Translations under genes and position numbers: made by a program
Shown: piece by piece, positions 1 through 64,000 of the stretch
Layout of the letters: every line of letters starts with the position of its first letter
Position numbering within the stretch: position 1 is the stretch's first letter
Notes under the pieces: model-generated
What the model saw: the letters and a program-made list of their open reading frames with translations, nothing else
Databases searched by the model: none
What the model was told of the DNA's origin: nothing
From: Prorocentrum cordatum
Lineage: Eukaryota > Sar > Dinophyceae > Prorocentrales > Prorocentraceae
Length of the DNA stretch: 64,000 nt
Assembly (NCBI GenBank): GCA_963575745.1
Contig: CAUYUJ010001454.1
Coordinates: 33,501-97,500 of the forward strand
Direction of reading: 5' to 3'

Positions 1-860
1 CTGCAAAAAAGCATCGCGGCGGGATCGGCTCTTTCGAGTCATCTTGATACGCGTTGTCGGTATTTTGTACTTAACTCGAGCTGTAGAGCAGCTACAGAGC
101 TCATTCTCACAGAGATCGATTGCGAATCATCAGGCGCGTTCGTCTGTTCCATCTAGAGGTCTGAACTCGGACTGCTGCCCGAGCTAGGTCCGCGAAACTG
201 TTCGTGTTGTTGGAGTCATCTTGAGAGGTGCTGACAGTTTTCTGCACTTAACTCGGGCTGTAGGGGGCCTACAGGGCTCGTACTCACAGGAATCGATTCG
301 GAGACATCAGGCGCGTCCGCCTGCCGAATCCAGAGCTCGGAACTCGGTGTGCTGCCCGAGCTAGGTTCGCAAAACTGTCCGTTTTCTGCACTTAACTCGA
401 GCTGTAAGGGGGCTGCAGGGTTGATAATCACTGGAATCGATTCGGAGACATCAGTCGCGTCCACCTGTCGCATTCAGAGCCCTGAACTCGGCCTGCTGCC
501 CGAGCTAGGTCCGCGAAGCTTTTCGTATTGTTCGAGTCATCTTCAGAGGTGCTGTCGATTTTCTGCACTTAACTCGGGCTGTAAGGGGGCTGCAGGGCTG
601 GTAATCACAGGAATCGATTCGGAGACATCAGGCGCGTCCGCCTGTTGCATTCAGATGTTTGAACTCGGTCTGATACTCGAGCTAGATTCGCGAAACTATT
701 GTATTGTTCGAGTGATCTTGAGAGGTGCTGTCGATTTTCGCACGTAACTCGGGCTGTAGGAGAGCTACGGAGCTCGTGCGCACAGAACGATCCAGAAGCA
801 TGAGGGCCGTTTGGCTGTTGCATCGAGAGGTCTGAAATCGTTTAGGATGAAAAACTATTC
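1..860 (+). repeat. 177-bp satellite array (S177), block 1
   Basis: Tandem monomers of about 177 bp. The landmark GAACTCGG starts at 163, 340, 484 and 661; the spacing is 177, 144 (an internal ~33 bp deletion) and 177. Each monomer holds a small inverted repeat CTGTAG-n5-CTACAG, the phrase CTCGAGCTAGGTCCGCGAAA and TTCGTATTGTTCGAGTCATC. Short ORFs across the array are by-products of the repeat and are not called as genes. The block ends in the hairpin module at 897-994. Confidence 0.9.
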
Positions 861-896
861 GTTATCTGCAATTTTTTCCGACATTATATATGCTCA

Positions 897-994
897 GGAA
901 GCTCTACGAGTCCCCCGGCGGTAAGGAAGGTTGACGGTTTACCGCCGGCGCCCAGTTCCGGCGCGGGGTGGAGCTAGTAACTCGTAGAGCTTCC
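897..994 (+). repeat. Two-tier palindromic hairpin module (family reference copy)
   Basis: The outer arms GGAAGCTCTACGAG (897-910) and CTCGTAGAGCTTCC (981-994) are perfect reverse complements. Inside them, CCGGCGGTAA (915-924) pairs with TTACCGCCGG (939-948) around a 14-nt loop containing GGTTGACGG. About 30 inner hairpins occur up to 46866. Intact or nearly intact ones are at 915-948, 2153-2186, 3368-3401, 3719-3751, 4339-4371, 5003-5035, 7239-7271, 7925-7957, 8256-8288, 9177-9210, 9971-10004, 10631-10663, 12113-12146, 12453-12485, 13982-14014, 21103-21135, 21264-21296, 21499-21532, 22919-22952, 31357-31390, 31697-31729, 33159-33229, 34407-34440 and 46833-46866. Copies split by insertions are described separately. 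All lie on the + strand. Confidence 0.92.
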
Positions 995-1004
995 CTTAGC
1001 AAGT

Positions 1005-1240
1005 TGTTGCTGGAAGCTTAAGAGTAATTCCGGGGCGCTGGAGAGCTAGTTGGCAAGAAAATTTCGACGGACCTTTTGCTGACTTTTGGTCGGTTGAAAA
1101 TTTTGTTCTTGAAATTCAACCATTCGTTAGAGTTCTAGTATTTTTTCCCATGATATTCGATCTTATTCCCGCTCGCCATCTTGATCTCAGCTCGATCGGG
1201 TACCTTTTACTGCCAAGAAGCGCACGGGCGGCATCGGCCG
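1005..1240 (+). repeat. 235-bp leader module that precedes S177 arrays (reference copy)
   Basis: This module runs from GTTGCTGGAAGCTTAAGAG to ACTGCCAAGAAGC. It sits between the right arm of a hairpin and the first monomer of a satellite array. Recognisable copies start near 2219, 8365, 10672, 12490 (partial), 21393 (short), 21940, 24550, 31736, 33390 and 35150, always in the same orientation. It has no coding potential. The fixed order leader, satellite monomers, hairpin suggests one composite unit that has been copied many times. Confidence 0.85.
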
Positions 1241-3330
1241 TTTCGAGTCATCTTGATACGCGCTGTCAGTTTATTCGACTTAACTCGAGATACAGGACAG
1301 CTACAGAGCTGGTAAGCACACTTCATCGATTCAGAATGATCAGGCGCGCTCGTCTGTTCCATCAAAGCGGTCTGAACTCGGTCTGCTAGCCGAGCTAGGT
1401 GCGCAAACCTTTTCGTATTATTCGAGTCATCTTGACAGGCGCTCTCGGTTTTCTGTACTCAACTCGAGCTATATAACAACTACAGAGCTGATACTTACAG
1501 AAACCGATTCAGAGTTATCAGACGCGTTTGTCTGTTGAATCCAGAGCTCTGAACTCGGTCTGCTGCCCGCTCTAGAATCGCGAAACTATTCGTACTGTTC
1601 GAGTCATCTTGAGAGGTGCTGTCGGTTTTCTGTACTTAACTAGGGTTGTGGGGGGGCTGCAGTGCTGGTAGTCACAGAAATCGATTCGGAGAGATCAGGC
1701 GCGTCCGCCTGTCGAATCCAGAGCTCGGAACTCGGTCTGCTGCTCGAACTAGGTCCGCAAAACTTTTCATATTGTTCGAGTCATCCTGAGATGCTGTCGG
1801 TTTTCTGCACTTAACTCGGGCTGTAGGGGGGTTGCAGGGCTGGTAATGACAGGAACCACTTCGGAGACATCAGACGCGTCCGCCTGTCGTATTCAGAGGC
1901 TGAACTTGGTCTGGTACTCAAGCTAGGTTTTCCAAGCTAGTCGTATTGTTCGAGTCATCGTGAGGGTTGCTGCTGATTTACGCACGTAACTCTGGCTGTA
2001 GGAGAGCTACAGAGCTCGTACAGAAGACAATCCAGAAGCATCGGGGGCGTTCGGCTGTTGCATCGAGAGGTCTGAAATCGCTTGGGCTCAAAAACTACTC
2101 GTTCTCTGCATTTTTTCGGCATCCTATATTATCAGGAAGCTCTACGAGTCCCTCGGCGGTAAGAAAGGTTGACGGTTTACCGCCGGCGCCCAGTAACTCG
2201 TAGGGCTTCCCTTAGCAAGTTATTGCTGGAAGCTTAAGAGTAATTCCGGGGCGCTGGAGAGCTAGTTGGCAAGAACAATCTCGACGGACCTTTTGCTGAC
2301 TTTTGGTCGGTTGAAGATTTTGTCCTCGAAATTCAACAATTCGTTTGAGCTCTAGTATTTTTTCCCATGATATTCGATCTCAGTCCCGCTCGCCATCTTG
2401 ATCTCAGCTCGATCGGGTACCTTTTACTGCCAAAAAGCAGGCAGGCGGGATCGGACGTTTCAAATCATCTTGACACGCGATGACCGTTTTCTGAACATAA
2501 CTCGAGCTTTAGGACAGCTACAGAGCTGGTAAGCACAGCTAATCGATTTAGAATGATCAGGCGCGTTCGCCTGTTGAATCTAGAGGTCTGAACTCGGTCT
2601 GCTAGCCGAGCTAGGTCCGCAAACCTGTTCGTATTATTCGAGTCATCCTGACAGACGCTCTCGGTTTTCTGTACTTAACTCGAGATATAGGACAGCTACA
2701 GAGCTGATACTCACAGAAACCGATTCAGAATCATCAGTTGCATTTGTCTGTTGAATCTAGAGCTCTGAACTCGGTCTGCTGCCCGATCTAGCATCGGGAA
2801 ACTATTCGTATTGTTCGAGTAATCTTGAGAAGTGCTCTCGGTTTTCTGCACTCAACTCGGGCTGAGGGGGCTACAGTGCTGGTGGTCACAGGAATCGATT
2901 TGGAGACATCAGGCGCGTCGGCCTGTGGAATGCAGAGCTCAGAACTCGGTCTGCTGCCCGAACTATGTCCGCGAAACTATTGTATTGTTCGAGTCATCCT
3001 GAGAGGTGCTGTCGGTTTTCTGCACTTAACTCGGGCTGTAGGGGGGCTGCAGGGCTGGTAATCACAGGAGTCGATTCGCAGACATCAGAGGCGTCCGCCT
3101 GTCGCATTCAGAGGTCTGAACTCGGTTTGATACTCGAGCTAGGTTGCCAAACTATTCGTTTTATTAGAGTCATCTTGAGAGGTGCTGTCGATTTACGCAC
3201 GTAACTCGGGCTGTAGGAGAGCTACAGAGCTCGTACAGAAGACAATCCAGAAGCATCGGGGGCGTTCGGCTGTTGCATCGAGAGGTCTGAAATCGCTTGG
3301 GCTGAAAAACTGTTCGTTCTCTCCATTTTT
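1241..3330 (+). repeat. 177-bp satellite arrays, blocks 2 and 3
   Basis: There are two S177 arrays (1241-2090 and 2461-3330). They are separated by hairpin 2153-2186 and a 235-bp leader module (2219-2460). GAACTCGG at 1374 and 1551 is spaced exactly 177 bp. The last part of each array (around 1980-2100 and 3180-3330) is a variant end monomer that leads into the hairpin. Confidence 0.88.
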
Positions 3331-3410
3331 TCCACATTGTATATTGTCAGGAAGCTCTACGAGTCCCCCGGCGGTAAGCAAGGTTGACGGTTTACCGCCG
3401 GCGCCCAGTT

Positions 3411-3700
3411 GGTCGACCCGGCCAGAAAAGAAGATGTGGTAACTTTGGGTCGCTTTTCCAAAGATTTAAAGATATTTGACAGTTCATTTTAAGAAAGCAG
3501 ATTTTTTCTCCGAGCATTGGTATCTCAACTTTATCCTGCGAGCATCTCAGCTCTTCCGAGACAGTTTTACTTTCTAAACATTTGGAGGAACTGACGTCAC
3601 GTTGACACCGAGAAATACATTTTTTTTTTTGTTTTTTTTTTTTTCCTAGAAATGCTCTGAGAAGCGGTCTGCTTTGAATCTGAGCATTCTTACGCGTGCA
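3411..3700 (+). repeat. ~300-bp companion module between hairpins (reference copy)
   Basis: A second module type begins GGTCGACCCGGCC and contains TTTGAAAGATATTTGACAATTC, often followed by GGGTTATGCCGCGTCTGCCAG. It ends in AGCTCTACGAG of the next hairpin. Related copies lie around 4031-4330, 4700-4985, 6960-7220, 7740-7900, 7980-8240, 12160-12430, 14020-14260, 20335-20470, 21540-21820, 22965-23240 and 31400-31680. A 22-base T-rich run interrupted by one G is at 3620-3643. No gene is seen. Confidence 0.8.
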
Positions 3701-3718
3701 AGAAGCTCTACGAGGTTC

Positions 3719-5312
3719 CCGGCGGTGACCAGGTTGACGGTTCACCGCCGGCGCCAGTTACCAAGTGCTCAGATTTGAATAATATTTGACAATTTATTTT
3801 CAGAAACCAGATTTTTCGCACCTCTAGTGGGTTATGCCGCGTCTGCCAGCGGTTCCCAGTAGACAGCTATAGAGCTCATACTCACAGAAATCGATTCAAA
3901 ATCATCAGGGGCGTTCGTCTCTTGAATTCAGAGCTCTAAACTCGGTCTGCTGCCCGAGCTAGGTTCGCGAAACTATTTGTACCTCGTATAGCTCTTCGTA
4001 ATCGATGAGCTAGAGGAATCCCGGCGCGGGGTGGAGCTAGTTGGTCGACCCGGCCAGAAAGGACAAAGTGTTAACTTTTGGTCGGATTTGCCAAGATTTG
4101 AGAGATATTTGACAATTCATCTAAGAAAGCAGATTTTTCGCACCTGTAAACGACTATGAGGGTCTCTGCGTCTTAATATGAGCTCTGTAGGCGCACATTT
4201 ACTATCGAAACACTTGACGGAACCGACTTCATGTCGACATGAGAAAACACGAATGTTCAATTTTTCGAGAAATGCCTCCAGAAGCTCTCTCTTTCGACTC
4301 TGAGCTCTCTCGCGCGTGAAAACAGCTCTACGAGGTTCCCGGCGGTGACCAGGTTGACGGTTCACCGCCGGCGCCAGTACTGTTCGAGTAATGTTGAGAC
4401 GTGCTGTCAGTTTTCTGTATTTATCTCGGGCTGCAGGGGAGCTACAGGGCTGGTTATCACAGGAATCGAATTGAAGACATCAGGCGCGTCTGTCTGTCGA
4501 ATCCAGAGCCCGAACTCGGTCTTCTGCCCGAGCTAGGTCCGCGAAACTATTCGTATTGTTTGAGTCATCTCGAGAGGTGCTGTCTGTTTTCTGCACTTAA
4601 CTCGGGCTGTAGGGGGGGCTAGAGGGCTCGTGATCACAGAAATACCTCGTAGAGCTCTTCGGCATCGATGAGCTAGAGGAATTCCGGCGCGGGGTGGAGC
4701 TAGTTGGCCGACCCGATCAAAAGAGATAATGTGACAACTTTGGGTGGGTTTTGCTAAAGTTCGAAAGATACTTGACAATTCATTTTGGGAAAGCAGATTT
4801 TCACGCCGAGCATTGGTATATAAACTTCGTTTTCTGAGCAGCTCAGCTCTCTAGAGGCAGGTTTACTATTAGAAAATTAGGAGCAACCGACATAAAGTTG
4901 ACACGAAAAAATCCGAATTTGACGTTTTTCTATAAATACTCCAAGAAGCTCCCTGCTTCGATTCTGAGCACTCTTATGCGTGCAAGGAGCTCTACGAGGT
5001 TCCCGGCGGTGACCAGGTTGACGGTTTACCGCCGGCGCCAGTCGATTGAGAGACATCAGACGCATCCGCCTGTCGCATCGAGAGGCTGAACTCGGTCTGA
5101 TACTCGAGCTAGGTTCGCGAAACTATTTTTATTGTTCGAGTCATCTTGAGAGCTGCTATCGATTTTCGCACGTATCGAAAACGATTCAGAAGCATCAGAG
5201 GCGTCGGCTGTTGCATAGAGGTCTGAAATCGCTCGGGCTGACAAACTATTCGTTTTCTGTTGTTTGTTTCGACATTATGTATGGTCAGGAATCTCTACGA
5301 GTCCCCCGGCGG
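3719..5312 (+). repeat. Mosaic of hairpins, companion modules and partial S177 monomers
   Basis: Hairpins at 3719-3751, 4339-4371 and 5003-5035 are of the GGTGA type. They alternate with companion modules and partial satellite monomers (3860-3980, 4380-4640, 5041-5250). The right outer arm CCTCGTAGAGCTC occurs near 4643 and, degenerate, near 3970, each followed by ATCGATGAGCTAGAGGAATT. The block ends in the left half of a hairpin (CCGGCGGTAA, 5306-5315) split by the next retrotransposon. Confidence 0.82.
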
Positions 5313-5324
5313 TAAGAAAAGTAA

Positions 5325-6847
5325 GAAAGATGGCGTTGTATTGTCTAGAGACATGTACTGCTGATACTTCCTCACTACACATGCTCAATGCCTTCGAGGG
5401 ATGGTGTTTGTGCCGTATGTTTCGACGGCCGAGGAGGGAGGGGGAGATTATGGCGGACTGGAACCGACGACGGTACCACGAGGCCAGAGAGCAATTTCGA
5501 TCTTATGGATTTGCGAGTTTGGTGCAGCGATTTATCTGTGCGGTGTGGAACTCCGCTAAGGATGCTGCATATTTCATTTCTATATTGTGTACTGGGTCTC
5601 ATGAGGATATATCTTCGACGCAGCGTACGTGAAGAGATCACCACGTGACTACGGTTGCGTACGGGCCACTGTGGGACAGGCTCAGGACGGATGCGTCGGA
5701 GTGCCTGCGGTGTATGTTTCCCTTCCAGGAGGCTTCGCAGCTTAAAAGGAGGCATGTCAGCTCAGGTAGAGTTATTGGCCAGAGATGCTGGCTATTTTCT
5801 TTTTGTGAATTCTACGGACTCAAATGGTGGGAGTCTTTTGTGCCGACAGATGCTGCGTATGTTCAGTTCTGTGAACGCATGTGTACACGGACGATGCTGA
5901 GTTATTTTCAGAAGAGAAAAGGGTACGGTACAACAGGTGGGGCCCTGCAGGATGTACATACAATCACACAAAACGACCTGCGCACTTATGGGGCTCAAGA
6001 GGGCACTGCAGCTTTCAACGACAAATTGGCCAAACGCATTGCGTTACAAAATATGAAGGAGGTTGTGTGCGACCTCGACTCATTTGGGATCCCTGTGTAC
6101 ATCTCTGGGGACAGTCTTCTGGTGGTGTCTTGGCTTCAGGGTGTCTGGAGGGTGCTTAATCGTACATATCAAGATAGGATAAACAGAATGATAAACCAAC
6201 TTGACAACATGTGTCGGAGGTTTGGAATTAGGCCTGCCTGTCATGGGAGGGAAATTGTCGACCACACATATAGGGAATGGAACACGCGTGCAGATGTACT
6301 CACTCATACGGCCCGTGTCGGGCCACCAGTGATTCGGGATAGGATAGGGCTTTACGCCCCTCAGTTACAACAGGTGTTTCGCGTTTGTGCCATCAGAGCT
6401 GGATTCGATGGCGGCGTCTCTTGCGATGGCGTGGGAGTTGGGTGCTGGATAGATGTTGGACGGAAATCGAGGCTCTCAAGGCAGCCACTCAGCCATGAGA
6501 TTATCTGGACGGAGGTGTGTAGTGCGGCGTTCTCGATTGACCCAACTTCAACAGTGACAGATGCCGAGATCTCGGCCGTTGAGCATGCGATTATGATCTT
6601 GCCGCGGGTTGTACATGCGTATTTCGGACAGGATATGATGTGATTTTGTGATCGGCTCACTCACGCCTTGCCTGTGTGTGTGTGTGTGTCGTGTGTGTGT
6701 GCTTGACCTCTCATCCTCCTAATAAGAGTTGGCTCTCGCCTCTGATCGTTTGGATCGGTGAGGCTTCCGCCTGCTCCCGATACGCCCGCCCCTTGCTCCG
6801 ACTAGGCTGGAAAGCCTGCACAGTCGACGGCAAAGTCCGCAAAAAAA
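5325..6847 (+). mobile_element. 5'-truncated LINE copy (element 1) inserted in a hairpin
   Basis: The left half of a type A hairpin ends at 5311-5320 (GGTAAGAAAA). The matching right half resumes at 6848-6880 (GAAAGGTTGACGGCTTACCGCC begins inside it). The interval between them carries the 3' portion of an ORF2 and an A-rich end (6841-6847). The target duplication is AAGAAA-like and A-rich, so its edges are ambiguous by a few bases. The 5' truncation falls downstream of the reverse transcriptase domain. A (GT)n-rich stretch (6672-6705) lies in the 3' untranslated part. Confidence 0.85.
5340..6643 (+). pseudogene. LINE ORF2 3' part with circularly permuted RNase H (element 1)
   Basis: The reading frame contains the post-RT segment HMLNAFEGW (homologous to the NILRSFEGR segment of the copy at 26499-30233). 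It is stopped by TGA at 5630-5632, then continues in the same frame to the stop at 6641-6643. The RNase H motifs read GDSLLVVSWLQG, HTYREWNTRAD, FDGGVSCDGVGVGCW and VTDAEISAVEH, in that order. Counting from 5645, the acidic residues are D156, the D of NTRAD, D255 and E308. In an ordinary RNase H the FDGG and AE motifs come first. The single TGA could be a CGA-to-TGA decay mutation, so this is called a pseudogene. Confidence 0.8.
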
Positions 6848-8590
6848 GAAAGGTTGACGGCTTACCGCCGGCGCCCAGTGGACGCTAGAGGAATTCCAGG
6901 AGCTTTCCGTTTTCCGTTTTCGATGAGCTAGAGGAATTCCGGCGCGGGGTGGGGACCGGCCAGAAAAGAAGATGTCATGACTTTGGGTCGGTTTTGCTAA
7001 GATTTGAAAGATATTTGACAATTCATCTCAAAGAAGCAGATTTTTCGTACCTGTAGACGACTGTGAGGGCCTCCGCATTACTATGAGCTGTCTAGGCGCG
7101 CTTTCACTGTCAAAACACTTGGCGGAACCCACTTTATCTCGAGATGAAAAAAATCAATGTTCATTTTTTTGAGAAATACATCGAAAAGCTTTTCTTTTCA
7201 CTCTGAGCACTCTCATGCGAAGGAGCTCTACGAGGTTCCCGGCGGTGACCAGGTTGACGGTTTACCGCCGGTGCCAGTGAACGCTCCCAGGTGACGTACC
7301 AAGCACCTCGTAGAGCTCTTCGGCAAGATGAGCTATTCTGGCGCGAAGTGGAGCTAGTTGGCCGAGCCGACGAAAAGAGACAATCTGGCACATTTGAATT
7401 TGTTTTGCTAAGATTTAAAAGATATTTGGCATTTTTCTTTGGAGAAACCAGATTCTCGGTGGCTGTAGTGGGTTATGCCGCGTCTGCTGACATTCTCAGA
7501 TGCGTGGGTGCACAATGCAATCAAAACACTTCCAGCAACTGACATTGAATAAAAAGAGAAAGACGTGATTTTCTTTTTGTTTCTCGCTCCAGAAGCTTTC
7601 GTCATGAGTTCACCGCCGGTTCACAACGCCTCGTAGAGCTCTTACGCATCGATGAGCGAGAAGAATTCCGGAGCGCCGTGCGAGGAAAGCTCTACCAAGG
7701 CGGTGACCTTGACGGTTTACCGCTGGTTCCAAGTGTTAACTTTGAGTCGGTTTTGCTGAAATTTGAAAGATATTTGACAAGCGCGCATTGACTATCAAAA
7801 CACTTGGAGCAATCAGCTCCACTCGACATGAAAAACATCAATGTTGAATTTTTCGAGAAATGCCCAGAAGCTCTCTCTTTCGACTCTGAGCACTCTCGCG
7901 CGTGGAAGGAGCTCTACGAGGTTCCCAGCGGTGACCAGGTTGACGGTTCACCGCCGGCGTCAGTTGGTCGACCGGCCCGGGCGGACAATAACTTTCGGTT
8001 AGTTTTGCATATTTAAAAGATATTTGACAGTTCACTTTCAGAAAGCGGATTTTCCGCACCTGCAGTGGGTTATGCCGCGTCTGCCAGTTCAGGTCTTAGG
8101 CCCGTAGCTGCAATGTTACTTTCAAAACACTTGGAGCAGCCGACTTTAGATGAAAACCGAAAAAAACCTGATTGTTCGTCTTTCGGCCTTCGCTTCAGAA
8201 GCTTCCTTTGTGTGTTCCGAGGAGCACTGTGTATGAAAAGAGCTCTACGAGGTGTCCGGCGGTTTCCTGGTTGACGGTTTACCGCCGGTTCCCAGTTGGC
8301 GACCCGACCTTAAGAGACAATGTGATGACTTGTGGTCGGTTTTTCAAGAGCTTCCCTCAGCTAGTTGCTGGAAGCCTAAGAGTAGTTCTGGCGCGCTGGA
8401 GAGCTAGTTGGCCCGAAAAATCTCGACGGACTTTTTTCTGGTTTTTGGTCGGTTGAAAATTTTGTTTTCGAAAGTCGTTTGAGCTCTAGTATGTTTTCCC
8501 GTGATATTCGATCTTATTCCAGGTCGCCATTTTAATCTTCGGGCGATCGGGTAGATATTACTGCCCAAAAGCACTGCGGCGGTATCGGCC
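6848..8590 (+). repeat. Mosaic of hairpins and companion modules
   Basis: The right half of the split hairpin (TTACCGCCGG, 6862-6871) is followed by companion modules and hairpins at 7239-7271, 7699-7726 (degenerate), 7925-7957 and 8256-8288. A leader module follows from about 8350. Long companion modules with GGGTTATGCCGCGTCTGCCAG occur at 7470 and 8065. No coding region is supported. Confidence 0.8.
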
Positions 8591-10515
8591 GTTGCGGGTC
8601 ATCCTGACACGCGGCGCGGTTTTCTGTACATAACTTGAGCTTAGGACAGCTCCAGAGCTGATATTAACATGAGCCCTCTGAATCATCAGACGCGTTCGTC
8701 TGTTGCATCTAGAGGTCTGAACTCGGTCTGCTACTCGAGCTATGTCCACAAATCTATTCGTATTATTCGAGTCATCTTGACAGGTGCTGTCGGTTTCTGG
8801 ACTTAACTCGATCTGTAGGACAGCTAGAGAACTGATATTTACAGAAACCCATCCGAAATCATCTGGCGCGTTCATCTGTTGCATCTAGAGGTCTGAACTC
8901 GGTCTGCTACTCGAGCTAGGTCCGTGAACCTATTCGTAATATTCGATTCATCTTGACAGATGCTGTCGGTTTTCTGTACTTAACTCGAAATGTAGCAGGG
9001 CCACAGAGCTCGTGCGCACATCAATCGATCCAGCATCATTAGGCGCGTGCGTCTGTTGCATCTAGAGCGCTGAACTCAGTCTTGTATTCGAGTCTGCTAT
9101 CAGCGGAGGCCGAAAAACTATTCGTTCTATGCACTTCTTTGGACCTAATATATGGCAAGGAAGCTCTACGAGTCCCCCGGCGGTAAGAAAGGTTGACTGT
9201 TTACCGCCGGCGCTCAGTGTGATGACTTGGGGTAGGTTTTTCAATCTTGGTGCAAAATTTGAAAGTTTCTTTTAAGAGCTGGTATTTTTTCTCACGTGTA
9301 GTGGGTTGTGCCGCGTCTGCCAGTTCAATTCTCAGGTCCGTAGCTGCAATATGACTATCAAAAGACTTGAGGGAGAAGATTGTGTTTCGAGTCATGTTTA
9401 CACTCGTTGTCAGTTTTCTGTACTTAACTCGAGATTTAGGAGAGCTACAGAGCACATATTTAGATTTTTTCAGAATCGCCAGGAGCGTTCGTGTGTTGCA
9501 TCCAGAAGTCTGAACTCGGTCTCATACTCGAGCTAGGTCCGCAAAACTGTTTGTATCCTCCGAGTCATTTTAACAAGTCCTCTCGGTTTCCTGTACTCAA
9601 CTGAAGATTTAGGAGAGCTACAGAGCTGGTACGCATATAACAAATCCAGTATCATCCGGCGCGTTCTTTTCTTGCGTCGAGAGGTCTGAACTCGGTCTGC
9701 TACTCGAGCTAGGTCCGTGAACCTATTCGTATTATTCGATTCATCTTGACAGATGCTGTCGGTTTTCTGCACTTAACTCGAAATGTAGCAGGGCCACAGA
9801 GCTCGTACGCACATCAATCGATCCAGCATCATTCGGCGCGTGCGTCTGTTGCATCTAGAGCGCTGAACTCAGTCTTGTATTCGAGTCTGCTATCAGCGGA
9901 GGCCGAAAAACTATTCGTTCTTTGCACTTCGTTTGGACTTAATATATGGCAAGGAAGCTCTACGAGTCCCCCGGCGGTAAGAAAGGTTGACGGTTTACCG
10001 CCGGTGCTCAGTGTGATGACTTGGGGTCGGTTTTCAATCTTTGTGCAAAATTTGAAAGTTTCTTTCAAGAACTGGTATTTTTTCTTACGTGTAGTGGGTT
10101 ATGCCGCGTCTGCCAGTTCAATTCTCAGGTCCGTAGCTGCAATATGACTATCAACAGACTTGAGGGAACCGATTGTGTTTCGAGTCATGTTTACACGCGC
10201 TGCCAGTTTTCTGTACTTAACTCGAGATTTAGGAGAGCTACAGAGCATATATTTAGAATTTTTTTCGGAATCACCGGGAGCGTTCGTGTGTTGCATCCAG
10301 AAGTCTGAACTCGGTCTCATACTCGAGCTAGGTCCGCAAAACTATTTGTATCCTCCGAGTCATTTTAACAAGTCCTCTCGGTTTCCTGTACTCAACTGAA
10401 GATTTAGGAGAGCTACAGAGCTGGTGCGCATATTAACAAATCCAGTATCATCCGGCGCGTTCTTTTCTTGCGTCGAGAGGTCTGAACTTGGTCTGGTACT
10501 CGAGCTAGGTCGACG
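8590..10515 (+). repeat. 177-bp satellite arrays, block 4, with a segmental duplication
   Basis: S177 monomers at 8600-9130 and 9380-9910 are each followed by a type A hairpin (9177-9210 and 9971-10004). The stretch from about 8900 to 9660 is repeated almost exactly at about 9700-10470, including the hairpin and the companion module that starts GTGTGATGACTTGGGG. This is a recent tandem duplication of about 800 bp covering array end, hairpin and module. Confidence 0.85.
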
Positions 10516-13500
10516 AAACGAAGATGCAACATGAAAAAATGTGTTTTTCGAGCTTTTGTCCTCACGCTTGAGACAGCTTTTTTCGTGTGCTCCGAGCAGC
10601 GCCGCGCGAGAACAGAGCTCTACGAGGCTCCCGGCGTCTACCTGGTTGACGGTTTACCGCCGGATCTCAGTTCCGGGGCGCTGGAGAGCTAGTTGGCAAG
10701 AAAAATCTCGACGGACCTTTTGGTGACTTTTGGTCGGTTGAAAATTTTGTTCTCGAAATTCAACCATTCGTTTGAGCTCTAGTTTTTTTTCCCATGATAT
10801 TCGATCTTATTCCCGCTCGCCGTCTCAATCTCAGCCCGATCGGGTAGATATTACTGCCATAAAGCACACAGGCGGGATCGGCCGTTTGGGGGCATCTTGA
10901 CATGCGTTGTCGGTTTTTTGTATTTAACTCGAGCTGTAGGAGAGCTACAGAGCTGATACTTACAGACAGCGATTCAGAATCATCAGGCGCGTTCGTCTGT
11001 TGCACCCAGAGGTGTGAACTCGGCCTGCTGCCCGAGCTAGGTCCGCGAAACTATTCGTATTGTTCGAGTCATCTTGAGAGATGCAGTCGGTTTTCTGTAC
11101 TTAAGTCGGGCTGTAGGGAGGCTACAGGGCTGGTTATTGCAGAAACCGATTCGGGGACATCAGGCGCGTCCGCCTGTCGCATGCAGAGGTCTGAAATCGG
11201 TCTGCTACTCGAGCTAGGTCCGCAAAACTATTCGTATCGCTCGGGTCATCTCGACAGGGACTGTCGGTTTTCTGTATTTAACTCGAGCTCTAGGGGAGAT
11301 ACAGAGCTGATACGCACAGAAACTGATGCAGAATAATCAGGCGCGTTCGTCTGTTGCATCCAGAGGTCTGAACTCGGTCTGCTACTCGAGCTGGTCCGCG
11401 AAACTATTCGTATCGTTCGAGTCATCTTGAGAAGTGCTGTCCGTTTTCGCACGTAACTCGGGCTGTAGGAGAGCTACAGAGCTCATGCGCACAGAATCTG
11501 ATTCGGAATCATCAGGCCCGTTCGTCTGTTGCATCCAGAGGTCTGAACTGGGTCTGCTACTAGGTTCGCGAAACTATTCGTATTCTTCGAGTCATATTGA
11601 CAGATGTTGTCCATTTTCTGTATTGAATTCGGGCTGTAGGAGCGCTCCAGGGCTGGTACGCACAGAAACTGATGCAGAAGCATTGGGGGCGTTCGTCTGT
11701 TGCATCGAGAGGTCTGAACTCGGTCTGCTACCCGAGCTAGGTTCACAAAATTGTTCGTATTCGACCGATTTTTTCCAAATCATGGTGAATTTCTTCACTG
11801 AACTCGAGCTGCAGAGCAGCTCGAGAGCTCTTCGGCCGAAAAATCAGAAGGACGTCATGAGGCGCGAAGCATCTAGACGCTTGGTTTGGGTCTGTTGTGA
11901 GCGCAGACGCCAAACGCGGATTCGTACTCTGCCATTTTCTCCCTAATGGTATTTTCTACACGCTGCAGATGAGCTATAGAGCTGTTCAGCACAGCAATGG
12001 GATATCACTAGACGCCTGAGATCAGTCTGCTATCAGCGCTCGGGCTGAAGAACTATTCGTTGTCTGCTAACTCTTTGGACATGATATATGGTCAGGAAGC
12101 TCTACGAGTCCCCCGGCGGTAAGAAAGGTTGACGGTTTACCGCCGGCGCCCAGTTGGTCGACCCGGCCCGGGCGGGCCAAAGTGATAACTTTTGGTCGGT
12201 TTTGCTAAGATTTTAAAGATACTTGACCATTTAATTTGAAAAGCAGATCTTTGCGCGAAGCATACGCATATAAACTTTGTTCCCTCAGCAGCTCAGCTCT
12301 ACCGAGGGAGTTCTACTATGGGTTCACTTCCGGGAACCGACCTCTTATGGACATCGAAAATTTCAAAAATGAAGATTTTAAGAAAATCTTCTCCGAAGCT
12401 CTTTGCTTCGATTCTGAGCACTCTAGTGCGTGGAAGGAGCTCTACGAGGGTCCCGGCGGTGACCAGATTGACGGTTCACCGCCTGCGCCATCTCGACGGA
12501 CCTTTTGCTGACTTTTGCTCGGTTGAAAATTATGTTCTCGAATTTCAACCATTCGTTCGAGCTCTAATAATTTTCTCATCGTATTCGATCTTATTCCCGC
12601 TCGCCATCTCAATCTCAGGTCGATCGGGTAGATATTACTGCCAAAAAGCACGCCGGCGGGATCGGCCGTTTCGGGTCATCTTGACACGCGGTGACGGTTT
12701 TCTGCACATTACTCGAGCTCTAGGACAGCTACAGAGCTCAAACTTACAGAAACCGATTCAGAATCATCATGCGCGTTCGTCTGTTGCATCTAGAGGTCTG
12801 AACTCGGTCTGCTGCTCGAGCTAGGGTCGCGAAACTATTCGTATCGTTCGAGTCATCTTGAGAGGTGCTGACGGTTTTCTGTACTTAACTCGGGCTCTAG
12901 GGAGGCTACAGGGCTGGTAATTACAGAAACCAATTCGGAGGCATCAGGCGCGTCCGCCTGTCCTATGCAGAGGTCTGAAATCGGTCTGCTACTCGAGCTA
13001 GGTCCGCAAAACTATTCGTATTGCTCGAGTTATCTCCACAGGGACTGTCAGTTTTCTGTACTTCACTCGAGCTCTAGGGGAGCTACAGAGCTGATGCGCA
13101 CAGAAACCGATGCATAATAATCAGGCGCGTTTGTCTGTTGCATCCAGAGGTCTGAACTCGGTCTACTACTCGAGCTAGGTCCGCGAAACTATTCGTATCG
13201 TCCGAGTCATCTTGAGAGGTGCTGTCCGTTTTCGCAGGTATTCTTCGAGTCATCTTGACGGATGTTGTCCATTTTCTGTATTTAATTCGGGCTGTAGGAG
13301 AGCTACAGAGCTGGTGCGCACAGACACCGATCCAGAAGCATTAGGAGCGTTCGTCTGTTGCATCGAGAGGTCTGAACTCGGTCTGCTACCCGAGCTAGGT
13401 TCACAAAACTATTCGTACTTATAGAGCTGGTACTTATAGAAACCGATTCAGAATGATCAGCCGCGTTCGTCTGTTGCATCCAGAGGTCTGAACTCGGTCT

Positions 13501-14274
13501 GCCACTCGAGCTAGGTCCTCAAAACTATTCGTATTCTTCGAGTCATTTTGACCAGTGCTGTCGGTTTTCTGTATTCAACTCAAGATTTAGACAAGCTACG
13601 AGCTGGTACGCACATCAACCGATTCAGTATGACCGGGCGCGCTCGTCTGTTGCATCGAGAGGTCTGAACTCGGTCTGCTACTCGAGCTATGTCCGCGACA
13701 CTATTCGTATTTCTCAAGTTTTCTTTAGAGGCGCTGTGGGTATTCTGTACTTAACTCGAACTGCAGCACAGCTACAGAGATGGTGCGCACAGAAACGCTA
13801 AACTTTCTTCTGCGAGCAGCTCAGCTCCCTAGAGAGAGTTTTTGCTATCGAAACATTTGGAGCAACCGACATCGCGTTGACACCGAAAAATGCAAATTCG
13901 ACGTTTTTCTAGAAGTGCTCCGAGAAGCTGTCTTCTTTCAATCTGAGCACTCTTACGTGTGCAAGGAGCTCTACGAGGTTCCCGGCGGTGACCAGGTTGA
14001 CGGCTTACCGCCGGCGCCAGTCTTAAGATTTGAAAGATAATTGACAATTGATTTTGAGAAACCAGATTTTTTGCACCTGTAGTGGGTTATGCCGCGTCTG
14101 CCAGTCAAATTCTCAGGTCCGTAGGTGCAGTATTAGTATCAAAACACTTGGAGCAGCCGTCTTTGGATAAAAAACATAAAAACGTGATGTTTCGAGTTTT
14201 TTCGGGTCTTGCTCCAAACGCTTGCTTTATGTGTACCGAGGAGCGCCGTGCGAGAAAAGAGCTCTACGAGGGCC
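10516..14274 (+). repeat. 177-bp satellite arrays and modules, block 5
   Basis: A companion module tail and degenerate hairpin (10631-10663) are followed by a leader (10672-10880) and an S177 array (10880-11760). A variant terminal module (11760-12090), hairpins at 12113-12146 and 12453-12485, a second array (12660-13790) and hairpin 13982-14014 come next. A companion module then leads to the split hairpin at 14275. Satellite orientation is unchanged throughout. Short ORFs here, such as 11434-11946 and 12318-12824, are satellite translations. Confidence 0.82.
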
Positions 14275-14424
14275 CCGGCGGTAACCTGCTTCAAGACATC
14301 TCGGCTCTAGGGCTCTTGGATCCCACAGGAGCTCAGGGGGTGTCGGCGCCGCGGGGAAGCGGCGCGGCGGCCATCGCTGCCATCGACGAGTGCGGCATCT
14401 TCCAGGCAAGCCAGGCCGCCTGCT

Positions 14425-16037
14425 TTGTGTGCTGTAATTTGTTGTTTTGTTGTCGTGTGTGCAAAGACGGACGGGTACGACTTTTCAGTGCTTGCGAGAC
14501 GTTTCCAGCTGGAGGATATTTCCCCGACTGTACCATTTTTGCAGTACTCACAGGATTACGGACAGAGACCAGATTCTGCTGTTGAGAGGGCATCTCGGAA
14601 AAGGCAAATTCAGGATACCGAGCAGATTGTACGTGACCTTCCATTGGACGGGAGATTGAATACTGCCGACTCCACTCCAGATAGTGATAGCCATTGTGTA
14701 GTCCCACCTTCATTTGTGAATATGAATACAGGACTCATGAATATGATGCAGACTCCTTCCAACGCAGCTGTGGCGGGAGCTACAACCAACGGAGGGCGTG
14801 CGGGAGGGGCTCCAGTAGGTCAGGTCAGTCCTGGAGGTCAAGGATCTGGAGGCGCTCCTGTTGTTCCTAGAGGCCCAGCTCCACAAGGTGCTCTAGGGGG
14901 ACCCCCAGGTATGCCCACGGAGGCACAACAGGCGGCGGCCCAAGCGGCTGTTGTCCCTGAAGGTGCTGGGGAGCGTCAGGGTATGCAGGGTGTTAGCGAC
15001 GACGCCCAACGAAATGTCAAACATCGTGTCAACGGTCCTCACGAGGCACTCTTGGGAGAACTCGAGGAGAAGCGAAAGAAACTCAGTGTGGTCTCGGACG
15101 AGGCCCCATCCTGGTTCAAGGCCTTCGCGGAGCTCAACGTGCTTGAGAGCAAAGTTAGGCAACAAGAAAACGTCGAAATCAGGGCCGAAATTCAGAGCAT
15201 CTCGAATCGTCAGGAGGCTTCCGACATCAGGATGCACAACTTGGAACGACAGTTGCAGGATATCAAGAAGAACCCCAGTGTGGTATCAGGTGCAGCCTCG
15301 ACTACGGCACCTTCCTACGGAGGGGGCCCACCAGGACTCTCAGGACCCTCCAGTTTCAGTCCCAGCTATGTGGAGCTCACAGGCTGGACAGACTGGAATG
15401 GGACAGCGGTTGCACGTTCGGCCAGTATGATGAGAGACACGGACGCTGCACAATTCATCACTAATTTGAAGACGGCCATCGCAGCAGAGGATGAAGCTAG
15501 GATCGATTACGAGGGCACATTACGTATGAATGGAAGTAGAATGATGTTGAGTACGATCAAAATCAAATTCATTGTAGGAACCGACTCTTCGACATTATAC
15601 AACGTGAAGCGTGCTTTTGATGATGCTTTAACTCCGAATCCCCAAAGGAATGCGGCTCAGGTTTCGAGGTCACCTCCAGATTATGACAGCATGTTCCAGG
15701 GCATGTTACAACGACCCAGTCGGGTCCGTGTACGCATAGAGGCCCCACCTTGGAAACGTGGTCATATCGGGGCTGTGGGACGCTTCTATGGGACATACCG
15801 CGAATGTACCAACAGTGAGGCTATGGAGATCAGGGGGAGACAGGATCGGGACCCAACGGACGGAGCACAATGTGGACTAAGCCGCAGGACCCTCAGCATC
15901 GACCCGTGGAACTGGCATCCTTTCGTATCAATACGGGGTGGACAGTGGACCGCGAGATCTGGGAGGGTGTACTTATGCGAAGCGGTGTGACGACTACATA
16001 CGACACATTTGTTACGAGTCTTGCCGGCAGGGTGTGA
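14425..16037 (+). pseudogene. LINE ORF1 (nucleic-acid-binding-like protein), element 2
   Basis: The frame is open from about 14425; the first ATG is at 14722. The protein has a Gly/Pro/Gln-rich N-terminal half, a charged helical segment likely to be a coiled coil (around 15060-15270) and a C-terminal globular part. That part begins SYVELTGWTDWN, matching SYIEFKGWISRE in the copy at 25002-26498, and contains the shared IEAPPWKRGH/VECAPWRTPH motif. The original frame stops at 15988. A shift near the G run at 15832-15836 restores similarity (MWTKPQDPQ against WFTQNPQAD) and leads to TGA at 16035-16037, in frame with ORF2. L1-type ORF1 proteins have a similar coiled-coil plus RRM plan; that function is inferred here. 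Confidence 0.7.
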
Positions 16038-16040
16038 CGG
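16035..16040 (+). promoter_or_regulatory. ORF1/ORF2 junction stop UGA-CGG, candidate readthrough site (element 2)
   Basis: TGA CGG TGC separates the repaired ORF1 frame from ORF2 in the same frame. The same nine bases occupy the corresponding position at 26496-26504 in the other full-length copy. UGA followed by CGG is the core of a known leaky-stop class in plant RNA viruses. No experimental support exists here, and termination-reinitiation is an alternative. Confidence 0.5.
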
Positions 16041-19000
16041 TGCAGAGGTGCCAGTCGGGCTGGTGGCCCCACAGCCCAGCATAGGCTAGGCACCCAGAAT
16101 CTTATGAAACAAGGGGCTACAGCAGATCGGGGATTTGCTTGCATGAGGGCACTTCTTTCTCACGGCTGTGAAGTGTTCTGTTTACAGGAGTGTGAACACT
16201 TACCGTCCAATTCAATTCAGCTGCTTGGCTGGCACCTAGTTTATTCAAGTGACAGGAAGGCTTCCATAGCTTTGAGGGGGAAGTCTTGTCACAACATAGT
16301 TCGCTCTTGGAGTAATCATGCTCGTCTTGGTATTGTGTGCTTGCGTCATCCGTGTATCTTTCTTGTCTCTGCGTACTTTCCGAACAGATCGGGGAAACGT
16401 TCATTGGAGGTGGCTTTTGAGATGCTGAAAACAATCGAAACAACTTATCGGAGGTGGAAGGAGGAGTGCAGATACACATGTGAGCTTGTGATTGCAGGGG
16501 ATTTTAATGTTGAGCTTGCGCCCGACATCACCTGTTCAGGAGGCACGGTGACTGGAGGTGCTGTGCAGATTCTCGACGGGAGGGGATATGGGAATGATAC
16601 GGAGGATAGACGGTGGGAGGAGGACATGTGGCGATCTCAGCTGCAGGAGTGGCTGTGTCGGATGCGCTTGCTGGCAGTCAATTCTCTTGGCTCGCCGTGC
16701 TCTCGGCAGCCGACCTTCGTGCATCGTGCGAATAATGCTCGACGCAAGTCTTGGACGAAGACTATTGCGCCAAAAGTGCTTGACTATCTCATGGTCCCAC
16801 AATCCTGGGAGGGTGACTTGGTTGAATGCCGAACAGATTGGATCCCAGAGACCCCGACTACCAACTTCTCGGATCATGCCTGTGTCTACGCCGAGTTCCA
16901 TATGCAGAACCCTCAGGTCACGAAATATCAAGGCCCCCCTAGCCACCACACAAGCCACAAAGAGTTCCAATCGTATCGGGAGGAGGCCCAATTTCAGGTC
17001 CTGGCGGACGTCCAGATCCCGACGGTGCCCCCACAACGTCTTGCTGAAACGATTGCTGGACATGCGTTACCGCTCCTCACGGTGAGGGCCCCCAGGTACT
17101 CTCGAGGGCTCCCGCCGAGTAGGACTCCCCAGCATGCCGACCTGGAGGTACAACTCAGAGAGGCACGTGCTAGGAAGGACAGAGCGTTGGCTCGGGACCT
17201 TCGGCGTCGCATCAGACCGCTTGCGCGGGAATGCCGCCGACGGAAGGTGGAGTGGGAGGCGCTGCCATCTAGGAGAGGGAGGAGGACACGTGTGACGGAG
17301 TTGAGGGTGACGGACACTGGGGGAGGGGATATGGGGCCTACGACTATGATGACGGAGGACAGGGAACTGTGGGCGGAGGAGGTGGAGCGATATGCTGTGC
17401 AGAGTATGACTTGTGATGACTCCAGAGCCCGCAATCGGGGGCTTGTGTCCACACTGCGTCGCCATGCATCTCAATCTACGGCCTCTTCGGACAACGCACT
17501 TACGATTACATACTCTACTATTCTGCAAGCGCGGAGCAGGCTCCGAACAGGACGGGCCTGTGGGCCCGGCGGCATCTCGGTTGAACTTCTCAAATCTCTT
17601 TCGTGGAGGTCAGTGCGTGCTATTGGTAAGGTTTTCTCTGATATATTCAACGGGCTTCGCCCGACGCCAAGGGAATGGCAGGAAGTGTACCTCGCACTTA
17701 TGCCGAAAACGAGCAAACTAGAAACATTGCGACAAACAAGAAACCTGCTTGTCGGAAATACCTTGGCCAAGTGGTATCTTGCGTGTGTGACGATTTTACT
17801 GGAACGATGTGTGGAACCCTTCATGAGTGATATGGCGGTTTACGGTTTTACTAGCGGACGACGTTGCTGGGAGATTTCATCGGCCATGAAATGTATTGCA
17901 CAACATGCTTCCACATGGGGGCGAGATCAAACGGCGTGGCTCCTCAGCTGTGACATCGAGCGGGCGTTTGATGCTGTGACGTTGCCGACAGTCTCGAGAG
18001 CGATGACGGCCCTTGGGATCAGTGCACGGTTGCAGTATGCGCTATTGGAGCCTCTCTTATCTACTTCATGCACGGTGCTGTTTGAAGGAGTGACAATCCC
18101 CAATGTGCAGTGGGATAGGTCGCTTCGTACTGGGGGTACCGAATCACCTATCGCGTTCACTATTGTCACTATTGCTATGTGGCGTGATGTGATTGCTCGC
18201 CTGGATCAGCGCGGTTTCGGAGTCGAGATGCCATGCCATGATGATCATTGTCGGTATGCACGTTGAAATCATGCTCTCTGGGCTGACAATATTTTTCTGG
18301 CCGCCAAGTCAGCATCGGAGGCGCAGGTAACGGCCACTGCCTTCACTACTGCTCTCAGGGATTGGGGGATGGAGTGGAAGGAGGAGAGTCTAGAGATGAT
18401 GGTGTGTGGTACTCAGTACACTGATACGGTCACGGTTCAGATTGGCTCGCGGACTGTACCTTTCAAGCAGGTTGAGAGTTTGAATGTGCTGGGGTATCAG
18501 ATTCCCAGAAGTTTCACTTCTATCCACACGGATGTGCAGGAGCGCGTCCAGCAGGCCCGAAGGGCATTCTTTGCGCAGGTGCAGTATTTTACGTGCAGGG
18601 CGCTGCCCCTGGTCAAGAAGTTTCGTCGATACCAATCGATTGTGCAGAGCCGTCTTTTATATGCAGCAGAGGCCATCGCGATTGACAGTGAGTGTGTGAG
18701 GGTTATTCACGCGTCCGAGGGTATGTGTCTTCTGAGAATGTCAGGGAGGAGGAAGCCAGGAGATGTGGGGTGGGAGGTATGGCGGCCAGCTGCACTGACG
18801 CGAGTCAGGACAATCTTCTGCGATGGGGGTTTCCCGTCGGCTGTGCAGATGCTGTGTTGGAAGAGCTGGGGCATGATGCGCTCCACGAGGCAATACTTAC
18901 TATCTTTGGAGGAGGACAGGACGGCAAGGACGGAGGTAGAGGTGGAGGGATCAACGACTCAACGTGCTAAACGTGTTCGCTTTGCGGATGGACGGGGGGA

Positions 19001-20309
19001 GGATGTACCTACAGCGACTGTGATGGAGGTGGATGGGGAGGATTACGGAGATGGAGAGGCGGCTGGAGGATCTTTGCTCGCAGGTTGCCTGTTCCATTGC
19101 CCGCTCACAGCCGATGCCCTCTGGAGAGGGAGCTGCCCACACTCTCAGAGGCGAGCCACTTGCCGTCTCAAAGGGGAGGAGGGCCTTTCGAGACTCCCGA
19201 CGTGCGCTTATGATGTACAATGTTGGCTGGGTCACGGCTCGCGACGCAATAACAGAGGTTCTACGACAACACGGCAACATGGCCTTATCTAGTTCGGGCA
19301 AGCGGCTTCGTGGAGGCCCTGTGTCTGTGGGCGGTCGGTCTTGGCAGTTTCCCTACATTCAGTTCTTTGGGGAAAAGTGGTGGGAGTCTGTGCGGGGCGA
19401 TTGGGTTCAGTTCTTGGAGGTATGGAAGCAACTCCTTACACAATACAACAAAACTAAGGTCTATGATTACTTTGTGGTGTCTTGGAAGGGCTCTCCTAAT
19501 GGGCCTCGAGGCCCCCCTGGGGCTCGAGAGAAGGCCGATGCTGAGGCGGTCGACATCGCGACCAACCCTCTACACCCCAAGTACGACCCCAAAGAGTCCG
19601 CCAAGCTTGCAATGCGTTATGCTATGATCCAGGAACGTGCGACTGTGTGGGATATAACCTCAGAGGGTTTTGCTGCTGAGTTCAAGGGTGACTCATTACT
19701 TATCTGCTCCTGGTTACAGGGGAAATGGAGATGTGAGAATCGTGGCTACTGCAAGGGGACAGCTGCCATGATTGATTGTACCTTTGAGCTCGCTGCGTGT
19801 TTCAATCTGAGGCCTGCTGCCTTGGGGCGTGAGATATGGAGACACGAATTCAGGGAGGACAATACACGAGCGGATGAATTGACGCATGAGGCCAGATGTG
19901 GCCGCACATTCTACAGAACTCATTGTTATCTATATCCATTCGAAACTTATCTCTTACCGTTCGCTATCAGGGGAGGCTTTGATGGCGGGGTTGACCAGCA
20001 AGGATCAGGATGTGGTTTTTGGCTTCAGATCGGCTTAATCAATACTCAGTGCAATCCCAGTGAGATAGGCATCGCTTCCGCGAGAACCGTGGGTCCTTTC
20101 CCTGCTGGGCATGAGTTTGCTGTTTCTAGTGCCGTGCCCCTCGTTTGGAGGGATGTGGCCGAGGCCGCGTGGCTCCTTGAAGGAGCTACAGTCACAGAAT
20201 GTGAATTGTCGGCAGCCGAAGCGCTGTTCAGCGCTGCCCGTGTGCTACTGCGGGACCTGTCCTCGCCCAGCTGCACTCAGCTGGGAACGCGAGTCCAAAC
20301 AAACAAACA
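16038..20309 (+). pseudogene. LINE ORF2: APE endonuclease, reverse transcriptase, permuted RNase H (element 2)
   Basis: The frame is open from the TGA at 16035-16037; the first ATG is 16104, which lies after the endonuclease Asn (GTQNL). APE motifs are LQEC, GDFNVE (D133 counted from 16104) and FSDHA. RT motifs are LLSCDIERAFDAV (D617) and RTGGTESPIAFT. Then comes an in-frame TGA at 18264-18266, followed in the same frame by NHALWADN. The frame changes at about 19030-19290. The rest reads GDSLLICSWLQG (D220 counted from 19033), HEFREDNTRAD, FDGGVDQQGSGCGFW (D317) and VTECELSAAE (E391), the permuted RNase H order. No stop occurs before the AAAC tail, so the frame runs on into the host hairpin to 20346. 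Confidence 0.85.
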
Positions 20310-20320
20310 AACCTGCTTCA

Positions 20321-23257
20321 CGGTTTACCGCCGGTTCCAAGTTTGAAAGATATTTGATAATTCATTTTGAGAAACCGGATTTTTCGCACCTGTAGTGGGT
20401 TATGCTGCGTCTGCCAGTCAAATTCTCAGGTCCGTAGGTGCAGTATTACTATCAAAACACTTGGAGCAACCGACTGTGTTCCGAGTCATCTTGACACGCG
20501 TTCACGGTTTTCTGTCCTTTTCTCGAGATTTCGGAGAGCTACAGAGCTGATGCTTACAGAAACCGATTCAGAATCAACAGGCGCGTTCGTCTGCTGCATC
20601 CAGAGGTCTGATCTCGGTCTGCCACTCGAGCTAGGTCCGTAAAACTTTTGTATTCTTCGAGTCATTTTGACCAGTGATCTCGGTTTTCTGTACTCAACTC
20701 AAGATTCAGAGGAGCTACAGAGCTGGTACGCACATAAAGCGATTCAGTATCACCGGGCGCGTTCGTCTGTTGCATCAAGAGGCCTGAACTCGGTCTGCTA
20801 CTCGAGCTAGGTCCACGACACTATTCGTATGTTCATGTTCTCTTTAGAGGCGCTGACGGTATTCTGTAGTTAACTCGAGCTGTAGCGCAGCTACAGAGCT
20901 GGTGCGCACAGAAAGCGATTGAGAATCATCAGGGGCGTTCGGCTGAAGCATCCAGAGCCCTGAACAGAGTCCGCTACTCGAGCTAGGTCCGCAAAACCAT
21001 TCGTATGCGACCGATTTGTTTCGAGTTTTTTGGCCCTCGCTTCAGAAGCTTCCTTCGCGTGTTTCGAGGAGCGCTGAGCAAGAAAAGAGCTCTACAAGGT
21101 CCCCAGCGGTAACCTGGTTGACGGTTTACCGCCGGTTCCAGTTCCGGGGCGCTGGAGAACCAACGTTGCGTAAAACCCAAGAACAACATTTCTGTAGTTT
21201 TTAAGTTCATATTCACGAACGTTTTCGTCTGTTGACCTGCTCTCTTCTGAGCTCTACCAGGGTCCCGGCGGTGACCCGGTTGACGGTTTACCGCCGGCTA
21301 CCATGCCTCGTAGAGCTCTTCGTTATCGATGAGCTAGAGGAATTCCGGCGCGGGGTGGAGCTAGTAACTCGTAGAGCTTCCCTTAGCTAGTTGCTGGAAG
21401 CTTAAGAGTAATTCCGGCGCGCTGGAGAGCGGAGGCCGAACTATTCTTTCTGCCAATTCTTTGGACACAATATACGGCAAGGAAGCTCTACGAGTCCCCC
21501 AGCGGTAAGAAAGGTTGATGGTTTACCGCCGGCGCCAATTGGTCGACCCGGCCCGGGCGGACAATGTGTTAACATTGGGTCGGTTTTGCGAATATTTGAA
21601 AGATATTTGACAATTCATTTAGAGAAAGCAGATTTTTCGCACCTGTAGTGGGTTATGCCGCGTCTGCCAGTGAAATTCTTAGGTCCCTAGCTTCAATATT
21701 ACTATCAACGCACTTGGAGGAACCGACTTTTGATGTAAACCGAAAAAACAACGTGATTTTTCGAGTTTTGGCTCTCGCTTCAGAATCTTCCTTCATGTGT
21801 TTAGAGGAGCGCTGTGCAAGAACAGAGCTCTACGAGGTACCCTGTGCTCCGTTTGGGAGTCTTAGGGCTCAGCTGTCACAGGTGTCCGCGCCCTGACTCA
21901 AACTCAAAAACGTGGTTGACGGTTTACCGCCGGTTCCCAGTAATTCCGGGGCGCTGGAGAGCTAGTTAGTTGGCAAGAAAAATCTCGACGGACCTTTTGC
22001 TGACTTTTGGTCGGTTGAAAGTTTTGTTCTCGAAATTCAACCATTCGTTAGAGCTCTAGTATTTTTTTCCCTGATATTCGATCTTTTTCCCGCTCGCCAT
22101 CTTGATCTCAGCTCGATCGGGTACCTTTTACTCTCAAAAAACGCACGGGCGGGATCGGCTGTTTTGAGTTATGTTGACGTGCGTTGTCGGTTTTTTGTAT
22201 TTAACTCGAGCTGTAGGACAGCTACAGAGCTGATGTTTACAGAAACCCTCTCAGAATCATCAGGTGTGTTTATCTGTTGTATCCAGAGGTCTGAAGTCGG
22301 TCTGCTACTCGAGCTAGGTCTGCGAAGCTATTCGTATTGTTCGAGTCATCTTGAAAGGTGCTGTTGGTTTTCTGTACTTAACTCGAGCTGTTGGACAGCT
22401 ACAGAGCTGATGTTTACAGAAACCCATCGAAAATCATCAGGCGCGTTCATCTGTCGCATCTCGGTCTGAATTCGGTCTGCTACTCGAGCTAGGTCCGCGA
22501 AACTAGTCGTATTATTCGAGTCATCTTGACAGGTGCTGTCGGTTTTCTGGACTTAACTCGAGCTGTAGGACAGCTACATAACTGATACTTACAGAAACCG
22601 ATTGGAAGTCATCAGGCGCGTTCATTTGTTGCATCTAGAGGTCTGAAATCGGTCTGCTACTCGAGCTAGGCCCGCAAAACTATTCGTATTATTCGAGTCA
22701 TCTTGACAGATGCTGTTGGTTTTCTGTACTTAACTCGAGCTGTAGGAGAGCCACAGCTCGTACGCACATCAATCCGTTCAGCATCATCAGGTGCGTGCGT
22801 CTGTTGCATCTAGAGCTCTGAACTCTATTCGAGTCAGCTATCAGCGGAGGCTGAACGACTATTCGTTCTCTGCCAATTCTTTGGACCTAATATATGAGAA
22901 GGAAGCTCTACGAGTCCCCCGGCGGTAAGAAAGGTTGACGGTTTACCGCCGGCGCCCAGTTGGTCGACCCGGCCCGGGCAGACAATCTGACGAGTTTGTG
23001 TCGGTTTTGCGAAGATGTGAAAGATATTTGACCATTCATTTTGAGAAAGCAGATTCTTCGCACCTGTGAACGACTATGAGGGCCTCTGCGTCTTAATATG
23101 AGCTCTGTAGGCGCACATTTACTATCAAAACACTTGGCCGAAACAACTTCATCTCGACATGCAAAAAATCAATGTTCAATTTTTCGAGAAATGCCTCCAG
23201 AAGCTTTCTCTTTCGACTCTGAGCACTCTCACGCGTGGAAGGAGCTCTACGAGGTTC
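20321..23257 (+). repeat. Mosaic of S177 arrays, hairpins and modules, block 6
   Basis: After the right hairpin half come a companion module, S177 monomers (20470-21000), hairpins 21103-21135, 21264-21296 and 21499-21532, and a companion module (21540-21820). A damaged hairpin follows (21830-21940), then a leader module (21940-22150), an S177 array (22160-22870) and hairpin 22919-22952. The block closes with a companion module that ends in the left half of the hairpin split at 23275. Confidence 0.82.
21846..21910 (+). mobile_element. Tiny 5'-truncated retroelement remnant in a hairpin
   Basis: The hairpin starting AGCTCTACGAGGTACCC is replaced after about 21842 by some 70 bp ending CAAACTCAAAAAC. 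It then resumes as GTGGTTGACGGTTTACCGCC. The inserted piece resembles the 3' end of the LINE at 24787-30290 (both have CGCGCCCTG followed by CAAAC-rich sequence). The 3' junction falls where the other hairpin insertions do. The left hairpin arm is lost, so no target duplication can be scored. Confidence 0.5.
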
Positions 23258-23699
23258 CCGGCGGTGACCAGGTTGCTGCTGTCCCTCCTCGGGGATCTCA
23301 GCGGTGGCCTGGCCCGTCGGGGGCTTCCTCAAGCCTGTCTCCTCAGGCTGCCCCCTGGGCGGCCGTGTGCGCGCGGGCGGGCCGTGCAATAATTTCGGGT
23401 ACTTCGTCGGCTGCGACGACCTTCTCTCCTTGGGCTTACAGATGATAGGTGCTGGAGGCCAGCTTTGTTTGGCATCAGAAGTGGGACTGACTTCAACGCA
23501 TAGGCCGCTGTCGTCGCTTTGTACTTGTTTGTGCTGCCTGCTTGCGCTTTCTCCATTATTGCTCTTGCACGCGTGTGTATTCTTTGACATTGAGGTACTT
23601 TGACAGTTCTGTGACATTGGAGTATCTTGAGATTGAGGTTCTCTGCATTGTATCGGCGTGCCTGTTTTCATTCTTTCTTTCTTTGAATCGTATCGATCA

Positions 23700-23832
23700 G
23701 AATTCAAGATACTTGAGTGCGTTATCAGACACTCAGTTATGCAGGTGATTCAAGATACTGAGTGCGTTATCAGACATTCAGTTATCCGAGAGTTACTTCT
23801 TGAGTGCGTTATCAGACATTCAGTTATCACAC
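23700..23832 (+). repeat. Short tandem repeat, GAGTGCGTTATCAGACAYTC
   Basis: Three units of roughly 50-58 bp share TTGAGTGCGTTATCAGACA followed by TTCAGTTAT. They lie inside the 1.24-kb insertion. No function is visible. Confidence 0.8.
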
Positions 23833-24089
23833 ATTTGACGTGAGCATACGACTCTTGTCTTACCGCGGGTTGTTACGAAATATTTCGGACCTTGTGTTTG
23901 CGTTGACTCTTGCCATGCTGTGTGTGTGTCGGACATGCGCGCATGTTGGTATAAGAGCTCCGCGTGATCTTCACTTTGTTCGGAATAAGAGTTTTGCATT
24001 TGCCCACTCCCGCTCAAAGAGTGGTGGGTGTCTTGCCTGACTCTGTGCACAGTCGACCGCAAATTCGTTGTGTTTCACGTGCATGGTCT

Positions 24090-24320
24090 TTCAGTGGTGC
24101 TGAGACGGTAATCGCTATAAGTGGTTACTGCATGGTCTCGCATTACTTTGAAGTGTACTCGTCATTTTAGTTGTTAGTTTTGTGTTTGTCTCAGTGGTGT
24201 TGAGACGGTAATCGCTGTATAAACCATTGGTTACTGTATGGTCTCGCACTTCTTCTATTCTCAGTGGTGCTGAGACGGTAATCGCTATATGTGGTTACTG
24301 CATGGTCTCGCATTGCTTTT
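24090..24320 (+). repeat. Three-copy hairpin repeat, CTCAGTGGTGCTGAG unit
   Basis: Three units of about 75-95 bp each contain CTCAG-TGGTG-CTGAG (a 5-bp stem). This is followed by GAGACGGTAATCGC...TTACTG(C/T)ATGGTCTC, whose GAGAC/GTCTC and GGTAA/TTAC arms can also pair. They lie inside the 1.24-kb insertion. The paired arms suggest a structured transcript region, but this is inference. Confidence 0.75.
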
Positions 24321-24543
24321 ACTCCCTCTTTATATTTTAGTTGTATTCTCGTGTATTGGCAGTCTTGTGCATATCTGTACAGCTTCGCTGTTTGATGCAC
24401 CTCTGCTTCAATCTTTGCAGCTTCGCTGTCTTCCTGTACAGCTTCGCTGTTTAGGTTCTTTGTGTTTAGGCCTGCTCCCGTGGGAGCTCGAACCGGCCTT
24501 CGCAAAAGACGGAAAAAAGACCAGGTTTACGGTTCACCGCCGG

Positions 24544-24786
24544 CGCCAGTTCCGGGGTGCTGGAGAGCTAGCTGGCGAGAAAAATCTCGGCGGACCTTTT
24601 GGTGACTTTTGGTCGGTTGAAAATTTTGTTCTCGAAATTCAACCATTCGTTTGAGCTCTAGTATTTTTTCTCATCGTACTCGATCTTATTCCCGCTCGCC
24701 GTCTTGATCTCAGCTCGATCGGGTATCTCTTACTGCCAAGAAGCACACAGGCGGGATCGGCTGTTTCGAGTCATCTTGACAGACGA
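24544..24786 (+). repeat. Leader module and start of an S177 monomer
   Basis: This is a copy of the 235-bp leader module followed by the first bases of a satellite monomer (CATCTTGACAGACGATGTCGGTT). It is cut by the next LINE. Confidence 0.8.
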
Positions 24787-24791
24787 TGTCG

Positions 24792-24850
24792 GTTCGAGAC
24801 GTCAGGGTTCGAGACGTCAGGGTTCGAGACGTCAGGGTTCGACGTCGAAC
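24792..24850 (+). repeat. 15-bp tandem repeat and 14-bp palindrome at the LINE 5' end
   Basis: Three exact copies of GTTCGAGACGTCAGG (24792-24836) are followed by the perfect palindrome GTTCGACGTCGAAC (24837-24850). The position at the 5' end of element 3 suggests promoter monomers, as in other LINEs with repeated 5' regions. No promoter activity can be shown from sequence. Confidence 0.85.
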
Positions 24851-25001
24851 AGGGCCCACGTCAGGGCGCACGCACAGGCTTGCCTCAAGCCCCCCTCTCG
24901 TGCGGTGCGTGTTTGACGTATCGCGGGGGCTGTGTTCACATTGAATCCTCGCTCTCGTCTTTGATATCAAGATATCGTGGGGATCGCAGGAAGATCAGGA
25001 T

Positions 25002-26498
25002 TTGTCTGGATTTTACAAAAGACCACTGTGGGCGGTTGGATTGAAAACGGACTCGCAGGGAGCATATATTATACCGTCAGAAGACGATCAGAGTGAATAT
25101 TTCACGTCAGCTGACTTTGGTGTGGATTGTGACCCACATCCGTGTGATTGGCTGAAAGACACATCAGCTACTGTGCCGCGATTAACGACGCAGGAGAAGA
25201 GGGAAGATCAGATAGCACTTGAGTTGGAAATTTCTCCACCAGAGGCATTTGTTCAGCAGGAGGCGTACGATTTCAAGAAGATTGGGCAATCAGATAGATA
25301 TCAGGCTGCACTTCACACATTGCGTACAGTCAAAGAGAGGAATAAACGACGTCCGTCAGCAATCATGGCGGATGACAAAGCAGAAGATAGCAAAATGGGA
25401 GGGAATGCGAGTAGTGAATGGTTGAGAGAGGTGAGGGCGAAAGGGGGGGGCAAAGGTTCCAGTGCTTCGAGTGGTCTGGCCGCGGCTTCCAGTGCTGCTG
25501 TCCAGGCGCCTCATTTAGCTACAGCCCGAGTCCCCAATGCTACGAGTGGTCTGGCCGTGGCCCAAAGTGCTGCTGTCCAGGCGCCTCAACCAGCTACAAT
25601 GACGCCCGAGGAAATGTTCAGACAGATTTTGAAAGGCCAGAGTGAAGTAACTGCGACGGTTAGTGAGTTCAAAACATCGGTTGCAGCTGATTTACATGTC
25701 ATGGAGGAGAAGATTGATAGAACAACGTCAGATGTCAAAACGTTATCGGAGCAAATGAAACAGGCCCAAGCTGACATTCAGAATCTGAAAAATGGAGACG
25801 CTCAATCTTGCGCAAGCGGTTCGACTAGATACGGATCAGGTGACGCGGGCAGTGGTGCAGGGCATAATTCGAACTGGGTACCATCATATATTGAGTTCAA
25901 AGGATGGATATCACGTGAGGGTTGGAAGAATAGAGAGATAAAACAAAGGGAGGCCATGAAACAACAGGTGCTGACCGACAACATAACGAAATTATTGGGA
26001 TTGGCATCGCTGGACGCAACACATAATGCTGCTTTTGATCATGCGAGAACTGCGGGGGAGAATACTGGCAGGTACTGGCCATACACACGAGGGCGGATCT
26101 ATTTCAAAAAGGGGACGGCAGTGGATATCATATGGCAGGTTCGGAATTGTTTCGACAGCGAATACAAGAAGGGAAACACTGACCTCCCACCGAATGTAAA
26201 GTTTCATGTAGAATGCGCGCCATGGAGAACACCCCATGTCCAACAGGTTGGTAAGTTCCAGAGTTGCTTTGCGGAAGTGAAGAAAACGACGGGGACAATG
26301 TGCAAGGGGGAGCCAGGGCCGCCAAAATCATACATATGGTTTACACAAAACCCACAGGCAGATCCAGACACAAGAGTACTGATTGCTGAGTGGGGTGTAC
26401 ACAGCGGGTGGGCGCTACACACTAATAATCTGAGGAGGGTGGAGCCTGAGGTAGATCAAGAGGGGTTACTCACGAAGCTCAGACAGACGAACAATTGA
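25002..26498 (+). CDS. LINE ORF1 protein (element 3)
   Basis: The frame is open from about 24945 to the TGA at 26496-26498. No ATG occurs until 25365 (ATCATGGCGG, a good eukaryotic context), so the protein is either 377 aa or begins upstream by another route. A Ser/Ala-rich repeat (two GLAxAxSAAVQAPxxAT units at about residues 157-198) is followed by a predicted coiled coil (about 210-270; heptad-like LKGQSEV... through MKQAQADIQNLKNG). A C-terminal domain runs from SYIEFKGW to the end. It shares the SY(V/I)E(L/F)GW and APW motifs with ORF1 at 14425-16037. A role as RNA chaperone in the retrotransposition particle is inferred from position. I cannot assign a named fold. Confidence 0.75.
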   Translation: MSGFYKRPLWAVGLKTDSQGAYIIPSEDDQSEYFTSADFGVDCDPHPCDWLKDTSATVPRLTTQEKREDQIALELEISPPEAFVQQEAYDFKKIGQSDRYQAALHTLRTVKERNKRRPSAIMADDKAEDSKMGGNASSEWLREVRAKGGGKGSSASSGLAAASSAAVQAPHLATARVPNATSGLAVAQSAAVQAPQPATMTPEEMFRQILKGQSEVTATVSEFKTSVAADLHVMEEKIDRTTSDVKTLSEQMKQAQADIQNLKNGDAQSCASGSTRYGSGDAGSGAGHNSNWVPSYIEFKGWISREGWKNREIKQREAMKQQVLTDNITKLLGLASLDATHNAAFDHARTAGENTGRYWPYTRGRIYFKKGTAVDIIWQVRNCFDSEYKKGNTDLPPNVKFHVECAPWRTPHVQQVGKFQSCFAEVKKTTGTMCKGEPGPPKSYIWFTQNPQADPDTRVLIAEWGVHSGWALHTNNLRRVEPEVDQEGLLTKLRQTNN

Positions 26499-26504
26499 CG
26501 GTGC
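26496..26504 (+). promoter_or_regulatory. ORF1/ORF2 junction, UGA-CGG-UGC in frame (element 3)
   Basis: ORF1 ends in TGA at 26496-26498 and the next codons CGG TGC continue in frame into ORF2 without another stop. ORF2 has no ATG before its catalytic Asn codon; the first ATG is 26547. The same TGA CGG TGC occurs at 16035 in element 2. Readthrough producing an ORF1-ORF2 fusion fits the sequence; reinitiation at a non-AUG codon is the alternative. Confidence 0.55.
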
Positions 26505-29500
26505 CAGTCTGCCACTCAGCTCGCGGTGGCAACTTGGAATGTCAACATGAGGAATAGCGAGCTTTTGCCAGCAATGCTGGAGTTTTGTCATTATGATGTG
26601 CTATGCTTGCAGGAGTGTCAGTACATGTCATCGGCAGCATTTGAAGCATGTGGGTGGCAGGTGCGTTTTAGTGTGTGCCGACGAGCTGCTGTGGCCTTCA
26701 GGGGCCCATGGGCGGCGACTATTTCGGACAGTAAGTGCGGTGAGAGGTTTGCTGTTGTACAATTTGCATCTGTGGTCGTGTCCTCAGTGTACCTACCCAC
26801 AGTGCAGCGGGGAGATGATAGGCTCGATGAATATTGTGACGTTCTAGCTAAGCTGTGTGCATGCATGCAACTATGTAGCGAGCAATACCAGGGGTCCAAA
26901 GTATTGCAGTTTGTGGGGACAGATGCGCAGACGGAGCTGGAACCAAATCTCTTGGGGTTCACGGGAGAAGGATTGGAGGAGGTGTGGATGAGGTCGGAGG
27001 CGAAACATCATGAGGAGAGGAGGGACATGCTCGTGCGCTTTCTGAATCACTGGGGTCTTTGTGCAGCCAACACCTACGGCGTGCGACAAGTGACGCACAG
27101 GCCGTGGAGTACCAGCAGCTACTCCAGGGTGTTGGACTATGTATTTGTGCCGACACAATTTGCAGGTACCGAGGTGGCTCGGACCAACTGCTCATTTGAA
27201 TGCACGGTGGAATTTGTGGATCCTACACAGGATCGAGCGTCACGCTACAGTGACCATGCGAAGGTAGGTGTGAGGATAAAACATGTGTCGGTGCGCAAGC
27301 CTTTCGTGCGACCCAGGCCCCCGAGCCTCATCAATTGGGCCCCGGAGGATTATGAGTCAGCGAATGTGTTCAGTACACTGGCCGATGTGCAGGTACAACA
27401 ACATATGAACCAACAGGGTGACATAAATATACAAACAGTTGGACAGATGCTTGTGAGTGCTGCGACGATGTGTAGGCATACAAAGGGCAGGGCGGATACT
27501 AAACCAATCAAAAAACCTGACCAACTCGTGGACGTTGAAGCGGAGTTAAGGAGGGGTGTCTTCGGTGAGCGTAGGAAACAATTACTGAGACGTCAAAAAA
27601 CACTCCGAAGAAAGTTCAGGCGGGAACAGCTCCTCAAGGACTCCACTGGCCTCAAACATGGACCCCGTAGGTGTATCAAGGAAATGCTGTGTGACGGGAT
27701 ACTGACAGAAAATAAACAAAGATGGGTGGAGGAGCTCAACAAACACGTACAACGGTCATATACATGTGATGGGGAGGGAGGAGCTGCAAAGAGAGAGTTG
27801 CATCGACTACGGACACAGTGGGAGGCAGAGGGCAGAACTACGAACAGGGTCATATCTATGGGTGTGTTGCTGGGGGCTCGAGCCCGATTGAAGGGCGGCA
27901 CCGCAGCGGGCTCTGATGGCCTGGTGGCGGAGATTCTCAAAGCAATACCTTGGAATGCATTGAGATTGATACGACACTCATTTCAAGAAATACATGATCA
28001 GAAAAAGTCGTCACCTGATTCGTGGAGAAAGTTGTGCGTGCAGTTGATTCCAAAAATGAGCATGATCCAAACATTTGGGGAGACTCGTGCAATATCGCTG
28101 TTGAGTGTTATGAGCAAGTGGTACATGGCGTGCCTTCTTATTCTTGTGGAGGAACATGGACATATCAAAAAATTGGCGACATATGGATTCCAGAAGAGTC
28201 ACAAAGTTCATCACATGACGGCCCCTTTGCTGCACATGACACGTCATGCCACTCTCTGGGGAAAAGGCGAGTCGGTACATATGGGAATAATGGATATAAA
28301 GAAAGCGTTTGATCATGTCACTGTCTCGATGGTGATCCGCGCGATGGAACATCTGAGATACCCAACAGATCTGATTATTGCAATTGTGGAGCCTATGATT
28401 GGAAACACAGCAGTTTTTGATTTCCAGGATGTGTGCAGCGAAGAGATCCTGTATAACAAGTCGGTGCGAACTGGAGGGAAAGAAGGCCCAGTACTCTTCA
28501 ATATTGTGTTGGAGGCAATTTGGGCCTCTATTGCTGAATCATGGGAAGCATGTCATTATGGAGTACGATTGGAAGGCGAGGGGACACAACAGGCGCTGGT
28601 CAATCATTACATATGGGCTGACAATGTGGTGCTGCTGGCATCTTCGGCGAATCAGCTGAGGAATATGGTGAGTATGTTGACCGTGGCCCTCAGACGGGCT
28701 GGTATGGACTGGAAGATTGAGAGCCTGGAGTACCTTGTTTTTGGGCTGAGACAAAACCAGGGACCACAATCATTAGTCTGCGAACTGGGAGATGATATTT
28801 GTGCACGGGCTGGAGACCCCAGCCTGCCCTATCAATTACGTGAGGCGGTGGTTTTGCCGAGAAAAAGCGAGTGCGACATACTGGGAGTTAAATTCGTGAC
28901 GAACCCGAGGGATTTCCATGCAGTGCGGCACCGTATTGATGCAGGCAGGCGGTGTTTCTATGCTGATATTAAATTCTATCGATCACGCGCGGTGAGCATG
29001 AGGGAAAAATTCAGACGGTATCAGAGCAGAGTTCAACAGATCATATGCCATGGATGTGTGGGGTGGAGCTGTAATGAACATGTGCTGAACATATTGAGGA
29101 GCTTTGAAGGAAGATGTTTGAACACAATGCGGGGATTACATAGAAAAGAGACGGAAACGTGGGAGGAGTTCAGGGATCGCAGTACCAACAGATCCAGGGA
29201 GATGTTCAAGGAGGGGGGGTTCAAAACGTTGGTGGAGAAAGTTGTGAGGTACAACTTTGAATTCGCCGTGGAGGTATCCCAATATAAGTGCCACATGCCG
29301 TCCACTGTGTATAGCAAATCGTGGCAGCAGACGCTGCGCTCCATGTTGCACGTATCGGGGGAGTGGACGGTGCAGAGGGATGAAATGCTGGCGGCAGTAA
29401 GTCGGACGATGTCGAGAGAGGGAACGAGACGGCTCAGAGGCAGACCACGAATCGTGGCGAGCAGCTGGCATGCACCCTTTGAAAAATGGAGGTCGCTTCT

Positions 29501-30233
29501 GTGGCACGACACGTGCGTTGTACCGACGGATTGGGAGGAGTTTGTGGAACACATATCACAGATACCCAAAGTGGAGGATATGTTTGTGAGGAGGAGTAAG
29601 GAGAGGAGGATGGGAGGGTTTGCGAAGACACCGACAGATGACGAGTTGGCCCGACGTCTTGCAGTTATTAATGAACAGACTACGATATGGGACCCTGGGA
29701 TGGAAGGTATCGCTGTTGAAATGTGCGGGGACAGTAAAACGGTCGTACAATGGTTGAGGGGAGTCTGGGCCTGTGACAACAGTGGGTATGCCAAACGGAT
29801 CGCCAGGATACAAAATATCATGTATGACGTGAGTGAACAACACAACATACGATGCCCGACGTACGGTAGGGATTTCTGGAAACATATCTATAGGGAAGCC
29901 AATGCCTATGCTGATGAGCTGACACACCATGCGAGAGAAGGAAACTGTTACAGAATTTACAAGCACGACTATATCAAACAGAACAGGACAAACATCAAAT
30001 ACATCAGAGGATGCTGGGATGGTGGAGTGAGCAGTGAGGGTGCTGCAGGAGGTCACTGGATCGAAGTTGCTCCAGAGAATGGCCCGTGGACACTCGTGAG
30101 CTCAGAAGCCTACATGTTTGATGTAGGAGCCACCGTGACGGAGGCAGAATTATCTGCTGCCGAGCGCCTGTGCACAGGTGTGGAGCACATTGTTAAAGAA
30201 ATTTCCTCTGCAAAGCGGAGGAGGCGGATTTAA
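26499..30233 (+). CDS. LINE ORF2 polyprotein: APE endonuclease, WADN reverse transcriptase, permuted RNase H
   Basis: The frame is about 1244 codons, numbered here from GTG 26526. APE endonuclease (1-250): TWNVN (N5), LQEC (E30), VYLPT, GTDAQTE in place of the usual GDFN, LDYVFV and YSDHA. Reverse transcriptase (about 450-720): SDGLVAEIL, VQLIPK, MDIKKAFDHV (D590), RTGGKEGPVLFN and IWADN (D699) where most RTs have (F/Y)xDD. A linker with W-rich motifs follows. The C-terminal RNase H is in permuted order: GDSKTVVQWLRG (D1069), HIYREANAYAD (H1120, D1130), WDGGVSSEGAAGGHW (D1165), VTEAELSAAE (E1208). All five catalytic positions of RNase HI are present but start at strand 4. It would nick target DNA, prime reverse transcription and remove the RNA strand. 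The frame is uninterrupted, so it may be active. Confidence 0.9.
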   Translation, partial: RCQSATQLAVATWNVNMRNSELLPAMLEFCHYDVLCLQECQYMSSAAFEACGWQVRFSVCRRAAVAFRGPWAATISDSKCGERFAVVQFASVVVSSVYLPTVQRGDDRLDEYCDVLAKLCACMQLCSEQYQGSKVLQFVGTDAQTELEPNLLGFTGEGLEEVWMRSEAKHHEERRDMLVRFLNHWGLCAANTYGVRQVTHRPWSTSSYSRVLDYVFVPTQFAGTEVARTNCSFECTVEFVDPTQDRASRYSDHAKVGVRIKHVSVRKPFVRPRPPSLINWAPEDYESANVFSTLADVQVQQHMNQQGDINIQTVGQMLVSAATMCRHTKGRADTKPIKKPDQLVDVEAELRRGVFGERRKQLLRRQKTLRRKFRREQLLKDSTGLKHGPRRCIKEMLCDGILTENKQRWVEELNKHVQRSYTCDGEGGAAKRELHRLRTQWEAEGRTTNRVISMGVLLGARARLKGGTAAGSDGLVAEILKAIPWNALRLIRHSFQEIHDQKKSSPDSWRKLCVQLIPKMSMIQTFGETRAISLLSVMSKWYMACLLILVEEHGHIKKLATYGFQKSHKVHHMTAPLLHMTRHATLWGKGESVHMGIMDIKKAFDHVTVSMVIRAMEHLRYPTDLIIAIVEPMIGNTAVFDFQDVCSEEILYNKSVRTGGKEGPVLFNIVLEAIWASIAESWEACHYGVRLEGEGTQQALVNHYIWADNVVLLASSANQLRNMVSMLTVALRRAGMDWKIESLEYLVFGLRQNQGPQSLVCELGDDICARAGDPSLPYQLREAVVLPRKSECDILGVKFVTNPRDFHAVRHRIDAGRRCFYADIKFYRSRAVSMREKFRRYQSRVQQIICHGCVGWSCNEHVLNILRSFEGRCLNTMRGLHRKETETWEEFRDRSTNRSREMFKEGGFKTLVEKVVRYNFEFAVEVSQYKCHMPSTVYSKSWQQTLRSMLHVSGEWTVQRDEMLAAVSRTMSREGTRRLRGRPRIVASSWHAPFEKWRSLLWHDTCVVPTDWEEFVEHISQIPKVEDMFVRRSKERRMGGFAKTPTDDELARRLAVINEQTTIWDPGMEGIAVEMCGDSKTVVQWLRGVWACDNSGYAKRIARIQNIMYDVSEQHNIRCPTYGRDFWKHIYREANAYADELTHHAREGNCYRIYKHDYIKQNRTNIKYIRGCWDGGVSSEGAAGGHWIEVAPENGPWTLVSSEAYMFDVGATVTEAELSAAERLCTGVEHIVKEISSAKRRRRI

Positions 30234-33229
30234 CTGGCTCTAGCCCTTAGGCTTGGGCGCACGCGCCCTGTGTAGCCTGACCAAACACCAAACTCGAGCT
30301 GTAGAGAAGCTACAGAGCTGATGCTTACAGAAACCGATTCAGAATCATCAGGCGCGTTCGTCAGTTGCATCTAGAGGTCTGAACTCGGTCTGCTACTCGA
30401 GCTAGGTCCACGAAACTATTTGCATTATTCGAGTCATCTTGACAGGTGCTGTCGGTTTTCTGTGATTAACTCGGGCTGTAGAAGAGCTACAGAGCTGGTA
30501 CTCACAGAAACCGATTCATAATCATCAGTCGCGTCTGTATCTTGCACCCAGAGGTCTGAACTCGGTCTACTACTCGAGCTAGGTTCGCGAACCTATTCGT
30601 ATTCCACAAAATTTCTTGACGGATGCTGTCTGTTTCTGGACTTAACTCGAGCTGTAGAGACGCTACAGAGCTAAGACTTACAGAGACCGATTCAGAATCA
30701 TCATGCGCGTTCGTCTGTTGTATCGAGAGGTCTGAACTCGGTCTGCTACTCGAGCTAGGTCCACGAAGCTATTTCTATTATTCGAGTCATCTTGACAGGT
30801 GCTGTCGGTTCTCTGTGATTCACTCGGGCTGTAGGAGAGCTACAGAGCTGGTACTAACAGAAACCGATTCAGAATCATCAGACGCGTCTGTATCTTGCAT
30901 CTAGAGGACTGAACTCGGTGTACTACTCGAGCTAGGTCCGCGAAGCTATTCGTATTCTACAAAATTTCTCGACGGACGCTGTCGGTTTTCTGGACTTAAC
31001 TCGAGCTCTAGGAGAGCTACAGGGCAGATGCGCATACGTAACCGAGTCAGAATAGAGGTCTGAACTTGGTCTGCTACTCGAGCTAGGTCTGCGAAACTAT
31101 TCGTATCCTTCGAGTCATCTTGACAGGTGGTGTCGGTTTCTGTACATAACGTGGGCTGTAGAAACTCTTCAAAGCTGATACTCACAGAAACCGATTGCGA
31201 ATGATCAGGCGCGCTTGTCTATTGCACCCGGAGCGCTCGACTTGGTCTGCTGCTCCAGCCAGGCCCGCGTAGCTATCAGCGCTCGGGCTGAAACAAATAT
31301 TCGTTCCCTACTAATTCTTAGAACACAATATATGGAAAGGAAGCTCTACGAGTCTCCCGGCGGTAAGAAAGGTTGATGTTTTACCGCCGGCGCCCAGTTG
31401 ATCGACCTGGCCAGAAAGGACAATGTGGTAACTTTGGGTCGGTTTTGCGAAGATTTGAAAGATATTTAACCATTCGTTTTGAGAAAGCAGATTTTTGCGC
31501 TAAGCATGCGCATATAATCTTTGTTCTCAGAACAGCTCAGCTCTCCCGAGGACGTTTTACTATGGGTTCACTTCCGGGAACCGACCTCGTATTGACATCG
31601 AAAATCACAAAAATGCAGACTTTAAGAAAATCTTCTCCGAAGCTCTCTGCTTCGATTCTGAGCACTCTGGTGCGTGCAAGGAGCTCTACGAGGTTCCCGG
31701 CGGTGACCAGGTTGACGGTTTACCGCCGGCGCCAGTTCCGGGGCGCTGGAGAGCTAGTTGGCAAGAAAAATCTCGACGGACCTTTTGCTGACTTTTGCTC
31801 GGTTGAAAATTTTCTTCTCGAAATTCAACCATACAGAGTTCTAGTAGCTTTTCTCATGATATTCGATATCATTCCCGCTCGCCATCTTTATCTCAGGTCG
31901 ATCGGGTAGATATTACTTCCAAAAAGCACGCCGGCCGGATCGGCCGTTTCGGGTCATCTTGACACGCGGTGACGGTTTTCTGTACATAACTCGAGCTCTA
32001 GGACAGCTGCAGAGCTGATACTTACAGAAACCGATTCAGAAACATCAGGCGCGTTCGTCTGTTGCATCTAGAGGTCTGAACTCGGTCTTCTGCTCGAGCT
32101 AGGTCCACGAAGCTATTCGTATTGTTCGAGTCGTCTTGAGAGGTGCTGTCGGTTTTCTGTACTTAACTCGGGCTGTAGGGAGGCTACAGGGCTGGTAATT
32201 ACAGAAACCGATTTGGAGGCATCAGGCGCGTCCGCCTGTCGCATGCAGAGGTCTGAAATCGGTCTGCTACTCGAGCTAGGTTCGCAAAGCTATTCCTATT
32301 GCTCGAGTCATCTCCTCAGGGACTGTCGGTTTTCTGTACTTAACTCGAGCTCTAGGGGAGCTACAGAGCTGATGCGCACAGAAACCGATGCAGAATAATC
32401 AGGCGCGTTTGTCTGTTGCATCCAGAGGTCTGAACTCGGTCTACTACTCTAGCTAGGTTCGCAAAACTGTTCGTATCGTTCGAGTCATCTTGAGAGGTGG
32501 TGTCCGTTATCGCACGTAACTCGGGCTGTAGGAGAGCTAGAGAGCTCGTGCGCACAGAAACTGGTTCGGAATCATCAGGCCCATTCGTCTGTTGCATCTA
32601 GAGGTCTGAACTGGGTCTGCTACTCCGGCTAGGCCCGCAAAGCTATTTGTATTATTCGAGTCATCTTGACAGATGTTGTCCATTTTCTGTATTGAGTTCG
32701 GGCTGTAGGAGAGCTACAGGGCTTGTATGCACAGAGACCGATCCAGAAGCATTCGGAGCGTCGTCTGTTGCATCGAGAGGTCTGAACTCGCTCTGCTACC
32801 CGAGCTAGGTTCACAAAACTATTCGTATTCGACCGATACTTTATCCAACTGATGGTGAATTTCTTCACTGAACTCTTCGGCCGAAAAATCAGAAGGACAT
32901 CATGAGGCGCGAAGCATCTAGACGCTTGGCTTGGGTCTGGTATGAGCGCAGACGCCAAACACATATTCGTACTCTGCTATTTTCTTCCGAATGGTTTTTT
33001 CTACACGCTGCAGATGAGCTATAGAACTGTTCAGCGCAGCAGTGGGATATCACTAGACGCCTGAGATCAGTCTGCTACCAGCGCTCGGGCTGGACAGCTA
33101 TTCGTTCTCTGCTTATTCTTTTGGACATAATATATGGTCAGGAAGCTCTACGAGTCCCCCGGCGGTAAGAAAGGTTGACGGTTTACCGCCGGTGAGAAGG
33201 GTTGACGGTTTACCGCCGGCGCCCAGTTC

Positions 33230-33372
33230 CCGGATAGCCTCTTGGGCTAGATAGGGTTGTCAGAAGAGAAGCCGGCGGGTGCGCGTGCGTCGCCGCACTC
33301 CCGCGCTCACCGCTCCACGATCCCTTCTGTGACTTCCCGCGGCTCGCAGCGTGTCCTGGAGCGCCTGTAGCT
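33230..33372. other. Unassigned insert between hairpin arms
   Basis: About 140 GC-rich bp separate the inner hairpin from its outer right arm (AGCTCGTAGAGCTTCCC). The spacing in undisturbed copies is only a few to 40 bases. The insert has no ORF, no terminal repeats and no clear target duplication. Confidence 0.5.
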
Positions 33373-34700
33373 CGTAGAGCTTCCCTTAGCTAGTTGCTGG
33401 AAGCTTAAGAGTAATTCCGGGGCGCTGGAGAGCTAGTTGGCAAGGAAAATCTCGACTGACCTTTGGGTGACTTTTGGTCGGTTGAAAATTTCGTTCTACA
33501 AATTGAACCATTCGTTTGAGCTCTAGTATTTTTCCATTATATTCGATCTTATTCCCGCTCGTCGTCTTGATATCAGCTCGATCGGGTATCTTTTACTGCC
33601 AAAAAGCACACGGGCGGGATCGGCTGTTTCGAGTCATCTCGACAGACGTTGTTGGTTTTTTTGTACTTAATTCAAGCTGTAGAGAAGCTACAGAGCTGAT
33701 ACTTACAGAAACCGATTTCGAATCATCAGGCGCCTTTGTCAGTTGCATCTAGAGGTCTGAACTCGGTCTGCTACTCGAGCTAGGTCCACGAAACTATTTG
33801 TATTATTCGAGTCATCTTGACAGATGCTGTCGGTTTTCTGTGATTAACTCGGGCTGTAGGAGAGCTACAGTGCTGGTTCTCACAGAAAATGATTCAGAAT
33901 CATCAGTGTCGTCTGTATCTTGCATCTAGAGGTCTGGACTCGGTGAACTACTCGAGCTAGGTCCGCGAAACTATTCGTATTCTACAAATTTCTTGACGGA
34001 TGCTGTCGGTTTTCTGGACTTAACGAGGTGTAGCAGAGCTACAGGGCTGATGCGCATGCGTAACCGAGTCAGAATAATCATGCGCGTTCGTCTGTTGTAT
34101 CCAGAGGTCTGAACTTGGTCTGCTACTCGAGCTAGGTCTGGGAAGCTATTCGTATCCTTCGAGTCATCTTGACAGGTGCTGTCGGTTTTCTGTACATAAC
34201 TCGGGATGTAGAAATTTTTCAGAGCTGATACTCACAGAAACCGATTGCGAATGATCAGGCGCGCTTGTCTATTGCATCCAGAGCTCTTGACTTGGTCTGC
34301 TGCTCAAGCCAGGTCCGCGTAGCTATAAGCGCTCGGGCTGAAAACAATATTCGTTCCCTACTAATTCTTAGAACACAATATATGGAAAGGAAGCTCTACG
34401 AGTCCCCCGGCGGTAAGAAAGGTTGACGGCTTACCGCCGGCGCCCAGTTCCAATACGTTCCCGTGGAACGTGTTCCAGAGGCCTCGCGAAGCACCCCAGA
34501 CAGCGAGCCCCCACGCGTGCAGGCACGCGTGAAGGCGTCGCTGTTTTCCGGAGAGCTCTCTGAGAGCTAGAGGGTTTTAGATTTAGAAGCCGGACGGTGG
34601 TGGTGCCTGCCAGCAGCCCATCTTCGCCGCTCCAGAATCCTCGCAGCAACTCGTTTGACCCGGCAGCGGGTCCGGGGGCGTTTCCGGCAGGCTTCCACGC

Positions 34701-34722
34701 GTGCCTGCACGCGTGCAGGCAC
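34701..34722. repeat. Perfect 22-bp palindrome
   Basis: It reads GTGCCTGCAC followed by GC-rich centre and the exact reverse complement. A matching but diverged 26-bp palindrome is at 34980-35005. The changed bases in the arms are matched on both sides. Confidence 0.9.
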
Positions 34723-34979
34723 ACATGGAAGCGTGCCTGGCAGCGCTTCGGAAGCACTTCAGGAGAGTGCCCCAAAGCTCTCCAGGAAAGATTTCCCGTC
34801 CCCGAGGGTCTCTTCGCTCCCCGGGTTTTTCCCGGAGAGCTCTCTGAGAGCTAGAGGGGTTTAGATTCGAAGCCAGACGTTGGTGGTGCCCGCCAGCAGC
34901 CCATCTTCGCCGCTCCACGATCCTCGCAGCAACTCGCCCGTGCCGGCAGCAGGTCCGGGGGCGATTCCGGCGCGCGTCC

Positions 34980-35005
34980 GCGTGCCTGCGCGCGCGCAGG
35001 CACGC
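34980..35005. repeat. Perfect 26-bp palindrome
   Basis: The arms start GCGTGCCTGCGCG. It is the counterpart of 34701-34722 in the second ~286-bp unit. An A/T pair in the first copy is G/C here on both sides, so the symmetry is kept. Confidence 0.9.
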
Positions 35006-35567
35006 ATGGGGGCGTGCCTGCAGCGCTTTCGAAGGGCTTCAGGGGAGCCCCCGAGAGCTCTCCAGGAAAAAATTCTCGTCCCCGAGGGTCTCTTCGCTCT
35101 CCGGGTTCTGGACGCTAGCAAGTAACTCGTAGAGCTTCCCCTAGCTAGTTGCTGGAAGCTTAAGAGTAATTCCGGGGCGCCGGAGAGCTAGTTGGCAAGG
35201 GAAATCTCGACGGACCTTTTGCTGACTTTTTTCGGTTGAAAACTTTGTCTCGAAATTCAACAATTCGTTTGAGCTCTAGTATTTTTTCTCGTGATATTCG
35301 ATCTTATTCCCGCTCGCCGTCTTAATCTCAGCTCGATCGGGTAGATATTACTGCCAAAAAGCACGCTGGCAGGATCGGCCGTTTGGGGTCATCTTGACAT
35401 GCGTTGTCGGTTTTTTGTATTTAACTCGAGCTGTAGGAGAGCTACAGAGCTGATGCTCACAGAAACCGATCCAGAATCATCAGGCGCGTTCGTCTGTTGC
35501 ATCCAGAGGTCTGAACTCGGTCTGGTACCCGAGCTAGGTCCGCGAAAGTATTCGTACTGTTCGAAAG

Positions 35568-38500
35568 TATTCTCATCAGGAAAGATGGATAGGTATAAAA
35601 TGTGATGCATCTCAAGCTTCGATAAGATAATCAGTCCGTCACAAATTCTTTATAACCTTGAACAGTCCACTTGAAATAGTGCCACCAATACGGCTCACCT
35701 TCCTGTGCAAACCAGAAGTCCCACGGCACAAATCCGTGGCTCATACTGCCGTGTGTACACCGTGTGATCTGTGCTCTTTTCCTCCGGTTCTTGTCAGACG
35801 CGATAAGGCAATCACGATGGTACGTCCATTCACCAAGACCATGCAACATGGCAGCCCGCGATATGGAATACGCAACCCCCTCACAGTAGATCCCACTTTC
35901 ATGTGTGTCGCTCGGGCTCTCCTGATACTCCTGCCGCGCGGCCCTCGGAGGCCTCTCCCCACCCACCTCCACCCCAAGGCTGGGTGTCCCACCCACTTCG
36001 ACGCGCAACCTCCTCCCCTGCGCTCTCTGCACCGCTCTCTGAATTAGATTTCTTCTATTTGGCGCCTCCTCCTCCTGGTTCGAAGTGCACGGCCGATCTG
36101 ATGGTCTATGCCGACATCTTGGCATAGCATACTGCGCCACATCCATGGCCCAGCCCAATTTTTTTTTGTTTTTTTCACGAACCTCTGAACAACTGTCTGA
36201 ACACCTGCTTCATAGAATTTCCTCCTTCCCAACAACAGTCGTGATTTTGTGTGCACGGCCCACTCCTCCTCCTTCTTCTTTCTCCTTCCCGTGAATATCG
36301 CCAACAGCCTGCCCTCCCGCGCGTGTAGCTTTTATACCGTGAACCTGTCCAGTGCCCTTCCGCGCGCATACAAAACAATACTCTGTACACAGCTAATATA
36401 TACCTCAAACATCGATCCCTGTAGGGAATACTTCTTCTACATCTGTAGTAAGCAGCATCGTGATACAAGGCTTCTTGAGGCTGTCCATCAGATCGTAGAG
36501 TTCCGTCCACTCATTATGTATCATAGCCCCCAGTGCTGACATTTTTTTCCCGCGGCAATCTAGCCTCCTGCAATAATCGTTCATCGTGCTGAGTCTGTGG
36601 CTCCAGCAACGCCACCTCCGCCACCGAAAACTGCACGCGTATACTTTCACTATCAACATCAGAGCGCCACGGGGCGCCACAAGCAAGGTACATGAGTGAT
36701 GATGGTTTCCAGCTCAAGCCTGCCCGAACCAATGGGAACGTAAGATCTTTCATCATACAAGTGGGTTCTTCCTTTGTTTTTGCAAAGATGTACATGTTAT
36801 CGGCCCACAGTGCATGTGAGATCTGTCTGTGTTTACCTAGGATCGGCGTTTCAAGTTCATAACCCATACCCTTGCTCCTCCATTTCTTCACCACCCTGTC
36901 CCAGAGATAGACAGAGACGGCCTTGAACAAGAAGGGGCTCTCGACCCCCCCAGTACGTATTGAACGATCCCACGATATCCAGTCCTCCCACACGATGCCC
37001 TCCCACGTCATTCTACACACGTTACCTTCTAGAGGTTCCAGCATTGCAATGGTCAGCGCCGGTGGGAATTCTAAATGCACCAAGGCATCTCGTGCGATGG
37101 CAATCGTGACATGATCAAAACACTGCAGCACATCGGCAGATCCCAGATACAAAGCGTCACCTTTCCCCGACATTGATGCATGCTGTGCGATTCGTTTGAT
37201 GGCAGCTGCTATCTCATACGGCCGACGACCTTTTGCAAAACCGTAAATTCCCACACTGGTATCCAGACTAGCTAGATGCTGTTCGGCCAGGATAGTAAGA
37301 CACAGGCTGTAGCATTTGGACATAAGTGGTATGAGTCAAATCTTACGGGTATCCGCTAGATTCTTAGTTTGGGAATTCTTAGGGATAAGTGTGACCAAGA
37401 ATCTTTTCCAAGAGCCAGGCGCACAATACTTACGACCTGCGATTGCCTGGAACAGCCGTTGCACCTGTCTCACCGCTGCCCAAGGTAGGAGGCGCAACAT
37501 CTCAGGATAAATCTTGTCGCGCGAGGCCGCGCCACCACTACGCAAGCGTGAAAGGGCCTGCGGCACAAGACTGAGCGTGATCTTGATTCTCTCCGCCTCC
37601 CCCATCCCGTGGAAACAATCCTGGATCACCTCATAATTATTCCTTCTGGCCGTGTCATCCTGGACGGTTTTCTTTTTCCAAATTTCCCCCACCCCTCTTT
37701 CCGTTCTTCCGAATCTTCAGAAATGCGTGTATCCCCGTTCTCGTCCTGGACTTCCAAGATCTCCGTATGGTTACGTACATTGCGTTGTCTGATACACTGC
37801 GCATGTTTGACGAGCTCAGCATGATACCTGCGTTTGTGTGGCCGATAAATCTTCCGAATCGTCATGCGCTCCTCCCACTTGGCCTCCCTCCTCAACCTCC
37901 TCATCTCCTTCTCAAGACTCCACAGAATCTCAGGCTTCCTTGGCCTTGACAGCCCTCTGCCTGTGCTGTGTGGTACGCCAGTGGCGGCCTGCGCAATGAT
38001 CTGGTTGATCTGGTCGCCTGGATGTCCACTGGCCGCCTCCCCCTCCACCTCTTCCTCCTCGCGCGTGCCGCCCTCCTCCTCCTCAGTAATGTCCTCAGGC
38101 ATGCTCTCCGCATCGCTATCCTCCACCACCTCCTCCTCCCTCGACACGCTCTCACTTTCCACTTCCATGTCGCACTGTCTCGCAGACTCGAATCTGCAGT
38201 CTACTCCTTCTTCAAACGTGACAGGCTCCATGCCGAGGTCGACAGCCCGACGGTGCTCCTGCTCATTCAGCGGTTTCCAGTTACGCATCGTCCCAATTCG
38301 ATTCGATTTTGGCTTCTTCCTACGTTGTCTGGGACCTATATCGATCGAGGCCGGCACAAGAGCATGATCACTGTAGTTCGAGCTGGAGCACCCTGGCAAC
38401 TGCACCCAATGAGTTGTGATATCTTTGCAGTCCGCCCTGCACGGATGTCCTATGTAATCTAGCACTTTCGGAGCCCCTGTCCCCGCGGGTCTCCACGTCG

Positions 38501-38955
38501 GCTGACGCTCGTGAAACGTATTAACAAGCTTGATGCTCCACGTGGCACAGAACTCCATTAGATCCGTCCTCATCACTTCTCTCCTCTGATTCCTCCTCCT
38601 TTTGGCTCTCCCCGCTCTTTCTCTTTCTCCTCCTCAACTCCTTCACCCGTGATCTGCTTACCCTCCCATGTGACATTCTGAGCGGCCTCCGCATTTGCGT
38701 CAACCAGCAACATGGTTGCCCTCCGCCTGGCAGGATACGTCCTCCAATAGTTTTGCAACGCCTCCGAGACCTCCTCCAGTGTTTGTTTAAACTCCGTGTT
38801 CTCCTCATCCTCTGCCAGGCCCGAGTCCGCATACGGTAAATACAAGCTTATAACGGCAGCGCAAGTGAAACATGCAATGACGAACCGCCTCCCTTTCACT
38901 GTCTTGCGTTGGGGTTCTCTCCAAGCTCTCCAGTACCATAACGTAGGGGCCAACA
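35568..38955 (-). pseudogene. LINE ORF2 copy on minus strand (left arm of inverted pair): EN and RT, no RNase H
   Basis: Read on the minus strand from 38955. The endonuclease part has LYLPYAD, LLVDANAEA and YSDHALV (38953-37900, broken by a frameshift near 38576). It is followed by a long Glu-rich insertion. The RT in two frames has LIPKNS (37336-37692), then GSADVLQCFDHV, RTGGVESPFLF and HALWADN (36514-37323; GAT of WADN at 36799-36801). Post-RT pieces reach 35631. The copy ends abruptly at about 35568, before the RNase H region, at the junction with satellite DNA, where a short repeat of CGAAAGTATTC flanks the boundary. It is about 95% identical to the plus-strand copy at 38940-43850 by eye. 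Confidence 0.8.
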
Positions 38956-41505
38956 GGGGGAGGAATCAGAGGATGGAAATGATGAGGACGGATCTAATGG
39001 AGTTCTGTGCCACGTGGAGCATCAAGCTTGCTAATGCGTTTCACGAGCGTCAGCCGACGTGGAGGCCCGCGGGGACAGGGGCTCCGACAGTGCTAGATTA
39101 CATAGGATATCCGTGCAGGGCGGACTGTAAAGATATCACAACTCATTGGGTGCAGTTGCCAGGGTGCTCCAGCTCGAGCTACAGTGATCATGCTCTTGTG
39201 TTGGCCTCGATCGATATAGGCCCCAGACAACGTCGGAAGAAGCCGACATCGAGTCGACTTGGGGCGATGTGTAACTGGAAACCGCTGAGTAAGCAGGGGT
39301 ACCGTCGGACTGTTGACCTCGGCATGGAGCCTGTCACGTTTGAAGCAGGAGTAGATTGCAGGTTCGAGTCTGCGAGACAGTGTAGCATGGAAGTGGAAAG
39401 TGAGCGGGTCGCAGGAGGAGGAGGTGGAGGAGGATAGCGATGCGGAGAGCATGCCTGAGGACATTACTGAGGAGGAGGAGGGCGGCACGCGTGAGGAGGA
39501 AGAGGTGGGGGAGGAGGCGGCCAGTGGACATCCAGGCGACCAGATCAACCAGATCATTGTGCAGGCCGCCACTAGCGTACCACGCAGCACAGGCAGAGGG
39601 CTGTCAAGGCCAAGGGAGCCTGAGATTCTGTGGAGTCCTGAGGAGGAGATGAGGAGGTTGAGGAGGGAGGCCAAGTGGGAGGAGCGCAAGACGATTCGGA
39701 AGATGTATCGGCCACGCAAACGCAGGTATCATGCTGAGCTGGTCAAACATGCGCATTGTATCAGAAGGTGCAGTGTACGCAGCCGTACGGAGATCTTGGA
39801 ATTCCAGGAGGAGAACGGGGATACACGCATTTCTGAAAATTGGGAAGAATTGAAAGATGAGTCGGGGAATTTTGGAAAGAAAACCGTCCAGGATGACACG
39901 GCCAGAAGGAATAATTATGAGGTGATCCAGGATTGTTACCACGGGATGGGGGAGGCGGAGAGAATCAAGATCACGCTCAGTCTTGTGCTGCAGGCCCTTT
40001 CACGCTTGCGTAGTGGTGGCGCGGCCTCGCACGACAATATTTCTCTTGAGATGTTGCGCCTCCTACCTTGCGCAGCGGTGAGACTGGTGCAACGGCTGTT
40101 CCAGGCAATCGCAGATCGTAAGTATTGTGCGCCTGGCTCTTGGAAAAGATTCTTGGTCACACTTATCCCTAGGAATTCCCAAACTAAGAATCTAGCGGAT
40201 GCCCGTGAGATTTGTCTCATACCACTTATGTCCACATGGTACAGCCTGTGTCTTGCTATCATGGCCGAACAGCATCTAGCTAGTCTGGATACCAGTGTTG
40301 GAGTTTACGGTTTCGCAAAAGGTCGTTGGCCGTGCGAGATAGCAGCTGCCATCAAACGAATCACACAGCATGCATCATTGTGGGGGCAAGGTGACGCTTT
40401 GTATCTGGGATCTGCCGATGTGCTGCAGTGTTCTGATCATGTCACGATTGCCATCGCACGAGATGCCTTGTTGTATGTAGGATTCCCACCGGCGCTGATC
40501 ATTGCAATGCTGGAACCTCTAGAAGGTAACGTGTGTAGAATGACGTGGGAGGGCATCGTGTGGGAGGACTGGATATCGTGGGATCGTTCAATACGTACTG
40601 GGGGGTTCGAGAGTCCCTTCTTGTTCAAGGCCGTCTCTGTCTATCTCTGGGACAGGGTGGTGAAGGAATGGAGGAGCAATGGTATGGGTTATGAACTTGA
40701 AACGCCGATCCTAGGTAAACGCAAACAGATCACACATGCACTGTGGGCCGATAACATGTACATCTTTGCAAAAACAAAGGAGGAACTCACTTGTATAATG
40801 AAATATTTTACGTTGCCATTGGTTCGGGCAGGCTTAAGCTGGAAACCGTCATCACTCATGTACCTTGCTTGTGGCGTCCCGTGGCGCTCTGATGTTGATA
40901 GTGAAAGTATACGTGCGCAGTTTTCGGTGGCGGAGGTGGCGTTGCTGGAGCCACAGACTCAGTACGATGAACGATTATTGCAAGAGGTTAGGTTGCCGCG
41001 GGAAATGATCATGCTAGCACTGGGGGTTATGATACATGATGAGTGGACGGAACACTACGATTTGATGGACAGCCTCAAGAAGGCGGACAGAGTCTGGTTT
41101 CATGATGCTGCTTACTACAGATGTAGAGTATTCCCTGCAGGGGTAGATGTTTAAGGTATATTAGCTGTGTACAGAGTATTGTTTTGTATGCGTTCGAAGG
41201 AAGAACACTGGACAGGTTCACGGTTGAAAAACTACACGCGTGGGAGGGCAGGCTGTTGGCGATATTCGCGGGAAGGAGAAAGAAGAAGGAGGAAGAGTGG
41301 GCCGTGTGCGCAAAATCACGACGTCTGCTGGGAAGGAGCATATTATATGAAGCAGGTTTTCAGACAGTTGTTCAGAGGTTCGTGAAAAAACAGTTGGAGT
41401 GGGCCATGGATGTGGCGCAGTCTGCTATGCCGAGATGTCGGTATAGACCATCAGATCGGCCGTGCACTTCGAACCAGGAGGAGGAGGCGCCAAATAGAAG
41501 AAATC
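38940..41505 (+). pseudogene. LINE ORF2 copy on plus strand (right arm of inverted pair), first part: EN end and RT
   Basis: The copy begins within the endonuclease domain (MMRTDLMEFCATW) and shows YSDHALV. It changes frame near 39415 in the GAG-rich stretch. It continues through a Glu-rich insertion to RT motifs LIPRNS, GSADVLQCSDHV, RTGGFESPFLF and HALWADN (GAT at 40750-40752). The RT frame stops at 41152. Further post-RT pieces (41184-41505) match the left arm until the TIR element interrupts them. DVLQCSDHV has Ser where the left arm has Phe. Confidence 0.8.
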
Positions 41506-41529
41506 GAAAGTGCGCCAGTGGATCTGCCG

Positions 41530-41740
41530 GGATACACTGAAGGGGGGGGGTCCAGAACCCCGCCCCCACCTCCCTCCCTCAAGGGGGGGGGGGGGGTCCG
41601 ACCCCCCCTCCTCCCTGGCCCCCTCCCCCCTCCTTCCCTTGAAGGGGGGTGGGGGGGGGGGGGTCCGGACCCCCCGCCCCCCTCCCCCCCTTGGCGCTGG
41701 AAGGGGGGGGGGGGGGGGGTCGGACCCCCCCCTCGTGCGT
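41530..41740. repeat. Poly-G/poly-C subterminal block, left
   Basis: Runs of 8-15 G alternate with C runs around GGGGTCCGGACCCC-like symmetric cores. A matching block lies at 43140-43380 near the other end of the TIR element. G-quadruplex or hairpin formation is possible on either strand. ORFs in this block are low complexity and not called. Confidence 0.85.
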
Positions 41741-41750
41741 GTAGGGAGTG

Positions 41751-43010
41751 CGGAGTTGGGAGTAGGGAGTAGTGAGTAGTGAGTAGTGAGTTAGTGCGTA
41801 GTGAGTAGTGAGTATTGGGTAGTGAGTAGTAGTGAGTACTGAGTATGAGTAGTGGGTAGTGAGTGGCGAGTAGGGAGTAGGGAGTAGGGAGTGGGGAGTA
41901 GTGAGTAGTGAGTAGTGAGTAGCGAGTAGCGAATAGTGAGTACGGAGTAGGGAGTAGTGAGTAATGAGTACTGGGTAGCGAGTAGTGGGTAGTGAGTAAT
42001 GGGTGGCGAGTAGTGATTAGTGAGTAGTGAGTTGTGGGTGGCGCGTAGTGCGTAGTGAGTAGTGAGTAGTGAGTAGTGAATAGTGAGTAGTGAGTACTCA
42101 GTAGCGATTAGTGAGTAGTGAGTCGTGAATAGTGAGTATTGAGTAGGGAGTACTGAGTAGTACATAGTGCGTAGTGAGTAGTGAGTAGTGAGTAGTGATG
42201 AATAGTGAATAGAAAGTAGTTGGTGGTGGCAGTGGGTAGTGAGTAGTGAGTAGCGAGTAGTGAGTAGTGAGTAGTGAGTAGTGTGTAGTCAGTAGTGAGT
42301 AGTGGGTAGTGATTAGTGAGTAGCGAGTAGGGGGTAGCGAGTAGTGAGTAGTGAGTAGTGAGTAGTGAGTGCTGAGTAGGGAGTAGGGAGTAGGGGGTAG
42401 TGAGCAGTGAGTAGTAAGAAGTGGGTAGCGAATAGTGGGTAGTGAATAGCGATTGGTGAGTAGTGGGTAGTGAGTAGTGGCTAGTGACTAGTGACTAGTG
42501 AGTTGTGACTAGTGACTAGAGACTATGTAGTGACTAGTGAGTAGGGAGTAGTAAGTAGTGAGTAGGGAATAGTGAGTAGCGGGGAGAAAGTAGTGAGTAT
42601 TGAGTAGCGAGTATGGGAGTAGCGAGTAGCGAGTACTGAGTATTGTGTAGCCAGTATTGTGTAGGGCGTAGGGAGTAGCGAGTAGCGAGTAGTGGGTAGT
42701 GAGTAGTGATTTGTGGGCAATGAGTAGTTAGTAGTGATTAGTGAGTAGTGGATAGTGGGTAGTGGGTAAGGAATCGTGATTATTGAGTAGTGACTAGGGA
42801 GTAGTGGGTAGTGCTTAGTGGGTAGTGAGTATTCAGTAGTGGGTAGTGAGGAGTGAGTAGTGAGTAGGGAGGAGGGAGTAGTGAGTAGGGAGTAGTGAGT
42901 AGCGAGTAGTGGGTGGTGGGTAGTGGGTACTGGATAGTGAGTGGTGAGTCGTGAGTATCGAATAGCGAGTAGTGAGTAGAGGGTAGTGAGTCGGGGGCTG
43001 GGGTTAGTGG
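41751..43010 (+). repeat. Degenerate heptamer array (TAGTGAG)n
   Basis: About 1.25 kb is dominated by the 7-bp unit AGTAGTG/TAGTGAG with frequent single-base variants (GTAGGGA, GTAGCGA, ATAGTGA). It lies inside the TIR element. On the other strand it translates into Thr/Tyr/Ser/Leu-rich repeats with no biological meaning. At its right edge the motif drifts to TTAGTGG and TTAGGG-like strings (43005-43070). Confidence 0.9.
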
Positions 43011-43393
43011 TTAGTGGGTAGGGGGCCCCTCGTGACTCCCTTGGGGCTGGGTTTAGTGGTTAGGGTTCGGATTCGGGGTTTGGGTTCGGGTGAGGGCAAG
43101 GGGTAGGGGTGGCGGGGGTCGGGTTCCGGCGTCAGGGGGCGGCGTGGCGAAGGGGGGTGGGGTGGGGGGGGGGGGTTCGGAACCCTCCCCCTCCCCTTTT
43201 GAAAGGGGGGGGGGGGGGGGGGGGAGGGGCACCCGACGACGAAAGGGGGGGAGGGGGGGGGGGGGGACGACGATCGGGAAAGGGCGGGAGGGGGGGGGGG
43301 GCCCGACGACGGATCGGGGAGGGGGGGGGAGGGGGAGGGGGGGGCTTCCTAACCCTCCCCCACTGGGGAGGGGAGATCCAGCGGCGCACCCTC

Positions 43394-44564
43394 GAAGAAA
43401 TCTAATTCAGAGAGCGGTGCAGAGAGCGCAGGGGAAGATCGCGTGTGTCGAAGTGGGCGGGACACCCAGTCTTGGGGTGGAGGTGGGCGGGGAGAGGCCT
43501 GCGAAGGCCGTGCGGCAGGAGTATGAGGAGAGCCCGAGTGACACACATGAAAGTGGGATCTGCTGTGAGGGGGTGGCGTATTCCATATCGCGGGCTGCCA
43601 TGTTGCATGGTCTCGGTGAATGGACGTACCATCGTGATTGCCTTATCGCGTCTGAGAAGAATTGGAGGAAAAGAGCACAGATGACACGGTGTACATACGG
43701 CGGTATGAGCCACGGATTTGTGCCGTGGGGCTTCTGGTTTGCACAGGAAGGTGGGCCGTATTGGTGGCGCTATTTCAAGTGGACTTTCCAAGGATATAAA
43801 GAATGTGTGACGGACTGTTTATCGAAGCTTGAGATGCATCACATTGTAGACATGTTCATCCTTCCTGAGGAGAAGCGGGGCGGAAGGAGAGACGTGGAGG
43901 AGGAGGGGGGGGGGGGGGCTCATATCAACAGTAGGGAGGGGGGAGACAAGCCAAACGCCTTGCAGCAAATCTGGAGAACGAAACCGAGTTTGATTATAGG
44001 GACGGGGTGGCGGTGGAACTCAAAGGGGACTCGATGACGGTGGTGAGCTGGATGAGGGGAATGTGGAACGTACAGAATTTCGGATGCCAGCAAAGGGTGG
44101 CTCAGGTCATTGACTTTCTGGATAATGCTTGTGACAGATATGGCTGTAGAGCACCAGCATACGGCATGGATATATGGGAGCACTTTTATCGGGAATGCAA
44201 CAAACGAGCTGATGATTTGACGTGGGAGATGCGTGACAAACCAGGTGTTTCGAGAAAACAAGTAGAACGGCAAAATCTAAACTTTGAAGGTGAGGCGCTC
44301 ATCGCGGTCCGTGGTTCATTCGACGGCGGCGTTTCCTCTATCGGTGCTGGTGGAGGATGGTGGCTGGATGGAGAATTTGTGAGGTCCAGTGGCAGGGAGA
44401 CTGCCAGAAGAGGTGAAAGTTCGTGGAGGGCACGATACCGACCGATAGCGGAGGAGGCGTTTGGCCTGGACCCGCGATCGTCAGTGTCTGAGTGCGAGCT
44501 TGAAGCGGCGGCCAGGCTCGCGATCATGGTCTGTGAAATTCTTCAGTTCAGTGCTGCTGACTAA
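43394..44564 (+). pseudogene. LINE ORF2 copy, plus strand, last part with permuted RNase H
   Basis: This continues the copy at 38940-41505 after the TIR element. A post-RT linker lies in one frame (about 43396-44037). The RNase H lies in another (44007-44564): GDSMTVVSWMRG (D8 counted from 44007), HFYRECNKRAD, FDGGVSSIGAGGGWW (D106) and VSECELEAAARLA (E164). This is again the permuted order seen in the other three copies. The frame ends in TAA at 44562-44564. The linker-RNase H frameshift makes it a pseudogene, although the RNase H piece itself is intact. Confidence 0.82.
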
Positions 44565-45640
44565 TATTATCTTATTCTTTTGTGTCGCACACATCACAGA
44601 CCTATGCCTGCCTGGCTCGGTATTCTCGGGTAGCCTCCCTTTTGATCCTCGTTTGGAGGGTCGCCTTTGGATGACTTGCGTGATGAAATATCGTTATGCT
44701 GTCGTTCACGACTTGGAGATAATCGTGACATGCCTAAGCCACGCTGGCTCGGCACTTGTCAACTCTGATGCCTCGGCCACCCTGGCTTGGCAATCACGGT
44801 GCACTGTGTCTGTTTTCGACTTGATATCTCGGGGCTGTGTGTCGCCCCACTCTCTTTTCGGCCTCGTTTGGAGCGCCACTTCTGATATCATTCTCGTCTG
44901 GTGTTAGATTTCGGCATGCCTAAGCCACACTGGCTCGGCATTTGTCAATCCTGATGCCTTGGCCACCCTGGCTCGGCAGTCTTGCGGCACTATGGTCTGT
45001 TTCTTGCATCTTACGTTGGGGCTGTGTGCCGCCAATTCTCTTTTCGGCCTTGTTTGGAGCGCCACTTTCATACGACAGTCAAGCTTCGGTGTTCGACAGA
45101 GACATGCCTAAGCCACTCTGGCTCGGCACGTTTCATTCTAGATGCCGCAGCCACCCTGTCTCGGCAGTCTCATCGCTGTATCGGACTTGATATCGCGGGG
45201 CTGTCTGTCGCCCACTCTTCTTTTCGGCCTCGTTTGGTGTGCCAAGTACTGTTCTCATTCACGGACTTGTGTGGATTCGGCATGCCTAAGCCACCCTGGT
45301 TCGGCATTTCTCATATCTGATGCCTCGGCCAACCTGGCTCGGCAGTCTCGAGGGCGGTGGGGTACGTTGAACGTGTTTCTGCTGGGCTGTGCGTCGCCCC
45401 TTTCTCTTTTCGGACTCGTTTGGAGTGCCACTTGAAGGTGTCGCTCGGACTTGTTGTCGCACGCTGTGTATTCGGATGCCTGAGCCACCCTGTCTCGGCG
45501 CGATTGGCGCGGTTCTCTTTTTTTTTCGGCCTCGTTTGGAGTGTCTGTTGTTACGTGATCACGTGACGGGGTCCCTGTTGGTGAGGCCGTGCAGGCGAGA
45601 ATCGGAGGATGGAAGTGGGGCGGTCTTGCCGCTGCGATCC

Positions 45641-45690
<50 letters not shown>

Positions 45691-45860
45691 GGTATTTTTC
45701 TTTTGGTTATGCCTGCGCCTGCGGGCTCGGCAGGGCCATGTTGCAGATGCCTCAGCCATCCTGGCTCGGCAGTGTCGCTGTTTTCCTTAGCTCTTTTGGA
45801 GCCCGCTCGCTGCCCCATGAGGGCCTGGCCGCGAGACCGCAAACCGCCAAAATAAACGGG
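44565..45860 (+). repeat. ~185-bp tandem repeats following the LINE, ending at a hairpin right half
   Basis: Five units are recognised by TCTTTTCGGCCTCGTTTGGA at about 44851, 45037, 45217, 45403 and 45514. Each also has the hairpin-like phrase TGCCTAAGCCACCCTGGCTC followed by GGCA. A (CT)n tract occupies 45641-45687. The block ends CCAAAATAAAC directly before GGGGTTGACAGTTTATCGCC, the right half of the common hairpin. It is probably the long 3' untranslated region of the preceding LINE, whose 3' end sits at the usual hairpin site. Confidence 0.7.
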
Positions 45861-46880
45861 GTTGACAGTTTATCGCCGGCCCCCCAGTGGGTTATGCCGC
45901 GTCTGTCTGTTAAATTCTCAGGTCCGTAGCTGTAATATTTATGTGAAAAGACGTGGAGGGACCGACCTCGTATGACCCCCCCAGCAAGTTTTCGAGCTTA
46001 TATTCAAGGGAGCTTTCCCCTTGTAATCAGAGCACTATCGCGTGTTGAACATTCGTGAGAGCTCTGGTACTTTCCCATGGAGTTTGATATCATTCCCGCT
46101 CGCCATCTTGATCTCATGTCGAGATCACCATTAGTACTATCAAAGAGCATCCAGGCGGGATCTCATGTTGGGAGTCATTTTGGCAGGTTATGTAGTTTGT
46201 CTCAACTTAACTTGAGCTGTGGGCCCGCTACAGAGCTCTCGAGCACACCAATCGATGCAACAGGATATGCTGCATCCCAGTGAGAGCTCTAGAGTGGTAT
46301 TGGATGTCGGAGTCGCGAGTTCATGCCGAAAGCCTTATATGCATATGCGTATTGGTGATTGTATTTCGATTATAACTGAAGATGCAGACCAGCCAGAGAT
46401 CTCAGATTATCTGAGATGAAAGCTATGGCATGTCTCGACGCAGTGAGAACATCAGAAGCGCATCATCGAGGTGAACTCGGCAGATTCGATTAAATAACTC
46501 GAACAATCAGAGTCACATGTCGGCTTGCATCGATGAAGTTCTGGACTTTAACTGAAGCTGCAGGCCAGCCAGGGAGCTATGTTGCTGTCAGATGGAAGCT
46601 ATGGCATGTTTTGACGCATCGGGACCAACAATAGGGCACGAGTTGATTCAAACCGATTGATGCATTCGAATAACTCGAACACTTTGAGTCATGTGGCACC
46701 TTGTGTCGATGATCTGCTGAACCAAACTAAAGCTGCAGGCCTACCATGGAGCTCTGGTTCTCTCAGATGAAAGCTCATGCGAGAGATATGCGCGTGCCAC
46801 TGACATCCATGGCAAGGAAGCTCTACGAGTTACCAGCGGTAACCAAGGTTGACGGTTTACCGCCGGCTTCCAGTTTCGAT
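45861..46880 (+). repeat. Hairpin half, companion module and divergent satellite; end of the repeat domain
   Basis: The hairpin right half at 45869-45879 is followed by a companion module, a diverged leader and divergent satellite monomers. AGCTATGGCATGT at 46421 and 46597 shows a 176-bp period. The last hairpin (46833-46866) has both inner arms. Beyond 46880 no copy of the satellite, hairpin or LINE is seen. Confidence 0.75.
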
Positions 46881-47340
46881 TGCGCTTGGGATCGAACGCG
46901 GTCTGCAACGAAAACAAAAAGGCCCCCCAAGGGACGCCGACGCGGCCCCGAGAGGCCCCGGGGATGGCCCATGAGTTGCCTGTTAGACGGCCTTGAGAGG
47001 CTCGGAGGCCGCCCCAAATAGCCTCCCGAACGCTTCAAGTCGCGGCTAGAGATGCCCAAGAGGCCCCCGAGACGGGCCAGGGGGCCCCGAGACGGCCCCA
47101 GAGCGGGCTAACGCGCCCAAGACGGCCTCAAAACGGCCCAAAAGACCGCTACCCAGAGGGCCTTCGGAGGGTCCCAACTTGGCATCGTTCGGACGTGTGC
47201 ATGTTTTCCCGGCTAGGACCATCGAGGAGCATCCTGTATCATCGAGCGAAACGAACACGCGCGAAACCGATTAATGCGCGGGGAATGGGCGTCCGAGCGA
47301 TTGCGAGCCAAGAGGCATTTTTTTAAAAAGTGTTTGACTG
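46881..47340. repeat. Degenerate GGCCC-rich repeat
   Basis: Imperfect units of about 10-14 bp built on GGCCCNAAGA/GAGACGGCC fill this interval. A related block is at 60415-60660. No gene is supported. Confidence 0.6.
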
Positions 47341-47344
47341 ATAC

Positions 47345-48600
47345 TTGGGTTCTCGTTTTTTCGAGCTTCCATTCCTTCGTGGCGGCCCAGAGCGGGCCAA
47401 CGCGCCCATGACGGTCTCAACATGCAAGAGATATTGCCGAAGAGGCAGTCTGAACGCCAAGAGGGCTCGAAGAGGCCCCCCCCAAGAGGTCCAGCTTCAT
47501 CTTACTTCTTCATCGTCCTTCACTGACGGACCCTGCGGTGGGTTGGGCCCCTCGGTCGATTCCCTCCGCTCGCAATTTCTATTTCGCTCTCCGTTGCCAG
47601 GCCCCGCGCCGCCATCGAGCCCGGCTCATGGCACTGGGCTCGTTCGGGGCCAGTGGCTCCGCGCGCAGTGGCTCTCCGACGGCGCGTGGGCTTCGCGACG
47701 ACATGGAGAGGGCGGTGGGCTGGGAATGATGCCGCATTCCCCCCCTTCCAGGAGAAGGCAGCGGCGGCGCCCGCCTCGAAACTTTTGTTTTGTTTTTTGT
47801 TATGTTTTGTCTTTTGTTTTGTTTTGTTTTTTTTTCGCTGGGTGGAAGCCCTGCGACGGCGACATCTCGCGCGCCAGGATTTGGACCAGGTTTCCAGTCG
47901 ACCCCTCACTCACATGGAGCCAGCGCGAGTTCGAGTTTCCTGTCTGTGGAAGCACCTACGCCTTCCGATTCTTTTTGCCAGTATAGGAACCTGCGGTTGC
48001 GCGAACGAGACGTTTCCTTCGAACGCTTCCGCGCGACGCCGCCGCTGGGGCACTCGGGGCCCTTCGAGCCCCGCTTCCGTCCCCGTGTCAGAACACATTC
48101 GGGCCATAGAAGGGTTCAGGCAACGACCTTTCAGAAAATAATCCCCGATTGGTATCGTCTCCAGTCTCAGCGCGGGGATGCGAGCCGCAGCCACTCGCAG
48201 AGGCGCTCACGGCATAACTCCCAGAGGCGCCATCATGCGCCACGCGCATTCCCCTCCGCCAATGAGTTGGCAGAGCTCAGAGAACAGGTGGAGACTTTCA
48301 CGACCCAATAGTTGTCGGGTTTTGCTGCAACAGTCGCAGTTAACGCGACTCATGCAGCAACCTTGAGGCAAGATATACAGCTCGCTCCTGCCTTGGTCGA
48401 CGCCCGGATCCACCAGGACAATAATGACAGAAGAGCAGTCTTCGATGTGAGCCAGCGTGGGCTCCAAAGAGTAGTTCTTGCAGCATATTCGGTGCAACCT
48501 AGGTGGTTCAATCATAGATCGGCGCTGATCCCAGAAATCCGCGCGGACCTCAGAGTTTTCATGTTTATGCCATGTCTCGTTTTCTTAAATCAATATGGTT
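47345..48600 (+). other. Possible gene remnant, unidentified
   Basis: Overlapping frames are open on the plus strand. One (47790-48311) ends in ANELAELREQVETFTTQ and is stopped by TAG at 48309-48311. It continues in the same frame with an ordinary-looking stretch (about 48312-48500; NATHAATLRQDIQLAPALVDAR). The composition is less repetitive than its surroundings and resembles coding sequence, but I recognise no family. A T-rich tract (47785-47832) and half of a fold-back element (48500-48590) lie in or beside it. It could be an exon, a pseudogene or chance. Confidence 0.25.
48500..48590. mobile_element. Half copy of the fold-back element family
   Basis: It contains TCGGCGCTGATC, ATCCGCGCGGACCTCAGAG and CATGTTTATGCCAT. 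This matches the right arm of the complete copies at 53655-53830 and 61423-61620. The left arm is missing. Confidence 0.65.
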
Positions 48601-48870
48601 CAATCTATGGGGTGCAGTCAATGCCAAATAATGCCAACTGCTGCAAAGCAATGTAAAACAATGCCAAGCAATGCTGGGCAATGCGAAGCATAGCAAAGCA
48701 GTGCAAAACGTTGCCAAGCTAGGCAAATCAATGCCCAGTTACGCAATCCAACGCAATGCCAAGCAACGCGATCGCAATGCAAAACAATTCAAGTCAATGC
48801 ATATCAACACGAAGCTATGTAAAGCAATTCGAACTAATACGAAACTGTTCGAAACCATTCGGTCGCAATG
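48600..48870 (+). repeat. Degenerate CAATGCAAAG-type repeat
   Basis: The interval is filled with 10-11 bp variants of GCAATGC/AAAGCA. The frames across it are Asn/Lys/Ala-rich repeats and are not called as genes. Confidence 0.75.
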
Positions 48871-49199
48871 CAAACACAATCCACCCGCGACGGGTGGCGA
48901 CGGGGTGCGACGAACTGGCCAGACCACCGTTGGGGCTCAGTTATCGGTGGCGACGGCGGCGGCGACTGGCGGCGACGAGGGGCCATACCGCTGAGTGCAA
49001 CCACTCTTTGGGGAACAGGATTATACGGAAACGAAGCCTCCGCTGCTGGATGCACGCATGTAGCTTTGTCCAGTCCCGCACGAACTCAGAGCGGCACTGG
49101 CGGCAGGGGATGTGTGCTGGCTGGCTCCAGAATCTGGCCGCGTTTCTGATTTTGCGCTCTTGTTGCCTCTTGGATCGTCCCTTGGCGGTCCGTGTCATG

Positions 49200-49720
49200 C
49201 TGGCACAGGCGCTGTTCAAGAGAGTTTCATTCTGACCGCTCCGGAGCCCACGAGTGTGGCGACAGTTGCGCAGGCCGCAACCCCCCCCTCGGGCAATGCC
49301 GTGGTCTACTCTGGATCTGCGCTGGCCCGCATTATGTCGGAGCCCCCCCTCAGGGGCGCACGAGAATGGCGACAGTTCCGCAGTTCGCAGCCCCCCCCCA
49401 GGGATGGTCAGGTCTGACCGGAGCCTGCGCAGGCCCGCACTATGCTGGACTCCCCAGGTTGCCACGAACGTTGGTACTGTTTCGCAGTCTGCATCCCGCA
49501 GGGGATGGGCGAGGCATAGTTCAAATTTGCGTATGCCGGCTCCATGTTGGACCCCCCAGCGGCCCACTCGAAAGTGGTGACGTTTTCCCGGTTCGCAGCC
49601 CCCTGGGCCCGTCGAGAGTGCATGCCCACACTGTGCTGGATCCCCCAACAACCCACGAAGGTGGCGACAGTTTCGCAGTCCGCAGCCCTCGGGGTATGGC
49701 AGGGTCCGCGTCGGCCACTC
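49200..49720 (+). repeat. ~110-bp tandem repeat, first block
   Basis: Four to five units share a GTGCTGGATCCCCC-like start, ACGAANGTGGCGAC, AGTTTCGCAGTYCGCAGCCC and a GGGATGG-like end. It is the same family as the ~100-bp repeat at 51380-52900. Frames on both strands are repeat-driven. Confidence 0.75.
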
Positions 49721-49739
49721 ACAGGACACCGATCGGAGG

Positions 49740-50100
49740 GCGAGGGCGGGATGGACGGTAGCAGGCCCCAGGCCCGAAGGGGACGGGCGGGAACGAAGCG
49801 GAGTCGGAGGATCCCGGGGGGGCGATACGTGGTCGAAGCAGCAGCAGCAGCAAGAGGAAGGGCAAGGAAGGAGGAGGACGACCCAGGAGGCAGGTGGAAG
49901 GAGGAAGGAGGGGGTAACGTTTCGACTCTCACCCATGAACAGTCTCCCGAGATAGTGTTACATTTGATCGCTCCGCTCATCCCGCCGGCCCATGTTGCCT
50001 CGCCGCTGTCATTCGTCGGGGTGTTGTTGTCAATGCGGTGCGGTTGGGCGGCTGCCATGTTTCGGAGGCGGTGGGTGGCGGATCAGAGGCCTCACGGATG
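49740..50100. other. GC-rich spacer, no feature seen
   Basis: It holds Arg/Gly-rich reading frames with an AGCAGCAGCAGC stretch (49838-49852). No conserved motif or repeat family was recognised. Confidence 0.4.
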
Positions 50101-50720
50101 TTGGTTGGGCTCTCGTGGTTGGGCGGCCTCTCAGGGGCCTTTTGGGGGGCAGTTTTGTGGCCTCTTGGGGGCCGTAACTATTGGGGCCTCTTGAGGTCCT
50201 CTTGGGGCTTCGTGGGGTGCCTCTTGGGGGTCCCTTGGGGCTTCTTGGGGGCCTCTTGGGGCCTCCTGGGGGCCTCTTGGGACTGAAGGCTGGACTTTTC
50301 GGTTCCTGGTCACCTTCTTGGGCCCCTCTTGGGGCCGTTTTGGGGCTCCCTTGGGTCGTCTTGGGTGCCTCTTGGGCTGTCTTGGGGCCATCTTGGGCCG
50401 TCTTGGGACTGTCTTGGGGTCCTCTTGGACCCTCTTGGGGCGATCTTGGGAGCCTCTTCGGGCCATCTTGGAGCGTCGGGAAGCCGAAAAAGGAGACCCG
50501 AAAATGTATCCAAAACCTATGGGGAATCAATGAACTTTGCCTCTTGGGGTCCTCTTGGGAGTGCTTTTCGAGGCCTTTGGGGGCGTCTGGAGGCCATGGT
50601 GGGCGTCTTGGAGCGATCTTGTGGCATCGTCGGCCGATCTTTCGAGGACTCAAAGGGCTCTTGGACCGTCTGGGCGCTCTCTTGAGGCCGTCTTGGGCGC
50701 CTCTTGGGCTGTCTGGGGGG
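50100..50720. repeat. Degenerate CTCTTGGGG repeat
   Basis: About 40 imperfect units of 10-17 bp read GGCCTCTTGGGG and variants. This is the reverse-complement sense of the GGCCCAAGAGG block at 46881-47340. Long Gly/Leu/Pro-rich frames on both strands come from the repeat. Confidence 0.8.
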
Positions 50721-51380
50721 CCTCCGTCATCTCTGACGGGGACTTGCCAGGACTTTTGCGGGGTATTTGTCGCGTCGGGGCCCCCAGGGGCCGCCTCGCG
50801 CGCGCGAACTTGTTATATTGTTAACTTGTTACCAGAGGTCTTAGCACGCCTATGGCCCGTTGGGCCGGCGAATAGAGTCAGTGTAAGAGCTGAGCGAGGC
50901 CGAGTTGAACTGCCAGCCGCTCAGCCTTTCTCTTGCACTTCACATCATGGAACCAGGCGATCCGATGAGGCTTCTGCTATAGGTGAAAGCTCCAACCCGT
51001 TGACAGAGCAGAGCTGAGGAGAGCCCGTGAAGTTCAAGTTCTATTTCAAGGACTGCCTCATATGAGGCTACGGCCTCCTGCGCAGGCCGGTAACGGCCCG
51101 ACCCGCCCTCGCTGGCGGGACGTTTCCGCGCGGAGAGAGAGAGAGAGAGAGAGGCTTCACATCCTGGAAATTCGACGCGCGCCAGCGCGCCGCGAGGTCC
51201 GCGGGCGGCCCGCGGGAAAGGAACGTCAGGCCCGAGACCCGTAGCATCAGGAGACGATCGATCGCCGTGGCCCTGGATAAAATCACGCAGTCATGCAACC
51301 GCGTGGCGTCCAGGTCGTCCGCGTCTTTGCGCCCGCTGTCGACAACGATCCCAGCCCCCCAGAAAGGATGAGGCCTAATG
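50720..51380. other. Spacer without a recognised gene
   Basis: It is a GC-rich sequence with a short (GA)n run at 51137-51153. A moderately non-repetitive stretch at 50820-51060 has only short frames. No RNA gene signature was found. Confidence 0.4.
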
Positions 51381-52905
51381 TGGGTCCGAGTAAGGCGTCG
51401 CTGCGAGCAGCCCTCGCGCGTGGCGGCGGTTTCGCATGTCGCAGCACCCCTAAGGATGGCGAAGTCTAACCTGAGTCCGCGTTAGACGTCACTGTGCTGG
51501 ACTTCCCAGCAACTGTCGAATATGGCGACTAAATCTGCGCAGGGCGTCGCTGTGGTGCCCCCCAAGCAGCCCTCGAATGTGGCGACAATGTCATTGTTCG
51601 TAGCCCCACCAGGATGGCGAGGTCTAGTCTGAGTTCGCGTAAGACGTCAGTGTAGTGCTGGCCTCCCCAGCCCTCGAAAGTGATACTTTCACATTTCGCG
51701 GTCCCCCGGGGATGGCGAGGCCGAGTGTGAGTCAGCGCAAGGCGTCGCTGTGCCGACCCCTCCCGCCAGCCCTCGGCGACAGTTTCGCACTTCGTAGCCC
51801 CCCAGGGATGGCGAGGTCCAGTCTGCGTTCGAGTAAAACTTCACTGTGTTGCCCCCGCCCCTCCGCAGCCCTCGACATTGACAGTTACACACGTCGCACC
51901 CCCTACAAATGGCGAGTCCGAGTCTGAGTCCGCGTTAGACGTCACTGTGCCTGTCCCGTCAGCAACCTTCGCAAATCGCGACAGTTTCACATTTCGTGGC
52001 CACGCACGGACGGCGAGGTCGTATCTGAATTCGTGTAAAATGCCACCGTGCTGCTTCTCACCAGTCCTCGAATGTGGCGACAGTTTCACATGTCGCAGCC
52101 CCCCCAGGGATGGCGAGGTCGAGTCTGGATCTGCGCAAGACATCGCTGTGGTGACTCCCCCCCGGCAACGCTTGAAAATGGCGCAAGTTTCACATTTCGC
52201 AGTCCGCAGGGATGGCGAGGTCTAGTCCGAATACGCAGGAGACTTCACTGGTGCCCCCCCCCAGCAGCGTGTCGACCGTTTCACCCCTCGCAGCTCCCAG
52301 GGATGGCGATGTTTAAACTGAGTCCGCGTAAGACGTTACAGTGGTACCTTCCCAAGCAGCGTGGCGGCCCGGCCGTTTCGCACTTCACAGCCCCCCAGGG
52401 TTGGCGAGGTTTCGTGTGACTCTGCGTAAGGCGTCAGTGTGCTGGCTTCCCCGGCAGCCCCTGAAAGTGGCGAGAGTTTCACAGTAGTATGGGTCTGCGT
52501 AAGACGTTGGTGTGCTGGCCTCCCCAGCAATCCTCGAAAGTGGCGATGGTTTCATTTTCGCAGCCTCCCAGGGATGGCGGGGTCTAGTATGAGTCCGCGT
52601 AAGACGTCACATTACCCCAGGGATTGCGAGGTCCTGTCTGAGTCCGTGTAGAACGTCACTGTGCTGGCCCCCCTTGGCAGCCATCGAAAATGGCGACAGT
52701 TTCGCACCATCGCAGCCCCCCCCGGGATGGCGAGGATTAGTGTGAGTCCGCGTCGGACGTCAGTGCGCCGGCCCTCCCACCAACCCTCGAGCGAGGTCGA
52801 GTCTGAGTCCGCGTAGGACGTCGATGTGGTGGCCCCCCCAAGTACACTGTCGGAACTGGCGATAGCTTTGCACTTCGCAACCCCTACGGGGTGACGAGGT
52901 TGGCG
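51380..52905 (+). repeat. ~100-bp tandem repeat, second block
   Basis: About 15 units carry GTCTGAGTCCGCGTAAGACGT, CACTGTGCTGGCCTCCCCAG, GTGGCGACAGTTTCACATTT and GGGATGGCGAGGT. The distances between successive ATGGCGAG landmarks from 51712 to 52303 are 96, 101, 101, 100, 102 and 91. Similarity to 49200-49720 shows one family in two blocks. Confidence 0.88.
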
Positions 52906-53265
52906 TCAGACAGGAGGGTGGGTAGAACACAGGATGCAGGAAACAGGAAAACAACATAGGATATAGTAGGACAAGAGGAATAGAGAGAAGAGGGGGGGAA
53001 AGGCGAGGAGGGTGTCGGGAGGAATGATATGTAACTCCAGTGCTCTTTTCAAAGCGAGAACCCGACGCAGGAGGGTTGGGAGCAGAAGCGTCGGTATATG
53101 TTTATTGAAATCCATACGCACACATGTGCATCCATTAAAGTGTGGCTACGTGTACAGACGTGCAATCATATCTGTGCCAACACGCGCAGGGAACAGAGTC
53201 TTGTATAAATGCTGCTGGACCTCATGTTCATTTTCACCATTGCCACCTTCGTCCTCAATCGCCTT
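52906..53265. other. Spacer, no feature seen
   Basis: A purine-rich stretch (52906-53010) is followed by ordinary sequence with short frames. Nothing recognisable was found. Confidence 0.4.
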
Positions 53266-53269
53266 CCCC

Positions 53270-53434
53270 GCCTCCTCCTCCTCCGCCTCCTCCTCCCCCG
53301 CCTCCTCCTCCTCCTCCGCCCCCGCCTCCTCCTCCTCCGCCTCCTCCTCCTCCGCCTCCTCCTCCTCCTCCTCCTCCCTCTCCTCCTCCTCCTCCTCCTC
53401 CTCCTCCTCCTCCTCCTCCTCCTCCTCCTCCTCA
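53270..53434 (+). repeat. (CTC)n triplet microsatellite
   Basis: About 165 bp is almost pure CTC/CGC triplets. Frames across it are poly-Pro, poly-Leu, poly-Ser, poly-Glu or poly-Arg and are not called as genes. Confidence 0.95.
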
Positions 53435-53654
53435 GCGGCCCGCGGGCGCGCGGGCCGGCGGCCGCCGGTGGACGCCGCGGGCGCGCGTGCGCGCGGGCGC
53501 GCCGGCGCACCGCGCGGCCGCGCGCCCCGGAGGCCAGCGTTCGGGGGCGACGCCGGCCGACGAGGCCAGCGCGTGGCCCCCTGCGCCCACGCCGCGTCGC
53601 CGCGCGTAGATCTCGGAAGGAGAGGCGCTAGGCTCGGCTGCACCCAAGAAATAG

Positions 53655-53830
53655 GGGGAACAAGAAGTGGCAGAAACACAAAAACTCGGAGGTCCGCGCT
53701 GGACCCCCCTCCCTGGCGCGCGGAGCGCGCCAGGGGCGGCGCCGGAGGCGCCGCCGGGGGTCCCCAGCGCCGATCCGAGAGATCCGCGCGGACCTCTGAG
53801 TTTTTATGTTTATGCCACTTTTCGTTCCCC
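53655..53830. mobile_element. Fold-back (MITE-like) element, copy 1
   Basis: Arms GGAACAAGAAGTGGCAGAAA... and the reverse complement of ...TTTATGCCACTTTTCGTTCC pair over about 45 bp with a few mismatches. They share CTCNGAGGTCCGCGC. The centre, CTGGCGCGCGGAGCGCGCCA and GGCGCCGGAGGCGCC, is itself palindromic. It lies about 150 bp before the ferlin start codon. It shares arms and centre with copies at 61423-61620 and 62250-62412 and a half copy at 48500-48590. No target duplication is certain. Confidence 0.8.
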
Positions 53831-53980
53831 TAAAGAATGACCATTCCCCCGAGGGATCTTTGGCGTGGGCTTGCGCGCCCAGGCGTGGCCCCCCTCGCGC
53901 CCCCCCCCTCATTATAAGCCGCGCGCCAAAGGTCGCTCTTTCTCAGGGTCACTCCTGCGTGTAGCCGACAGGCGTGTGGC

Positions 53981-56341
53981 ATGTCCCATGGAGACACCGC
54001 CAGGCGCAAGATCGTCGTTGGCTTCACGGTGCACGAGGCGAAGGAACTCAGCAAGGATGGCGTTGCCATCGACCCGCTCGTCATCGTGAGGGCCGCAGGG
54101 AGGGAGTTCAAGACGCAGATGAAAACGGGCAAGATCCAGCACGCGAAGTTCGAAGAAGGGCACATATGGAACGACCTGTACTTGACAGAAGACGAGTTCA
54201 ACATGTCCTTCATAGACTTCGAGCTCCAGGCCGCCAACGCCTTCACGCGGAACGACGTGGTCGGGTCCGCCAGGGTGCAGCTTGCCATGGTGCGCAAGCG
54301 GGGGAACCACACCGTAGTGGGGAAGTGGCTGCAGCTCACCAGCTGCCACGAGAGCACCGCCAGGCTGCGGGCGACCATCTTCTGCTACGGGGAGGGGGAC
54401 GCGCCTCCGGCGGCCACGGAGGTCACCAACTGCGAGGAGGAGGCCGCCGCGCACGTCGCGGACCTGAAGAACGCCGTGCTGGACACGGTGGGGCGCAAGG
54501 ACCAGGGCCAGCAGCAGACTGGGCAGAGCTACCACCTCTTCGTACAGGTTCACCGCGCGGAGGACCTGGGAGGTGGCGATAGGATGTACAACCCGTACGT
54601 GACGGTCGAGTTCAACGGCCACAAGCTCGCTTCGCAGCACGTCAAGGACGCCAATAAGCTCAACTTCGAGGAGCAGTTCCGGTTGCCCGTGCAGACGCCC
54701 CTGCTGGCGGACGCCATCGTGATCCGGGTCTGGAGCAAGAACAAGTGGGGTGCGGACGACATCATCGTGCAGGGCCGGCTGTCATTCTCCCTGATCCGCA
54801 TGCACGCCATGCCGCCGCAGTGGTTCACCTTCTACGGCTTCTCGTCGAAGGAAGTGCCCGACGTCGAGCAGATCTGTGCTATTGGAGAGGTGGTGGAGGA
54901 GAACACTTACCAGGGTAGGCTTCTGATCAGCAGCCACGTTGCCAAGGTCAAGCACGGCAGCCTTCTGAAGGCCGCTACGATCAACGGCGGCGCCTTCGAG
55001 GAGCCAGCCTCTGCGCAGATAACGCTGCTGGCGGACGTCTACGAGATCAGCGGCATCGACGGCTCCCAAGCCTACGTCACCATGTCTCTCGGCAAGACGT
55101 GCAAGAAAACCAAGACGGTGACTAGGGAGGAAGACGAGCCGAACTTCAACATGGCTGAGGGGGATGCGGGCCGCATGCCGCTGCTGGTCGGCGTGATGCC
55201 CGTGGACCCCAAGAACCAGATGGATGTGATCGTGTCGCTGCACGTGAAGACCAGCTCTAACGTGCTCGGCATCAGCGAGGATGGCTTTCGACGCGTCGGT
55301 TTCGTTCGACTCAAACTTTCCGAGATCCGCGACTGGGAGGGGGACTCGCACATCCCCAAATGGATGGCCATGAGGCCCATGGTGCACTTGCCCAGCAGCG
55401 TGAAGCCAGGAGCGATACTGCTGACCCTCTCGAAGACGAGTAAGGTGGCTGTAAAGGACAGGGTCAAGCCCACTTTCAAGAAGATGTCCTTCCAGCTACG
55501 CTGTTACCTGTGCGCAGCCAGGGGCCTGAACAACCAAACGGAGGAGATGCCGAAGGCCTTCTGCGAGGTGTCTTGCGCGGGGCAGTCTGCTCGGACGCAA
55601 ACGGCGGATGACCCGCCCACGGCGGCACCGCGCTGGGCGGAGTGCCTGACGATACTGATCGAGCTGCAGTACTCGGTTCAGCACTCCCGGGTGTACCCAG
55701 AACCGATCCAGATAGTAGTCTACGATGACCTGGAGGGTGCAGGCAGCGCGTACGATAAGCTCGCCATGGCCTATGAGACCGCCAAGGAGGTTGCTCAGTC
55801 CCAGGACGCCTTGAAGGAATTGCAGAACCGCGGCAAGGCTGCCGTTGAAGGGATCGAGAACCAGGAGGAGTTCGGCGTCAAGTTGAAGAAAGGTGCTTTG
55901 GATATGTTTGGCGCCCTTCAGGACACGGTAGGCGCCATAGGTGGCGACGTGTTGGCAAAGAAGCGGATGGGTGCCATAGTCAACGGGCGCCGCGTGATGG
56001 GGCGCGCTCACGTCCATTTCAACAACATCCTCAAACCCCCGCACAGCAAGGGCATCACGCCTATGTGGATCAAGCTGAGGGGGGGCGTGGGTGGCTCGAA
56101 CCACTCGGGTGACATCCTCGTCGGCTTCGAGATGCTGAAGCCGAAATACGCGTCGAGGGCCTACTGCAACGACCCTATCCTGCCGAAGAAGGCGACGCCT
56201 CCCGGGGCCAGGCAGTGCGTCATCTCCGTGGCCGTGGCCGGTCTCCGGGGCGTGGTCGTCCCCGAGGGCTACAGCGCCCTGGACAAGCCCCGCCTGGAAA
56301 TCGCGATGGCCAAGTTCCGAAAACAGGACACGTCCGAGAAG
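53981..56341 (+). CDS. Ferlin-like protein, exon 1 (C2 domains)
   Basis: It starts at ATG 53981 (GGCATGTCCCATGG); the frame is open some way upstream, so an earlier exon is possible. Approximate domains: C2 at residues 10-125, C2 at 182-285, then the ferlin signature PPQWFTFYGF...TYQGRLLISS. A C2 follows at 340-465 and another at 500-595. A helical linker (600-690) leads to the start of a further C2 at 743 (CVISVAVAGLRG) that continues in exon 2. Ferlins are large tail-anchored, Ca2+-responsive membrane-fusion proteins; in apicomplexans they act in secretion. The WFTFYGF/RGRLL signature and the C2F motif in exon 2 make the family assignment firm. Confidence 0.87.
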
Positions 56342-56517
56342 GACGACAATCAAGGGAGGAAAAACCACCCGGACCCGACAGTTGGCGTTTATTCAACGGC
56401 CCCGGGCATTTACTAACAGCGTTGCCCTGTTCGATTCCTTCTTTGAGTGCGTTTGCTAAACGGCTTTGCGTGTCGGGGTGATCATTATGGGGGTGGATTT
56501 TCTGCCCTCTAGACAAG
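56342..56517 (+). other. Intron, GA-AG type, flanked by an 11-bp direct repeat
   Basis: AAGGACGACAA occurs at 56339-56349 and 56515-56525. Splicing exon 1 after AAG (56341) to GAC at 56518 keeps the frame (TSEK|DDKGDKAG) and gives a 176-nt intron starting GA and ending AG. The unspliced frame would stop at 56414-56416. Non-GT donors and repeat-flanked introns are known from dinoflagellates. The exact cut cannot be fixed within the repeat, but alternatives give poorer termini or break the frame. Confidence 0.7.
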
Positions 56518-58941
56518 GACGACAAGGGCGACAAGGCTGGCGAGGAGGTGGAGGAGGAGAACCAGGCGAACGAGCAGGCAGCTGCCAAGGCGAAGCCGAA
56601 GGCGAAGGGCAAGGCCAAGGAGAAGGGCAAGGAAAAGGAGGACGTGGGCACCGAGAAGATCAGGTTCACCCGCAAGCCCCCGGAAGGCCAGGAGGTGAAC
56701 AAGGACGACTACAACAGGAAGTGGACGACTCAAGGCGTCTCTGGCTGGGAGTTCCTCCGGGTCGTCCACCTGCCCGCCTTGATACCCAACGTCGCCGTTT
56801 GGGAGCCCGACCTGAAGATACGGCTATTGGACGAGAAGGACCGCCTCGTGGCGGAGGGGCGCGCGAGCATCGCGGACCGCCTCCCGTGGGACAACACGCA
56901 GGGGAAGAGGACGCGCGCCCTCAGGTCGGTCCAGTCGCTGGACGACTGGCCCCCAGACCCCGACCTGGAGGAGGACGGCGGCGTCCCCGTCAGCGACGAG
57001 GACGACGACGCGAACTACAAGACGGTCGAGTTCGGCGAGGAGCCCCTGCAGATGCGCTTCAACGGCAGCGACGCGAAGCTCTTCCCGCCCGTGCTGGAGG
57101 CGCTGGCCAAGAGCTCCGCCGCGCGGCGGGCGGGCGTGAAGGCGGGCGACTGGCTCGTGGGGTACACCCGGCCGAGGGAGAAGGAGAAGCCCACGGGGCA
57201 CTGGTCGCAGGCGCAGGCCGCCGCGTTCCTCCAGAGCATGGAGGAGGAGAGGGTGCGGCCGCTCACGCTGCGCTTCCGGCGGAAGGGCCGCGACGAGGTC
57301 TCCGTGAGGCTGGCGGAAAGCAGCCAGAAGACGATGCTGGACTTCGAGAACGACGAGAGCGTCAGGCCCCCGAAGATCCTGAAGGACAACACAAAGGACG
57401 GCTGGTGGACGAAGCAGGGAGTGAAGAAGGGGTGGCGGATCGTCGACATCAACGGCTTCGACTGCCGGGCCTTGCACGGGACCCACGATTTCTTCAAGAA
57501 GCTGCTGGGTATGCGGCCCATCATCGTCACGTGCAGGGACGCGAAGCCTGCCAACGCCTCGGCGGAGCGGGAGCTGCAACTGCGCGCGAAGGTCATGCTC
57601 AGCGGCGTGCCGTCCAGCTACGTAAAGGCCCTCGAGCACAAGCTGAGGCACACCGACGCCACCCTCGACGGCACGCTGGTGCCGCGGTGCTCGCCGATAC
57701 TGCCGCCTGTCGGGGATTCGAAGGCGATGAACATGTGGCCCTCCCGCGATGGCTGCCTCGACGTGCAGGGCAAGCCCGTCCCTGTTGCGACGGGAGATGT
57801 TGACGGCTCGGACGAGCGTTCGCGACCCACCGTCGAGGGCAGGCTGGAGGACTCGATGACGAAGCCCGAGTTCGAGGCGATTCCGCTGTTCAACGGCAAC
57901 TACAAAGTCGGTGTCGTGAAACTGGCGTACACGGTGAAGAATCCGGTGCCGTTTGACATCAATTGGGTCAGCAACCCCAAGCACAATCAAGATAAGTGGG
58001 AGAAGGAGATCTTCGATGAGAAGAGGCTGCGGAGGCGCTTCAAGGTGGGGCAGCCAGCAAAGCTGCGGGTCCGCACGTACATCACGCGCGGCATCAGCGT
58101 GAGCGGTGCTCTCCAGGGAGTGGGCAACCCCTTCTTGTACTTCTCGTACGGCAGCGACACAGTGAAGCTAGAGGGGCGTCGGAAAATGAACACCTCGGAG
58201 CCACGGTTCTTCACGACGGAGGAGCGCGACATCCAGCTGCCTGACCAGGCCCTTTTCGAGGTGGGCCTGTACGACTGGCAGCAGTACGGCGAACCCCTTC
58301 TTATCGGCAAGACCCTGATAGACCTGGAGGACAGGTGGTTCACAGAGGACTATCAGGAGTACATGAAGAAACATCAGGTGCCGATCGAGTATCGGCCGAT
58401 CCTCAGCGGCGACGCGGGCTCCCTCTGCAAGGGCTCGCTGGAGATGTGGGTGGAGCTCCTGGATTCTCAGGAGGCGGCCGAAGTGAGGAAAAGCCCCCTC
58501 TTCCAGCCGCCGCCAGTCGAGGTGGAGATGCGTGTCATCGTGTGGGGCGTGCGGAACATGTCCCTGCGGATGTGCGTGGACGAGTTCGGGGACGAGCGCG
58601 GGCGAGTGGACGTCCTGGCGCGCTGCGCCCTGTCGTGCTCGGCCTTCCTCGGGCCACAGCCCGACGCCCAGGAGACCGACATCCACTACGGCTCCGAGGG
58701 CGAGGCGGAGTTCAACTGGCGGTTCGTGTACTCCAAGATCGCCGTCACCAAGGGCGTGCCTCTGCAGTGCCACCTGCAGCTGAGCCTGTGGGAGCACTTC
58801 TCGCTGAAGCGCCCGGTGCTGCTGTGCGAGAACCTGATGGACATGAAGAACTACTGCACCAGGGTCGCGCGCACGAGAGACGTGTTCGAGATCGAGAGCG
58901 AGGTGCCCCTCACCAACCGGATGCTGACGAAGCTGCTGCAG
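56518..58941 (+). CDS. Ferlin-like protein, exon 2 (C2 end, two PDZ-like domains, C2E/C2F)
   Basis: It opens with a Lys/Glu/Ala-rich linker (to about 56650) that interrupts a C2 completed by WEFLRVVHLPAL...ADRLPW. Two PDZ-like segments follow: AARRAGVKAGDWLVGYT (near 57120-57170) and GVKKGWRIVDINGFD (57420-57465). Next come two ferlin C-terminal C2 domains. One contains LLIGKTLIDLEDRWF (58300-58340). The other contains PPVEVEMRVIVWGVRNM and the hallmark ETDIHYGSEGEAEFNWRFVY (58675-58734). The expected transmembrane tail is absent, because the frame runs into (GAT)n and a stop at 59041-59043. CAG|GC at 58939-58943 is a plausible GC-type donor, so the gene probably continues in an exon not recognised here. 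Confidence 0.85.
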
Positions 58942-58980
58942 GCGCCGAGTGTTCTCGAACGAGAGGAGGAGGATGGGGGT

Positions 58981-59040
58981 CTGATGATGATGCTGCTGAT
59001 GATGGATGACGATGGTGGTGATGATGATGAGGATGCTGAT

Positions 59041-59099
<59 letters not shown>

Positions 59100-59934
59100 T
59101 TGATGATGATTGTGGTGGTGGTGATGATGACTATGATTCTGATGATGCTGATGATGATGATGGTAGTGATGGTGATCATGGTGGTGGTGGTGATGATGAT
59201 GATGATGATGACAATCACAACGAAGGTGGTAGTGGTGGTGGTGATGATGATGACGATGATGCCGATGGTTATAGTGGTGGTGGTGGTGATGATTGTGATG
59301 ATGATGATTACGATGGTGATCATGGTGGTGGTGGTGGTGATGATGATGACGGTGACAGCGAAGGTGTAAATTTTGGTGGTGGTGGTGGTGATGCTGACAA
59401 TGATGACGATGACGATGATGATGATGGTGATGATGACGATGATGATGATTGTTATAGTGATGGTGGTGGCGATGATTATGATGATGCTGATAGTGCTGCT
59501 GCTGATGATGATGTTGATGATGATTGTTCTAGTGATGGTGGTGGTGATGCTGCTGCTGACGACGACGATGCTGTCATGATGATGACGATGATGGTGCTGG
59601 TGATGATGACATGATTGGTCTAGTGATGGTCATCATGATGACGACGATTTGTCTAGTGATGGTGCTGGTGATGCTTTCATGATGATGACGACGATGATGC
59701 TGATGATGCTGCTGCTGATGATGATGATGACGACGATGATGATGATGCTGGTGGTGGGGGTGGTTGTGGTGATGACGATGATGATGATGGTGATGATGGT
59801 GATGGCCATGATGACGATGATGATGGTGATGATGGTGATGATGACGATGATGATGGTGATGATGGTGATGATGATGACGATGATGATGATGGTGATGATG
59901 GTGATGATGATGGTGATGATGCTGGTGATGATGA

Positions 59935-59995
<61 letters not shown>

Positions 59996-60078
59996 GATGA
60001 TGATGATGATGGTGATGATGGTGATTATGATGACGATGATAATTATGGTGATGATGATGGTGATGATGGTGATGCTGG

Positions 60079-60113
<35 letters not shown>

Positions 60114-60123
60114 TTGTTGTTGT

Positions 60124-60165
<42 letters not shown>

Positions 60166-60173
60166 GGATGATG

Positions 60174-60233
<60 letters not shown>

Positions 60234-60300
60234 GTGATGATGCTGGTGATGATGCTGGTGATGCTGGTGATGATGGTGATGATGGTGATGATGGTGATGG
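58981..60300 (+). repeat. Long (GAT)n/(GGT)n microsatellite
   Basis: About 1.3 kb is dominated by GAT triplets with GGT, GAC, GCT and TTG variants. Depending on frame it reads poly-Asp, poly-Met or poly-(Ile/Val/Thr). Long frames here (for example 59006-59614 or 59649-60893) are microsatellite translations. It starts right after the last ferlin domain, so it is probably intronic. Confidence 0.95.
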
Positions 60301-60660
60301 TGGCCGCTTCGACAGGAGCCGACGCATCCCCCTCAGTGCATGCCCGGACTCCCCGACCCCCCTCCTCCCGGCCCACGGGCACTCCACGCCGCCCCCGGCG
60401 CAGGGCGGGGACGCCGGGGTGCAGCCGCTGGCAACACCACGGGGGTCTCGAAGAGGTCTTCCAGGAAGGCCCGACGAGGCCCACGTCACGGGAGGCCCGA
60501 AGAGGCCCGAGGAGGCCCGAGAAGGTCGTCCAGGAAGGCCCGAAGAGGCCCGAAGAGGCCCACGTCACGGGAGGCCCGAAGAGGCCCGAAGAGGCCCGAA
60601 GAGGCCCGAAGAGGCCCGAGAAGGTCGTCCAGGAAGGCCCGAAGAGGCCTACGTCTCATA
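60301..60660 (+). repeat. GGCCCGAAGA repeat
   Basis: A GC-rich lead (60301-60415) is followed by about 240 bp of 9-12 bp units GGCCCGAAGAGG/GGCCCGAGGAGG. A longer phrase, GGCCCACGTCACGGGAGG, is duplicated. It is related to 46881-47340. Confidence 0.8.
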
Positions 60661-61422
60661 GGAGGCGTTCCAAGCGCGGGGCCCTGCTCTCGAGGGTCGC
60701 AGGAGTTGTCATCGCTTCCCCGGCGGAGGGCGGCGGAAGGGCGCGGGAGGGTCGGCGGGAGCAGGACGAGGCCGCCGGCGGAGGGGCGGCGGAAGGGCCG
60801 CGGAGCGTGGCGGAAGTTGGAGATGTGGCCCCTTCAGAGATGACGGCACTCTTGGGTTCCGCGTTCCTGGAATCCGCCATAGATTTTCCTTAGGTCTTTG
60901 ATTGGGAGCGGCAAAGAGGGGGGTGATGACCAAGGGGGGGTGGATGTCATGGCGGGGGCCATGATATTTCCCCAGATTTCACGGCGCCTCTTCTTGTTTC
61001 AATACGTTCCCTGGCCCCCCCCTGGGGCCGCGCACATGCCGCCAGCCATGATTTGCACCCCCCCCCTCTTGGACACCCCCCTCTTGGTCGCTCCCGATTT
61101 GAAGGATCTCAGCATGTGCTTCGAAACGGCCTTCCGACGGCCCAAGACGGCTCAAGAGGCCAGATGCATCGACCCCCAATCGGCCATGCATCGCTGGCAG
61201 GGGTCTCTGATAGCCCCACCCCGTCCAGGTACAGGCGGACCCCGCCCGCTCTCCTGGGTGCCCCCCAGGGTGCTGGCTGCAGACCACACCCGCTGCAAAC
61301 CACACCCTGCTGAATCGCCGAGTGTATCCCAAAGAGGGGTCAAGGAACGCACCCAGCCAGGTGCTAAAATTTCCTTCTTCGAGCGGCTATTTGGAGTGAT
61401 GATCCTCTAGCCCCCCTTGGTC
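60661..61422. other. GC-rich spacer, no convincing gene
   Basis: Open frames on both strands (for instance 60898-61410 +) have no recognisable motif. The frames overlap in several phases, which argues against coding. Undetected ferlin 3' exons could lie here, but no transmembrane tail was found. Confidence 0.35.
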
Positions 61423-61620
61423 GGGGAAGAAACAAGCAGCATAGAGACCTCAAACCTTTTGGGGTCCGCGCGGATTTCTCAGATCTCCGCTGGGTCCCCC
61501 TCCCTGGCGCGCGGAGCGCGCCATGGGTGGCTCTGGAGGCGCCGCCAGGGGCTCCAGCGCAGATTCCAAAATCCAACGCGTACCTCCGAAAGTTTATGCT
61601 TATGCCGTTGCTTGTTCTTT
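61423..61620. mobile_element. Fold-back (MITE-like) element, copy 2
   Basis: The left arm AACAAGCAGCATAGAGACCTC pairs with the reverse complement of TTTATGCTTATGCCGTTGCTTGTT. The palindromic centre CTGGCGCGCGGAGCGCGCCA is almost identical to copy 1 (53655-53830). Confidence 0.78.
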
Positions 61621-61689
61621 TAGATTCGGGGCGATTGTTCTCTAGTCCCAACTTTCGGTTGTATATGCCGTTGTCAATTTCTTCACCTT

Positions 61690-62000
61690 CCTCTGGTTCA
61701 CTCCGTTATTCATGCCGTTCCCGCTCTTGCTGTTAGTGCCGCCCTTCTTCCTCCGAAGCCGTATTGTTACGCCGTTGTGTGCTCCTTCAGCTCCTCCGGC
61801 CCTACCCTTCCGGCCCCCGAGTGTGGAGGGTGCCCGAGTGCGCGGCCCGCTTAGCTTCTATCGGAAGAGGCTCGCTCCTCGACCCGCAGATCGAAAAAGT
61901 GGAGGGCGCCCGTGCTCGCTTCGCTCTCCGCCGCGAGCGCCCGGGGCGCAGCGACGGCGCAGCGGCCGCGCCTCCCGGCCGCCTTGGGCCCGTGCGGGCC
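61690..62000 (+). other. Possible exon, unidentified
   Basis: The frame from 61764 reads WRVPECAARLASIGRG and LLDPQIEKVEGARARFALRR. Its composition is less repetitive than its neighbours. There is no family match I recognise. The frame then enters the tandem repeat at 62000. Confidence 0.2.
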
Positions 62001-62004
62001 GCCG

Positions 62005-62195
62005 GCACGGGCATTGGCCGGTGCCGCTGGAAGTGCAGCCGATGGCACAAGCACGGTATAGACTTCGCGATTTGTGCGTGCCATCCTTGCGTGGGGGCAC
62101 GGGCATTGGCCGATGCCACTGGAAGTGCAGCCGATGGCACAAGCACGGTATACACTCCTCGATTTGTGCGTGCCATCCTTGCGCGGGGGCCATGC
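62005..62195 (+). repeat. Two-copy ~95-bp tandem repeat
   Basis: The unit GCACGGGCATTGGCC...GATTTGTGCGTGCCATCCTTGC occurs twice (about 62005-62099 and 62100-62190). The shared core is GAAGTGCAGCCGATGGCACA. Confidence 0.9.
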
Positions 62196-62249
62196 GAATC
62201 GCCTCCGTGTCGTTCCAGTTTTTACGGAGGATTCCCGAAGGGGAGTCCG

Positions 62250-62412
62250 CTGGCAGAAGCATGAGCTTGCGGAGGTCCGCGCGAGTTTCTTGGGTCGGAT
62301 CTGGAGTCCCCTGTCGGCGCGGCGCGCTCCCCGCGCCGGGGAGCGGGGTGCAGCGCCGATCCAAGGAGGTCCGCGCGGATCTCCGACAGTGCAGGTTTTG
62401 AGTTTCCATGAG
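62250..62412. mobile_element. Fold-back (MITE-like) element, copy 3
   Basis: GGCAGAAGCATGAG and GCGGAGGTCCGCGCG open the left arm. AGCGCCGATCC and GGAGGTCCGCGCGGATCTCC mark the right. The GC palindromic centre is CGGCGCGGCGCGCTCCCCGC. It is more diverged than copies 1 and 2. Confidence 0.68.
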
Positions 62413-62435
62413 AAGTGTTTGCGCTCAGGGCCTGG

Positions 62436-62880
62436 GCTGGTGTGGCGGTCAGGCGGCTACGCTGTTGCCGTCGCCGCCAATTCGCCGCCTCGTCGCCGCA
62501 CGGTCTTGGCTGGTGTGGCGGTCAGGCGGCTACGCTGTTGCCGTCGCCGCCCCTTCGCCGCCTCGTCGCCACACGTCGTGTGAGCTGGTATGGCGGTCAG
62601 GCGGCTACGCTGTTGCCGCCGCCGCCCCTTCGCCGCCTCGTCGCCGCACTTCGTCTGGTGTGGCGGTCAGGCGGCTACGCTGTTGCCGTCGTCGCCCCTT
62701 CGCCGCCTCGTCGCCGCACGTCGTCTGGGCTGGTATGGCGGTCAGGCGGCTACGCTGTTGCCGCCGCCGCCCCTTCGCCGCCTCGTCGCCGCCTGGCGTC
62801 TGGGCTGACGTGGCGGTCTGGCGGGTATGTCGTCGCCGCCGCCTGCCCGTCGTCGCCGCCTCGTCGCCGCCCGTGTGCCA
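62436..62880 (+). repeat. ~75-bp minisatellite
   Basis: TGGCGGTCAGGCGGCTACGC (with variants) recurs at 62443, 62516, 62591, 62661, 62736 and 62811, a period of 70-75 bp, with GCCGCCCCTTCGCCGCCTCG between. Frames on both strands reflect the repeat. Confidence 0.92.
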
Positions 62881-63140
62881 CATGGATTGCGTCACATTGA
62901 TTCTCATTTTTTAAAAAAGAATAGACTCTACCCCCCCCGCCCCCCCCCGGCGTTATCGGTCCCCCTTTCGGGTATGTCAATCAAATATGATTCTGACCAC
63001 ATGTCCACCCTGAATATGAATTTACACTATTCCCAGGGGGCCGGGTTCCCCCCCCTGAGGCTCCCTTGTAAAAGACACTATGCGGTGACATTTTTTGTTC
63101 TAATATAACACTTTTTCACGAATCCCTTGTTAATAATGTG
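62881..63140. other. Spacer, no feature seen
   Basis: It contains an A6 run and a C-rich tract (62931-62948). Short frames only. Confidence 0.4.
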
Positions 63141-63141
63141 A

Positions 63142-63596
63142 CGAAGTGCACGCGCACGTCGTCGCGCGCGCATGCCGAAATCCTTCAAAAACCTTCGGTG
63201 CCGGAAGGATTTCGCAATCGAGTTTTCAAACAACATACAAAAACACAGGGTTTCGTAACACTGATTTGCTAAAAAAGCTTACGCGCGAGCTCTTGCGAAA
63301 TCTTAAGAAAAACGTTGGTTTTTAAAGATTTTCGCAATAAGCTACCAAACGGGCGTCGCGCGCGCATGGCGAAATCTGTCGAACGCCCTTGCGCGTGTGC
63401 CGTCGCGAGAATCCTCCGCAACAAATGGGACGAAGTGCAAACGCGCGCGTCGTCGCGCGCGTATGCCGAAAACCTTCAAAACCCATCGGTTTCGGAAGGA
63501 TTTCAAAATCGCGCGTCCAAGAAACCTACCAAAACCCAAGGTTTCGCAACACGGATTTTCAACAAAAGCGTGCGCGCGCGCGCTCTTGCGGCGTCT

Positions 63597-63598
<2 letters not shown>
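63142..63598 (+). repeat. Diverged ~289-bp tandem duplication
   Basis: CGAAGTGCA at 63142 and 63431 starts two related units. Both continue with CGTCGTCGCGCGCG, CCGGAAGGATTTCGCAAT-like, CACAGGGTTTCGTAACAC-like and GCTCTTGCG motifs. They are rich in alternating CG, a potential Z-DNA tract. Confidence 0.82.
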
Positions 63599-63652
<54 letters not shown>

Positions 63653-64000
63653 CTCCCTCCTCCATCGTCGTCGTCGTCGGTGTCGTCGTTCTCTGTCTTT
63701 CCTCGTCGTCGTCGTCGTCTTGGCGTCGTCGTCGTTTCCGTCGTCGTTGTCGCCGTGGTCGTTGTTTCCTCTTCCCTCGACGTCGTCGTCCGTCGTCGGC
63801 GTCTCGTTGTCGACCCTCCTATTTCGTCGCCGTCGTCGTCGTCGTCGTCTTCTCTCCTCCCTCGTCGTTGTCGTCGTCGGCGTCGCCGTCCTCCTTCCTT
63901 CTTCGTCGTTCGCGTCGTTGCCGTCCGCCCTCCTCCCTCGTCGTTGTCGTCGTCGTCGTCGCCGTCGTCGTCCTCCCTCCTCCCTCGTCGTCGTCGTCGT
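63594..64000 (+). repeat. (CGT)n microsatellite at the window edge
   Basis: (CGT/GTC)n is nearly pure at 63594-63648, then interrupted by CCTCC and TTCC phrases to the end of the window. It is poly-Arg in one minus frame and is not called as a gene. Confidence 0.95.

Follow-up and report, generated by a model that had tools for sequence, protein, structure and literature searches.

The question raised by this locus of the dinoflagellate Prorocentrum cordatum is why the RNase H motifs at the 3' end of a LINE ORF2 stand in the wrong order, and whether a chain connected in this way would still form one RNase H domain. The window (the whole stretch of DNA analyzed, 64,000 nucleotides) contains a best copy of this ORF2 at 26499 to 30233 (+ strand), a single open frame of 1244 residues from stop to stop encoding an endonuclease-like region, a reverse transcriptase (RT), and, at its very end, the permuted RNase H. 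The first-pass annotation had read the motifs of four divergent LINE ORF2 copies in the permuted order D70, H124/D134, D10, E48, and this order was recovered in all four. A six-frame regular-expression scan found the full set of four motifs within a single frame for three copies, namely copy 1 (6107 to 6580), the best copy (29727 to 30161), and copy 4 (44025 to 44510), and matched three motifs in copy 2 (19843 to 20217), whose fourth motif, GDSLLI, occupies the expected place and was missed by the strict scan pattern. According to the scan, the domain together with an upstream piece spans 5813 to 6640 in copy 1 and 19360 to 20265 in copy 2, and the domain of copy 4 spans 43935 to 44561; the motifs lie on the + strand in every copy. 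Within the RNase H domain, copies 1, 2, and 4 are 36 to 38% identical to the best copy. Elsewhere in the window, no more than one motif fell in a plausible domain on either strand, and a DGG match at 6505 lies inside copy 1 but out of frame.

To see how widely this arrangement is shared, relatives were collected with the domain alone as query, which returned 4, and with a profile of eight sequences, which returned 39 (E values up to 10 were allowed; the weakest was 1.8e-5); these 39 and the four window copies made up a set of 43. Motifs of both halves were present in 31 of the 43 sequences, and the order was permuted in 31 of 31, a count obtained with the permuted family as query and not including canonical kin; the other 12 sequences showed one half or no pattern. 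Chance occurrence of the motifs was rejected, as both halves occur in the same order not only in the four divergent copies but also in 27 of the 39 relatives. The 14 named relatives all derive from the EukProt set 'Pyramimonas_sp.AAC.1', a green alga by taxonomy, although this set may itself be contaminated, and the others are proteins from ENA, JGI, and NCBI contigs; the named relatives thus lend no support to an alveolate affiliation. No relative was detected among 7 stretches of GTDB genome contigs, among 16 viral contigs, or among 2587 candidates from a search with the full-length ORF2 and the region option.

Conservation was counted over the spanning rows of a 40-row alignment, from which three short fragments were excluded. 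The D10 equivalent, D1174 (30018 to 30020), is Asp in 35 of 36 rows with 1 gap; the E48 equivalent, E1217 (30147 to 30149), is Glu in 28 of 31 rows with 2 gaps and 1 Ala; the D134 equivalent, D1139 (29913 to 29915), is Asp in 34 of 36 rows with 2 gaps; and at the D70 equivalent, D1078 (29730 to 29732), 21 of the 33 rows carry Asp, the rest being 8 gaps, 3 Gly, and 1 His (all + strand). All active-site positions except the D70 equivalent are among the top 25 columns by conservation, and 17 second-half pieces show no variation at D, G, G, E, and A. The residues originally picked out as catalytic are the same ones, but their numbers were 9 too low relative to the stop-to-stop frame, in which they become D1078, H1129, D1139, D1174, and E1217. 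The choice of H1129 as the fifth residue did not hold up as well: the Arg of the YRE motif, R1132 (29892 to 29894, + strand), is the more likely candidate, being kept in 33 of 36 rows versus 31 of 36 spanning rows for His at H1129. Archaeal-type RNases H carry Arg where others carry His, according to PMC5348765 and PMC4640811, and 69 of the 70 canonical sequences of this type have Arg at this place. Thus, the family appears to be a permuted archaeal-type domain.

Structure prediction, proposed at the outset as a check on the motif reading, was run with AlphaFold2 and yielded a single confident domain (pLDDT 87.7, pTM 0.80) of permuted strand order. Its elements follow one another as strand 4, strand 5, helix E, linker, strand 1, strand 2, strand 3, and helix A, with the strands arranged 4-5-1-2-3, and a longer model recovered the same elements. 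The first half, strand 4 to helix E, comprises model rows 64 to 139 (29709 to 29936) and the second half, strands 1 to 3 plus helix A, rows 161 to 235 (30000 to 30224), both being delimited by the model together with structure and profile matches; between them, the model places a linker uniting the old C and N termini (rows 140 to 160; 29937 to 29999; all + strand). A canonical domain hidden further upstream was considered but gained no support: the longer model contained only helices and no strands in residues 740 to 1046, where its confidence was low, in agreement with the initial statement that no ordinary DG..AEL half lies upstream.

Each half was then compared with solved and canonical RNases H. 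The first half is homologous to the strand 4 to helix E part of archaeal-type RNase HI according to both a PDB sequence search and hhalign; in the former, the profile found archaeal-type RNases H as its best matches (top, 3u3g; E 1.8e-4), with the first half only aligned to their C-terminal half. Against a canonical archaeal-type RNase H profile built from 70 sequences (ST0753 and 69 retrieved loci), the first hhalign alignment placed columns 64 to 143 on 69 to 136, the C-terminal half (E 5e-11), and the second placed columns 162 to 217 on 2 to 59, the N-terminal half (P 0.1), and when the template was doubled head to tail, one alignment covered 62 to 216 on 60 to 180. In structure, the first half superposed on 3u3g residues 26 to 140 (rmsd 3.4, 77 aligned, 29% identity) and on 4e19_B residues 91 to 199 (rmsd 4.5, 77 aligned). 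The half-match Z scores were modest (3.4 to 4.0; unrelated whole-length rows reached 5.3), and RNase H ranked low in the whole-model fold list (rank 46), which we attribute to the sequential nature of the aligners. In a Foldseek search of viral structures, the top match was a Pithovirus protein carrying the name ribonuclease H, with an E value of 1.2e-3 and a TM score over the query of 0.25.

The second half is where a competing explanation has to be weighed, namely that the frame ends in a remnant of a canonical RNase H, with an upstream helix serving as helix A ahead of strand 4 to helix E and with strands 1 to 3 lost. The C-terminal module after it would then be unrelated, with a DGG and a TEAEL that do no more than look like D10 and E48. 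A helix of the kind required upstream does precede strand 4 in the model (rows 40 to 52; 29637 to 29675, + strand), where it occupies the position of helix A in the canonical domain, and the Pfam RVT_3 alignment (rows 23 to 138 on profile positions 19 to 123; detected in 16 of 40 members) runs through it. Moreover, the second half alone found no RNase H in Pfam or among PDB sequences, and shuffling its columns reached the half score in 11 of 400 trials and the doubled-template score in 27 of 400, so the case for homology of this half draws more on motif register, invariance, and structure than on the profile score. However, the upstream helix keeps an A-[KR]-R-x-A pattern and no Glu (row 42 has 8 Lys, 5 Glu, and 5 Arg among 21 letters), versus the well-kept E1217, and the second half superposes, with an rmsd of 2.7 angstroms, on the strands 1 to 3 plus helix A region in two archaeal-type RNases H (model 159 to 230 on 3u3g residues 1 to 69, 66 aligned; model 159 to 228 on 4e19_A residues 67 to 133, 65 aligned). 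We therefore regard a truncated remnant as very unlikely.

Because the permuted order in divergent copies, the conserved catalytic columns, the one-domain model, and the crossed half-matches point the same way, we consider it highly probable that ORF2 of this LINE lineage carries, at its 3' end, a natural circular permutant of an archaeal-type RNase HI whose halves should form one ordinary fold. The earlier reading, in which the chain is circularly permuted and its break falls between helix A and strand 4, is thereby supported; the equivalents of D10, Arg, D134, and E48 are conserved. The chain would run from strand 4 to helix E, through a linker of about 20 residues fusing the old termini, to strands 1 to 3 and helix A, and we infer that the halves assemble in space around a single predicted D-E-D-R-D site formed by D1174, E1217, D1078, R1132, and D1139. 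A linker of this length could also mean that the swapped order is real but that halves of different ORF2p molecules pair in a domain-swapped dimer; this seems extremely improbable given how confident the single-chain model is. A second variant, a permuted but dead fold retained for nucleic acid binding only, would suit the loss of residues in some copies, such as the 3 Gly and 1 His among 25 letters at the D70 position, but the catalytic columns rank with the most conserved in the domain, and we judge this variant unlikely. A catalytically competent permuted RNase HI, as predicted, with helix A forming the C terminus of ORF2p, is likely to be the fuller description; in this scenario, a captured archaeal-type domain would have been duplicated in tandem and the resulting arrangement would have become fixed in an old LINE clade.

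The nearest kin of the domain is archaeal-type RNase H, represented by Sulfolobus tokodaii 2ehg, LC11-RNase H1 (3u3g/4h8k), and Halobacterium 4e19 (Pfam RVT_3), which have the same motifs, the same secondary-structure elements, and the Arg fifth residue. Their D-E-D-R-D residues are likewise found in the window family (with Asp at the D70 equivalent in 21 of 33 rows), whereas they run canonically from strand 1 to helix E and the window family has its halves swapped, so that the chain now begins and ends between helix A and strand 4. Plant and oomycete L1 elements and oomycete Utopia are likewise non-LTR elements that have captured an archaeal-type RNase H with Arg, as presented in PMC5348765 and PMC4640811; however, these papers describe the domains without permutation, the string 'permut' being absent, and Utopia has its RNase H before the RT, unlike the window element, in which it ends ORF2.

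The most likely origin of the permutation is a tandem duplication of the captured archaeal-type domain, after which the outer halves would have been lost, namely the first half of the leading copy and the second half of the trailing one. The helix preceding strand 4 may be what remains of helix A from the leading copy. The RNA strand in the cDNA:RNA hybrid produced by target-primed reverse transcription would be the substrate of the predicted RNase H, and this removal of template RNA would aid second-strand synthesis; such activity on cDNA:RNA hybrids is probably present in this APE-type LINE lineage.

The first-pass annotation knew of no description of such a domain in a retrotransposon, and we likewise found no permuted RNase H in a retrotransposon in the open-access full text covered (including PMC5408684, PMC10508981, PMC5603734, and PMC4686048). 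The 2025 CIRPIN preprint (PMC12667903) mentions one circularly permuted RNase H-like domain pair from a structure search of AFDB clusters; in its accessible text there is no match for 'transpos', and the pair is given without its identity, residues, or function. The 2014 survey of the RNase H-like superfamily, the reference classification of the fold (PMC3985635), had no match for 'permut' or 'circular' in its searchable portions, and in the corresponding portions of other papers the permutations concern DNA methylases and HEPN domains (PMC7824862 and PMC3710099) or the RT thumb (PMC10830420). RNase HI serves as a model in studies of protein folding and of how reverse-transcribing elements evolve; if true, the arrangement would represent a rare example from nature of a rewired fold within a mobile element, showing that LINEs are able to rewire a captured domain. 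It would also mark a clade half-missed by order-dependent annotation, as the detection of RVT_3 in only some members illustrates, and would make testable how chain connectivity affects RNase H activity and its coupling to the RT.

Regarding the element itself, the RT match covers residues 517 to 738 (28047 to 28712, + strand; Pfam RVT_1, E 3.8e-16), with R2-type RTs among its PDB matches, and the start of ORF2 is endonuclease-like (Pfam Exo_endo_phos, residues 11 to 54, E 1e-4; 22.6 bits, below the cutoff of 24.5). The RTs of the three families in the window are 26 to 29% identical, indicating that the permutation is old or has spread. The usual RT motif is YxDD or FADD; all four RT pieces of the window carry WADN at this place, at 28614 to 28625 in the best copy and in the open reading frames at 18267 to 19292 (+), 36514 to 37335 (-), and 39355 to 41154 (+). 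An ORF1-like frame (24945 to 26498) lies in the same frame as ORF2, parted from it by a single TGA (26496 to 26498), and ORF2 has no ATG ahead of the endonuclease motif; translation of ORF2 by read-through or re-initiation is possible.

A target-site duplication and a simple 3' tail were seen for one of the four copies, copy 2, whose element (14285 to 20320, + strand) has a 9-base duplication, CCTGCTTCA, at its ends (14285 to 14293 and 20312 to 20320, counted by hand) and a CAAA-repeat tail, and thus bears the mark of target-primed insertion. This element lies within a dispersed repeat whose arms, GGCGGTAA / TTACCGCC, are inverted, and two more A-rich tails adjoin the right arm at nearly one point, a hint that insertion has happened there repeatedly; the positions involved are 14275 to 14293, 20312 to 20334, 21921, and 24519. 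The best copy seems instead to be set in a 177-base satellite. Arrays of a 176- to 177-base tandem unit occupy much of the first 34 kb (36 to 34326), and one begins about 60 bases past the stop of the best copy. A 186-base array (44727 to 45433) begins about 165 bases past copy 4.

Other features of the window include a U6 snRNA gene on the - strand (62141 to 62247; 64.2 bits, gathering score 44), a eukaryotic mark, and a tRNA-Gln(ttg) predicted by ARAGORN on the - strand (41538 to 41614), adjoining a long simple-repeat tract. Finally, two long frames at 53918 to 59043 (+ strand) may belong to a host protein with several C2 domains, which they resemble by eye.
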